Positions 1 to 64,000 of a stretch of 64,000 nucleotides of DNA are shown here, piece by piece; the stretch's first letter is position 1, and each line of letters begins with the position of its first letter. The notes under the pieces were generated by a model. The model worked only from the letters and a program-made list of their open reading frames with translations, was not told the DNA's origin and did not search any database. The DNA comes from Simmondsia chinensis (lineage: Eukaryota; Streptophyta; Magnoliopsida; Caryophyllales; Simmondsiaceae). Location: assembly GCA_018398585.1 (NCBI GenBank), contig JAGTTD010000001.1, positions 2,482,501 to 2,546,500 on the forward strand. Direction: 5' to 3'. A program made the translations under genes and the position numbers.

Positions 1-147
1 TGGGCCCCGGAGGAAAGAAAGCGCCAAGATCTTCCCCTACAAAGTAGTTCCTTTTTTACTTGTAGTGACCACTTAACGACTACTACTTCTTCTAACTGAA
101 ATTTGAATCTGATTGAGAGAGAGAGAGAGAGAGAGGCGCCACTTTTC

Positions 148-3100
148 ATGGCTTCCGGCGAGCAGCGGCGTATAGTGGGGGACTACGAAATCGGGTCGGA
201 AATTGGGTCGGGCTCGTCCGCCGTGGTATGGAAGGCAAAACATCGCCTAACCGGGAAAGAATTCGCCATCAAAGAGGTTGACAACAAGACTCAGAATGCG
301 AATTTGTCCAATGAAATTTCGATTCTGAGGAGTCTTAATCACCCTAATATTGTTCGACTCTTTGACGTAGTGCAGGTCTCTCTTCCTCTCTCTCTATGTA
401 TTGACATTGGTGTATATATAAGCAAGCTACCACATTCTGTTATTGTTTTTCATATTCTGTTATGATTTTCTCTAACCCTAACATTATATTCCATCCTTTT
501 TGGTTTTTGGATACGTTTCATATATTGAATAATTTGAAATAGTCATAGCTTGACGTTTCATATTCTATTATCACTTTCTCTAACCCTAACATTATATTCT
601 TTACTTTTTGGTTTTTGGGTCAAAAGGTTAATACGTTTCATATATTGAATGATTTGAAATGAGTTTTTGTATTTGAACTTCTGTGGGTTTAATGATTAAT
701 TTGGGTTCTCGGGTAAATCTTTGTATTGCTGTGAACTGAGCAAGCATTTTGGCTATGTTTCTTTTAAGTCTAAAGATTAATATTTTTGTCTATCACTAGT
801 TTCTCTAACCCTAACGCTATGTTCTGTAGTTTATGGTGTCTGGGACAAAGAGATTAATGGGGGTGATATATTGACTTGGGTTCTTGGGTCGTCTTTGAAT
901 TTCTGTGGACTGAGCATGCATTTCGATTATCTTTACTGCTAGATTTTAAGGGTTCATAGCAGTTTAAATCCATTTCGAATAATTCATTTTATATTATAAA
1001 TATTTTTTGGGTCAAACCTTATATTATAATATCAACTAATATGATTTTTTATGTTATATATATTTACATATGTGGTTATAATATATCAAATCCAAGGTCT
1101 CTCTATTTATCTATCTATCTAGATATCTTGGTAGAAATCACAGTCTTAATGGTTCATATTCGGTTATCACTTCTCTAACCTAACATTATATTCTTTCCTT
1201 TTTGGTGTTTGGGTCTTAAGATTAATGCGGTTCATGTTCAGTTATTACTTCTCTAACCTAACATTATATTCTTTCCTTTTTGGTTTTTGGGTTTTAAAAT
1301 TAATGCGGTTCATGTATTGAATGATTCGAAATGGGTTATTGGATTTGAATTTCTGTGGACTGAGTCAATGAGCGTGCAATTTGATTATCTTTCTTTTTGG
1401 GGTTTTGGTCAAAAGATTAATGCGGGTGATATATGGGTTCGTTTCTTGGGTAAATCTTTGTGTTCCTGTAACTGAGCAAGCATTTTGGCTATCTTTCTCT
1501 CAAGTTTAAAGAATATCAATGCTTTTCTAGCTTTATCTTAGGCTCGGTTTGTTTAGATGGAGAATCATTTCCGTCTCCATTTAGTTGTTTTTGTTCATTA
1601 CATTTTTTACCATTGATGGGAAATTGACTCTCTCGACAAAGGGAAAAACATTTTCCTTCAAGGAGGGGAAAACATTTTCTATGGTAATCTTACATCATAT
1701 ATTTCATTTCAACCTCAACCTACCTAAGTATGAACTTTATACAAATTTATAGAATGAAACCAGTTTCTTTGGTTAAGACGAAAATCTTCCATAGTTGAAA
1801 ATATTTTTTATAAAACCAACCAGAGGCTTAGTAGTTAAAATCATGCTGAGTTTGGCTTTGCTCTTCCGATTGTTGTAGCATAAGAATAAAACTTACCTAG
1901 TATTGGAGTACTGCAATCGCGGAGACCTTTCGTCTTACGTTCTCCAGCCTGGAAGAGTTTCAGAAGATGTTGCGAGGCACTTCATGAGGCAACTTGGTAC
2001 TCTCTCTCTCTCTCTCTCTCTTATTTGTATTTTCTGTAGTCGAAATAGATATTCAACTGCACGGTGTCATTAGTTTACTATTTCTGGAAGTGTTCAAATA
2101 ATCTTCAATAGTTCGTGTACCAGCGAATATAGAACTCAAATTTACTAACAATGCTTGATCAATCAGTATACTATGTGAGAATTTACTAACTGGGGAGGGT
2201 GTATGAGGTTCAAATATGTACTTGTACTAGTATTGTAGTAAAATTATTACACCCCAGTACTTATGCAAATGCATCTGCCACCATTATTTTCTAACTTGCT
2301 TCTTGTTCAGTGTTCTATTCCTTTATATATTATCTCTCTTGGATGAGTTTTAGTTCAGGGCAAGTGAATTTTTGTTTGTTTCTATGTGGTTGGGTATTTG
2401 ATAACCAGGGCCGAACTCTAAGCGATCCAAGTAACTGTTTCGGAACCCCAAATTTTAGGGGCCTTTGAATCTCTAGAGTTGTGATTTTTAAAGTATCAGT
2501 TGCTAATATTACTAAGTTTGTGATCAAAATTTTTATAATTTGTTTTATATGAAGGGTCACGTTAATTTTTGCTTTGGGGCCTTGAAATTGTTAGGACCGG
2601 CCTTGTCCATAACTGAAGATCTTTGACAAAATTTCATTGAGAAAAACAAGAGACTTTTTTTTTTTTTTTTGGATCAAGGTCTTGTTTTTTATTCAAGATG
2701 TTCAAATTAGATTGTGGATGTTTCCACTTGGGTAATATGTTAGCAGTGTCACTTTGAAGATAGATTGTGGATGCTTCAAGTGATGGTAGAAGAGATCTGT
2801 ATAGTCACATCAATTATCTGAATCCTAGGTCTCCTATTGATGTTAGCAAATTTTCATTTATGGTACAATAAATTAGAACTCCGAAGTTAAGCGTGCTTGG
2901 GCGAGAGTAGTACCAGGATGGGTGACCTCTTGGAAAGTCCTCACCCTCAGGTTGGGAGCACTGGGAAACAGTCTTTTTTCAGGTTAACACCCTGAAGGGG
3001 GAAGGCTGCTTACATCCGCCCCCCCCAGACCCTGTGTAGGCGGGAGCCCTTGAGGCACTGGGTATGTTCCTTATATTCTGAAATTTTGGGTTTCCTTTGA

Positions 3101-6100
3101 TCAGCTGCAGGATTGAAAGTACTGCATGATAAACGTCTTATTCACAGAGATTTGAAACCCCAGGTATGAACTTATATGCGCCATGTGGTAATTCTTGTTT
3201 GGGATGCATAAATTAACTTTAGTTCTAAGTATGTGTTTATCTGTATTATTGAAAATTTTGCTTGAATGTCTGTACCATTCATGAACCTTTGGGCTTGTTC
3301 CTTTACTATTGGATTATTTTACCAAAATTTGCATTATTTCAACTTGCAGAACTTACTCCTGTTTGGTGAAGGATTGCCTCCAAAGCTAAAGATAGGTGAC
3401 TTTGGCTGTGCCAGGTCAGATTTGTAGTAATATAAATCCAATGTTTTGTGAATTCTATTTGCATTTGTTGTGTACTTATATAGGTGACTTTGAAAAGAAC
3501 CTTGTAGAATATAATGTTCTCAAAATGACACTGCCATTCCTATGACAACAGAAATTGATTCTAAGTTCTTTTGTTCTCATTTCATATTCTGACTATTTTG
3601 TTACTTCTCTTCCGCACTCACTAATTGGCAACTTCTTATTCCCTAGATACTTGACACTTGAAGGTTTAGCTGACGGCATTTGCGGGTCACCTCTATATAG
3701 GGCTCCCGAGGTCGTTGAAAACAAGAAATATGATGCAAAGGTGATCCAAATGACTGGAATGTCTCAATTTAGCAACTATTGGAGTGTTTGATGTCTCCGA
3801 AATTCCTCATTCTTGTATTTTGTTCTTTGTAGGTTGATTTATGGAGTGTTGGGATAATTTTGTTTCAGTTGGTGACAAGAAAGCTTCTATTTGATTCAGA
3901 GGTTCTTGAGAGTGATTTGAAAGACCTACGTCCTGACTGCAAAGACCTTTGTAGAGCACTTTTGCGTCGTAATCCAGGTATTGTGATTATCTCTGTTAAA
4001 ATACTTGTATCTTATTTTGAACATGATCGTGTAGAGTTGAGAATTCACACTGAAATTCAGACTTTTTGAGGTAAACAAAGGTGTTAGGGCCAAGTTGCCG
4101 ACATCGCCTACTTGGAGATTGTCTACGTATGGTAGGGTAAATTGGTGTCCAAAGACCTAATAACAGAATGACCCCAACAGATTGTTCACACCATGATGGC
4201 AGGAGTCAAACTCCAAACCTAACACTTCATGTGGCGCCTTACCGCTTTACCAATCCCCTAGAGATGATGACATTCTGAGACAATGCTGAAAACCAATACA
4301 GCTGATTTTCATCATGCATTGTTTTATGCTTCACAGCGGAACGGCTCACACATGAAGGATTTTTCAATCACAATTTCTTGGTGGAGCCAAGGTGACTATC
4401 TTGTCTGTGAACTCTTTTTTTTGGTTTCTTCTTATTTATATTTATTTCCAAAAGTGATTTAGATTGGCAGCATTTAATTATGTCATCATCTCATTAGTGA
4501 TGAGGCACTGGGTTTATTGTTGTTGTAGCATCTCTTTAGTGACTATGTTGGTTTTTCTTTTTTCGAGCTTGGAAAGAACTTAAAGATTCCTTCTATCCGA
4601 ATATCAATTGGCATTAGGTGGATTAGTCTAGTAGACATATATGTGAATTTCTTCCTTTTCAGAACTCCAATGATGAGATTTGTAACTGGAGTCAAATGCA
4701 CGTTAAGTTCTTAACAATACTTTCATTGGTATCTACAGGGTTAGGTCTGAGGTTGTAACTTATATAGCTCCAGAATTCAAATCCACGGTCATCATAGACG
4801 ATTACATGACCCTTTATTCACATCATAAGAATGCTGCCTCACAATCATCAAGTCAACCTAGAGGTCAGTTTGTAAATCTTGCCTGATCTCAAGGGAAATT
4901 ATACAAAATGAAGTTTAGACCGATTGTGCTTTATGATTCTAAACGTAGAACAATCAAGTGTCGACAAGTGCATAAGGCGAGAAAATTGGAAATGAGGATT
5001 TGCGATGGATGTGGGGCACACAGTAAAATATAAGGTTGTCCCTTAGGGATATAGCTTGGTGGCAAAGAATGCCAGGGGTAGGGAAGGTCCCCCCCCCCAA
5101 AAAAAAACGATGGAAATGAGTAGATCCAAGATAACTGAAATGTCGAACCTCCAATAAGACAACGAAAACACAATTGAGAAGGTTTAGGCATATAAATCGG
5201 AGATTAGTGTTTGTTCTCGTGATGAGGATCGAGTGGATGAGAACTAGGTATGTCCACAGCGAGAGAGGTACACCCAAGAGATGGTTAGATTGTAAAAAAG
5301 AGAACAATATTACAAGTTAATAAAGATGTTGTGTTGAGCTAGTTGTGTTTGTAGGGCTTTTGCCAAAAAGGCAGAGAAAACGCAAAGAATTTTGAGAGAG
5401 CTTGTAATCCTTCATTCCAGATCTAGTAAAGCTTTCATAATTGCGCCCTTGGTTTTTCCCTCATTTGAGGGTTTTTAATGTAAATCTCGATGTCGTTGTT
5501 TCTCTTTTTTCTTTTTCTTCTCATTTCAAGTTTGAAATTTTGTTTTGGTATCTAAATTAAACCCGGTACGGCGATACCTAAGGTATTTTGCCAAACAAAT
5601 ATTTTTTATGATGGAACACAATGACATATCAGGTGACGAATTTATGGGTTCTATTGAAAGAGAGTATGATGTTATTCCGAAGAACATACTCGCTTCTACT
5701 TCATGTAGTGGATCGGATCTATCAATGGCCTCAAGCTTGACATATGCATCTGCAGATGCACGTCCAACGTCTGAATCGTCCCCTTCAACGAGGCTCCTAC
5801 GATTACTTCAGTATGCTGATGTTCTTTCCGATCTTGCACAAGAAAAAGTGAGTAAAAGCCTTATGTTTGGAAAAATGTGCAGAGTCCTGCAATAATTAAC
5901 TTTCATAACAACTTGAAACATTTTGACATGTAAACATATTCATAGATGTATCTTAATGGGTAAAATGCAATAGAAACGTTGGCATGTAAAGTATCTATAC
6001 ATAATAACCGATCACTAAATGGCTAACCCGAAATCTTTCAGCTTCCTAAAATGCTGGCTGTTAGGAGCTGTTTTCTTTTGCATTACTGTTTAGCATTCAT

Positions 6101-6371
6101 CTTTGAAGCCCCAAATTTGTAAAATTTAAACAATTAGTTGTATGATCGTTAATTTTCGCAACTTTTTGATGGTTTTTTAACATGTAAATACGATACAATA
6201 TACGAGCATTAGTTAGTAGTTACAAAAAGTCTTTATAACTCACTAATCACTGATTCACTATGTGCTTGATTCCAGATTGATGGAGGCCAAATTCCGGAAT
6301 CAACTTCTGTTGAACTGGTAGTTTCAGCCATACGCAAGGAAGCGCAGAGTATTTCCAGCTCGCCAGGCTAG
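148..6371 (+). CDS. ATG1T: ATG1-family autophagy serine/threonine kinase, short ATG1t-like form
   Basis: Exons by GT-AG and phase: 148-375, 1879-1996, 3105-3163, 3350-3414, 3647-3740, 3833-3977, 4337-4391, 4739-4863, 5633-5847, 6276-6371, giving 399 aa. The kinase domain opens with [19 protein letters not shown] (glycine loop), followed by AIKEV (catalytic Lys), HRDLKPQN (catalytic loop), KIGDFGCA (DFG) and GSPLYRAPE (activation-loop end). These match plant ATG1, which starts autophagy with ATG13/ATG11 in the cytoplasm. The stop TAG at 6369 cuts the C-terminal region short. From memory, Arabidopsis ATG1t is also about 400 aa, so the short form may be real. The region after FD in [19 protein letters not shown] looks about 16 residues shorter than in other ATG1 kinases. 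The first ATG (148) follows a GA repeat in the leader (115-135). Intron 2 carries a SINE. Kinase identity is very sure; the ATG1t assignment is likely. Confidence 0.88.
448..1500 (+). repeat. Diverged internal duplications in ATG1t intron 1
   Basis: Four related stretches begin near 448, 555, 1149 and 1229. Each contains a version of TCTCTAACC(C)TAACATTATATTC followed by CCTTTTTGGTTTTTGG. A longer block around 640-960 (ATTGAATGATTTGAAATG..., TGTGGACTGAGC) recurs at 1310-1500. The intron therefore grew partly by local duplication. No coding potential is seen. Confidence 0.6.
2832..3070 (+). mobile_element. 5S rRNA-headed SINE in ATG1t intron 2 (sense)
   Basis: From about 2872 the sequence follows plant 5S rRNA through its internal promoter: TTAGAACTCCGAAGTTAAGC, GTGCTTGGGCGAGAGTAGTA and GGATGGGTGACCTC. 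It then passes into a body with GGGAAACAGTCT, GGAAGGCTGCTTACATC, GACCCTG, GCGGGAGCCCTTGAGGCACT and GGGTATGTT. The body equals the 3' end of the RTE LINE at 13877 (reverse complement). The first part of the 5S head is disturbed, so the 5' limit is approximate, and I could not settle a target duplication here. Confidence 0.75.
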
Positions 6372-6630
6372 CAGATCTCCGCTGCGCCTCAATTTAACGA
6401 GGATATAGCGAAGTTAGCGAACCTCGTACAAGATGGTTAGAATGCTTATTTCTATTTTTGAGGATAATGTTATTGCCAAGGCAAAAATGTTAATGTCAGA
6501 GTAATTTTGTGAACTTTTGTGACTATTATTTGTTACAAGTTACATTATTACTCTGGTAATAACGATTTTTACCCTGCCAATGACAACAGTCATCACCCTT
6601 GTTGTATACACCCTTTTTTCGGGTTTTGAG

Positions 6631-7635
6631 AAACTGGGTTTTATTGAACTTGATAAACTTGATCCGTGTTTAGCAGATGTAACTCGGCTTCCCAATGCAG
6701 TGGAGGTCATATACCAGGCGGCTCATACTGCAAGAAATGATGGAGAAGTAAGCATCTACTCTCATTTTAGTGCAACTTCGTCTTTGTTGTCAAAAACAGT
6801 TTGTTTTGACACTATAAAGACCTTTAATAACTCAGATTCACGTGGAGAACCTTTAGCAGAATGCAAAACTATGGGCACTTGATTCATCGAGTACCTACTC
6901 TATTGCAAAATTACTTATGTTAAGAACAAAATGGCTCCCATGGTTGTTAATGTTGGACTTCCTGTGTGAAGTCTGGTTATTATACTGTTATAGGCCATAT
7001 GTCTATAGAGCGGAGATCAATTCATTTTATTTTAGGGGCTAATCTGAGGTGATTAGGGTTTTTCTTGTGCTTCTATATAAACCATGTTTAGGATTTCAGA
7101 GAGATGTGTGAGAGCAGAAGAAACTCTCTATAGAACTTTGAAGCAATAAAGAAAATCCCTGCAACTTCGTGGACCTAGACTTATTTGGCTAAACCACCTA
7201 AATCTTGTGTGTTGTGTTTCATTTTCTCACTGAATATTCATTGTGCTTTTGTAGTGCGTTTCCTAATAGTCATAGCATCGGGAGGAAATGCTCTCCATCC
7301 TTGTGCTTTACTCCATCGTAAAACACCATGTTTGACCCTCATATCCAAGTCTTGGGTAAAAAGTGTTTGCTAATACACTGATTATAATCTCATCACCATG
7401 TGTCTCAGGTTGCTGAAAGTTGCAAAAGTTGGGATTGCGCTGAAACATATTACTCCAAAGCTCTGAATCTGCTTACGTTCCTCGAAGAAGCACCTTCATT
7501 GTTACCGAGCCATTCGTTTATTTGACGAATAGCTGCGATACAGGAACTCGGATCGGACATCAAAAGCGTAAGGACTCAACTGAGGAATTGCTCTCACATG
7601 TCTTCTGGGCAATCCTCTAGGTTTGTGACCAAGTA
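6631..7635 (+). pseudogene. Relic exons of the ATG1 C-terminal (MIT-like) region
   Basis: Two spliceable segments downstream of the ATG1t stop still resemble the conserved C-terminal helices of full-length plant ATG1. Segment 6631-6747 reads LPNAVEVIYQAAHTA, matching the family pattern of a Met/Leu-Pro-x-Ala-x-Glu-x-Ile helix. Segment 7409-7635 reads AETYYSKALNLLTFLEEAPS, matching the helix before the family's terminal region. The second segment has an in-frame TGA at 7523-7525 and ends at TAG 7633. Both segments are in phase 0 with exon 9, so an isoform skipping exon 10 would read into them and end at 7525 (about 445 aa). The homology is a reading from known family pattern; expression of such an isoform is speculation. 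Confidence 0.6.
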
Positions 7636-7639
7636 GATA

Positions 7640-9172
7640 GTAGAATGATATTGTACATGAACTCATTCTTAGAGAAACACCATTATACAGGCGTTATCGA
7701 CTACTGACCCAGTTATCGGAAGCCATTGTTGGAGAAAACCCAGAACAATGGACGAGATTTTGTGATCTGTTTTGTTTAGTGTTGGCTGTAAAATTCTCGG
7801 GGAAGATGTACATATAGTCGAATATTCTTTGATAATCTGTGTAATCTGTGAGTGTTACAAGTATTGTTTGAGTTCACTTGAGTCTTTGGTCCCTGTTGAG
7901 AATTAAGGACAAAAAGCACCGAGAGTAAAAGCCGAGAAGCATGGGAAAAGCAGCAGGAGAACCCGAGACAATGAACAGCAGAAGCCGTGGTAGCCAGCAT
8001 AACGCCATTCCTAGGACCACCCGGGGTAGAAGCTCGACGCAGTGACCCGCCATCCACTAAAACTACAATAACCCAGACAGCAGCCACGATGTCCAAAGCC
8101 ACCAACAAAGGCGGCCCAATAGGATTCCAGTCCCCGGTTAAAAGAGATCAAGCTCACCCCCTAAGCCTTTCCTTCACTTGAGTCCGTACGCTTGAGAATA
8201 GCCTTTCCTTCGCGAACCCAACCAAAAAATTCCTAAATAGTCCCGTAGCCAAAAGACATGTTTGATTCCCGTTTTTGCTCCTCTGTCTTGTTTCAGCTTA
8301 CAAACCTACACAAGTTTATTATTTTTTGCCGTAATTTTATAGCAGCGACAAGTATGGAAGTAGTTTCCTCTATTGAGGGGAATTGACGTCTACTCAAAGA
8401 AAGATGGAAAATATTTGCCTCTGCAGAGAGAAAATGTTTTCCGTCGTAGCCCGCTTGTCGGATGAGAAAATGAAATTCTTTTAAAGAATGAATATTAATT
8501 AGGCCAAATGTGAACTTCGTGAAATTTTATAAGTTCAAACTATTTTCTTTAGTTATAAAACCAAATTTTAAAAATAAAATATTTTAACTAAAAATATTTT
8601 GTGAAAATTTTTTTGAGTAAGGAAAATATTTTGCGCTAAATTAAACAGAATCTAAGAGATGCTAATTTGTTGCTATGGATAACTGTAGGAGCCTATAATT
8701 TGTTACTGTATAAATATGTAGAAATACAAGTACTGTCCATTGGTCACCGTACATTGCTTATTGTGTCAATTTAATCCTTATATTATAAATTTTGTTAATT
8801 TAGCTCCATATACAATTAAATTCTTTCAATCAAGTCTAGTATTAAAATCAATTATTAATTTTTGGCTAAATTTATAACAATACATTTACTCTTTGTAAAC
8901 TTTAACCTTTTTCTTCACTTAGAAAGCATATGTAAGTGTTAATTAACATTTAAATTCCAGCCTCGAAAATTAACCTTAAGTTCAACATCAGGCGAGATTA
9001 AAACAATTTCAATTATATAAGTACTAAATTAATATAATTAAAAATACAATAACTAAATTAACACAGTAAGCAAAGTATTAGAACTAAAAATATAAATAAG
9101 CCTAATTTTATTATGAGAAGGAAATATTAATGTTTGATTCCTAATTTAAATATTATTAACGTTTAAATTCCT
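7640..9172. other. Gene-free stretch after ATG1t
   Basis: No convincing gene. Short open frames at 7776-8181 have no recognisable product. The stretch around 8380-8660 (AAAATATTTGCC, AAATGTTTTCC, GGAAAATATTTTGCG, AAACAGAATC) resembles 1547-1832 inside ATG1t intron 1, which has GGGAAAAACATTTTCC and similar words. Both look like members of one small MITE-like family, but the ends are not clear enough to annotate separately. 8690-9170 is plain AT-rich DNA. Confidence 0.4.
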
Positions 9173-10250
9173 GTCTTAACTAGGGGTGTAAATGAGGCGA
9201 ACCGGCTCGTGAGCCCTCATGAGCCGGCTTGGCCTAAAAGCTCGTTAAACTAACGAGCCGAGCCCGAGCACAATAAAACTCGAGCTCGCGAGCCTAAACG
9301 CTCACTAATATAAAAATAATAAGGTTAAATTTTTAATTAAATTTTAACTTATATTATTTAAATAGTTTAATTTAAAACTTAATATGTTTTAATTAACAGT
9401 CAAGCTCACTAATTAAAGTATTACCTATTAATGATATCGAAAAATAGCATGAGAAATTAATGTTTATGTTGGCTCCTGGATTGGCTAGTGATGCAACTTT
9501 CAAGAATTTTTTACAATGACAATTCATTATTATATTAAATGCATTGCATGCCTTGTTTTTTCTTAAATTTTCAAAAAAAGTATTAAGGTTTTTTATTTTA
9601 ATTTTGACACTAACATTTTATGTCCAAATTATGCACATTATCAACTTGACAATTATTAATATTAGTAGTTTAGTTCCCGTGCGATACACGGATGATATTT
9701 ATTGGTAACTGTATTTTATAACCGTGATTTTTTGTATTGAATTAACATCTTGTTTGATCAGCTGTCCAGAATGTTGTTCAATTTACGTAATTCCCATAGT
9801 TGTAACTGTAAAAGTTTTCCGTAAAAAATAAGACAAACTATATTTCCCATTTTAAGTCTTTAACAGAGACTTTATTTGTTCTTTTTTCTTTTACGGATTT
9901 ATTTTTTCCGGATTAAATACAGAAAGTCTTAAATGAAGAATATATTATTTTTTTATTTTTGGTTATGGGAGGTTTACTTGATATTCTTTTATGGACTAAA
10001 TACGAAAAGTCTTAATTCAAAATTGTTGGAGGTGTAACCGGTACCCTATTCTTAGATTACATAAGAGAAGTATTAAAATAATAATATATTACCTTAATAT
10101 TTTTTTTATTTTTTTGGTTCTCGCCCGTTTGTGTTGAGCTTTGCTCTAAATTATCAAAAAAAAAGACTACATTACCATTAAATCTTCATCATAATAACCT
10201 ATTTTATACTTTTTATCACCACCCACATCCACCATCGCCCCTATTAGGGT

Positions 10251-11922
10251 GCATTTGATTCAGCTTATCTGTTTAAATAAGATCCGTTCATTTAAAATCT
10301 TTATTTTTTACAATGAGTTGTTTGGTTGTGCAATATATAAAGATCTTTTTTACACAATAAATTATTTGAATACAAGTTTAGAAAGAATTTATCTATTATA
10401 ACCATAAAAAATGACTTAATGGTATAAGAAGTCGTTGCTCAAAATAGGCCAAAATATGAAAATATTTCTAAAAATGGTCCATTTTAAAAAAATTTACTCA
10501 AATGGGTTTCACGTCAGCAAATTTTAAATTTTAAATTTTTTTTTTTTGGGTACCTGACAATCCTTTTTTAATTTTTAGTTAATTATTAATTATTATTAAA
10601 TTAAATATATTAATTATATTTTTATTATCATGTTATATCTAGTTTTATAATATACTTTTTAGTTAAATTATTTATATAATTTATAATAAAAAATTTAAAT
10701 TAAGTTATTTATTAAATATTAAATATTATCTATAAATAATTTTTTAATTTACTTGTTATTATAGTTAATGATAGTCATTTTTTTACATAATATTTAATAT
10801 AAATTATTATCATTAAAATACCACGAACTCCTATCATATTTTAAATTTATCATTATTAATACAACTCTCTCTCCTTTCATCTCAACAATAATACTTTAAT
10901 TATTATACAAACATATAGATAATTATGAATTATTTTTTATATTGAGAAATTATTTCTTAAGTAATCTAATATTTGACCATTTATCACTTAGGTACCGAGG
11001 CACATCAATATATATAATGGGGTACCTTGAGGTTTTAATATCACTTAAATACCCATAAATTTTAAAATTTAATCAATAATAAAATATATTTTATCAATCA
11101 GGTTTTAATATTTTGTCAAATTTTGATTATTATTTTTTTGGTTGGAAAATGTTCAAATTGAACATGATTTCGATAATATATTAATACATTCATAAGAATT
11201 TATTGATGTTTGTCGAAAAATGCTAGCATGACACATTTTAAGGCAAAATTTAGGTAGATTACATCAATATTCGGTGAATATTTTATTGCAAATTATTAAA
11301 TTTTTGATAAAAATATTGGCATGCATATATATTATTGTAGTTATGCATTAAATCAATATTTTTTGTAAAAATTTGGTCACATTTGTAAAATTAATCAAAT
11401 TCCAACATAGGGTATGTGATAAAGGAGTATACCCAGTGCCTCAAGAGCTCCCGCCTATACAGAGTCTGGGGGGGCGGATGTACGCAGCCTTCCCCCTTCA
11501 GGGTGTTAACCTGAAGAGAGGCTATTTCTCAATGCCCCCAACCTGAAGGTGAGGGCTTCCCAAGAGATAAAGGAACATAGGGTATATGATAACATATTCA
11601 AACCTCGGGATACCTTATTATATATATTGAAATGTGAGGGTACATAAGTGATGAATGCTTACTCCTTAGGGTACCTAAGTGTTAATTTTCTTAAAATATT
11701 TATATTTTTTATATTTTAATAATATACATGCATTTATATATTTTTTTTTATTTTTTGAAGTTGCAAAAAAATAACATCATTGAAATCCCGAGATGATATA
11801 ATTTAACTAAAATATATATTATAAAGCTAAATACAACATAATAATAAAAATATATTATTATATTTAATTTAATTAATCCATAGAGTTTCTCTTGCTCTCA
11901 CCCCAAAAAAATTTAATTTTTT
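10251..11922 (+). mobile_element. Truncated copy 1 of a long-TIR DNA element
   Basis: Nearly the same sequence recurs at 22068-23752, starting TTTGATTCAGCTTATCTG and running to TCTCGCTCTCACCCCAAAAA. It includes the same nested SINE. This copy lacks the right inverted terminal repeat, because sequence diverges at 11922 into a tandem-repeat tract. About 80 bases upstream (10128-10163) is the short word TTGTGTTGAGCTTTGCTC plus poly-A, also present beside copy 2. Confidence 0.7.
11432..11566 (-). mobile_element. 5'-truncated 5S-headed SINE, inside TIR-element copy 1
   Basis: Reverse strand. The body with GGATGTACGCAGCC and GAGGCTATTT is present, plus only about 20 bases of the 5S 3' end (read here as GTGAGGGCTTCCCAAGAG). 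It is flanked by ATAAAGGAGTATA (11419-11431) and ATAAAGGAACATA (11567-11579), a 13-bp target duplication with two differences. The same insertion with the same flanks occurs in copy 2. Confidence 0.78.
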
Positions 11923-11929
11923 TATGTAC

Positions 11930-13020
11930 ATAGTTAACCTTGCTCATATCCGGCCCACCATATCCGGCTCATTTTGTACATAGTTAATCTTGAAATTTAA
12001 AAAATAAGGGTTTCAATTCAATAATTCAAATTATCTATCAATGTTAAAAAAAAATTATTTTTAAAAATAGTATTAAACAAATAATATAAGCGGGTATAGA
12101 TAATCATTTTGTACGTACATTAGAGTAATAAAGTGGTTATGGGGATAGGATTTGGGTGGCGGATACGGGTATGGAGAAGGCACCCCGTACCCGCCTCACC
12201 TCATTGCCATCCATTTGATACGTTGAGATATAATTGTGATACTTTTAGATTAATTATTGTTGGATATGCACTTCATACCGGTGGCGGGTAATGGGGTGGG
12301 TACGGATATAGGATTTGGGTGGCGATTACGGTTAGTTTGTTGTCTAATGCTTAGATCTTATAAACCAAATTGAAACGGGGCGGGCTCGGGTATAAGTGGG
12401 GACCGGGCTGGCCACGCTTCGTACTCGCCCCGCCTCACCCCATACCCACCATAATCGGTTCATTTTGTACATAGTTAACCTTGAAATTAAAAAATACATA
12501 TTTAAATTCAAGAATCAAAATTATTTACCAATGTTATAAAAAATAATTTATTTTTAAAAACAGTATTAAATAACTAATATGAGCGAGTATAGATAATCGT
12601 TTTGTACATGTTATAAAAAGTAATTTTTTTTAAAATTTTTTTTTAAAAATAGTATTAAATAACTAATATGAGCGGGTATAGATAGCCGTTTTGTACGCAC
12701 ATTAGGCGGGTATGGGTATAGGATTTGGGTGGCGGATACGGGTATGGAGGAGGCACCTCGTAGCCCCCCCGGCCCATTGCCATCCCTTTGGTGCTATTTT
12801 TAGATTAATTATTGTTGGATATGCACTTCATACCCGTAGCGGATAATGGAGCGGGTACGGGTATAGGATTTGGGTGGCCGGTACAGTTAAAGATAATCGT
12901 TTTGTACGCACATTAGGGTATTGAGGCGGATACATGTATAGGATTTGGGTGGCGGGTACGGGTATGGAGGGTACACGCCGTACCCACCCCGTCCCATTGC
13001 CATTCCTTTAATACGTTGTG
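11930..13020 (+). repeat. Diverged tandem repeats (GGATTTGGGTGGCGG family)
   Basis: The words TTTTGTACATAGTTAA(C/T)CTTG, GGCTCATTTTG, TATAGATAATCGTTTTGTAC, GGATTTGGGTGGCGGATACG and CCCCGTACCCGCC recur in order from about 11930, 12230, 12470, 12600 and 12890, with units of unequal length. GC-rich blocks alternate with AT-rich blocks. No coding sense is seen. This tract replaces the right half of the TIR element. Confidence 0.7.
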
Positions 13021-13230
13021 ATATAGTTGAACTATTCTTAGATTAATTATTGTTTAATTTACAAATAAATAACAATTATTGTTGTTTAATATATAAATAA
13101 AGAAAAATCTAAAAAAGATTGAAAAAAGGTAAATAAAAAAAGGAAAAATCTAAAAAAAAAAAAGATTGGCGGTGGGGAGCTTAAGGTAAATAAAAAAAAA
13201 GGAAAAATCTAAAAAAAAGAATTGGAAGGT

Positions 13231-13256
13231 GGGGGGGGGGGGGGGGGGGGGGGGGG
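13231..13256 (+). repeat. Poly-G run (26 bases)
   Basis: A pure G homopolymer follows A-rich simple repeats at 13090-13225. Similar runs of almost the same length are at 46079-46106 and 60487-60512. Confidence 0.9.
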
Positions 13257-13556
13257 CTCCACAATTATATATAGTAAGATTACATAATCTATAATTGGCA
13301 TAAAGTATATTGATATTACTATTAAAATTATTGTGGTTTTACAATTTGAAATTTGGGTTCAATCATATTATCAAGCTAAAATGACCTAATGTGGTGACTT
13401 TAAGTCGAACAAGCTTGAGCTCCAGCCAGTGGCAAGCCAAGCTCGAGCCTATTACGAGTCGAGCTCGAGCTCGAACCAAGCTAAATTTTAACGAGCCGAG
13501 CCTCGAGCCCAACAAGCTCAGGCTCAGCTCGGCTCATTTACACCCCTAGTCTTAAC

Positions 13557-13876
13557 AACGCTTATTTTTGTGCAGCTGCTCTGGGACTGACGCTTTCACA
13601 TATAGTCATCAACCAACGATCCTTTCAAGCAGATGGTGGCAGGTTTCTTGTTAGGAAATGCAACAACTGAACACGATGAAAATTCAGCGAGGGAAATAAA
13701 AGCAAACACACAGATTTACCTGGTTCGGCCAAAATTGCCTATATGCCATGGAGTTGCAGGGAAATTTTTATTGCTTTTGAATTGTTATAGAGAGTTTTTC
13801 TATCAATTCTCTCAAATCCTAAAACCGAGTTTATATAAGCACACAATAGAAACTCTAGATTTTTCAGAGGCCTAAT
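13557..13876. other. Short stretch with possible Copia-edge remnant
   Basis: No gene. The words GATTTACCTGGTTCGGCC and ACACACAG resemble the border often seen in plant Copia LTRs, so this may be an old LTR scrap. An open frame at 13633-13875 has no recognised product. Confidence 0.3.
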
Positions 13877-14545
13877 ACAACAACAACAGCAGCAACAAAC
13901 CCAGTGTCTACAAGGGCTCCCGCAAAAGTAGGGTTTGGGGGGTAGATGTACGCAGCCTTCCTCCTTCAGGGGGCTAACCTGAAGAGAGGCTGTTTCCAAG
14001 GACCCCCAACCTGAGAGACTAGTCCGCCGCAAAGAGCATGTGACCTGGCAACAGGAGATCAACAAAGCGATCAAGACAACAGACACAAAGCACACAAGAC
14101 ACAAGACACAAAGCAAGCAGAAATCAAAGGATAGGTAGGCAGGTATGCATGCAGGTAGTAGCTCATGGAAGCAAGAATACAACCTAAGTGCCCCAGAAGG
14201 ATAACACAGCCTAGCACTAATAAGCTAGACTACTCTACTCCAACTCCTCCCGAAGTTTTAGGTGAGTGAGGTCTTGTCGGATCGTCTCCATCCATCTCTT
14301 TTTTGGCCTGTCTCTTCCTCTCCTGCCTAGTGTAGTAAGGGGTTGTTCGCACCTCCTTATTACTCGAGCGTTGTCCGGTCTCCTTTTAATATGTCCAAAC
14401 CACCTCAAATGTTGCTCTCTCAATTTATCTTCAATGGGGGCTACCCCCAATTTGCCCCTTATGACGTCGTTTCTGATCCTATCCTTCCTTGTGTGTCCGC
14501 ACATCCACCTCAGCATTCGTATCTCTGCCACCTACGCCCAATAAC
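13877..14545 (-). mobile_element. 5'-truncated RTE-clade LINE: reverse transcriptase C-terminus and 3' UTR
   Basis: Reverse strand. The frame 14531-14235 encodes the terminal part of a plant RTE-type polyprotein: AEIRMLRWMCGHTRKDRIRN, then HLRWFGHIKRRP and GRRGRDRPKKRWMETIRQDL, a pattern well known after the reverse transcriptase domain of these LINEs. The 3' UTR follows (14234-13900) and ends with GGAAACAGCCTC, GGCTGCGTACATC, GCGGGAGCCCTTG and a TTG-rich tail. That UTR end is the same module used by the SINEs in this window. The frame is closed by a stop just upstream of 14531, so this is a dead fragment. Confidence 0.85.
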
Positions 14546-14559
14546 AGTATAAAATCGAG

Positions 14560-16379
14560 CTCCACACTTGAAGTCCAACATTCTTGATGTAATGCTATCT
14601 TTTTGACAAAAGATTAATGGAAGTACTGCCTGTTTGTGCTTTACCCAAATGGCTCTAGAATTAGGTATGGTGTAGACCATCATATAGGATACAACAGTCC
14701 AAAGTGGTAGAGATCCAGTTCTCGGTGCGTCGGTCCATCTGAACCCATATTTTATGATTAGAGTAACCAATATGAAAATGACCGATTCAAGTATATTGGA
14801 CCCATAAAAGTTCAGATACGGTTTGGGTACTAATATTATTTGGGATATAAAATTTTCAAGTGTTGAACATCTACTCATAATGTTGAATGAAAGACCAAAA
14901 AAGGCTAATTCATTGTTAAAATATAATACAAATATAGCCAACGCATACAATGTGTTTAATTGTTCACATGCTAATTCACATGGACCTTTTATGTGTCCCC
15001 GACCTTAAAAATCATGTATATGATACCATTCACCATAATATAGTGCCAAGAACACAACAACCTTTGGGTAATTTACATTGACAGCATAGTACTACTTTAG
15101 AATCCATGTTTAGCCCGATGAGATTTTCCCGTCGGCATAAATTTCACCGAACCTTTTAGGCCCGACCCACAAAGTCAGAACATACTAGATCCACATATAA
15201 GCCCAAGTGAGATTCCATTCTAAAACTAATTGACTATAGGTGGAGTAACCCATTGGGCTTATAAAGTTATCTCTTCTCTCTCACAACTCTAATGTGAGAT
15301 TTTAATTACTAGGCTTATATGCGGAGTCTCAACAATTACTGTGGAATTGATGACAATGGTACGAGAGATTTAGTGAAGAAGAAGAAGGTAAAGTGAAGAG
15401 AGAGAGGAATGGAGCAAGCAAAAGAGAAAGATAATAAACTTAAAAATAAGATAGATAGAATAAAAATAAAAATAAAAAATCTCTGAAAAAGATACAACAA
15501 TAATAACAAACCAAGTGCCTCCAAGGGCCCCCATCTAAGCAGGGTTTGAAAAATATAGAGGTCGAAAAATCCGAAAAATAATTTTAAATTATTTCTAAAT
15601 TTTCTAAAAGAACAGACAAAACAGTTTTCCAATTTTTCTAATTGGTGAACTCGGTTTTCAAATAACCTTTTAATTTTTCAATTTTTTAAAAATTTTTGTT
15701 TGTGGGCCCATAAATTCAACCATTAGGACCGTTAATATGCTACGTGAGACATGAAACGAGCCATCAATAAATTCAATTAAGTTATCATGTCTTTACCAAA
15801 TTGTTATACTACCTATTAGTATTTTAATTATTAAAAAAAAAATAGTACAACAATACTTGGAAAATATTACCAAATTGTTCGATTTATTTTTCCACATAAC
15901 TTAACACAAAAAAATAACACATATAAAGTTACATTTTTATTTTTATAATTTATAAAGTTACATTATTTGAAGCAACAATACAAATAAAAATACATAAAGT
16001 TACAACCCATACTAAAAAAGGAACGAATAATTATTTGTAGCCTTATTAAAGGGAATTTTATCACTTAGATATTCGAATTTTAAAGAACATTATATAGATA
16101 TCTTAATATTTTAATATATATAATAAGATAATCTCATATTTTAAAATTTTATTTTCTTGGTATCCTCTAGTTGAATCATGATGTGAACTTTTATCAAAAT
16201 TTAGAGAATTTTAAATGCTAACATAGCATATGAGTACAACAACATATATGTATCATGTTAGCATTTTCTAGCAGAAGATACCTAGATAATAGAATTTTTA
16301 AAGTTGAGATACCTTATTATATATTATATACAATCAGGAAACCTAGATAATAAAAGATTAAACCACGTGACGATGATAT
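14560..16379. other. Gene-free AT-rich stretch with RTE tail fragment
   Basis: Apart from the repeat at 15130-15330, the only recognised item is a short RTE/SINE 3' end on the minus strand at 15488-15552 (ACAACAATAATAACAAACC, GTGCCTCCAAGGGCCCCC). The remaining open frames (for example 14510-14950) have no recognisable product and low complexity. Confidence 0.45.
15130..15330 (-). repeat. Dispersed ~200-bp repeat, also twice in PRR intron 1
   Basis: The reverse complement reads CACATTAGAGTTGTGAGAGA, then AAGCCCAATGGGTTACTCCA, CACTTGGGCTTATATGTGGA and GACTTTGTGGGTCGG. The same series of words, on the plus strand, is at about 55230-55400 and 55520-55690. Function and class are unknown; it looks like a small non-coding transposable repeat. 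Confidence 0.6.
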
Positions 16380-16622
16380 CTAAGGGCCTGTTTGTATCAT
16401 TTTCCATTTATGATTTGCAGTTTTATAAAAACTAAAATCATACTTTGCAAACAACTACTTTCTTGTTTTTGTTTTCTTGTTTTCAGTTTTTTCCTTAACT
16501 TGATTCAGCTTTGAAAACAAAGAACCAAAAACTAGAAAAAACAAGTTTTCGAAACCTGGTTTTAATTTTCTCGAAACCCAAAAACCACAAATAAAAACCA
16601 ACACCAAACAGAACCTAAGCGA
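16380..16622. mobile_element. MITE, TAAGGGC-TGTTTG family, copy 1
   Basis: Starts TAAGGGCCTGTTTGTATCA and ends with CAAACAGAACCTAAG, an imperfect inverted end. The interior is made of CTTGTTTTTGTTTTCTTG and AAACAAAGAACCAAAAAC words. Relatives are at 18380-18655 and 59572-59790. It lies just after the stop codon of the methyltransferase gene and may supply part of its 3' flank. Confidence 0.6.
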
Positions 16623-16635
16623 TAAATTCCCGATT

Positions 16636-19600
16636 TTATTTGAGAAACTCCATGACCCAGAAGTAATTGCTAATACAACTACTCAAGTTGATTTTTGAAA
16701 ATCCAGCAGCATTGGCTAAACCTAAGAACTCCTTGTAAGTTCTCTCTTTACCTCCAGGGTTCATGGTCATCATTGACAAGTCCATCTGGGCTATCCCTTT
16801 GGCTGCACTCGTCGTCTCGGGTTCTTCTGGAACTATTGCTTCGATAACGATCATCTTTCCGATGCTTGGAAGGGATGCATAGCAGTTCTTTAACACTCTC
16901 ATGCAGTGTTCATCGCTCCAGTCGTGGAGAATCCACTGTATGTATGTGTCAGTTTAAGGATGAGTAAGAATGATATGAAAACAGGACAAAAAACTGTGTC
17001 TTAAGTACTCATTTTGTTTCCAAAAAGGTGTTGTCTTTGACTTTTTACAAATCTGATATTTATTTTGAGGTGAATAGGGCTTTTTTTTTTCCCCCTAGTT
17101 TAAGTTAGTATACAGATAACACACCTTCATCATAATAGCATCTCCTTTAGGGACGCTTTCGAACATATCTCCACCAACGTGCTCCACTCCTGCAAAGTAA
17201 ATGTTCATATTTTGGCTAAGTTACGGAAACTCTATATTTTTCAATAGTAATTTTTGTAGAAGAATTTTTATGAAAATTGTTTTCAAATAAAGATAGTTTT
17301 GTTCGAAAAATCTTAGTTTTTGCTTCTGTTATATTTCTATTTATATTTGAAAGCAAATTTGTTTCCATGTCAAATACCTTTACATCTTGAAAAAAGTTTC
17401 ATTTTACAAAATAAAAGCTTCGCCAAGCAGGCTACAACAACATTCCCAGTGCCACAAGGACTCCCCGCTCGTGCAGGGTCAGGGGGGATAAGATGTACGC
17501 AGCCTTACCCCATCAGGGTGAGACCTTAGCGAGAGGCTGTTTCCGAGGACCCCCAACCTGATAGTTGAAAGTTATAAGTACCTGAATATAGAGCATGTAA
17601 GGCAATGAGGTTATGCGAAGCATGTATGTATGTAAGCACGTAAGCCCAAGAAAATAAGATTCATAAAAGAAGCAGTTTTCTTTTTCTAAACCCTAGAAAA
17701 GACTTTCAAGATACATATAAAAAGGTTCAGTATATACAGAAAACAATCGTACCAGCATGAGAAATGGACTCTCGTATGACATGGGGTAGATCAAAATTGA
17801 TACCACGAATGTGAGGGTACTTAGAGACGATAATGGATAAGGTGTGACCGACGCCACCACCGACATCGACAAGGCGATCGATGTGATCGAAACCATGGTA
17901 GGAGAGAAGGATCTTCTTCATGAGAATGGAGGTTTGATTGCGCATGCCTTTGTTGAAAATGGAGTTGAATCTTGGATCCATGCTAGGATACTCAAATGCA
18001 TTCATTCCATGAGCTTTGTTGAATGGGATTCCTCCTTCTAATATGGCATCTTTCAACTTGTACCTACATCAATTGTGCATTTCTAAAGATTATTTCTTTG
18101 TAGATATGTACCTAAGAGGGTACCAATATGTTAGCACCGGATCCCATTAGAACTTCAAAGTTAAGCGTGCTTGGATAATAGTAGTACAAAGATGGGTGAA
18201 CTCCTAGGAAATCATCATGTTGCACCCCTCAGATTAAGGGTTCTCAGAAATAGCCTCCCTTCAAAGTATCCTAAAAGGGGAAGGCTACGTACATGCATTC
18301 CCCGACCCTGCTTAGGCGGGAGCCCTTGGGGCACTAGAAATGTTGCTATTTCTTTGTAGATATGTGAAGAGTTTACTATGTAAGGGTTTGTTTGGTATCA
18401 TTTTCTGTCCGTAAGTGTTTTTTTTTTTTTTTTTTTTTAAAGAAATTGAAGAGTACAGTGGTTTAGAAATAGTCTTTTTTTTCTTGTTCTTGGTTGTTTT
18501 CAGTTTGTTTTTTATTTGAATGAATTGAAAATAAGAAACAAAAAAAAAACACTTATTTTTAGAATCTAATTTTTAATTTCTAAAGAACTAAAAATTGAAA
18601 ACAGAAAAGGGGGAAAAAAAAAAAAAAAAACACACAAAGGATGCCCTTAAGGTATCCTGAGGTTTGTGTTTACCACTTAAGTACTCTAATATTTTAATAT
18701 AGAGAGGTTATTGTTATTGTTAAAATATTATCAAGATGGTTTTCACATAAAAAGATTCCAAAAGTCGTTATTATCCTAGCATTAACAAAAAAATTACACT
18801 GACAATAACACTAGTTTGGACAACATAGGTATCATAAGTTTAAGAAATTTCATCAGCTGAGTACCGTCTACTAGGATTCCACAATTTTTTCGAAAGTTGC
18901 TAATATGATACATGATTCTAGTAATATACACGTTAAATATATAACTTATGTTCAACATGCCAGTTACTTGATTATTAAGTCATGATTTGATATATAATAT
19001 CATTAAATTACATGGATTAAATACATTTTAATGGTTAATTATACACATCAAATAATGCCATATATTATAATACACCATTAAAAAAATTCTTACCTGCTTA
19101 CCCACTCATCATGTTAAAATATATCCCATTATTTCTTGTGATAGTTTTTAATAGTTAAAATATTCTAATACATTTTTTTTCGATAAATAAAATATTATAA
19201 TACATCAAACGCAATAGGTAATGTATTAGGTCAAAAGTTGCCGAAATAATAATTAGCACGTTCATGTATTCACTTTACTTGAACAATTAATAACGTAGTG
19301 AAATATAGTTGAATTATTTAAACACATATATAATTAAATATGTAAATTAAGTATATTCGGTGTTGCTATCTTTTTTTCCAATTTTTTTTCAGTTTTCTAA
19401 AATAATTGGTGTAAAGGAGTTAGATTATAATCATTGTACGAACTTTTGTAAGCCAGCTTGTCAATTAGTTGAAAGGATTGTACAGCTTGCTTCGAGCATG
19501 AGGTCAATCAAGCGATTTCCATTAGCTTAAGGAGCGTAAATGAGTCTATATGAACTAATTTAAACTAAATAATGGTTTCAAGAACTAGTTGAATGTCACA

Positions 19601-20938
19601 ACATCTATATTCGTAACTGTATGGAATCCCCGCGGATTAGTCTCCGCAACTAACTCCAAACTTAGATTCAGACCACTTCGTCTAGTTACATACGCACATG
19701 AAGCCATCTCCATCACCGATCATCGTTAAAGCTAGGCACCATTTTATGCCAAGCTTTGATCACGGTGCACACTTTGGCTTCAGATACTATAGTATCTTAG
19801 TTTTATTTTTTTTTATTTTTTTTGGCTTTCTTTCATCAAAAAGACATCATTATGACGTTAAAGGTATCCTCCATGTTCCTTACTTATCCTAAAAAGAGCC
19901 TTAATGAACTAATTTCATGCTTAAAATGAGCCAAAATTAAATCTACCGAAGCTTAACCAAGTTTAGTTGAGATTATACTCAAAATCTTGTTAGACTTCTA
20001 GTATAGAGCCTAGTTTTATCCTGTTATTGTATATTTTTTTCAATAATTAACGAGCACAGGTTTGAAATACACAATATAAATCCATTATAAAACCAAGCGC
20101 AGCCCTTGCTCGTTAATTATTGAAAAAAACTCAATATACAATATGTCATTTATTTATAAAGAGAAATAATATTAGAAAAATATATATAAATTAGACACTG
20201 TCAATGAATCAAATTTTTTGAAAACTTAAGCTAATGAGTAAATGTTTAAGATTAATTTTATATTTTAACATGTCCCATCATTCAAATGCCCATTGGGCTT
20301 GAGATGAAAATACGGCATAGGCTCACCTTATATTTTACGCTTAAATTACGTTAATATTAAAAGGAGACTGTCAGAATTTAAACTCGTAACTTCTTACTCG
20401 ATAAGACTTTAATACCATGTTACGATTTTAACATTTTCAAAAAATTAAATGTACAGAATTAGTTTTATACTCTACCATATTCGAACAGAGTATGAAGAGA
20501 GAGAAAAACGAAGAAGACGAACCAGCTATCGATAGATACCCTGTCCTGAACCAACGACAACAACGGCCCAAGACTCACCCCATCTTCATCCCTCCTGAAG
20601 TACTTCCCCACCCCCGTCAGCTCATACACCCTCTCCTCACCGCCATCCACGGTGCTCCTCACCGCGGTCTTAACCACAGAAAATGCCGCCATCAAGCGCA
20701 GCACTCGGTCCAGCATCACAGGCGCATCCGGGTTCCGGGTGGGCACCTGGGCTACGATCTCCGCGGCGCTCAGTTGACCCGTATTTCCGATGATGTCAAA
20801 GAGGTCAAGCTCGACGGCGGCGTAGAAAGCCATGGAGAACACCGTGATGTTACCGATTTGCATGGCGTATGCGAAATTTTCATCTTCTTGTTGGGTTTGA
20901 ATTGTGGAATTTGTGTTAGGGTTTGAGTACGTTGCCAT
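16636..20938 (-). CDS. COMT-type S-adenosylmethionine-dependent O-methyltransferase
   Basis: Four exons on the minus strand: 20938-20523, 18063-17753, 17189-17125, 16935-16636, giving 363 aa, the usual size of caffeic acid/flavonoid O-methyltransferases. The N-terminal dimerisation domain reads [13 protein letters not shown] (about residues 38-50). The SAM site [11 protein letters not shown] is in exon 2, FDLPHVI follows, [20 protein letters not shown] spans exons 3-4 with the catalytic His in LHDWSD, and NPGGKERT is near the end. All splice phases agree and no frame is broken. Enzymes of this family methylate hydroxyls of phenylpropanoids, flavonoids or coumarins in the cytosol; sequence alone does not give the substrate. 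Exon 1 is separated by a 2.46-kb intron that hosts a 5S-headed SINE and a MITE, and intron 2 holds an RTE/SINE tail. Residues near the C-terminus ([13 protein letters not shown]) differ from the usual COMT ending, so true caffeate specificity is doubtful. Confidence 0.93.
17429..17565 (-). mobile_element. RTE/SINE 3'-end fragment in methyltransferase intron 2
   Basis: The minus strand reads GGGGGTCCTCGGAAACAGCC, GGTAAGGCTGCGTACATC, GACCCTGC, GTGGCACTGGGAATGTTGTT. It has the shared LINE/SINE 3' module with a TTG tail but no 5S head, so it is either a truncated SINE or a truncated LINE. It lies in the same orientation as the host gene. Confidence 0.75.
18110..18346 (+). mobile_element. Full-length 5S rRNA-headed SINE with 19-bp target duplication
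   Basis: Exact TATTTCTTTGTAGATATGT lies at 18091-18109 and 18347-18365, so both ends of this 237-bp insertion are fixed. The head follows 5S rRNA: GGGTACCAATATGTTAGCAC, CGGATCCCATTAGAACTTC, AAGTTAAGCGTGCTTGG, GATGGGTGAACTCC, then GTTGCACCCCT at the 5S 3' end. The body has AGAAATAGCCTCC, GGAAGGCTACGTACATG, GACCCTGCTTAGGCGGGAGC and CCTTGGGGCACTAGAAATGT. It sits in intron 1 of the methyltransferase gene, antisense to it. Confidence 0.9.
18380..18655. mobile_element. MITE, TAAGGGC-TGTTTG family, copy 2
   Basis: Starts TAAGGGTTTGTTTGGTATCA and ends near GGATGCCCTTAAGG. It has long poly-T (18417-18439) and poly-A (18617-18631) runs and the family words TTCTTGGTTGTTTTC and AAAATAAGAAACAAAAA. It lies in methyltransferase intron 1 beside the SINE. 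Confidence 0.55.
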
Positions 20939-21022
20939 TTTAGGGTTTGAAAATGGGGTTGATTATATGTGTTGTGAATGAGTACTATAAATGTTGGAAT
21001 GATATCCAAGTCAAGGTTTGCA

Positions 21023-21043
21023 TGTATATATATATAGAGAGAG
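21023..21043 (-). promoter_or_regulatory. Probable TATA region of the methyltransferase gene
   Basis: A TATATATATATA run (plus-strand ATGTATATATATATAGAG) lies about 85-105 bases upstream of the start codon at 20938. That spacing suits a TATA box with a short leader. Other sites were not recognised. From here to 21555 the DNA is AT-rich and no gene is seen. Confidence 0.4.
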
Positions 21044-21554
21044 GCCTTGTTCGGTACGTAAGAAGTGGATGCGGGATGTAGAAATTTACGGAAAGTTGGA
21101 TTTTATTTCTTATTTAGTTGGCAGAAAATTGACAGAAAACGAGAAGTAAAAATTATTTAGTAATTTCCAATTCCTTCAAAACAACCTCCCTAAAGAAGTT
21201 CTATTTCTCATGCCGGACACTAAACGCTTTGTACTTATTTTTTAGAAAGTTGACATAGGAATTAAATCCTCAAAAATATAACTTCTACTAGGAATTTAAT
21301 TTACGTGACAACCAAACAAAGCCATATATATATATATATGGCTTGAGAATTATATAGTCTTATTTTCTGAATTGGGCCAAAGAATATGACAATTTTATAA
21401 TAAACTTACTAACATAAATCTTATCTACATTTGCTTTTTAACAGTTTAAATTTGTGAAGTAGTTTAAGTTGACTGCAAGTCTTCATTTAGTTAAAAAAGA
21501 TTTTTTTACATCTTTTTGCACAGTTAAAAAGTAAAGATAAAAAAATTATTTTAT

Positions 21555-22062
21555 CACTGGTGCGGGTGGGCTCTCTGTCTGGTTTTTCTCTTTCTTCGTT
21601 TTTGTTTGGTGTGGTGGGGGTCTTTTTGCTTTCTTTTTCTTTGTTTCTCGTTAGCTGGGCTTTTTGGGTTTCGGTTGGTCTTTGGTTTTTTTGGTTCGGC
21701 TTTGGGTGCTTGCTCTTCTTTTCCAGTTTGAGATTGCCTTGTGTTGGTCGTTCAGCTGGTTGTTCTTTTCTGCGGCAGTGCTGTTTGTTTTTGGTTGTTG
21801 GTGTGAGGTGTTGCTGGTTTTGTCGTCCCTGTGGGTGGTAGTTTTGAGTTGCTTGGTTTGCTGGTTGTTCTCTGGTATTTTGGCTTGTTCGTAGGGAGCT
21901 TTGGTGCAGCAGGTCTAGGCTTGTTTTTGTTTTGGTTGGGTGGTTGTTGTCTCTTTTGCGCTGCTGTTGCTTTTGTTTGTGATTTGGTTCTGTTGCTTTG
22001 TTTCGGGGCCCTCTGGGTCCCCTATTTGTGTTGAGCTTTGCTCTAAATTATCGAAAAAAAAA
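21555..22062 (+). mobile_element. GT-rich tract ending in poly-A: probable LINE 3' UTR
   Basis: About 460 bases are strongly T/G-biased on one strand (TTTTTCTCTTTCTTCGTTT, GGTTGTTGGTGTGAGGTG). They end with TTTGTGTTGAGCTTTGCTCT, AAATTATCGAAAAAAAAA. Plant L1-like LINE 3' UTRs have this bias and a terminal poly-A. Three overlapping open frames here are a by-product of the bias. The last 35 bases are repeated at 10128-10163 next to TIR-element copy 1. Confidence 0.5.
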
Positions 22063-22065
22063 GAC

Positions 22066-24350
22066 TACATTTGATTCAGCTTATCTGTTTAAATAAGATC
22101 CGTTCATTTAAAATCTTTATTTTTTACAATGAGTTGTTTGGTTGTGCAATATATAAAGATCTTTTTTACACAATAAAGCATTTGAATACAAGTTTAGAAA
22201 GAATTTATCTATTATAACCATAAAAAATGACTTAATGTATAAGAAGTCGTTGCTCAAAATGGCCCAAAATATGAAAATATTACCAAAAATGGTCCATTTT
22301 AAAAAATATGTACTCAAATGGGTTTCACGTCAGTAAATTTAAAATTGTAATTTTTTTTTTGGGGGTACCTGACAATCCTTTTTTAATTTTTTAGTTAATT
22401 ATTAATTATTATTAAATTAAATATATTAATTATATTTTTATTATCATGTCATATCTAGTTTTATAATATACTTTTTAGTTAAATTATTTATATAATTTAT
22501 AATAAAAAAATTTAAATTAAGTTATTTATTAAATATTAAATATTATCTTAAATAATTTTTTAATTTACTCGTTATTATAGTTAATGATAGTCATTTTTTT
22601 ACATAATATTTACTATAAATTATTATCTTTAAAATACCACTAACTTCTATCCTATTTTAAATTTATCATTATTAATACAACTCTCTCTCCTTTCATCTCA
22701 ACAATAATATTTTAATTATTATACAAATATATAGATAATTATGAATTTTTTTTATATTGAGAAATTATTTCTTAAGTAATCTGATATTTGACCATTTATC
22801 ACTTAAGTACCGAGGCACATCAATATATATATAATGGGGTACCTTGAGGTTTTAATATCACTTAAATACCCATAAATCAATAATAAAATATATTTTATCA
22901 ATCAGGTTTTAATATTTTGTCAAATTTGGATTATTATTTTTTTGGTTGAAAAATGTTCAAATTGAACTTAATTTCGATAATATATTAATATATTCATAAG
23001 AATTTATTGATTTTTGTCGAAAAATGCTAACATGACACATTTTAAGGCAAAATTTAGGTAGATTATATCAATATTCGGTGAATATTTTATTGCAAATTAT
23101 TAAATTTTTGATAAAAATATTGGCATGTATGTATATTATTGTAGTTATGTATTAAATCAATATTTTTTGTAAAAATTTGATCACATTTATAAAATTAATC
23201 AAATTCCAACATAGGGTATGTGATAAAGGAACATACCCAGTGCCTCAAGGGCTCCCACCTACGCACCATTGGGGGGGGGGGGGGGGGGCGGGGCGGATGG
23301 ACGCAGCCTTCCCCCTTCAGGGTATTAACCTGAAGAGAGGCTGTTTCCCAATGCCCCCAACTTGAGGGTGAGGACTTCCCAGGAAATAAAGGAACATAGG
23401 GTATATGATAACATATTCAAACCTCGGGATACCTTATTATATATATTGAAATGTGAGGGTACCTAAGTGATGAATGCTTACTCCTTAGGGTACCTAAGTG
23501 TTAATTTTCCTAAAATATTTATATTTTGTATATTTTAATAATATACATGCATTTATATAATTTTTTATTTTTTAAAGTTGCAAAAAAATAACATCATTGA
23601 AATCCCGAGATTTTTTATAATTAAATATAATTTAGCTAAAACATATATTATAAAGCTAAATACAACATGATAATAAAAAGATATTATTATATTTAATTTA
23701 ATTAATACATAGAGTTTCTCTCGCTCTCACCCCCAAAAAAATTTAATTTTTTTATTTAATTTAATTAATAAAAATATAACATTATTGATCATACTATTAG
23801 GTGGTAAGTGTAGCAATCCATAGGGGTAAAAAGGGACAATGGTAGGTTCGGACGGTGATAAAAAGTAAAATTGGATCATACTGGTGAAATTTAATATTAA
23901 TATAATCTTTTTAGATTATTTTTCTGAAATAAGCTGCATACAAGATCTAATTTAATTTGCATCTTTTTCTGCATAGTTATGTAAACTGTGAAAAGGATGC
24001 AAAAAAATATCTTCTGTCAAACGCAAGCCTTACAGTCAACCAGGGCTTTTTCACAATTTTAAGCTATTAAAAAGTTAAGCCAAACACAGCGTTACTCTGT
24101 GTTGCAACACTCACCACCATCTACTACCTATTATTATTAATTGGTTCATATTATTACTCATTTTTGTGATTATAATAAAAAGAGTTTTTTTAAACTTGTA
24201 AATAAACACTTTATTATACAAAAAAGATCTTTATGCACTATACAATGAAACAATTCACTATAAAAAAATATACATCTTAAATGAACTGATTTTATTCAAG
24301 CAAATAGGCTGAAAAAATATAAATTGAAATAAGATGAATCAAACGCACTT
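22066..24350. mobile_element. Long-TIR DNA element, copy 2 (fuller copy)
   Basis: The left end (22068-22235) has TTTGATTCAGCTTATCTG, GTTCATTTAAAATC, AAAGATCTTTTTTACACAA and ATTATAACCATAAAAAATGA. The right end (24175-24350), inverted, reads GTGCGTTTGATTCATCTTAT, GTTCATTTAAGATG, AAAGATCTTTTTTGTATAA and ATTATAATCACAAAAATGAG. These are imperfect inverted repeats of about 170-200 bases. No transposase frame is seen. Superfamily is not assigned because I could not fix the target duplication; the left edge appears clipped by about 80 bases relative to copy 1. Confidence 0.65.
23236..23385 (-). mobile_element. 5'-truncated 5S-headed SINE, inside TIR-element copy 2
   Basis: Flanked by exact ATAAAGGAACATA at 23223-23235 and 23386-23398. 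The same insertion as in copy 1: identical site, orientation and truncation point in the 5S head (GGTGAGGACTTCCCAGGA). It contains a 17-base G run (23272-23288) where the family consensus has a short C/G run. Confidence 0.85.
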
Positions 24351-24593
24351 TTAATGGTCTAATACGAGTGAACTCAAATCTTTGATGACCAAAAAGTGAA
24401 AGATTGGATCCGATCTAAATTTAACATTTTTTTTGTCAATAATTAGCAATATGGTCATATTACAAAACAGCAACTCGTAAAAATGAGGCCATAGACATCT
24501 CGCATAAAGGCAAGAAACAAGGAGCAAATATGCAGAAGCCAAGACGAAAAGGAAAACATGACAAAAACAGAACATAAAAACAGACAAGCAGAA

Positions 24594-25211
24594 TTTAAGG
24601 GAATCTTAACAAATCCGGTATGCTCAGATACCAATTTATGAGGATAAATCTTGATGCGGAAGCGTGAACCATAATAACTTGATTCGATTCAAATAATATG
24701 ACTCACACAAACGAGAGGTAAACAAACATATGGAGAAAGAAAGAACAAACGAGAACACACAATATTTACGTGGAAACCCCTCTACAATCGAGAGGGGAGA
24801 AAACCACAGGCGGAGATGGAGATTCTTTATTGATACCGAACGGAAGAATTACAACGACACTTCCTCTAAACGAGATCTATGAAAGAATTACAATCACTTT
24901 ATCTAAACTCTCGTAGCACTCAAAATCTAAATTAGAGGAATTACAATCACCTCTGGCAGCGTCTCACACTTTAATTGGATACTTATGACGCAAACCCTAC
25001 ATTTTAATTTATAGGCGCAGGTCTTGGAGGTGCCGATCGATCGGGAAACACTCGATCGATTGGAACCCCGATCGATCGGCCCTTTTACTGCCCAAAAATA
25101 CCGAAAATTTTCTTAAATCATCCGATCGATCAGGCTTCCCTCCCGATCGATCGGTGACCCCGCGGCAACCCCATAAACTTAAAACAAGTAATTTGAGACA
25201 TAATCCTAACA
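24594..25211 (-). repeat. 3' LTR of the Copia element
   Basis: 618 bp. Its terminal CA has mutated (plus strand begins TTTAAGGG instead of TGTAAGGG). It carries CGATCGATCGG-type palindromes near 25036-25155. The many small differences from the 5' LTR show the insertion is not recent. Confidence 0.92.
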
Positions 25212-25499
25212 AATCTCCACCTTGGCTCAATTACATACATAAAAGAATTTCCTCCACCTTCTCCACTAAACACCCCACACACGGGGTTATCTCAACAAAA
25301 CACGAAACTTAACCGAGTCCGAGAGAAGCTTGAACTTCCTGCTAGGTTGCAACTGAGTGAACATATCTGTGAGGTTATCAGTAATGCCAATCTCTTGACA
25401 CATCATCTGAAACAGCCACCTGCTGCTGAACTGTGTTACTTAACTGAAACTGAACTCCCTCTGGCTTACTCACCTGACCTGAATCACAATCAACTGATG

Positions 25500-26150
25500 A
25501 CATCTTCTGTGGAGACAATAACGAAGACTCACCAAACGTGACACATCTACTCGTCAGGAATTGTTTGAAGTGAAAACCTTTCTGCTTCCCATAAAGCCCT
25601 TGTTCACATAATTTCAGTCCTGTAGACTAACCACACAAAGAGCCCCTCACATTGTGCTCAGACAGACCCCTATCACCTGAATGATCCAATCTCAAACATC
25701 CTAAATTTGTGATTTCTGGTTCTGTCAACAACAAGGATGATGAAGATGCCGCAACAGATCTAACAACTGTGGAACCGACAAGTTCATACAGCGTACCTAA
25801 TTTTCTGCCCTTCATAACTGTCAAAGCACCCTTAACGACCTTCAAAACTCCACCTTCAGCTGTGTACCTGTACCCTTTAGACTCGAAAGAGTACCTAAAG
25901 AGATTAGATTCTTCTTCAAATCAGGAACATGGGGAACATCGCTCAAAACCCTGATAGTGCCATTGAACATCCTAAAATGAATTGTTCCTGTACCCAAAAC
26001 TTTGCATAGAGTATCATTACCCATCAAAGCAACTCCACTTCGAACTGACTCGTACGTGAAAACCAATCCCGGTTGGGACAAACATGATAGGAGCAACCCG
26101 AATCCAAAATCCAGCTATCTCTCAAACTGGACTGAGGTTCAGGCACAGAC
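25500..26150 (-). pseudogene. Copia protease/pre-integrase remnant
   Basis: The minus strand has SGVALMGNDTLCKVLGTGTI and LSDVPHVPDLKKNLISLGTL (26096-25842), typical of the segment between protease and integrase. A further piece, LTSRCVTFGESSLLSP, near 25560-25520 is the integrase C-terminal end. The integrase core and everything after it is absent. Confidence 0.78.
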
Positions 26151-26404
26151 AGTAGGAGATTGTCATTCTCACCATCCACAACACTAGCTACTATGGATCT
26201 CTGGTCAGACCTGTTATCTGTTTCAAGTTTTCTTTTAAGCTTATAATAGTCTTTCTTAATGTGCCCTTTCTTATGACAGTAGTTATAGGTTAGGTCTTAA
26301 TATCTAGACTTAGACTTGCTTCCACTATGATCATACTCGGTTCTCCCCCTCACAAATAAACCACTACCTGAGTTATAAACAAAATCAGATAATTCTCTAT
26401 CTAC

Positions 26405-26960
26405 TCATTCTTTACTCAGTAGGTTTCTCTTAACTTCATCTACAGATATGGTTTGTCTACCACCATAAATCATGTTTTCAACAAACCCCTTATATGAAGC
26501 AGAGAGAGAACATAACAACAACATTGTCTGATCTTCATCCTTAGGAACATCATCCAATTCTTTCAAATCTTGAATAATTGAATTAAATTCATTGACGTGA
26601 TTCTTAAGTGACGTACCTTCTGACATACGAAACGTGAACAACCGGCACTTAACTGCGAGTTTGTTGGAGACAGACTTGAAACAGAACATATCCTGCAATT
26701 TCTCCCATAACTCCTTAGCGGTCTTCACTTCCAGAACTTCTGTCAAAACGTCATCGATAAGACATATCTGAATTGCTGTGAGTGCCTTTTCATCTAACTC
26801 CTCCTATTGTGCTTTTGTCAAACTCTCTGATTTCTTCTCTTTCCCATCTAAAACTTTCTTCAAACCACTCTAAGTCAAGAGGCCCTTAACGTGAACCTAC
26901 CATAAACTAAAGCTCCCTTGACCACCAAACTTCTCAACTTCAGATCTAATTACGGATGTC
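26405..26960 (-). pseudogene. Copia gag (UBN2-like) remnant
   Basis: Minus-strand reading from about 26960: FGGQGSFSLW, then (after in-frame stops) ALTAIQICLIDDVLTEVLE, ELWEKLQDMF, LFTFRMSEGTSLKNHVNEFN and YKGFVENMIYGG. These are the ordered motifs of Copia capsid proteins. Intact frame is limited to 26746-26405. Downstream (26290-26240) the zinc knuckle survives as YCHKKGHIKKDYY, with two of its Cys lost. Confidence 0.85.
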
Positions 26961-27021
26961 ATATTATCAAATCGAAATAAGCAGGGCTTTGATAAAAATT
27001 CCACCCAAGGCTCTGAACCTG

Positions 27022-27033
27022 GCTCTGATACCA
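27022..27033 (-). promoter_or_regulatory. Copia primer-binding site
   Basis: The minus strand reads TGGTATCAGAGC, complementary to the 3' end of plant initiator methionine tRNA, three bases inside the 5' LTR. Confidence 0.9.
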
Positions 27034-27036
27034 ATT

Positions 27037-27654
27037 TGTAAGGGAATCTTAACAAATATGGTATGCTCATATACCAATTTGTGAGGATAAATCTTGATGC
27101 GGAAGCTTGAACCCTAATTACTTGATTCAATTCAAATAATATGACTCGCACAAACGAGAAGTAAACAAATATATGGAGAAAAAAAGAACAAACGAGAACA
27201 CACAATATTTACGTGGAAACCCTTCTACAATCGAGAGGGGAGAAAACCACGGGCGGAGATGGAGATTCTTTATTGATACTAAATGGAATAATTACAACGA
27301 CACTTCCTCTGAACGAGATCTATGAAACAATTACAATAACTTTCTCTAAACTCTAGTAGCACTCAAAATCTGAATTAGAGGAATTACAATCACCTCTGGC
27401 GGCGCCTCACACTTTAATTGGATACTTATGACGCAAACTCTACGTCCTAATTTATAGGCGTAGGTCTGGGAGGTGCCGATCGATTTGGAAACACTCGATC
27501 GATCGGAAGCCTGATCGATCTGCCCTCTTGCTGCCCAAAAATACCGAAAATTTCCTTAAATCACCCGATCGATCGGGCTTCCCTCCTGATCGATCGGTGA
27601 TCCCACGGCAACCCCATAAATTTAAAACAAGTAATTTGAGACATAATCGTAACA
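27037..27654 (-). repeat. 5' LTR of the Copia element
   Basis: 618 bp, TG...CA ends, about 95% like its partner at 24594-25211. Contains several CGATCGATCG palindromes near 27478-27600. Confidence 0.92.
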
Positions 27655-28288
27655 CAGAAGATAATCAAATAGGCGCTACAAGTATCCAACACTACAATTG
27701 AAACGGGCCTCGAAAAGGCGAAATGACCAACTGCACCAAAACTGGAGTTGAAAATGATAGGGGCGGGACACCTTAAACCCTACTCCAACCTTGCAAATAG
27801 CTCAACCACCAATAGGCTTCACATCCTCTATAGCATTGTCACCCCTCCTCGCCAACCTCCCTTTTTTTTTGTTTACCAGAGGATTTGACCGGTTTCTTTG
27901 CACACTTCTTGGGAGACATATCTTTTAGGAATTCATGTAGATCTTGCTCTATTTTGTTCTTTAACCCTGCAGTTTTTTGCTCTGCGACTTCTTTTCAAAG
28001 AAACACAGCTAGTACCATAAAAACATGTCATCGTCTTCCCTCTTCTCTCCTTCGACATACTAGATTCCACCAATGGTGGGACCATCATCAATGGGGGCCA
28101 AAACCGATGGATACTCAGGTTCAGAAGATCCAGATTTAGTATCACTAGCGGTATTATCGAGGCTAGATTTGAATATTGTGTAAGTCCAATCTAATGTCAT
28201 TCCATGGTAAGGCAAGAGGAGACTGAATTGCCGGGGTTGCTACTCGGGAACTTGACTGGATAAAAGTGGGCAGGACAGCTAGACATGA

Positions 28289-29203
28289 CTAATGATCATC
28301 CAAGGCCCATCTACAGAAAAACTGGCCACCAACGTGAATGTCAAAACTACCGATGCCGCGCTCCACAAACCTCATGTTATATTTGACCCACCTGGACAAA
28401 AGACCCATGGAATCTCCACAACCACCCATGCTCGTGTTCAAGCGCTCATGCAAGGAAGGACCAATTGGATGGCAAGGTCTCCGAATGATGCACGCTCTAA
28501 AGTCAGTATCAACTTGAGAAGATGATTCCATTTCCCTGGAGAGCCTGGCAGAGGCAACAAGGGCAATTACTTCAAAGGAGATTTTTGGGATAATTTTGGA
28601 ATTACCTTCTTTCACATACACCAAATGGGATCCTCCATGATCCTGCACTTGGATCGTTTCATGCATACACGATTGGAGGCATGTTTCAATTAGTATCCAT
28701 GCAACGTTAACGTGTCTCATTGCAGAAGTTCTGGTTTTAACCTGAATAAACTTGTCCCATAAAAGCTTTCCTTCAACCAAAATGACCGGCAACCCATGAA
28801 TCTCAATCCATACTCTTCTACACAAGGAACCGAGACTCTGACCGGAGTACCTATCAACCTTCTTGAATTTGCAAAGCAGCAGCTGTTTTTGAGGTCCGAG
28901 GTATGAATCCAAGGACTCAATCGAGTCACATGTCAAGATTAAGGTTTTACGGCTTAACCCTCTAGGGACCAAACCCTGAAGTTTATTCTCCGTAATGAAT
29001 GTGAGAACACTATCGAGCATATACTCCTCAAAAGAATGAGCAAGTATAGACCTGTTAGGCCATGCCTCCACACGCTTATTAATATGCGCCACCACAACTC
29101 TGGGACTGAATTGAGCCTCAGCATCCCCGTGCCGAGTCCTTGAAGGAGCACCAACCTTATCAAGGTTAGCAGCTAGAGCATTGGATTTGCGGTGACCGAT
29201 GAG
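28289..29203 (-). CDS. LINE ORF1-like protein (DUF4283-like), 5'-truncated
   Basis: The frame is open from the LINE 5' junction to a stop at 28289, about 304 codons. The pattern CRRVWIEIHGLPVILVEGK followed by AWILIETCLQ is like the RNA-binding region of plant L1 ORF1/DUF4283 proteins, where a V-W-I-x-I-x-G-L-P core is usual. Further on, VQDHGGSHLVYVKE and a charged tail occur. No zinc knuckle is seen. No intact start is certain: the first ATG-like start in frame is unclear because the 5' end was lost on insertion. ORF1 proteins bind the LINE RNA to form the transposition particle. Confidence 0.6.
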   Translation of the reverse strand, partial: LIGHRKSNALAANLDKVGAPSRTRHGDAEAQFSPRVVVAHINKRVEAWPNRSILAHSFEEYMLDSVLTFITENKLQGLVPRGLSRKTLILTCDSIESLDSYLGPQKQLLLCKFKKVDRYSGQSLGSLCRRVWIEIHGLPVILVEGKLLWDKFIQVKTRTSAMRHVNVAWILIETCLQSCMHETIQVQDHGGSHLVYVKEGNSKIIPKISFEVIALVASARLSREMESSSQVDTDFRACIIRRPCHPIGPSLHERLNTSMGGCGDSMGLLSRWVKYNMRFVERGIGSFDIHVGGQFFCRWALDDH

Positions 29204-29730
29204 AATCTAAATTTAACATGAAATTTAAAATGGTCTAACTGGATAACTGAAACTTAAAATGAGTTGATTGGGATTAAATCCGACCTGATTTGACTCAAAG
29301 TATGAAATGATCCAACTTGATGCAATCTAAATGACTTAAACTTGATTTCAAATTGATCCGATTGAACTAATCCAAAATCAAAAGTGGTCCAACCTAATTG
29401 AAATGAAACCTGGGATAACTAAAACCGAAAATGATTCACCTAAACCTAAGTTTGAGTCTACATAAGATACTATGAAATTTGAAATAGCATTAACCAGTTG
29501 ATCATAAACCTAGATTAATCAATATCATAGACTTAACATACACGACTATTACAGGCGCCATCTTAACCTTAAGATTCAGTTGCCAATAATCCAGTGCCTA
29601 TCATTATTGGGGCAAATTCGACAAAAGCATTGGAATCTTTGTTCTTTTTTTTTCATTACCAAAATTCGAGATAAGTTTGTTCTATTCAACCTCAAATCTT
29701 CTATTTTTTTATCAAAAATTTATAATAATA

Positions 29731-29986
29731 GCAAAAAAGTAACATTTTAAATGCCCCAAGGACTCCCGCCTAAGCAGGGTCGGGGGGAGGGGGGATAGAT
29801 GTACCCAGCCTTCCCCATTCCGAGTACTACCATAAAGAGAGGCTATTTCGGAGAACTCCCAACCTGAGGGGTGCAACATGAGGACTTCCCAGGAAGTCAC
29901 CCATCTTGGTACTGCCCTCGCCCAAGCACGCTTAACTTCGGAGTTCTAATAGAATCCGGTGCTTGCTTGCTGCTATCCTATTAGGA
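29731..29986 (-). mobile_element. 5S rRNA-headed SINE
   Basis: The minus strand has a nearly complete 5S head: AGCACCGGATTCTATTAGAA, CTCCGAAGTTAAGCGTGC, GGGCGAGGGCAGTACC, GATGGGTGACTTCCTGGGAA, GTTGCACCCCT. The body has GGCTGGGTACATC, GACCCTGCTTAGGCGGGAGT and CCTTGGGGCA. Flanking TTATAATAATA at 29720-29730 and 29987-29997 is a probable target duplication, although in AT-rich DNA. Confidence 0.85.
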
Positions 29987-32903
29987 TTATAATAATAATT
30001 TTATAAATTTAATAATAGTCTTCCATGTGCAAATATTCTCCCAAGAAGTTAAGGTATCTTGTAAGAAATAATTATATGTGGGAGGTCCAATCCTAAATGA
30101 TTGCAACATGGACGCCAAATATATGACAAATTAATGTTAAAAACTTGTATACTAAATAACATAATAAAATATTTTTGGGTCATAAAAAATAATACTACGC
30201 CAAAGTAATTATATTTTACTCACTATATTAATTTAATCCTTTTATTTTTAATCATGTTATTTTAATCTGTATATTACAATTTACGTTATATTATGTCTTA
30301 TGATGAAATTGAAGCTAAGTTAACTAATTAATCATGTCAGATGAGCGTTGACTGGATTTAAACTTATCTATGACCACTTCATTGAAAAACTCGTCACCAA
30401 TTTATTGTCGGTTTTACACCAAGGTTAAATTACTATAATATAAAATGTACATGAACTAAATAGAAATAAGTAAAATAAAGTGATTGTATTGACGCAAAGG
30501 ACAAAGTTGTACTTGTCAAAGAACCAATTTTTTCAAAAGCTTAAACTAATGTTCTAGCATACCCACTCACACAAATGCCCATTGAATCTTGAAGCGGGAA
30601 TAGCACACATGCCTATCTCATACGTTGTGCTTGAATTATTTTAATATTGAAAGTATGAGCTATTTTGATTAAACTCATGACTTCTTGGTCAACAAGACTT
30701 TAATACCATATTAAGGTACCAACTTTACCAAAAAGTTAAACTGATAGGATAAGACTCATAATTGGTGTTATATGCTAATAATACTTTTATTGTTATTATA
30801 TAAAACAGAGTAATATTACCGACAAAGTGATATAATTTTGGAGTAAATTGTTATTTTTCAGGATTATAAACATGATTTTTTATATGTCACATCATTAGGG
30901 CTTGTTTGGGATTGCTGTAAAAAAATTACTTCTTTCAAAAACACTTTTTGTAAAAGCACTTTTGTAAAAAGTGTTGTTTCAAATAAGTAGTTTGTGTTTG
31001 ATTAACCAGTAAAAAAGTGCTTATAGTATTATTGTGAATATTTGACCGATGTTAAAAAAAGTGTTTTTTTATAATACTATCAAAAAGAACACCAATTGAA
31101 GTCTTTTATTGTTGAAAAAATTATCCATAACTATTGTAAATATTTAATATATTTTTTATTATTAAAATATTTTCTAAATATATAAATATATTCTTAAATA
31201 TTTAAAATATTTTTAATATTTATAAAATATTTTCTCAATATTTTAAAGATATTTAATTTTTAAGAAAATTAAAATATTTTCTAAATATCATAAATATATT
31301 ATTAATTATTAAAATATTATTTTCATATTTAATATATTTTTTTTAAATATATAAACTATTTGTAAAATATATAAATTATTTTTAAAATATATTAATAAAT
31401 TTTAGGGCACCTGAAATGAATTTTCTCAATTGTTTAGTTTTTGTTTGTGCTTCTGCTAAAAAAAAGTACCAAATTTTTGTTTCAGCTTATTAGTAGAAAA
31501 ACAGCTTCTGCTTTTAATAAAAAGTATTTTTTCTCAATTACCAAACACCCCTCAAATCTCAAAAAGATACTTTTTTTAAAAAATATTTTTTTTAAAATAA
31601 GTAATTTCAAATAGGTCGTGAGTACAATAACTTGAAAAAATAAACTATTTTGGTAGATATAGCACTAAACACGTGTTAAGTAGGTGAATAAAAATATCGC
31701 TGTCAAAGGTGGTTGGATAATTATTCCAACATGGGACACTCCATAAGGCCCATTGGGTGAATTTAAACTTACTCTTGGGGTAAATTTTGATTAGAGCTCG
31801 TAAAATGTGATCCGATTTATTTAACTTATTATTTGATATGATCGTAATTGGAAAAATTTTAAATTTATAGGGATTTGAATCTGAAAATAAATTAACCCAA
31901 CCCTAATTTGACCCGATCCAAGGTGATCCGAAACCTGAAATGACCAGACCCATGATGACTTGATACCCTAATCAGACCTGTCCTATATTGGAAAATAACC
32001 TACTAAAAATTTATTTTATCATAGAATCTAAATAAAATGCTAATTATAGTCATTTTATTTCGTGATTTTAGTTATAACTTATAACTTTCAAGGTTTAATA
32101 AATATATTATCAAAATAATCTGATGAATCAACTTGAAATTCGAGTTGACTTAAGGATACCCGACCTGAGGTTAACTCGATCTGACGTCAATCCAACTCGA
32201 GACTAACCCAACCCGAGGTCGACCCAAACCCGAGGGTGATCCAACCCAAGCCTGACTCGATCCGTTTCGGACCCAACTCAAGATAGACCCAATTCTCTAC
32301 GTTCTTTTACAACCATATATTTTAAGGCAAATGTTAATCACATAATAACACACAATGTGTGTTACATTTGTTATCATAATTATGTAATTTATAGGAAAAT
32401 TTTGCCGAATTTTGGTAAAAATTCACCTAATTCTGATAAAAAAATATCGACTTGATGAATTTTTAAACCACAAGATTCATACACACACACTTACACACAG
32501 AGTGCAGTGTCATTATCTGGGCAATTTTTGTTAATGTCATGAGCAATTTCAACACAAGAAGAATCTAAAAGTCCTCAAAGCTGGCCCGATATTAATAAAA
32601 TTGTTCTAACAATAATACTAGCATGTGTGTATATATATACATATATTAATGTCAATATTCTAAAATTTTCACAATAAATAATATCATATTAATTATAATA
32701 AACATCTTAATTCTAACTTTTTGTGAGCAATAATGCATGAGTTAAATTTATAAATGTCGTCAGGGCATCGCATGTTATAATATTCTAAGCTTAATTTTAT
32801 TGTCAGAGTAAAATTATTATGTTAGAGCCACCAACTTTTTTTTGTTATTATTCACTATGAAACGTATTTGTTAGTAAGATTTGCCTATATAACACACGTA
32901 ACA
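29987..32903. other. Gene-free AT-rich stretch
   Basis: No gene is seen. 30898-31622 looks like a MITE (separate entry). 31900-32310 is a degenerate simple-repeat tract of CCCGA/GACCCAA words (AACCCAACCCGAGGTCGACC), like 29220-29450. Such tracts are common in plant intergenic DNA. The rest is AT-rich without signals. Confidence 0.5.
30898..31622. mobile_element. Probable MITE, GGGCTTGTTTGGGATTGCTG family
   Basis: Begins GGGCTTGTTTGGGATTGCTG and ends with AAGTAATTTCAAATAGGTCG. Internal words CTTTTTGTAAAAGCAC and CAGCTTCTGCTTTTAATAA appear in opposite orientations. The class and target duplication are not determined. Confidence 0.45.
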
Positions 32904-33069
32904 ATTTTTTTTTTTTTTTATGATAGTAAGGACAGGGGAGGGAGAGGGGATAATACCCCTCAACTGCCTCATAAAGAGGCCCACTTTAGAGCTTAGTAGG
33001 ATTTGAATCCGGGCCACCCCGTTGGCACCCGGCGTTAATGACCACTCTGCTATGTCCCTAAGGGACGAT
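32904..33069 (-). mobile_element. tRNA-derived SINE with target duplication
   Basis: On the minus strand an A box (TAGCAGAGTGGT, near 33050) and B box (GGATTCAAATCC, near 33002) are followed by an unrelated body and a poly-A tail (plus-strand T run from 32904). ACACACGTAACA (32892-32903) and ACACACTTAACA (33070-33081) form a 12-bp target duplication with one difference. Length 166 bp. This is a different SINE family from the 5S-headed one. Confidence 0.82.
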
Positions 33070-34183
33070 ACACACTTAACATATGTATATCTGTACTTTC
33101 CCATTTAAAAAAGCGTTTATGTATAGTTAATAATATGGTAAAAAAAATTTATTTCTTAATGTTATCCATATAATATACGTGTTATAACGAATAACATTAT
33201 TCTCTCATTTAAAAAATAAATCATAGTTGAAAATAATCATCAACTAGAGCTAAACTAAATCTATATTATTTATTTTACTAAATTTATCACTTTAACTCTC
33301 AAATTATTGATTAATTTACCCCATTATTCACTATGTTTTGTGTTTTTGTTATCGCTATTTTAAATAACATTATCCTTTCCTTTTATAAAACATGTTTGAC
33401 TAAAGTTTTCATATATATGACAAATACTTTTATATCAGATCTTACTTAATTGTTGTACCGAATTTTACGAACGGGACAGTATCAATTAGGGTTATTTACA
33501 GTAAAAGTCTCTATACTTTGCGATCATGTTAATTTATTTCTTATACTTTTAATTATACCACTTTAGTCCTTGTACTATTTACTTTGTGTTAACTTAGTCC
33601 CTAGAGTAAAATTAGCATCAAATTAGTGACAAATTTTTTAATGTTTGGATGGCGGGTGAGTTTAAATTAAGTTAGCTGAGTTTATAGTCATTTGCATTTT
33701 ATATAGCCAATTCATTAAAAATTATGTCATTAATTTAACTTCAATTTCTACTGACGGATTAAATTTGCACAATTTGTGTTGTACAAAAACTAAATTGACA
33801 TAATTTAATGTTGGGTCCAACTCATATATTTTATTTAGTGTCATATTTTATTTTGTATAGTTGAAATGAAAAGGAAAAAAATAAAAACAACCAGAGAGAA
33901 AAGAGAAAAAGAAAGAAGAAGGGAAAAAAAAAATGAAAATGATAGTGGGGGCTCCTTGACCCTCACTAGAGGTAGCCACAGGCCAGGCCTGTGGCCCAGC
34001 CCGTGGGCCAAGGTTAGGAACTGGGCCGGGCTCCTTCTCTTTTTTGTTTATATATATACACATAAAAATAATTATTTTAACAAAAAAATAACTATAATTT
34101 ATTGATAAATAATATAACATATAATTACAAATATATTTTATAAAATAATATAGTATAACTTGTTAAAAAATGTAATTATAACA

Positions 34184-36442
34184 TGCTACACCGATTTGGT
34201 GTAACTTGAATTACGGTTAGGGTTTGGGAGTTAGAGTGAGATGAGAGAGAGAAATAGTAAGAAGGAGACAAGAAGTGTTTAGTTTTTGATTATTCTCAAA
34301 TGAAGCTATTACACTTGTATTTATACTAAAATCACAAGTAACCCCAAGAACTAAGTACATTTATTATTGTATAATAATTATGCGTAACAATACCCCTTGC
34401 TTGATAGCTTCCTTGTCCTCAAGGAAGAAAGCTCGGAAAACATAGGCATAACTCATAGTAGTCCTCCCATGTCGCCTCCTCGACCCTGTGATCTTTTCAG
34501 TTCACAAGTATCTTAGTGGCCGTAGTACTGCGACGCTTAACGAGAGGACGGTCCAGAATAGCCTCAGGCTGCCACTACTGACCGGGAAAATGAGGTAATG
34601 TGCTTGGGTGTCCTTCCGCCACTATCCCCACATGTCAACGCAACCGCAAGGGAGACCAAAGGCTGCTGACCACGTAACACACACTGTGCCCCTTGCCACT
34701 CTAAGGACATTTGAATCTTCTCGAAGTTCCAAACAATGGCCCCGAGCGGAGCTAACCACTGAATCCCGAATACCATGTCACAACCACCAAGATCGATGAG
34801 GAGAACATCACAAACAAAATCGGTACCCTGTGCACTCCATTAAAATCATGGCACATGGCACGGCACGGAAGTCGAGTCCCATCGGCTACCACAACAGAGG
34901 TTGTAGCGATGAGTCTGATAACACATCCAAGCCAACAGGCTTTCCCGAAATTGAGAAACTTATGCGTGCTGCCACTGTTGACAAGAATATGTAAAGGTTT
35001 TCGGTTGTGATAACCTATAACACGCATAGTACGATAAGCGGATAAACCGGCTAATGCATGACATGAGATGCGGGAAACATCCCAAGTCTTGGTGTCAACC
35101 GAATCTAGCAGGTATGCATCTGTACGCTCAATGGGTGGCTCATCCAGATCACCATAGATCATGCGTAACTGCGGGTTCTTCGCCTTACAAACTTTCATAT
35201 GGCCACATACAAATGGCTCACTACAAAAGAAACATAGGCCTTTTTCACGCCTATCCTCAATTTCAGCTATAGTTATTGTGTGTCCCTCCCGGTTTTGAGG
35301 ACGAGGACCAATTCCTGAGTCCGATGAACAACGGATCACAGACCCACCTGGTGGGGCCGAGGAAGGAACTGGCACTGGAGATGAAGGGTGTCTAGCTGAT
35401 CCGGACAACGAAAGACAAAATCCGGTAAGCAAATTGTCTTCTTGTAATCGTGCTAGTTTCATAGCATGATGTAACAAACTGGGCTAAAGCATCAAGACCG
35501 GGTATCTAATAGAGTCTTTAAGTCCCGTGACAAAGCAAGAAATTAGATACTCCTCGGTCAAATTGATGCGCGGCACTAGGCGCTCAAATTAGGCCTGATA
35601 TGTTGAGACAATATTGTTTTGACGCAAGTTCATTAAATCAGACATAGGATCTTCATGACTAAGGCCAAAACGTTGTATCATCGAATACTTCGACCACAAC
35701 ACATCCTCAATTGGGCGATGTAGGGTTTTGAGGAATGTACGATGCCACTCAAGTGCATCGCCCTCAAGATGCATAGAAGCGAGCTTTACTTGTGCCGAAA
35801 TAGGTGTTTGATCAATTGCAAAGAATTGATCCACCTTCCGCACCCAATTTTTTACATCAATACTACCTCCAAAGCAAGGGAAATCAATCTTTGACAATCT
35901 AGTATGAAATTGATACGTAGATGAAGTAGAAGACCCAATACCACAGTCCGGTACCGATTCGGTTACCGGATTGGAAGTCTGATCCGAAGGACGCGGAAGA
36001 AGAACGTTGCTGTGGCGTTGCTGCTACTGTATATCACGTAAGACTTCCATGATCTGAGCAATTTCACCATGGATTGCTTGAAATCGAGCCTCCTTTCGTG
36101 TCTCGGACTCCTCGAATAGTGTCTCAAGGCAGCGCAAATTGGTGGCGCTGCGTGTACCATCCGCCATGGAATCAATCTCCAATCAACCGCAGCTCGGTAC
36201 CTGAATCTGATTCCAATTGTTACACCGATTTGGTGTAACTTGAATTAGGGTTAGGGTTTGGGAGTTAGAGTGAGATGAGAGAGAGAAATAGAAAGAAGGA
36301 AATGAGAAGTTAGAAAGAAGATGAGAAGTATTTAGTTTTTCATTATTCTCAAATGAAGCTATTACACTTGTATTTATACTAAAATCACAAGTAACCCCAA
36401 GAACTAAGTACATTTATTATTGTATACTAATTACACGTAACA
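34184..36442 (-). mobile_element. Ty3/Gypsy LTR retrotransposon, internally deleted (2.26 kb)
   Basis: LTRs of 206 bp (34184-34389, 3') and 225 bp (36218-36442, 5') share CACCGATTTGGTGTAACTTG and GAAGCTATTACACTTGT. They are bracketed by TAACA at 34179-34183 and 36443-36447. Inside are gag and protease only; reverse transcriptase, RNase H and integrase have been lost. A purine-rich AGGGGTAT precedes the 3' LTR on the minus strand. It is inserted in the hAT element. Confidence 0.9.
34500..36167 (-). pseudogene. Gypsy gag-protease remnant
   Basis: The minus strand starts MADGTRSATNLRCLETLFEE (ATG at 36167), then an in-frame TAG at about 36025, LSKIDFPCFGGSIDVKNWVR, ASMHLEGDALEWH (capsid), CFFCSEPFVCGHMKVC (degenerate knuckle) and KPLHILVNSGSTHKFLN. 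The last is the protease active-site region with the catalytic Asp of D-S-G-S-T changed to Asn. The protease tail GGCDMVFGIQWLAPLG follows in another frame at 34776-34564. Not functional. Confidence 0.85.
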
Positions 36443-36458
36443 TAACAATATAAATAAA

Positions 36459-38660
36459 TCAATCTAAACTTGCTATGATTGGTGTGGTACTTGTAAAGGA
36501 GCTAGTGTTGTCGTCGTCGTCTTCATCGCTCAGTGATTCCAATTTCATACAGTCTTGGTTTCTTTCCACTGCAGCGGTCCAGTCCTTCAAAATCACCAAC
36601 ATTTCTAAGGTGGCCGGTGCTAGCTTCGCTCTCTTTGATCCTAGCAATCTACCACCTACATTAAAAACAGAGTCTGATGCTAGTATGGACACTGGACATG
36701 TTAGTATATCGCGTGCCATGGTGTAAAGCACGGAATAGTGGTTTTGATATGATTTCCAAAATAGCAAAATATCAAAATATAGTGAAGACTCCATCAATTG
36801 GAATCTGATCAGAGGTGAACGCAAGTACAAAAAAAGCACATCATATGACGTGAGATTTTGTTTGGGCTTTAATCGGTTAAATAAATCCCACGCATATGAC
36901 TGTCCTTGAGAAAAGGACGAAGATGATGTAGAAAGGTTTGTATTAGTTGATAATTTTTTAGAATAAATGAAAAATAAATTATGTAAATTTTCATCAACTT
37001 TAGCAACAAAAGAATCGACATCAACAGTTGGTAACGTTTTTTTGGTAAAATATTTGGGCAAATAATTGAAAACTCGTAAGTTTACAATGTGGATCAAACA
37101 TGGTGGCAATACAATATGCCAACGGTAGCTCAATATAATATTTTAAAATATTTTCCATTATGGCGGCAATGGACCTCTATGGCATGGGGTTGGAGAAGTT
37201 CTCCATAATCTATGCAACAATATCTAACAGTTTAAATATTACGTGTGGAATAGTTGGGTAATAAGATTAAAAAAATATATACAGTAGCATATTTAAAAAG
37301 AACTAAAAATCTACAAATTTTATTAATTATATTCTAAATCTACATTATCTAAATTAAAATCTCTTAGATATGTATGATTTTGTTGTACAAATTTCATTAA
37401 GACGTCTTTATATGGTATGCATCTTTCTAACATTAAAATTGTCGATGACCAACTAGTAGATGCATCTAATTTAAATTGTTTCCTACGAATGCCTTGTGAT
37501 TGACACATTTTTTAAAATTTTGTTGCCTAATTTCAGACATTTTAACAGCTTTAATTACTTCTCTTAAAACTTTAAGAGAAAAATATAAAAATTGCATACC
37601 ATACATTATCATTAAATGCAAAACATAACAGATGTAATGCAAATAAAAATATTTTTCATTTAACATGGGCCTCAAATATCTAATTAATTAGTTAATAGAC
37701 GCGGCGTTATTAGTAGCATTATCTAAAGCAATGCTGAAAATTTTGTTGTTTATCCCCTACTCACGGCATTCGTTCACAATGACACCTGTGACTGCATGAG
37801 CATTGTTGGAATATTCGAATAGGCGAAAATGAATAATTATTATTTTTCATTATGTAGGAAAAATTAATCCAATGTACATTTATGCACATGTAAGGCATGT
37901 CGGACTTCATCGTTCACGTGTCAGACATCAACGAAATCATGCTCGTGTTCATCTTAAAAATCTTTGGAAGCTCGTTTTTCATATTTACAAATTCTTTAAA
38001 TGCATCTCGCTTCAAAGTGTTTCGAGGGATCCTTTGAGCTACGGAGTTTAATGCGGTTTTATAGTACCAGACAAATCTAAGGTCTTCGTCGGTGGTAAAC
38101 AGCTTTTCACCCAAAATGATGTATCTCATCAATTCGTGTCTATTAGTTTCTTATGTAAATCTGAAGTTTGCAAGCGCACCAGTCGCTTGTTGTACAAGGG
38201 TTTGTTGGGATGTATCCGCATATAAGTCGAGGTGGGATTTTTTAGGTGTCATTGTAAAGTGTCGGTCCCACTACCACGTGGATGGCTGAAGGTTTTTGGA
38301 GGATCACAAAGATTACAATATGCTTTATTATGTTTATGATTTAGTGTAAAATATTTTCATACTTGACTCGTAGGACGTCTATTAGTGATAGTCGTGTTTT
38401 CAGAATCGGGAGCTTTGAATTTCATCGTTGCTGGGACCCATATCACTCGATTCACTAGGATAACCCTGCTCGTATCCGTGTTCGTATTCCCGATTAAAGG
38501 TGTCTGTGTATGGAGGTGACCTGATGGGTTCTAAAAAAATACATTTTTCGGTATTAAGCTCAACTCTTCAATACTGGCTACCAATACCCATTTTAGAGAT
38601 TTTAGGCGGTTGAGAAAAGCTAGAACTAGCTCGACTAGTTCAAGATAAAGATAATCTATG
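36459..38660 (-). pseudogene. hAT transposase remnant
   Basis: Frames on the minus strand, broken by stops and frameshifts. A BED zinc-finger-like piece (KAYCNLCDPP) lies near 38300. MMRYIILGEKLFTTDEDLRF and middle pieces CMRWNSTI-like (LDASTSWSSTILMLER) follow at 38130-37320. At 36780-36600 is MARDILTCPVSILASDSVF, NVGGRLLGSKRAKLAP, the C-terminal dimerisation region with the hAT S-x-F-(S)xxGR pattern. It cannot make an active protein. Confidence 0.8.
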
Positions 38661-38932
38661 TGCCATTATATTATTAATTTATTATTATACAAGAATATGA
38701 AACAAAAATGACAAGTAAGAATGCAAGTAAATAAATAAAATTTCAATACTAATTTTACCAAAATGACAATCAAAATTTAAACTTCAACAAGCTTCTAAAC
38801 AAGTGATGATTGTTGTGCGGTGAAATGAGAAAATTTAATTAGTATTTATAGAAAAAATTAAAATTTTTAAAAAAATTAAACTTCCCCCAGCCGGCTCTTT
38901 CAGGGGGCAGTCCGGCCCACTGGCCACCTCTA

Positions 38933-39675
38933 ATCCTACATACTGTGAAAAGGTTAAAAACAAGGGTTTATTCACGGTTAGAGAGAGGAAAAAAAAACTG
39001 AGAGGTAAAATTTGTAAAGTTTGATATATTAAATTTTAATTATAGTTATAAATTATAATTCTAAAATTCAGCTTAGGTCGTGATTTTTTCCTCTAAGAGA
39101 AGGTTTTCCATATTAAATTTTCATATGTTCGTTCATTAATTTTGTTCCATTTTTCGCTTCCACTTGTATTCACTTTGTATGAATTTTCTAATAGCAAAAA
39201 CACAGTAACTAAATTAATACAATAAATAAAATACATGGATCTTTTGTACAAACAACCTTGTCAATTGTTACTTAACTAGTGTTACTCCGCGCGATACACC
39301 GAAGGTGTTTATATTTAAAATTTACAATTTTATATATTATCATATTAGAACTTTGTTAGAATTTTTCCAAATTATCTTTTATTTTGTTAAAAATTTAGTT
39401 ACAATTTTTTATTTTTATGTATTGGTGTTGCATTTTATTTAATTGATTAAATATCATGAATCTTTTTTTCACTTTTAAATTTTTACTACCTTTCATGTGG
39501 TATTTTAGAATTGTAAGATTTAAAATTTTAAAAATATTAAAGAAAGGGAGATTCAGTAATAACAGATAGAAATATATAAAGATTTAAAAAATAATTATTA
39601 AATTTTAGTATATCACATGATATGATAAATTTTTAAAATTGTGGCAGAAAAAAATATTTGTAGAAAAATTTTGGG
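38933..39675. other. AT-rich flank left of the Mutator-like element
   Basis: No gene is seen. AAAATACATGGATCTT (39227-39242) and ATTGTTACTTAA (about 39263) recur in the same orientation and spacing right of the Mutator-like element, from 52825. Confidence 0.5.
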
Positions 39676-39840
39676 AAATCGTACGGTTCAGACCCCCCCA
39701 GCCCCCCATTAATCTTTTTTAGACCCCTTTAACCCTAAATAGACCATTTTGGACAAAAATGTCCCTCCCACTTCCCCCCCCCCCACCCGTCCACTTTCTC
39801 TCTCCTCATCTCTCTCCTCATTTAATGTTACAGCAGTAAA
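39676..39840 (+). repeat. Left terminal inverted repeat of the MULE
   Basis: About 165 bases match the inverse of 52612-52762 with modest divergence; see the landmarks in the element entry. A C-rich run (39772-39784) lies inside. Confidence 0.8.
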
Positions 39841-40239
39841 TTTAACTTTTCACTGCCCCACCCGTCCACTCCCTCTCTCTCTCCTTCTCTCTCCTCATTT
39901 AATGCAACAATAGTATCTCATTTCTCTCTTTCCATTCTTTTCCCGCCCATTTGTCTTCCTTCTCTCATATCTCATTCTCTCTTCTTTCTTCTTCTTCTAT
40001 TATTTTCGAATTCCCGAGCTCCATTCTGAGCGTCCTGCGTGTTTCCTCATCGTACTTGGGCCCTTGGATAGTTGTTTGTGGTGGCTTTGGAAGAAAAAGA
40101 AGGCTTTGTAAGAACTGGTTTGAAGCATTGTGACATTGCAGTAGGTTCAAGGTTGAGTCATTACACATTTCACGGTTTTCAGATCAGACATTGAAGGTAA
40201 AATGATCATTTAATGCATTGGTTGTTAATGGATCTCTAT

Positions 40240-41990
40240 CATATGAGGTTGGTGTGTTACAAGTCATTTATGGTGTATGATTGGTATAGGTGGTGTATTA
40301 TAATTTTCTTTGGTGTATTTCAACTCATTAATGGTGCATGATTGGTTTAAATGGTGTATTATCATGTTGTGTTGGTGTTTTTCAAGTCGTTAATGGTGTA
40401 TGATTAATCATGCACCGGGTATGATTGGTTTTAATGATGTGAAATCAACTTGTTCAAGTGTGTTTCAAGTAATTAATGGTGTAGGATCAATAATACACCG
40501 GGTATGATTGGTTTTAATGGTGTGAAATCAACTTGGTCATGTGTGTTTCAAGTAATTAGTGGTGTAGGATCAATCATACACCGTGTATAATTGGTCTAAA
40601 TGGTGTAAAACCAACTTTTTTTAGTGTATTTTAAGTAATTAGTGGTGTATGATCAATCATACACCGTGTATGATAGGTTTTAATGGGGTGAAATCAACTT
40701 ATATAGTTATGTTTCAAGTAATTAGTGGTGTATGACTTATCATACACTGTGTATGATTGTTCTAAAAGTTGTGAAAACAACTTGCTTTAGTGTGTTTTAA
40801 GCAAGTAGTGGTGTGTAATCAATCATACACCGTGTATGATAGGTTTAAATGGTGTAAACTCAACTTGTTTAGGTGTGTTTTAAGTAATTAGTGGTGTATG
40901 ATCAATCATACACCGTGTATGATTGGTTTTAAGGGTGTGAAATCAACTTGTTCAGGTGTGTTTCAAGTAATTAGTGATGTAGGATCAATCATACACCATG
41001 TATGATAGGTTTTAATGGTGTGAAATCAACTTGTTTAGGTGTGTTTCAAGTAATTAGCAGTATATGATCAATCATACACCATGTATGATTGGTCTAAATG
41101 GTGTAAAACCAACTTGTTTTAGTGTGTTTTAAGTAATTAGTGGTGTATGATCAATCATACACCGTGTATGATAGGTTTTAATGGGGTGAAATCAACTTAT
41201 ATAGCTATGTTTCAAGTAATTAGTGGTGTATGACTTATCATACACGGTGTATGATTGTTCTAAATGTTGTGAAAACAACTTGCTTTAGTGTGTTTTAAGC
41301 AAGTAGTGGTGTGTGATCAATCATACACCGTGTATGATAGGTTTTAAGGGTGTAAATCAACTTTTTTTTGGAGTCTTTCAAGTCAATAGTGGTGTAAGAT
41401 CAACCATACACCGTGTATGATAACTTTAAAAGGTGTATGATGAACATGTTTTGATGTCTTTGAAGTACAGAATGGGGTATGTTTAACCATACACCATGTA
41501 TGATAGCTTTTAACGGTGTATGATGAACTTGTTTTGGTGTCGTTTAAGTATAGAATGGGGTGTGTTTAACCATACACTGGGTTTAATAGCTTTTAACGTT
41601 TTAAAATGAACTTGTTTTGGTGTCTTTCATGTATAGAATGGGGTATGCTTAACCATACACCGTGTATGATAGCTTTAAAAGGTGTGTGATGAACTTGTTT
41701 TGGTGTCTTTCAAGTATAGCATGGGGCATGTTTAACCATACACCGTGTATGATAGCTTCAAAAGGTGTATGATGCACTTGTTTTGGCGTCTTTCAAGTAT
41801 AGAATGGGGTATGTTTAACCATACACCGTGTATGATAGCTTTTAACAGTGTATGATGAACTTGTTTTGGGGTCTTTCAAGTATAGAATGGGGTGTGTTTA
41901 ACCGTACAACGTGTATGATAGCTTTAAAAGGTGTGTGATAAACTTGTTTATGGTTGTAACGCAAATCATACACCATGTATTCTTTCTTAA
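40240..41990 (+). repeat. MULE array 1: 83-bp palindrome-bearing tandem repeat
   Basis: The palindrome centre CACNGTG falls at 40413, 40496, 40579, 40662, 40745, 40828 and so on to 41907 in exact 83-base steps (19 units), then 41971. Two or more degenerate units lie to the left. The core is ATCATACAC-C-GTGTATGAT; a further GTGTATGAT half-site lies just upstream, giving three half-sites per unit. A 498-base (six-unit) higher-order repeat is visible, for example the TGACTTATCATACAC variants at 40745 and 41243. The array fills the region between the left inverted end and the transposase start codon. Confidence 0.93.
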
Positions 41991-42350
41991 AGTGGTGTAA
42001 TACCACGCTGTGTCGGTGTGTAATACCACGCTGTAGCTGACATGTAATACCATGCTTTGTTGGTGTGTGTTAAGTCATGTAGGTAGTGGTGCATGATTAA
42101 TCATTTTAAATTCTGTAAAATCATTTGCGTTGGTGTGTTTCAGGTTTTAGCTTTGTAGCTTTACATAGACACAGTCTATGTTAGGTGTTATTGGTGTATT
42201 ATCACTGTTAGTTGGTTGTTTCAAGTCAATAATGGTTTTAAACCAATCATACGCTGGGTATGAGTGGTTTCAATGCTGTACTTCCATTCCACCCTAGTAT
42301 GTTTCATGTCATTATTGCTCTGATATCATGTTGTTTTCTTGTTCACAGTA

Positions 42351-44228
42351 ATGGGTGATGTTGCTGTTGCATGTGTTCTGTACGGTGGCCACTTTAAAGA
42401 GAGGGCAGAGTACGTTGGTGGAAAATTGGGTTATTTTTTAGTGGATGAGAAGACCGACTTCGCTGGTTTGCAAAGGACTATGGCGGAGGTGATTGGTGCT
42501 CAGGTGGATGCGGGTTCAAAGATGCATTTTCAATTTCTTACTGGCGTTCCGGCCACGCCCTTGTACGATGTCATCGATGATAGGTCAGTTATGTTTTGGA
42601 AGGCACTGGCCAAAGAAGATAGGGCGAAGCATACTTTGATCGTAACTGTTGAGTCATCCGGTGATAGGAATCCTTGCTTCGATTGGCAACGGACTCCCAT
42701 TCAAACAATTCTCGATGGTGACAAGAACAGTGGCGGTTCGCACCCTGAGGTGCCCGAGACTTTTGGTGGATGTATGAATGCAGGGATGGAAGAAGCAACC
42801 TGCAGAGATGCAACTGAAATCGATTTAGACATGCCTACTGCGACGGTTGCGGCAACAGCAACAGGTGGAGATTGGGAAAATTCCAATCAAAGTGCATGGG
42901 ACAATTTGGACAATATCAATTTATCCCAGGTGTGACCGACTGTACCTGATGCATCACCTCCAGACGGGCACACTTACGAGCATCATAATATTTCCCCTGA
43001 AGATGCTCTGATTGTCGAACCTGCAGTGGAACGGAATGCGGAACCCAGCGGTCAACTAAATGTCCACCTCGAAGTCCAAGCTGCTGGTGATCCTCGTTAT
43101 GATGATGATGCTGGCTCCAGTGATGAGAGGAGCCAAATTGACGGGGTATATGGGCAGGGCAAGATGGTTGAGGATGTTGAAGTGAATCAAATATTTAAGA
43201 CGAAGAGGGACTTGTTGACTAACCTGGCAGTAATTGCGCTTAGGGAAAAATTTGAATTCAGGAGCCACAAGTCTAACAAATCCTTAACGGTTGTTCGCTA
43301 CGCACAAGAGGATGGAGGGTTCGGGCTATGTGTGTAGCAGATGGTGGCTGTTGGATAGTTACAAAACTAGAAAAGAACCACAACCACCCTACCGATCTCA
43401 CCACTGTTAGACACAGGCAGGCAACCAGTTGGGTCGTCGGGAAATGCGTCCACAAGAAACTTGTCAACCTCGGAAGAGTGTTCAAGCCACGGGATGTCAT
43501 AGATGTCATCCGCAGTTGCTACGGTGTCGATATCAGCTACAGTGTTGCATGGAGGGCGAGAGAGTTTGCATACGACAATGTTAGATTGGGTACCGCTGAA
43601 GAGTCGTATGCATTCTTGCCTGCTTATCTGCAAGTCCTCCAACAGACTAACCCCGGTACCACATTTTATTTACAAACAGATGACGAGAGCAGGTTTCAGT
43701 ACTTCTTCATTGCGTTTGATGCTTCACTGAAAGGGTACCGATTTTGCCGGCCTGTTGTGAGCATTGACGCAACACATCTGAAGGGAAAATACCGGGGTGT
43801 CCTGTTCATTGTCGTTTGCCACGATGCCAACCAGCAAATTTTCCCGATTGCTGTCGGTATCGGTGATTCAGAGAATGATGCATCATGGCATTGGTTCCTC
43901 AGTAAGTTGAAGGAAGTCATTGGGGAGCCTATTGGCCATGTCATTATATCTAATAGACACCGAAGCATCTAACGCGCGGTGGAAGAAGTTTTCCGCGACA
44001 CATTTCATGAGCTGTGCATGTCCCACTTGCTGAGCAACTTGAAGGCCAAATTCAAGAGCAAAACGAAGCAGTTGGATCAGTACTACTACAAAGCAGCTAA
44101 AGCATACAACATTGAAGAGTTTTATAGTTTGTTTTTCAGTTTATGTTGTGCTGTAACCGGGGCTAAAGATTACTTGGAAGATGTGGGACTGGACAAGTGG
44201 ACTCGTTCCCACTCTCCTTGTGTAAAAT
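42351..44228 (+). pseudogene. MuDR-type transposase, inactivated
   Basis: ATG at 42351, right after a splice-acceptor-like TTCACAG. N-terminal part to 42932; then in-frame TGA (42933-42935). Reading on in the same frame reaches VNQIFKTKRDLLTNLAVIAL (the plant Mutator DNA-binding domain). A frameshift near 43325 leads into CWIVTKLEKNHNHP. The MULE transposase domain follows: CRPVVSIDATHLKGKYRG, then HWFLSKLKEVIGEPIGHVII. The motif usually written S-D-R is SNR here, so a catalytic Asp is Asn. TAA at 43970-43972 interrupts, after which RAVEEVFRDTFHELCMSHLL continues in frame. The protein ends abruptly at array 2; the SWIM zinc finger expected next is missing. Mutator transposases cut and insert the element DNA. 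The transposase could not work as is. Confidence 0.88.
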
Positions 44229-44234
44229 TCAAGT

Positions 44235-46060
44235 TCTGCTGGTGTAATGGTGTAAACTCAATCTTTATAAGTGTTTTTTAATTAATAATTGGTGTATGAT
44301 GAATCATACACGGTGTATGATGGGTTATATTAGTGTAAAATCAACTTATATAGGTGTGTTTGAAGTAAATAGCGGTGTATGATCAATCATACATGGTGTA
44401 TGATGAGTTTTATGGGTGTAAAATCAACTTTTACTTGTAATATTCAAGTTCTACTGGTGTAATGGTGTAAACTCAACCTTTATAAGTGTTTTTCAATTAA
44501 TAATTGGTGTAGGATGAATCATACACGGTGTATGATGGGTTATATTGGTGTAAAATCAACTTATATAGGTGTGTTTGAAGTAAATAGTGGTGTATGATCA
44601 GTCATACACGGTATATGATAAGTTTTATGGGTATAAAATTAACTTTTATATGTATTTTTCAAGTTCTGCCAGTGTAATGGTGTAAACTCAATCTTTATAA
44701 GTGTTTTCAATTATGAATTGGTGTAGGATGAATCATACACTGTGTATGATGGGTTATATTGGTGTAAAATCAACTTATATAGGTGTGTTTGAAGTAAATA
44801 GCGGTGTATGATCAATCATACACTGTGTATGATGAGTTTTATGAGTGTAAAATCAACTTTTGCATGTATTTTTCAAGTTCTGCTGGTGTAATGGTGTAAA
44901 CTCAACATTTATAAGTGTTTTTCAATTAATAATTGGTGTATGATGAATCATACACGGTGTATGATGGGTTATATTGGTGTAACATCAACTTATATAGGTG
45001 TGTTTGAAGTAAATAGCAGTGTATGATCAATCATATACGGTGTATGATGAGTTTTATGGGTGTAAAATCAACTTTTGCATGTATTTTTGAAGTTCTGCTG
45101 GTGTAATGGTGTAAACTCAACCTTTATAAGTGTTTTTCAATTAATAATTGGTGTATGATGGGTTATATTGGTGTAAAATCAACTTATATAGGTGTGTTTG
45201 AAGTAAATAGCGGTGTATGATCAATCATACACTGTGTATGATGAGTTTTATGGGTGTAAAATCAACTTTTGCATGTATTTTTCAAGTTCTGCTGGTGTAA
45301 TGGTGTAAACTCAACATTTATAAGTGTTTTTCAATTAATAATTGGTGTATGATGAATCATACACGGTGTATGATGGGTTATATTGGTGTAAAATCAACTT
45401 ATATAGGTGTGTTTGAAGTAAATAGTAGTGTATGATCAATCATACACAGTGTATGATGAGTTTTATGGGTTTAACATCAACTTTTGCATGTATTTTTTAA
45501 GTTTTGCTGGTGTAATGGTGTAAACTCAACCTTTATAAGTATTTTTCAATTAATAATTGGTGTATAATGAATCATACACGGTGTGTGATGGGTTTTATTG
45601 TGTAAAATCAACTTATATAGGTGTGTTTGAAGTAAATAGCGGTGTATGATCAATTCTACACAGTGTATGATGAGTTTTATGGGTGTAACATCAACTTTTG
45701 CATGTATTTTTTAAGTTTTGCTGGTGTAATGGTGTAAACTCAACCTTTATAAGTGTTTTTCAATTAATAATTGGTGTATAATGAATTATACACGGTGTAT
45801 GATGGGTTATATTGGTGTAAAATCAACTTATATAGGTGTGTTTGAAGTAAATAGCGGTGTATGATCAATCATACACGGTGTATGATGAGTTTTATGGGTG
45901 TAACATCAACTTTTGCATGTATTTTTTAAGTTTTGCTGGTGTAATGGTGTAAACTCAACCTTTATAAGTGTTTTTCAATTATTAATTGGTGTAGGATGGG
46001 TTATATTGGGTTAACATTAACTTATATAGGTGTCAAATGAACGTATATAGGTGTGGTTGA
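44235..46060 (+). repeat. MULE array 2: 215-bp higher-order repeats of the same palindromic unit
   Basis: Palindrome centres alternate at 83 and about 132 bases: 44309, 44392, 44524, 44607, 44738, 44821, 44953 and onward, giving a 215-base compound unit repeated about eight times. Each holds GGTGTATGATGAATCATAC and GGTGTATGATCAATCATAC words with CGGTGTATGAT. The extra spacer has TCTGCTGGTGTAATGGTGTA. Orientation is as in array 1. The first unit runs directly out of the transposase coding sequence. Confidence 0.92.
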
Positions 46061-46067
46061 CGCAAAT

Positions 46068-46078
<11 letters not shown>

Positions 46079-46099
<21 letters not shown>

Positions 46100-46106
46100 G
46101 GGGGGG
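46079..46106 (+). repeat. Poly-G run (28 bases) at the middle of the MULE
   Basis: Preceded by ten T (46069-46078). It lies at the boundary between the left (+) and right (-) repeat halves. Confidence 0.9.
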
Positions 46107-46275
46107 ATATATCACTGTTCTATAAGAATGTGTGTCGACACACCATCCCTGTGTGTCGACACATAACTATGCATCCCTGTTCTGTAAGAATGTGTGTTGA
46201 CACACAACTCTGCATCCCTATTCTGTAAGAATGTGTGTCGACACACTATCCCTGTGTGTCGGCACACATCATAAC
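46107..46275 (+). repeat. Central GTGTGTCGACACAC palindrome repeats
   Basis: Three units of roughly 60 bases with TCTGTAAGAATGTGTGTCGA. Each holds one or two copies of GTGTGTCGACACAC or a close variant, a perfect self-complementary 14-mer. Another sequence class than the 83-bp repeat. They sit between the two halves of the element. Confidence 0.85.
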
Positions 46276-46795
46276 ACACTTCAAAAACACATCAAACACT
46301 TAGAACACACAATTGGGACCAACTTCAAAACACTTCATTCACAATTCTCATTACACAATTTGAAAATACGTCAAAAGGAATATACAACAATATGAAAATA
46401 TACACTATTGCATACCCATCACATCATTTCTACAATTTTCAGTACAATGATTACAATGTAAATCCTATGGTAATATACAATAACATATACACATCACATA
46501 ATTTTATTCACTTGTATACATTTTCATCTGTTTCTTTCTTCCATGCCTGTACAAGTATACGTAGGTGTTCATCCGCAAATTCCCCATCTGCCCTTGCGTG
46601 CATTGGGAGATGCTGAGTCTATTTGTAAGCAAAAATTCAATAAACTTTACAATAAATATGCCACAATCTGACCCGCAGTTCATAATAATACAGAAGACAC
46701 AATAAGAAATTAGGCATCATAGTAAGTAATGACTATTTTCATCCACTTAATAACCAAAAAAAATAAACATAGTAAAACAGCAATGGAAGTAGATG

Positions 46796-49700
46796 TCATA
46801 CCCCATCTGTCATACATGAATTCCAGACGTCCCAAAAATTAACCATATCTAGAGCATGTGGAATCAATTTTGCAATTGGCTCCACATGCTTTAATCTTGA
46901 TTCCTTGGATGCGGCGGAGTATAAGGAATCAATTACCTCTATCCGCCAATCTTTAAAATTGATGGCAGCAAGGAACCAATGTTGATTAGGTTGATTGATG
47001 GGCATGTATATCCGATCCACGTCGTGGCAGCAGACCCCATATTTAACACCCTGCAAGAAACTTCATGATCAACGAATCAAAATCGGCAAAAGCTAATTCG
47101 ATGGAGATTTCCCTGTTTTGAATGCATTTCAATAGGGGTCCAAATAGAATAGAAACCGGCGGATTTGCGCATGTTGCCCTGTGGTCGAAATGCTCTGGCC
47201 ACTTATGTTTCTTCTGCATGATGTAGTGTAGAATGACATCCATTTCCTACAATATGAGACAAATTACTTCAAACACAACACACACCACTAATCACTTGGA
47301 ACATAGCAACACAATAACATAAGTCAATTTACACTATTAAACCATATCGTACACGGTGTATGATTGATCATACACCACTTATTACTTGAAACACACCTCT
47401 ACAAGTTGATTTTACACATTTAAAACTCATCATTCACCGTGTATGATGAGTCATACACTACTAATTACTTGAAACATACCTATATAACTTGATTTTACAC
47501 AATTCAAACTCATAATACACCGTGTATGATAAGTCATACACCACTAATTACTTGAAACACACTTATACAAGTTGATTTTACACATTTAAAGCTTATCATA
47601 CACCGTGTATGATAAGTCATACACCACTACTTACATGAAACATAACTATATAAGTTAATTTTACACATTTAAAATGTATCATGCATGGTGTATGATAAGT
47701 CATACATCACTAATTACTATATAAGTTGATTTTACACATTTAATACCAATCATACACCGTGTATGATAAGTGAAACATAACTATATAAGTTGATTTTACA
47801 CAATTAAAACTTAACATATACAGTGTATGATAAGTCATACATCACCAATTACTTGAAACACACTTATACAAGTTGATTTTACACATTTAATACCAATCAT
47901 ACACGGTGTATGATAGATCATACACCACTTATTACTTGAAACACACCTATACAAGTTGATTTCACACCCTTAAAACCTATCATACATCGTGTATTGTTCA
48001 TCATACACCAGTAATTAGTTGACACACCAACAAAAAATAATGGGATCCACTTACAGTAATCACACGCCAAATGGATCATGATGGGGAACATACCTCATCC
48101 GTAAGCCGGGCGCCGTTGTTTTTCAACCGATACCAAAACTGACCTGTACTGGTAGTCAAAACAGAGAAATCCATTGGTTGATCCTCAGGTAACTCGAAGG
48201 GGGTCTTCAAATTTCTGTAATATACAATAAGAAGCATGATATATAAGCATCCCATAAGAAAATTGCAATCTGAAAATATTTCCATACTGATAATCAAAAA
48301 GCATAGTGTAAAATCACACTTACTTCTTAACATTTGCATGGAAACTTTTGTAAAAATCTTCAAACTCTTTTTTTTCTTCCTTGGAGGGAGGTTGGAATGG
48401 ATCGAAGGGCAGAACCGATTCTGGTCCAGGATGGGTCATTCTTGCCCGTTTGCTCATACCCTCCGCGGTCCATTCTTCATCTTTGTACTTGGGATTTGGC
48501 TTGGGGTCCCTCCTCTCTTGCCCCAATCTCAAAACTGTCTTGGATAATGTCATCAAGTTTTCAACACCATCCACATGCGTTGACGATGGTTCCTTGTAGA
48601 CATTTTCCTCGTCCCTAGTTGGCAGAGCAAATACCAAAGTCAATAAACCTCAACATGCATGAAAACATACCAAATTGGGACAATAACAAGGATCCGTAGT
48701 GTCTTACCCAGTACGTGGAGGAGAAATAATAATTGTTTGCTTAATTGGGGATGGATGGGAGGAAGGCGATGGACAGATATGTGGGGATGTGGCATGTGGT
48801 GGACGGTCTGAGAGCTCCTTAATCATTGCCTCCTGAGCCTCAAACCGTTGTTCGTACATTTGCAACTGAAGCTGCTACGCTTCAAGTCTGCTTTCGAAGT
48901 CCATCCGCATGATTTGCATATCTTTCTCCATCGCTTCGAGTCTCTCTATAGCCTGCAATATGTCCTTCAAATAGTCATAAACATGAATTTGAATAATATG
49001 GTACTTACAAGGATAAAAATGCAATTAAATAAACACAAAACGAAATGTCAATACCGATTGATACGCCAAATTGGTTGACGTAGTAGATGGTTCCTCCTGG
49101 GATGCCGGCAAGAGGTGTTGAGTTGCCAATGGTTCTAGATCATCACTTGGATCTGCTGGCATTGCCTCAACAGGAGACTGAACCCCCTCCTCACCATCCC
49201 TAGCAAAGGGAATGTCTTGTAGATTAGGCTGATTAGCTTCCGCACTCGTCAGTCTAATCGGTTCGGCATTCAATTGCTGATCAAAGGAAGATACATCATA
49301 TGAACGTTAGTAAAATTACAAATCATAATTCTAACCCAAAAGATATGAAACAGCTAGTAGTAAAACAGTAACAACATAATGTATTATTACCTGATCAAAT
49401 ACCGTTAAGAGTAGAGCGGTGTACGAAACCTTAACACATATCTTCCAGTTAAGGATCCGCCTAAGAGTCTGATTGCCAACCCTCATCACCCCAACCTTGG
49501 CAAATTCTTGAAGGGTTTCCATGGAAAATATGGAAACTATATCATAGAACCCGTGGACGGAGTAGGTCCTTTCTAAACCATGTTGCATTTTTGCCACGAA
49601 ATCCTTGAGCTTCCGCACCAAAAATTTCCAGCTCAAGGATCCCCAAGCAGCACTGTTAAAAGATTCCACGTCGTCCACGAGGGCCAGGATGTTCGAGTCA

Positions 49701-50332
49701 ATGGCTGTTCTCTTGCGTTTGGCGAACAGTAGACCCTTAACCAAGTAGGCAACAGCAAGCTTAACCTGGTCCTCCATAATGGATCAGGTTCTGCATGCTT
49801 CAAGCAGCTGTTGCCTACTCATCCTCCCCCTCATGCCGTACTTGGCAATCAGCCTGTTGGAACCTCCGCGTACATCTTCCACACCGGCATATCTCAAGCC
49901 GGTTAGAATGCAAAATTCCCTCCTCCCGAGTTGAACTAACTTCCCACCAAATGAGAATGATAATTCCTCGGGATTTGGGTTGGCCACCTGGTGGAAAAGG
50001 ACAACGTGAATTAGACAATGCCAGAAGCCAACATTAGTCTCACGCAGCTCAAGCAGATGCCCGACATTGTACTGTGAAACAAGGGCAAGCTATAATGCAA
50101 AACACTTTTAGTTAATAAGGGATCATAAATGTAATAGTAAAAAGTCAACATAATTCATATGGATACTGTGTCAAACCTTTGCTTCGTCGTCCTTCAAGAT
50201 TTCCCTAATCTCTGTCACAGCTTTGGTAGATACTCCCATCTGGTTAACTTGCAGGAATTTCCAGCAACTCCTTGGGAAAATGTAATCAACCTCCACTTCT
50301 GATCGGCTCTTCCTGCGTGTGTAAAATGCCAT
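46796..50332 (-). pseudogene. DUF1985 / Ulp1-like (C48 peptidase-like) gene of the MULE
   Basis: Minus-strand exons by phase: 50332-50177, 50089-49391, 49276-49055, 48952-48708, 48614-48324, 48214-48094, 47246-about 47045, then about 47056-46796. Exon 1 starts MAFYTRRKSRSEVEVDYIFP. Exon 2 has the DUF1985 pattern (RREFCILTGLRYAG and MEDQVKLAVAYLVKGLLFAK, LVDDVESFNSAAWGSLSW). Exon 4 is coiled-coil-like; exon 5 is basic. The end is a C48 fold: MDVILHYIMQKKHKWPEHF, then RIYMPINQPNQHWFLAAI (catalytic His) and IEVIDSLYSA (Asp). The Gln/Cys part of the catalytic set (N-x-x-D-C-G box) is not found. Lesions: TGA 49784-49786, TAG 48875-48877, and a frameshift or unresolved splice near 47050. Ulp1 enzymes remove SUMO; a protein without the Cys box could not. 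Array 3 lies in the intron 48093-47247. Confidence 0.82.
47335..48020 (-). repeat. MULE array 3: palindromic repeat, inverted, in an intron of the Ulp1-like gene
   Basis: About eight units containing TCATACACCGTGTATGAT variants, with ACTAATTACTTGAAACACAC and AAGTTGATTTTACAC, the reverse complements of array 1 words. The orientation therefore follows the gene it lies in. Confidence 0.9.
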
Positions 50333-50379
50333 CTGAAATAAAAGAAAAATATCACAAAACCAAAGATTAAACTCATGAT

Positions 50380-51930
50380 ACACCATTAAAACAAACCATG
50401 CAAGGTGTATGATTAAGCATACACCACTAATGACTTGAAATACACCCAGACAAGTTGATTTCACACCATTATAACCTACCATACACGGTGTATGATTGAT
50501 CATACACCGTTAATTACAGTAAATAGTTAATTTTACACCGTTAAAACCTATCATACACGGTGTATGGTTAAACATACACCACTAATCGGTAGAAACACAC
50601 ATAAACTAGTTGGTTTTACACCATTAAAAGTAATCATACACGGTGTATAATTAATTATACACCACTGTTTACATCAAACACACCAAGAAAAGTTGGTTTT
50701 ACACCAATACAACCTATCATACACAGTGTATGATCGATCATACACCACTGTTTACTTGATACACACTTAGATAAGTTCGTTTTACAGCATTAAATGCAAT
50801 CATACACGGTGCATGATTAATCATACACCACTAATGACTCAAAACAAACTAACACAAGTTGATTTCACACCATCAAAACCTATCATACACGGTGTATGAT
50901 TAATCATATACCACTGTTTACTTCAAACACACTAAGACAAGTTGGTTTTACACCAATACAACCTATCATACAAGGCGTACGATTGATCATACACCACTGT
51001 TTACTTGATACACACCCAGATAAAGTTCGTTTTACAGCATTAAAAGCAACCATACACGGTGTATGATTAATCATACACCACTGTTTACTTCAAACACACC
51101 AAGACAAGTTGGTTTTACGCCAATACAACCTATCATACATGGTGTACGAGTGATCATACACCACTGTTTACTTGATACACACCTAGGTAAGTTCGTTTTA
51201 CAGCATTAAAAGCAACCATACACGGTGTATAATTAATCATACACCACTGTTTACTTCAAACACACCAAGACAAGTTGGTTTTACACCAATACAACCTATC
51301 ATATACGGTGTATGATTGATCATACACCACTGTTTACTTGATACACACCTAAATAAGTTCATTTTACAGCATTAAAAGCAACCATACACAGTGTATGATT
51401 AATCATACACCACTAATGACTTGAAACACACTAACACAAATTGATTTCACACCATTAAAACATATCATACACGGTGTGTGATTGATCCTACACCACTAAT
51501 TACTTGAAACACACCTGAACAAGTTAATTTCACACCCTTAAAACCAACCATACACGGTATATGATTGATCATACACCACTGTTTACTTGATATACACCTA
51601 GATAAGTTCATTTTACAGCATTAAACGCTATTATACACGGTGTATGATTAATCATACACCACTAATGACTCAAAACAAACTAACACAAGTTGATTTCGCA
51701 CCATCAAAACCTATCATACACGTGTATGATTGATCATACACCACTAATCAGTAGAAACACACACAATCTAGTTTGTTTTACACCATTAAAACCAATCATA
51801 CACGGTGTATGATTAATCATACACCACTAATTACTTAAAACACACCTAGAAAACTTGGTTTTACACTATCACGACCAATCATACACCGTGTATGATTGAT
51901 CATACACTACTAATGACTTAAAACACAAGC
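50380..51930 (-). repeat. MULE array 4: 83-bp palindromic repeat, inverted
   Basis: Palindrome centres at 50484, 50556, 50639, 50722, 50805 and onward, mostly in 83-base steps, about 18 units. The spacer words (CACTGTTTACTTCAAACAC, GTTGGTTTTACACCAATAC) are reverse complements of array 1 spacers. It occupies the region between the Ulp1-like start codon and the right end, mirroring array 1. Confidence 0.92.
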
Positions 51931-52611
51931 CGTGAATCATCAATCATCCACCATTTATGCTTCACCGTCAATATCTGCTTTCCACCCCCAAAATCCACAC
52001 AACTTATAGAGAACTATTAATAAAAACCGATTCAACCACCACACACATAAAATACAAAAAAAGCAAGTAAAATATCTACACAATAAAGTTAATAAGACAC
52101 TGAATCAACAACCAAACCAGGATAAAACACACTAACCCTTACTCACAAAGCCACTAACACCAAAACCCTAAACCCTGACCAATACTATGCACTATGTTCA
52201 GGAAATCGTATGAAACAAACGCATATTATACATTTCCCTACAAAATAACTTCAGAAATCGGTGCTCACATTCGGAAATGGCGATTAAATCCTAGATCGAC
52301 GAAGAGAGCAAGGATGAAGGTGTGCAAACAGAGGATATCGCCCGAACACACACCTCTGCAGATAGAGCAGCTAGAGGTTCACAACCCACGGGAACGAGAA
52401 TCGCAGCTGAAGTTAGAGGAGAAAGAGGATGAAAAGGTGAGAGAAAGAGGAGAGAGAGAGTGAACGGGGGAGAGAAAGAGGAGAGAGAGTGTGGCTTGCA
52501 AAACACGTTTGCTTTGGAGGAGAGAGAAGACGGGAAGGGGAGGGGGTAAATTCAAATTTTTATAGCTGTAGAAGTAAATGCGAGGAGAGAGAAGGGGAGA
52601 AGGATGGGACG
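51931..52611. other. MULE right-end interior, possible leader exon
   Basis: No array and no recognised protein. Frames at 52194-52463 (+) and 52506-52291 (-) are low complexity. GAGAGA-rich DNA near 52430-52540 mirrors the CTCTCT-rich 39790-39960 on the left. It may hold the first non-coding exon of the Ulp1-like gene, since that gene's ATG follows an acceptor-like TTATTTCAG. Confidence 0.4.
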
Positions 52612-52762
52612 GGGGCTGCTGTGAACATTAAATGAGGAGAGAAGAAGAGGACCTGTGGGGGGGTTGAAGTGGGAGGATATTTTTGTCCAAAAGGATGTAT
52701 TTAGGATTATAAGGGTCTATAAAAGATTAAACGGGAGTTGAGAGGTCTAAATGATACGATTT
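52612..52762 (-). repeat. Right terminal inverted repeat of the MULE
   Basis: Inverse of the left end. Outward of it, a stretch from 52825 repeats 39227-39275 in direct orientation. Confidence 0.8.
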
Positions 52763-53119
52763 TTCAAAAATTTTCTTCAAACTTCTATAAGAAATATTAG
52801 TTTTGACGAAAATACTTTTAACAAAATACATGGATCTTCTATACAAATATCCTCGTAAATTGTTACTTAATGATGATAATATAATATATAATATTCATTT
52901 TTAAAAAAATGTGTAGAGCACCATCAACACGTTACTCGAGGAGAGAGAGAGACTTCAACGCTACGGAAGTGGGACCCACCTTATTGGATGGACCAATAAA
53001 TTTGCATACACTATCTATAACTGGGCTAACCTCCGAGCCACCAACTTCAAGATTCAATTCCAGTCGACGACGTTGCACAATCCTGTCCGTGCGATTCTCT
53101 TTCCGGTGACGTGTACCCA

Positions 53120-53275
53120 AAGAGAAAATATCCAGCCCCAAGAGCCAAGCATAACCAACACGTGTCATGGTGGACCCCACTACAGATCATATGAACCGCA
53201 CAAATCTAGCGGCATCCATCCGGCCATAAAATCAAAAACTAGTGATCAGGAATTCGCCACGTCAGCGCACTCACC
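53120..53275 (+). promoter_or_regulatory. Candidate PRR promoter elements: G-box and evening-element-like site
   Basis: CACGTG lies at 53159-53164, GAGAAAATATCCAG near 53122-53135 (close to the evening element AAAATATCT), and CCACGTCA near 53259-53266. Clock genes of this class are bound at such sites. The distance (about 1.1 kb upstream of the ATG) is within reach, but single short matches are weak evidence. The rest of 52763-54200 is AT-rich and without a gene. Confidence 0.35.
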
Positions 53276-54201
53276 CTTTGAATCCAATGACTGCTCTGCT
53301 TTTGATTTCGCTCTCCCATTTTCCCTTCTTTTGATATTCTTTTATTTTCCTCCAATTTTATATTCCATTAATTCTTTAAGCTTATTTTGCCCCCCAACCC
53401 CAAAAAAAAAATAATTTCTTTAAGTTTGCAAATTATTTAATTCAGGGTGGAATTATTGCTAGCAAATTTTTATTAATAAAAGGGTAAATTTAATATAGCA
53501 TATTTTTAAAAAAATTTCGTTATTATCCTAATACTAATAAAAAAAATTAGATTTTTTAATTATTTTATTCAAGATCATGCTATTAATATTATTAGATAAT
53601 ATATTATTTTTTGAATAATTATATAGCTATTTTTTTAGTAAATTATACTATTTTACTAATAATAATAAGAGAGTTTTTATGATTATAATAAATTATTAAA
53701 ATAACAATATAATTTTAAAAAATTAATGCTTGTAAAATTATTACAACAATCAAATTACCTAATAATAATTCTCTTAAAATTATTTTCGATATTTCAATCT
53801 TATGAAAAAAAAATTAGTCATTTATTTTTAAATTTCATCTCAAAATTTTAACAAATAGAATAAGAAAAATTTTTAAATTTTTTTTTCTCTCTCTCTTGTT
53901 GCTTGGTATGTGAGCCAACCCCCCAAGATATTTTTTTGAGACATTAGCGGCCAAGAACGAAAGTAGATATCCTCTTTGATTTTGTGCTTCAAAATCAAAG
54001 GAGGTTACAAATTTTCGCAATTAGCCCACAGAAATCATTGTTCTTTTTCTCATTCCTAAATAACAACAAATCCATCTCGTTCATCCTCACTATTTGTCAT
54101 CCCACTAGAATTTATCCACTTCTTTCTTTTTCTCCTTCTTCAAATCAAGGTATTTTGTTCAAATTTAAAGCAAACCCAGAGAGATATTGAGGAGATTTGA
54201 G

Positions 54202-54243
54202 ATGGGTTTGAGTTTGATTTTGCAAAGAAAGCGTTTTTACTAA
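54202..54243 (+). CDS. Upstream ORF 1 in the PRR leader
   Basis: ATG at 54202, stop TAA at 54241: MGLSLILQRKRFY, 13 residues. It is real sequence but its presence in the mature transcript depends on where transcription starts, which I cannot see. Confidence 0.4.
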   Translation: MGLSLILQRKRFY

Positions 54244-54261
54244 GTGGGTAGGGTTTGATTC

Positions 54262-54327
54262 ATGGAGGGTGTGAAGAATTGTTTGAATTTTTGTGGGTGT
54301 TGTGTGGAGTATAAAGGGGGTGGTTAA
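54262..54327 (+). CDS. Upstream ORF 2 in the PRR leader
   Basis: ATG at 54262, TAA at 54325-54327, 21 residues with Cys-rich NCLNFCGCC. It ends 13 bases before the main start codon, so reinitiation would be needed to translate the main frame if this ATG is used. Confidence 0.45.
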   Translation: MEGVKNCLNFCGCCVEYKGGG

Positions 54328-54340
54328 ATTTGAGAGTTAA

Positions 54341-57300
54341 ATGGGGAAATTGGTGGTGAGAGAGGAAGAGGGGATGGAGGTGGTGGTTATGGAGGCGGAG
54401 GAGAGGGAGACGGTGGCAGCGGTGGCAGCGGTGGCAGCAGCGGTGGAGAAGGAGGAGAGAGAAAATGAGATGGGGAAGTGGGAGAAGGTGATGCCGAGGA
54501 TGGTGCTTAGAGTTTTGCTGGTGGAGGCTGATGATTCTACCAGGCAGATTCTTGCTGCTCTTCTTCGCAAATGTAACTACAAAGGTTTGTTTTGGTTCAA
54601 ATCTCTGATTGTTTGGTGGATTTGTGTGTTTTGGTGATGGATTGATGTTGAATTTTGACAGTATTGCAAATGGGTTTGTGTTTTCGTTTACTGTTGCAAA
54701 AGGGTTTTGTCTATGATTTACAGGGAAGGAAGTATCTTTTCTAGAAGCTTAAGCTATCGAGTAAAACTCATGAACAGTTTCATTTTCTAAGATGAACCCG
54801 TCATCATGTTCATGTTCATTGGACTTGATGGGTTGGTAGTTCACAAGTCCATCTTATAACTTGCGTTAAAATTATACCCATATTAAAAGCAGGGCTGTTG
54901 AGATTGGTAGCTACGACCTCTAAGCCAATGAAGTTCTATAGCGTGTAGAAGAACTATCTGTTGCAAAAACTTAAGTGATAGGTGAAGCCTTAAGAATGGT
55001 TTTATACTGTAATATGGGTTATGTTTGCTATATGCTTTGATATTGGACCTGCAATTTTACTTTGGGGAAGTAGAGCTTGGATGAAATTGGCTCTCTTTTA
55101 GGTAGTTGCCCTTCTTCACTTTGTTTTCTTGAGTTGACAATTTAACACTATTGGGAAAATATTAAAGGAATTTCTACTTGTATAGTGAAGAATTATTTAT
55201 AAGTGACAATTTCATGTGTGGTTATAGTAAAATGTCTCACATTAGAGTTGTGACAAAAAAGAGATCAACGTATAAGCTTAGTAGGCTACTGCATGTATTG
55301 CCGATTGATTCTATGATAGAACCCTAAATGGGTTTATATATGGACTTTATATATGACAACTCTGTGGGTCAACTAAAGGCCCAATAAATTTTCATAGAGT
55401 AAAAACTTGATGATCCCTTGAGTTAAAGTGCCCCTGCAAGGTCAAGACTTCTGACAATACAAGTATCGTTTCATTAGGTACTGACCCAGTGACCTAGTGT
55501 TAAGAATTTCATATAAGTAAAGTTAGACATTTCATATTGGAGCTGTGAAAGAGAAGAGATCAATATATAAGTCTAGTGGGCTACTCCACCTAATGATAAT
55601 TGGTTTTAGGATGGAATTACACTTGAGTTTATATGTGGATATTATATATGCTAACTTTTGTGGCTCGGACCTAAAGCCCGGTGAAAGTTCGCACCTAGCT
55701 TGTCTCTTGCAGCATAAATACCATTGAGGAACTCGCTAGATGACAATGTGGCTTTCGACCTCTAGAACACGGTTTGCAGTCCCATTGAGACCGTCTCTCA
55801 TTTTCCCTGCAGTGGCTGATAGTTAATATAGTATAAGATTATAATTTTGTACGAAATTGGAATTTTCTTTTTCCCCTGCAGTGGCTGCTGTTTCTGACGG
55901 TCTGAAGGCTTGGGAGATCCTGAGGCGAAGACACAGTAACGTAGATCTCATACTAACTGAAGTCGATTTGCCATCTATATCTGGATATGCACTTCTTACA
56001 TTGATTATGGAGCATGATAGTTGCAAAGATATCCCCGTCATAAGTAAGCGCTACAAGCATAACATATAGTATGATAAAATCAGTAAACAATTCTTTTTAG
56101 CAGTATGATAATATAACATCTCTTCCCATGATAATGCAGTGATGTCGTCGCAAGATTCCATTAGCATGGTTTACAAATGTATGTTGAAGGGTGCAGCTGA
56201 CTTTCTTATAAAACCGGTGAGACGAAACGAACTGAAGAACTTATGGCGCCATGTTTGGAGAAAGCTCGCTGTATGTTCATGGCTCATCTTGTTGTCTTAT
56301 CTGTTATTTGTTTCTGCCTAGCTTTTTGCATTTAACTTGATCATTGACATAATTGCGTTTCGTAATTTTTATAAACCAGATTGATAGCCAACACACTCCA
56401 ACATTAGCAGCCCAACAATATAAAGTTGAAGCTGCATCTGACAACAATGCAGTAAGCAATCGTTCTAGCGATAATGCGTCTTCCTGCTGGAGAAGCACTA
56501 AACACACTGAGGATGCAAGTGATATCCAGGTGAGTGTTGCTTGTGGTTGCTGGTGTAGATAATTGATGTTGCAGAACTTGATGTCCAAAAAGTGGTTGCT
56601 GGTGTAGATAATTGATGTTGCACAACTTGATGTCCAAAAACTAAGCTCAATAATATTTCTTTAAAGTTCAAAATAATGAGTTACAAAACTATATTCATTA
56701 AAAAGCTAATCCCTAAGATAAAAATGGATAAGATAAGATAAGATAAATACTAACTCAAATAGGAAACTACTTTTCTAAAAATAGGATAAGGTATATACCA
56801 AATCAATTAAAATATGATGCATCATTCTCCTCGTCTTGAAAAACAATTTGCCCATACACGAGAAGACGGGCTGCGTGAGCAGCATGATGAAGTGGACCTG
56901 GGTAAGTCTTGTGGCACATGACACTTCATAGTAGGATAAGCTTCACCCTTTGGAATCGTAACAAAGTTGTCAAATCTGTGTTTCTTATGGTTATTACTTT
57001 ATTTTGGGTCGAACATGATTCTGGGAACATCTTTGGCAAATTGATTGACACTGCATTGTAACTAAACCTCCATGCCACACAAAAATGAGGCTAGTTTCAT
57101 GGATATCTGTTTTGATGTTTAGGTTGGCTTCTATTGAGCTTTACTGATGTGTTATAGTCTTTCATATGCTTGTCATGAGATATTGTATATATGCTAATTT
57201 GGAAGCTGAGAGTGTACATCGTATACTGCTATGTATGCAGGCTCATTCACAACTACAGAGTCATTTGCGTTCTTCCGGTTTGAGCGAAAATGAACTTCTA

Positions 57301-60134
57301 CAACACAGAGAGTGCGTCAAATCAGAGAAAGAATCAGCTTTACATAACAATAACACAAAAGGTAAGTTGGTAATTTTGTTCATGTATTACGATCTTTAGT
57401 CTAGTGAGTTAATTTACGATCAATGGCATCTAAAAATCAAAATTTGCAGGAATTGAACACTGCAACGAAGCAGATATATCAGCTGCATCAAGTATGGAAG
57501 AAGATGGATCTTGCACTGGCACCGCTAATGAATATGAAAGCATGGTTCCAGGAGAGCATGGGGTTACTTCTAATGACACATATCATGGATTGGCTGAGCC
57601 TTCGAGAGAAGCCATGAACTTGATTGGAAGAATTGATGACCATAACGAAAGAGTAGGAGAGTCAAGTTCTAATGCGGAGTTAAATGGTTTCAGTTTTGCC
57701 CCACAGCTCGAGCTTTCTTTACACAGGTTCTACGAGCCAGATAAACTGTTGATGGATGATACACTGAAACTAAATCATTCTAGTGCCTCTGCCTTTTCGT
57801 GGTGAGTTCCTTGCATAAACTTGTCCCTTATTTTAGAAATCGTGTCTAAAAGAAGGATTTGATGTTGTGAAGATGCATCGGTTATCGAACAAACATCGAA
57901 TTCTGGAGAAGGATAGACAATGTTGAGTTCTCCTCTATATTAACTAGTTTTCTTGTCCTGTTATTCTCCATGTAGAATTCTTATACACTTATGCTGGAAT
58001 GCTGTCCGCTTACATGTAGATTTCAAATGGTGTAAGGCGAGAATGAGGGTAACACTTATACTAGGTTAATATACGCTTAGTTATATCGTAGTACGCTTAG
58101 TTATATCGTAGGAATGCGCCCTACTTATGCGAAAACAATAAAAAAGCACACCGATGACATCTTCATGGATGGTATATACTATGAATTGCTGGCATAATGG
58201 CATTATTTTACTTCAAAATATCTTTCTGACATGCTACCAAGAATCTACCTGTCTCTTGATCTCTTGGAAATTCTACCATAGAGTCAGAATTATTTTGTTT
58301 GTATTTTTAGTAGTCGTTCATTCTAGTGGATTGTTTTGTCCTCTACCCGTGGCTTTTTCCCCCCTTAATTTGAAGGTTTGTAAATTTGTACGTTATCATT
58401 TCTTCTTTCTCTCCTTTTTTCTTTGAGATATGTTCTTTTGCATCTAAGTTGAACGATGTTCTTGGGTACAACTTGCAATGGAGTAGGTTTGATTACTTGG
58501 AATCTGCTTATGATGTATCGATGTTTTTGCTGCAGGTATAGCAATAACAAGAAAGTCCAGAATATTTCCCTGTCGCTAGCGACAGCTCAAACTCAAAAAG
58601 AACGAGAAACTAATATAGAAAAACAACTAGTTCCACCGGAAGAAACCGCTGTTACTTCTCCGTGGCATAGCAAGCTACTGAGCAACAAGGATTATGCAAC
58701 CAATGACATCGACAGCCACCCTTCTCATGGAGTTTTCCCAAGCCCTCCACAAGTACCTGCCCCTACGCCCGAACTTACCTTTGATGGCGCCTCATGGACC
58801 AGCTACGACCCCATGGGCCCTTCCGTTTTTAATCCACAAAAAATCCCAACAGCATTAAGTCCCAAATCGACCAGCCAACGAGAAGAATCTCCTGTCTTGG
58901 CAAGTTCAGATCAAGGGTTTGGCGAATCTGAAGCTGTGGATGACCAAAAAATCATGCAAAATGGAGAGCAAAACGTGTCATGTGATGCTTATCAGAGTGG
59001 TAGTAGTACTTTATGCAATGGTCTTACAAGTCAGCGACAAAGCGGCGTGTATGGAAGCATATCTGAGGTGACTGATGGAAATGCCACTTCAACCATACTA
59101 GCCAGGAGAGTCAGTGGAGATGAAAGCGTGAAAGATGATGTAAGTAGTACCCTGGTACATGATCAGTTCAGAAGAACGGGTCATCACTCGGCAGAAAGAG
59201 AAGCTGCTCTAGCAAAGTTCAGGCTGAAGCGCAAAGATCGATGCTTTGAGAAAAAGGTAACCCCTTTTAACAATTTTTGTAGGTTTATGCAGTTGGGAAT
59301 TTGAACTTAGGACCTTCTATCCATAGTGCCTCGGTTTTGGTAGCGTTTTACTATATAACTAAGGCCTGATTGATTGTCAGATCAACATTACACTAATGTT
59401 CCTATATGAATGATGCACCAAAACATTGGAGAGAGACTTCTACATTAAAGTTTTAAAGACTGAGAGCCTTTTACTATGTTCTGCTGCTATTGCAGTCAAC
59501 CGGTAACTAAACAAGTCTTATATATGTTACAAATTGAACAAATAGTCACACAAGTATCAACTCTAATACCTAAGGGCTTGTTTAGTATCATTTTCTGTTT
59601 GTAGTTCTTTGCTTTAGAGACTTGAAACGACATTCCAAAAACTATTTTCTCTTGTTTCTAGTGTTTTGTTGTTCAATAATTTTTCATACTTTGAGTTAGA
59701 ATTGAAAATAAAAGGCCAAAAACAAGAAAAAATTTATTTTCGACTTCCAGTTTCTATAAACAAAAACTATACCATACAAACCTTAGTGTCTAACATGTAA
59801 AACCAATCATCAGTATGTTAATGCCTATACATTATGAAGGATCAATGCACCCACAGATATTCAAACCATTCCAAGTATGTAAGAACATTACTGACATGGC
59901 CGTTATGTCTGCAAATTGTGTAACAACTATTTCAAAATCGGTTATGACATAAATGCCTATACAATTGTTTGAGTTATATACTAACGAAGAAAAAATGGGA
60001 AAAAAATGAATGTGTAGGTAAGGTATCAGAGCAGGAAAAGACTGGCAGAGCAGCGACCTCGAGTTAAAGGCCAGTTTGTTCGTCAAGTTCCACCTTCTGT
60101 GGATGTCGCTACGACACTCGATGCTTCTGGTTGA
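54341..60134 (+). CDS. PRR5: Pseudo-response regulator of the PRR5/PRR9 clade (circadian clock)
   Basis: Eight exons: 54341-54584, 55882-56043, 56140-56270, 56380-56529, 57241-57361, 57450-57801, 58536-59256, 60018-60134; 665 aa, phases all agree. The receiver-like domain (about residues 57-170) starts [20 protein letters not shown]. The phosphate-accepting Asp is Glu in [13 protein letters not shown], the mark of pseudo-receivers. It ends [19 protein letters not shown]. The last two exons form the CCT motif: [20 protein letters not shown] and [23 protein letters not shown] proteins repress CCA1/LHY and related morning genes in the nucleus. A conserved middle segment ([16 protein letters not shown]) supports the PRR5/PRR9 group; PRR5 against PRR9 is not certain. 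Exon 1 has a GGTGGCAGC repeat encoding [11 protein letters not shown]. Intron 1 holds two copies of a dispersed repeat. Confidence 0.92.
55180..55690 (+). repeat. Two copies of a ~200-bp dispersed repeat in PRR intron 1
   Basis: 55200-55400 and 55500-55690 share AAGAGATCAA, TATAAG(C/T), GTGGGCTACT, TTTATATGTGGA and (CAA)CTTTTGTGG words. Both are related to the minus strand of 15130-15330. They are more like separate insertions than a tandem duplication. Confidence 0.55.
56536..56640 (+). repeat. 51-bp tandem duplication in PRR intron 4
   Basis: GGTTGCTGGTGTAGATAATT, GATGTTGCAGAACTTGATGT, CCAAAAAGT is followed by the same text with one change (GCAC for GCAG). It directly follows the exon 4 donor. 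The remaining intron (56660-57000) includes CATCATTCTCCTCGTCTTG, which may be an old LTR scrap. Confidence 0.8.
59572..59790. mobile_element. MITE, TAAGGGC-TGTTTG family, copy 3 (PRR intron 7)
   Basis: Starts TAAGGGCTTGTTTAGTATCA and ends ATACCATACAAACCTTAG, inverted ends of about 18 bases with few mismatches. Family words as in copies 1 and 2. Confidence 0.68.
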
Positions 60135-60460
60135 CTGTCTTCATCCCTGTCATTATAATCCTGATTGTTAGATTTTGTAGGATTTAGTGCATTGTGGGAT
60201 TTTTTTTTTTTCCCCTTAATAATTTGAACTTGAAGAGTGGGAGAATATGGAGATGGGTAGACTTGGATCTGTGTATATTATTAGTAGGCAGTCTTAGGGG
60301 AGACATACAAGTGACTGAGTGAATATTACTATTTGGATATGTGCTTCTTTTCATATTTTTGCCAAGTTTGTATGTAGGATCTCTTGTTCTACGAGCTCGA
60401 TTTTAGTACATCTTTGGTTTCAAGTTTGAATTTCGAACATGTAATATATATTTCGTCACC

Positions 60461-60512
60461 CTTTTTTTTTTTTTTTTTTGGAGGGAGGGGGGGGGGGGGG
60501 GGGGGGGGGGGG
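60461..60512 (+). repeat. Poly-T then poly-G run downstream of PRR
   Basis: About 19 T are followed by GGAGGGA and 26 G (60487-60512). Apparently a short open frame results, but it is not a gene. Confidence 0.9.
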
Positions 60513-61660
60513 TTTGTGTTCCTGTTGTGGATTGATCATCCGGACTTGGATCAACATTTCGTCTTTCTATATTGTGATGAAGCAAAGTATGAGTTCTAAT
60601 TATAGAACAAAAGGGTGCTAAGAACTGAGAATATTAGTGTTCTTCGGTTTCGAGGGCTATAAATTATTTTAAGAAAATATTTTTTATTTGGGTGGTGCTT
60701 AAAAACTGTAATAAATATATAGGGTGTCTCAAAGGTGTTTTTGATTGTCAATATACTTTATGAAATATTATGTGTGAACATAAGGTGTGTGTGGTGTGTA
60801 TGGAATCTTTTATGTTAGCACCTAATCTTTGCAAATCGAATAAACAACAATATGAAAGATCTATTTTCTGTCATTGGTTATTACAAGAACAATTAAGTTA
60901 CGAAGTTGTTATTATTAGAATAAAAATTATTATTGATGTTCTTTTATTTTATTTTCAGTATTGATCCTTGTTTATATATAACCTTTGTTGTTTTGTTAAA
61001 GGGTAAGCGCTAATTCTAATTAATTTCGCTAAATATTACATCATATTTGCATCTCATAATTCAATTTTGACTACATCATGCTCAAAACACTTCTATACTA
61101 GCAAAACCCATCCATCAAGTAAAGAAACAAAACACTATCTATTCTAGCACACAGCCTCCATCCCTGTCCAAACCAAGAAAATTAATCCTCGACCACACTA
61201 CCAATTGTACTTCTCTAATAAAGTTTTCTACCGTCTTCACCTTTCTTTCGTAGACTCGCACATTTCTTTCCTTCCATACGAGGTATATGCACGTGTTGGA
61301 AATGTAACAAAAAGTAACACATTGTTAAGTTAAAACTCACATCTCACATTGGCAATTTAAAATAGGGAGAGATTATTTATATATGCCATTGTAAATAATA
61401 GGACTTGAATTAAGTTATGGATGAGAGAATGGAGGGAACCACACACCCGCCCACCTCGCTCGGGTGTGGGTGTCCTTTTTCTACGGGTATTTTTATTTTA
61501 TCAGAAAACTTCTCTATAACGGAGATATTTACAGGCCTCGTAAAACCGCACTATTTGGTTCCCAGTAAATGCTTCGTTATCTTGCCAACGCTCCTCTCCA
61601 TGACACTCTTTATGGACGCATCTCTTCCCAAGAGACGCATCTCTTCCCAACAGTCACAAT
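60513..61660. other. Gene-free stretch after PRR
   Basis: No gene is recognised. 61310-61350 (CTCACATCTCACATTGGC) resembles the dispersed repeat at 15130 and 55200 only in its first words. A direct duplication of CGCATCTCTTCCCAA lies at 61617-61650. Confidence 0.4.
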
Positions 61661-61666
61661 TAGAGC

Positions 61667-61674
61667 TATAAATA
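61667..61674 (+). promoter_or_regulatory. TATA box of the short secreted ORF
   Basis: TATAAATA lies 30 bases before the ATG at 61704, inside GCTATAAATACACAAC. It is a good plant core promoter match. Confidence 0.55.
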
Positions 61675-61703
61675 CACAACCATTTTCATCATCCAAAAAT
61701 AAG

Positions 61704-61838
61704 ATGGCTTCCTCTTCTCTTCTTCTAGTCTCTCTCTTCTCTCTCTTTCTCTCCGCTTCATACTCTACGGTTGGGCAAAGTATCTTGGCATCCCACCCAA
61801 CTTCTAACGAGTGTATGTTAAAGGTCGGATCGCGTTAA
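61704..61838 (+). CDS. Short ORF with signal peptide; truncated gene of unknown function
   Basis: 44 residues: MASSSLLLVSLFSLFLSASY, then about 24 residues with one Cys and a stop TAA. The start context (AAGATGGCT) is the plant consensus and a TATA box precedes it. The first 20-odd residues are a clear secretory signal peptide. No known mature protein follows. Either only the first exon of a split gene is seen, or a breakpoint near 61820 removed the rest; downstream (61840-62400) I find no continuing coding frame. Confidence 0.4.
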   Translation: MASSSLLLVSLFSLFLSASYSTVGQSILASHPTSNECMLKVGSR

Positions 61839-62399
61839 TCCTGGAGGACGGCCGCCGGTTTGATCTGTTTGCACCCCTACCAGCGGCGAAATCATCTTTT
61901 AGGACAGTGGCTTGCTCCACGGCGCGGTTAATCGTTTTGTAAGATCTTTCCTCGCTTTATCAATTTTGTTGTTGTGTTTGATTGTTTTTGCTATTACTAC
62001 TTACTATTTTTACGACAAGTACTAAGGCATAATCGTCTAAGGCATAATCTTTCTCAATCTATTATGTACCTTTAATCTGAACCATTTCATCACAGTCCAT
62101 ATGTCAATATACCCTTCGTTTTAGTTCTTACTACTTGTTATCTATATAAAAATGGTCTGTCAAAATAATTAGGGCCTTTGATTCGATCATTAAGCAGTTG
62201 AATAAGTTTTCAAGTAACCCAAAAGTTAGTTATTTGTCAACACAGGTTTAGCTGACAGGCCAATTCTCACAAACGAAGTCAAAAGTAGGGGAATAATCGT
62301 TATCCAAGAATCGTAAGTGATTTTTCCATATTTTTGTTCTTTAATGTGAGTTAGCAATTAGCCAATGTTAAAATAACATTTAAATTAAGAGTTTGTTGT

Positions 62400-63490
62400 A
62401 AATATTAGTGTTGGCAAAAAATGTGAATCAGGTCAATAAGTCAACCACGGTATCAGACCTGGCGGCACTTACACACCTCACGATAAGTAATTACCGTAAG
62501 GCCATGATGGTAGTAGCCCGGCCGCACTAAATATATCGCCACCAGCCCTAGTTATCATAAACCTCGGCACCGCCAACCCTGCTAACCGTCCGCACACTAA
62601 CAGTGCATGCTCATCTCCCATTATCGTCAGGCTCCGCCTACCGTGGAGGACCACCGCACCACCTACTTTAGTTACCGCCTACTTTCACCACCACGATACC
62701 GCCACTCCCAACTACTGCTTACCCACCTTCGGTGTACAATCACCTTCCCCTACTACCGCCCACCTTCACCACCACCACGGTACCGTCAACCTAAACTACC
62801 GCTTACGGTGTGCACCCACCGTCATTCTACTATCATGCACAAACCCAGGCGGTACCACCACCCCTCTCAACCAATCACTATCAGCCAATATCACCTCCTC
62901 AATCACCTAGGAGGTACCATCACCTAGGCGGTACCATCACCTAGTCGGTACCACCTCCTCTTCAACTAATCAGCTACCTTCGCCTCCACATTATGCAAAG
63001 CTAGGCGGTATTACCCCAACCCAGCAATACCGCCCAGCGCCAACCAACTCCCCCTCTCCTATAAATACCAGCCTCACTTCCCTCATTCAACCAAAGCTCC
63101 TCTGGGCACACTCACGCCTCACCCTCTTCCCAAGGGACCTCACGTCTCTCCCTTTACTAGGATCCGGGTTTGCTCCCTCCCCTCCGCGGTTATCACCCGA
63201 TGTGCCTCGTCCTCTCCACGAGCCGGCTTATGTTTACCAGGTATCATTTACCTTATGCATACTTACTTATTGCTGCTATCACTTCTCCTACCAACTTAAG
63301 CATCGGAGGGGTCCCCCGCAGTCCAAATCACCGCGGGTCCCTCTAACGGCCTTGCTCGTTTTGCAGGAGAGGCCGGGTTAAGCGCGCCAGCGGCTACTTT
63401 CTCAAGTGAGGGTTGAGTCCCGCTCTCATCTAGAACCTACAAATGTTTATTGCTCGAGGCATTTGGGTCTGACTCACTGACGGAACCAAA
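62400..63490 (+). mobile_element. Probable LTR/leader of a Ty3/Gypsy-like retrotransposon (fragment)
   Basis: A GC-richer block than its surroundings, with TATAAATACC at 63060 and downstream TTAAGCATCGGAGGGGTCCC, CGCGGGTCCCTCTAACGGCC, TTGCTCGTTTTGCAGGAG. That C-T-T-(A/G)-A-G-C-(A/G)-T-C-G-G-A-G-G-G word is common in the R region of large plant Gypsy LTRs. Short tandem units ATCACCTAGGCGGTACC (three at 62902-62952) lie upstream. No second LTR or coding part is in the window. Open frames here are probably meaningless. Confidence 0.5.
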
Positions 63491-64000
63491 TTTAACCGAA
63501 ACAATTAGATATTTTTTGGGTATAATTTTTATGGTTGAGTTTAAATGTTATTAAATATTCTAAAAAATTAAAAATTATGTAAAAAATATTTATATATGTA
63601 TGACACGTGTCCCATATGTGACTTCAGTGAATGACTCATATGTAAATTTATGTGTGTATATATATAAGGATTGAGAGAGTACAGCAGCAAGAAAAAAAGC
63701 AAAAAATTGAGGAGTAAATTGATTGAGAGAGAAGAGTGAGGTGAGAAATTTTAATAATAAAATATTAAGAAAATAATTTAAATAGAAAAAAGAAAATTTT
63801 GATTCTTTAGTTCTGATATAAAATACTTATTATTTTTGTAAATATATTTAAATTGATATTTTTATTCTCTTTTTTTTTTAGTATAATATATTTATAATTT
63901 TATAACAAAGTTAAAATACTCAATACACATTTATTACTGAAGCCAACTTACACATATTAAAAAGTAGGCTTTTGAGATGTAAGCTCCATTAGACCAGTGA
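63491..64000. other. AT-rich end of window
   Basis: No gene or clear repeat. Contains TATATATATA (63655-63664) and GAGAGA-rich words near 63720. Confidence 0.6.

Follow-up and report, generated by a model that had tools for sequence, protein, structure and literature searches.

A Mutator-like element of Simmondsia chinensis with palindromic repeat arrays and a DUF1985-Ulp1 gene, probably of the VANC type

Introduction

VANC proteins carry the DUF1985 domain, and the tandem repeats that they bind are described in the introns of VANC21 and VANB21 and upstream of VANA21 (PMC5735166). VANDAL elements are termed non-TIR Mutator-like elements (MULEs) in one review (PMC13317346), and the non-coding regions of VANDAL21 are counted as including terminal inverted repeats (TIRs) in another source (PMC10398659). 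Ulp1-bearing VANC genes are already published according to the same review, and the idea of an Ulp1-bearing VANC-type gene is not new (PMC13317346). ULP-bearing TIR-MULEs are recorded in melon and grapevine (PMC2528002). How a single protein recognises extended regions of the transposon that encodes it and lifts their silencing is understood for a few Arabidopsis families.

Results

Structure and limits of the element

The window is the whole stretch of 64,000 nucleotides that was analysed. It contains a Mutator-like element of 13,093 bp (39673-52765), flanked on both sides by a perfect 9-bp target duplication, AAAAATTTT. The preliminary description had bounded one element at 39676 and 52762. 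The single bounded element stands, with its limits at 39673 and 52765. The TIRs share 79% identity over 134-153 bp.

39664..39672, no strand: left target site duplication AAAAATTTT, identical 9-mer
39673..39809, plus strand: left terminal inverted repeat, 79% identity to the right end
52632..52765, minus strand: right terminal inverted repeat, counterpart of the left end
52766..52774, no strand: right target site duplication AAAAATTTT, identical 9-mer

A transposase on the plus strand faces a DUF1985-Ulp1 gene on the minus strand, and both genes are broken in this copy. Pfam scores were obtained from exons joined by hand, with an X placed at stops. The joined transposase matches MULE (PF10551) with 71.4 bits against a cut-off of 27.6. 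The joined exons of the minus-strand gene match DUF1985 (PF09331) with 52.8 bits against 35.1, and Ulp1 (Peptidase_C48, PF02902) with 62.1 bits against 20.7. The MULE match and the 9-bp duplication bear out the earlier assignment to a Mutator-like element with a transposase, and the DUF1985/Ulp1-like gene proposed with it is confirmed by two domains above their cut-offs.

Relatives in the Simmondsia genome

A DUF1985 search of the genome returned 521 candidates, and all 150 places that were scored lie above the cut-off. Among the matches listed, 124 of these 150 places have no stop within the matched stretch. A DUF1985 place lies downstream and on the opposite strand of 33 of the 101 transposases among the matches listed, and other arrangements were found for none. 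The relatives that were read comprise ten whole copies and eight divergent loci with DUF1985 proteins of 66-86% identity.

Transposase gene

40187..40204, plus strand: donor-like GAAG/GTAAAA of a putative transposase leader intron, GT kept in 8 of 9 alignable relatives
42334..42354, plus strand: acceptor-like TTGTTCACAG/TAATG ahead of the transposase ATG, conserved in all 10 aligned sequences including the window
42351..44221, plus strand: MULE transposase, broken and without its C-terminus (profile match; relatives with C-terminus)

The window copy carries two stops and one frameshift and is missing the C-terminus, which is retained in 10 of 10 relatives. It is because of this loss that array A2 abuts the transposase. 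In the seven relatives with a plus-sense A2, the array starts approximately 2.2-2.9 kb further downstream. A2 was ruled out as an ordinary transposase intron, since the reading of the relatives continues through this point and their A2 follows further downstream.

Compared with a set of 5.8 billion proteins, the transposase piece matched 64, of which 47 are named Ulmus minor. The places returned by a search with the elm transposase P0003 include the Simmondsia element's own family.

DUF1985-Ulp1 gene

51955..51974, minus strand: donor-like GACG/GTGAAG of a putative DUF1985 leader intron, GT kept in 4 of 4 alignable relatives
50178..50348, minus strand: first coding exon with ATG, acceptor-like TTTTATTTCAG/ATG, AG/ATG in 12 of 12 aligned sequences including the window
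49394..50089, minus strand: DUF1985 exon with one in-frame stop (Pfam match; dN/dS)
48094..49276, minus strand: first Ulp1 exon and middle exons with one in-frame stop (exon reading)
47247..48093, minus strand: apparent Ulp1-domain intron, filled by array A3 (47310-48030), with splice-like sites
46508..47246, minus strand: C-terminal exons of the Ulp1 protease, catalytic His, Asp, and Cys present

Two in-frame stops fall within the exons read in the window copy. DUF1985 is under purifying selection, with a median dN/dS of 0.39 for the 13 exons compared. Stops are present in 9 of these 13 exons, and the catalytic residues of Ulp1 are missing from several copies. The joined DUF1985-Ulp1 protein gave no match at E <= 0.001 in the set of 5.8 billion proteins. 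A sequence search of solved structures with the Ulp1 part gave nine weak matches (best E 0.00075), mostly to Ulp1-type proteases. An AlphaFold model of the DUF1985 exon alone had a mean pLDDT of 37.6 and was discarded.

Repeat arrays and motif

40396..42068, plus strand: array A1, 83-bp palindromic, outer unit type, degenerate units from approximately 40248
44228..46033, plus strand: array A2, 215/429-bp higher-order units, adjoining the truncated transposase (repeat analysis)
50405..51951, minus strand: array A4, outer unit type (repeat analysis)

The array unit is an 83-bp palindromic sequence, and the four arrays A1-A4 sum to 5,747 bp, or 43.9% of the element. Allowing up to 4 mismatches, the palindrome GTGTATGATCAATCATACAC occurs at 59 positions in the 64-kb window, every one inside the four arrays. 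Both the claim of four arrays built from one palindromic repeat and that of a share above 40% in the preliminary description thus hold. So does its mirrored layout, in which an array separates each gene's start codon from the element's end.

The motif GTGTATGAT is confined to non-coding DNA. Exact copies number 114 in the arrays versus 1 elsewhere in the 64 kb. With one mismatch, 177 copies lie in the arrays of the window element and 0 in its 4,210 bp of exons; in six relatives, 725 copies lie in the array spans and 0 in 26,052 bp of coding spans.

A donor-like GT close to the TIR precedes each of A1 and A4, and an acceptor-like AG follows just ahead of the ATG, so that the two look like leader introns. 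Both arrays are thus apparently located in the leader introns of the two genes. With A1 and A4 subterminal and mirrored, the arrays could be bound by the transposase, much as CACTA elements are bound at their subterminal repeats, for transposition or for autoregulation of the transposase. TnpA of Spm and MURA of MuDR are described as lowering the methylation of their own elements (PMC10398659), which would suit this role. We consider it unlikely. A3 sits centrally, within an intron of the other gene, where relatives still have large arrays of up to 56 sites. The repeat-binding protein of VANDAL is the DUF1985 protein (PMC5735166).

A1 and A4 are inverted copies of each other with approximately 76-78% identity. 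Inverted arrays and convergent genes could yield double-stranded RNA and 24-nucleotide siRNA, so that the arrays would chiefly feed host silencing. In Arabidopsis, RdDM and VANC partly share their targets (PMC10398659), and A1-A3 are CpG-poor. Their CpG observed/expected ratio is 0.40-0.58 versus 0.71 in the rest of the window, as if they were often methylated, a reading confounded by motif composition. Silencing as the chief role leaves two features unexplained, namely the two-turn phasing of the motif and the retention of arrays by a many-copy family, and we regard it as very improbable. Such silencing may coexist with a VANC-type function.

Conservation of the arrays

The layout is conserved among copies. 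Array positions are constant and sense orientation mostly so. All 15 relatives in which both the DUF1985 exon and the upstream stretch were read (seven whole copies and eight divergent loci) carry a tandem array upstream of this exon. The same protein without an array, named beforehand as a possible refutation, was looked for among these 15 and not encountered. An array lies between the same Ulp1 exons in 8 of the 9 relatives that retain both exons.

Array sizes and higher-order units differ widely among copies, with periods of 21, 83, 166, 174, 215, and 249. Locus L033 has few remaining palindromes, as does the 174-bp part of the c35 array. The spread of sizes and periods would be expected of minisatellites without a binding function that came to lie in introns and expand passively there. 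The unit consensus is no better conserved than intron 1 (window versus L029-L032), which agrees with that explanation, and a provisional view of the arrays as far more conserved than neutral DNA was dropped since intron 1 is similar. The GTGT blocks are spaced approximately 20.75 bp apart, or two helical turns; this 21-bp phase could also stem from an origin of the 83-bp unit in four 21-bp repeats, as suggested by L030, which carries a 21-bp array. Passive expansion nevertheless appears improbable, if somewhat less so than transposase binding. It is at odds with the constant positions and mostly constant orientation, with an array upstream of DUF1985 in every relative checked, with the same palindrome in 6 of the 8 divergent DUF1985 loci, and with motif blocks that are more conserved than the spacers (rank 1 among 83 circular shifts).

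The same palindrome accompanies proteins that are 66-100% identical, and within the range sampled only the secondary blocks and unit lengths vary. As the palindrome is unchanged for proteins down to 66% identity, co-evolution of motif and protein is not seen over this range.

Discussion

The element is probably a copy of a multi-copy TIR-type MULE family with a VANC-type anti-silencing system, in which a protein would bind arrays of its motif. Kinship to VANC proteins was read from the shared Pfam DUF1985 domain and from the layout. That the protein binds the arrays, that it demethylates them, and whatever part the Ulp1 protease plays are inferred by analogy with Arabidopsis VANC. The family's DUF1985-Ulp1 protein would bind the GTGTATGAT/ATCATACAC motif, which is repeated in both leader introns, the intron of Ulp1, and the stretch separating the two genes. 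With motifs approximately 20.75 bp apart, many protein molecules would line up along the same face of the double helix. The bound protein would clear methylation from the introns adjoining both promoters, and the transposase and the DUF1985-Ulp1 protein itself could then be expressed. Several observations weigh against this reading: a palindrome that stays the same down to 66% protein identity, the sparse palindromes of L033 and of part of the c35 array, a unit consensus conserved no better than intron 1, the low CpG ratio of A1-A3, the stops in most of the DUF1985 exons compared, and the loss of Ulp1 catalytic residues in several copies.

A more specific and rather doubtful proposal is a helically phased palindromic scaffold. 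DUF1985-Ulp1 dimers or oligomers might coat the dozens of palindromes in the leader-intron arrays along one DNA face, turning the introns by both promoters into protected, methylation-free platforms. The tethered Ulp1 might strip SUMO from silencing factors, and the outer and inner unit types might have distinct jobs.

Candidate copies of the family number in the hundreds, its palindrome is exact, and its 20.75-bp phase is nearly so. Together with natural variants that have 21-, 83-, 174-, and 215-bp units, these copies would allow the sequence, density, and helical phase of the motif to be tested directly. Outside Brassicaceae, the family may be regarded as a candidate tool for sequence-specific demethylation.

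Comparison with known systems

TnpA binds subterminal repeats. The Spm protein TnpA and the MuDR protein MURA belong to other protein families, and their elements are not known to carry large intronic arrays. The likeness to the Simmondsia element is that a transposon protein is linked to lower methylation of its own element (PMC10398659).

KAONASHI/KIU elements also have an Ulp1-domain gene in reverse orientation to the transposase (PMC13317346; ULP-MULEs, PMC2528002). Unlike the Simmondsia element, KI-MULEs are described as non-TIR (PMC13317346), and the descriptions in PMC13317346 and PMC2528002 make no mention of palindromic arrays. With TIRs of 134-153 bp and 79% identity, the Simmondsia element falls outside the non-TIR definition of the VANDAL and KAONASHI/KIU MULEs.

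VANDAL21 and VANDAL6 of Arabidopsis, with VANC21 and VANC6, likewise combine a MULE transposase with a DUF1985 protein. A short motif is repeated in tandem in the introns of their VANC genes and upstream of the transposase, is chiefly non-coding, and belongs to repeats that are gained and lost rapidly (PMC5735166). The likeness to VANDAL in layout that was proposed at the outset is therefore well founded on the DUF1985 domain of VANC and on repeats in introns and upstream of the transposase (PMC5735166), with the intron status of the Simmondsia arrays deduced from splice-like sites. The published VANC motifs YAGTATTAY and AGTTGTMC were searched for in the element and are absent. Unlike in VANDAL21 and VANDAL6, the Simmondsia motif GTGTATGAT is set in a compound 83-bp palindromic unit, and the element has long TIRs and an Ulp1 domain. 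The array share of 43.9% is a figure for the Simmondsia element alone. Since VANC combines DUF1985 with tandem motifs in its own introns, and Ulp1-bearing VANC genes are published, the element is most likely an array-rich, new member of the published VANC-type MULE kind.

Structure of the element

The Mutator-like element (MULE) is flanked by a 9-bp duplication (AAAAATTTT), identical on both sides. The TIRs are 134-153 bp long with 79% identity. The features are as follows (A1-A4 are arrays of a palindromic unit).

39673-52765, whole element, 13,093 bp
40396-42068, array A1 (outer)
42351-44221, + strand, MULE transposase (Pfam)
44228-46033, array A2 (between the genes)
46508-48216, - strand, Ulp1 protease domain (Pfam), same multi-exon gene as DUF1985
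47310-48030, array A3 (inside the Ulp1 domain)
49394-50089, - strand, DUF1985 (Pfam), part of a multi-exon gene
50405-51951, array A4 (outer)

With exons joined and stops written as X, all three domains (transposase, DUF1985, and Ulp1) score above their Pfam cut-offs. The preliminary description of a transposase, a DUF1985/Ulp1-like gene, and four palindromic arrays was right. It had also put the arrays at over 40% of the element; the measured sum is 5,747 bp, or 43.9%.

The copy in the window is broken. Its transposase has two stops and one frameshift, and the exons read of the DUF1985-Ulp1 gene contain two in-frame stops. The transposase C-terminus is missing here and kept in all ten whole relatives; the contact between A2 and the transposase therefore reflects a deletion.

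A second palindromic repeat (TGTGTGTCGACACACA, units of about 41 bp) lies between the convergent genes at 46120-46311, and a repeat of this type is found near the equivalent place in relatives c8, c17, and c32a. The window contains G runs of 26-30 nucleotides at 13231-13256, 46079-46106, and 60483-60512, one of which is within the element, where A2 ends. A fragment of a hAT transposase C-terminal dimerisation domain (PF05699, 69.7 bits) is present at 36459-37133 on the minus strand.

Array unit and spacing

The array unit is 83 bp in length. It is composed of GTGTATGATCAATCATACAC, one base, and GTGTATGAT, followed by the blocks GTGTAAAATCA and GTGTGTTTCA. Its GTGT blocks start at 0, 21, 41-42, and 62, near multiples of 83/4, or 20.75 bp, which is two helical turns of DNA. 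Four randomly placed motifs match this spacing at P of about 8e-5, a figure chosen post hoc with the unit already seen. Of the 483 GTGTR pairs that are separated by 12-70 bp within these arrays (A1-A4), 404 are at most 1.3 bp off multiples of 20.75 (uniform expectation 65.5), tandem pairs being non-independent. Whole-array periodicity peaks at 20.75 in A1 and A4. A2 and A3, whose units contain insertions, drift off this phase, with best periods of 21.5 and 10.35.

The arrays contain exact GTGTATGAT 114 times; its one other occurrence in the 64-kb window is at the fringe of A1. With up to one mismatch, the counts are 177 in the arrays, nine elsewhere in the element's non-coding DNA, 26 in the window outside the element, and zero in the element's exons. 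Six relatives have 725 occurrences of GTGTATGAT in array spans (44,380 bp) and none in coding spans (26,052 bp).

Motif blocks, picked post hoc from units already seen, are more conserved than spacers both between window arrays (0.856 vs 0.652, 44 units) and between loci (0.827 vs 0.711, 218 sampled units from 14 loci), ranking first of 83 circular shifts each time. In a tree of window units, A2 forms a separate clade (100/99) and the A1 and A4 units are intermixed. Across copies, the inner arrays (A2 and A3) share a common unit type, GACTTATC, and the outer arrays (A1 and A4) have another, GATCAATC.

Copies in the host genome

A protein search with a transposase piece matched 64 proteins, 47 of them named Ulmus minor, with a best identity of 68%. 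A transposase DNA search of the host genome (831 Mb) gave 503 candidates, of which 40 were scored. A PF09331 search gave 521; 150 were scored, all over the cut-off, and by our count the matched stretch is free of stops in 124 of these 150 listed DUF1985 places. For at least 33 of the 101 listed transposase places, a DUF1985 place lies on the other strand, 5.4-9.7 kb downstream (chance expectation 0.05). No pair in any other arrangement within 15 kb was found among the listed places.

The ten top-ranked transposase DNA matches apart from the window itself were taken as whole relatives, and all ten contain palindrome arrays. A1 is present in nine, the exception (c8) also being without a transposase start. 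An array lies between the two Ulp1 exons in eight of the nine relatives with both exons, the exception being c35; c15a has lost this region and is outside this count. All seven relatives with the DUF1985 exon and the stretch read (c8, c15a, c32b, c29, c6, c15b, and c35) have an array upstream of DUF1985. In c35 this is a short 83-bp stretch, then a long 174-bp array poor in palindromes. The sequence read for c32a and c13 ends short of this region, and c17 has lost the exon and kept the outer array.

The sense of the array is that of the adjacent gene in nine of nine cases for A1 and seven of eight for both A3 and A4, the remaining cases being unclear. A2 is plus-sense in seven of the ten relatives and minus, unclear, or absent in three. 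Both ends were tested in five relatives: perfect 9-bp duplications flank c15a, c6, and c35 and are absent from c29 and c15b. In the host genome, the combination of arrays with a DUF1985-Ulp1 gene is a stable design present in multiple copies.

In c13 (L015/L016), the Ulp1-intron array is expanded to 56 palindrome sites over about 4.8 kb (13246-18057 of the joined 20 kb). In both c8 and c32a, the first Ulp1 exon also occurs as a plus-strand copy (64-65% protein identity) between the transposase and the Ulp1 gene, flanked by two plus-sense arrays; this copy may be what remains of a third gene or of an inverted duplication. Open frames between arrays of c32a (13456-15690 of the joined copy) appear hAT-like by eye.

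Placement of the arrays

Acceptor-like sites precede the start codons of the transposase (TTGTTCACAG/TAATGG) and the DUF1985 gene (TTTTATTTCAG/ATG). With the window counted and divergent loci L033-L036 excluded, the AG is kept in 10 of 10 and 12 of 12 aligned sequences, respectively. Near the TIRs, a donor-like GT is kept in eight of nine aligning relatives on the left (GC in c6) and four of four on the right. Because these sites are kept among relatives, the most likely reading of A1 and A4 is that both fill 5' leader introns. Two Ulp1 exons, the first ending ARLTDE and the next beginning EMDVIL, are separated by an apparent intron that A3 fills.

Divergent DUF1985 loci

Eight divergent loci (L029-L036) were picked non-randomly from the 150 DUF1985 rows, mostly by unusual score or length. 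Their proteins are 66-86% identical to that of the window; L033, L034, and L035 align only piecewise and are therefore frame-shifted or partly diverged. The 83-bp unit with the window's palindrome is present upstream of DUF1985 in six (L029, L031, L032, L034, L035, and L036), with the third block altered in L034. The L033 array has a 174-bp unit with a single palindrome site left, and that of L030 has a 21-bp palindrome monomer. The palindrome is constant across the sampled range of protein identity, over which no co-variation of motif and protein was seen.

The L030 array (1969-2170, gene orientation) consists of bare GTGTATGATGAATCACACACC-type palindromes at 21-bp intervals, with the other blocks absent. 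It may represent the 83-bp unit in an ancestral or minimal state.

The preliminary description had proposed a VANC-like anti-silencing system and named Ulp1-like proteins without an array as evidence against it. Such loci were sought and none was found: an array lies upstream of DUF1985 in all seven whole relatives that could be checked and in all eight divergent loci.

Selection and conservation

The median dN/dS is 0.39 for DUF1985 (78 pairs; 0.22-0.45 in the six deepest, dS 0.68-0.80) and 0.42 for the transposase part (55 pairs). At least one stop interrupts 9 of the 13 DUF1985 exons compared, and the same holds for 9 of the 11 transposase parts. The Ulp1 catalytic residues are intact in the window and some copies; the His is lost in c8 and c32b, and the Cys in c17, c35, and c29. 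Intron 1 (86 nucleotides) of the window is 84-92% identical to that of L029-L032, and the unit consensus is identical at 73-76 of 83 positions to those of the three loci among them with an 83-bp unit. These identities are about equal; therefore, no excess of array conservation over nearby non-coding DNA is demonstrated.

Comparison with VANC-type systems

VANC proteins are described as carrying DUF1985, and VANC21 as binding YAGTATTAY, with enrichment in introns and in intergenic and terminal non-coding regions (PMC5735166). The bound repeats are placed upstream of VANA21 and within VANC21 and VANB21 introns (PMC5735166). A review describes Ulp1-bearing VANC genes (KIU) as acting on motifs of related elements, and Ulp1 capture as strongly conserved among eudicots (PMC13317346).

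A search by title and start of abstract, mostly outside the subscription literature, found no paper describing a MULE with an 83-bp palindromic array. Motif sequence, density, and helical periodicity are reportedly the determinants in a 2022 EMBO J paper cited in the KIU review; if so, the 20.75-bp phase of the element would be a prediction of that mechanism.

In its anatomy, the element closely matches the published VANC-type MULEs. Unlike VANDAL proper, it has long TIRs. Because of these, and because the protein likeness is that of the DUF1985 domain, it is filed here as a new, array-rich VANC-type MULE and not as VANDAL proper. By analogy with these systems, we infer a putative VANC-like function for the element family.
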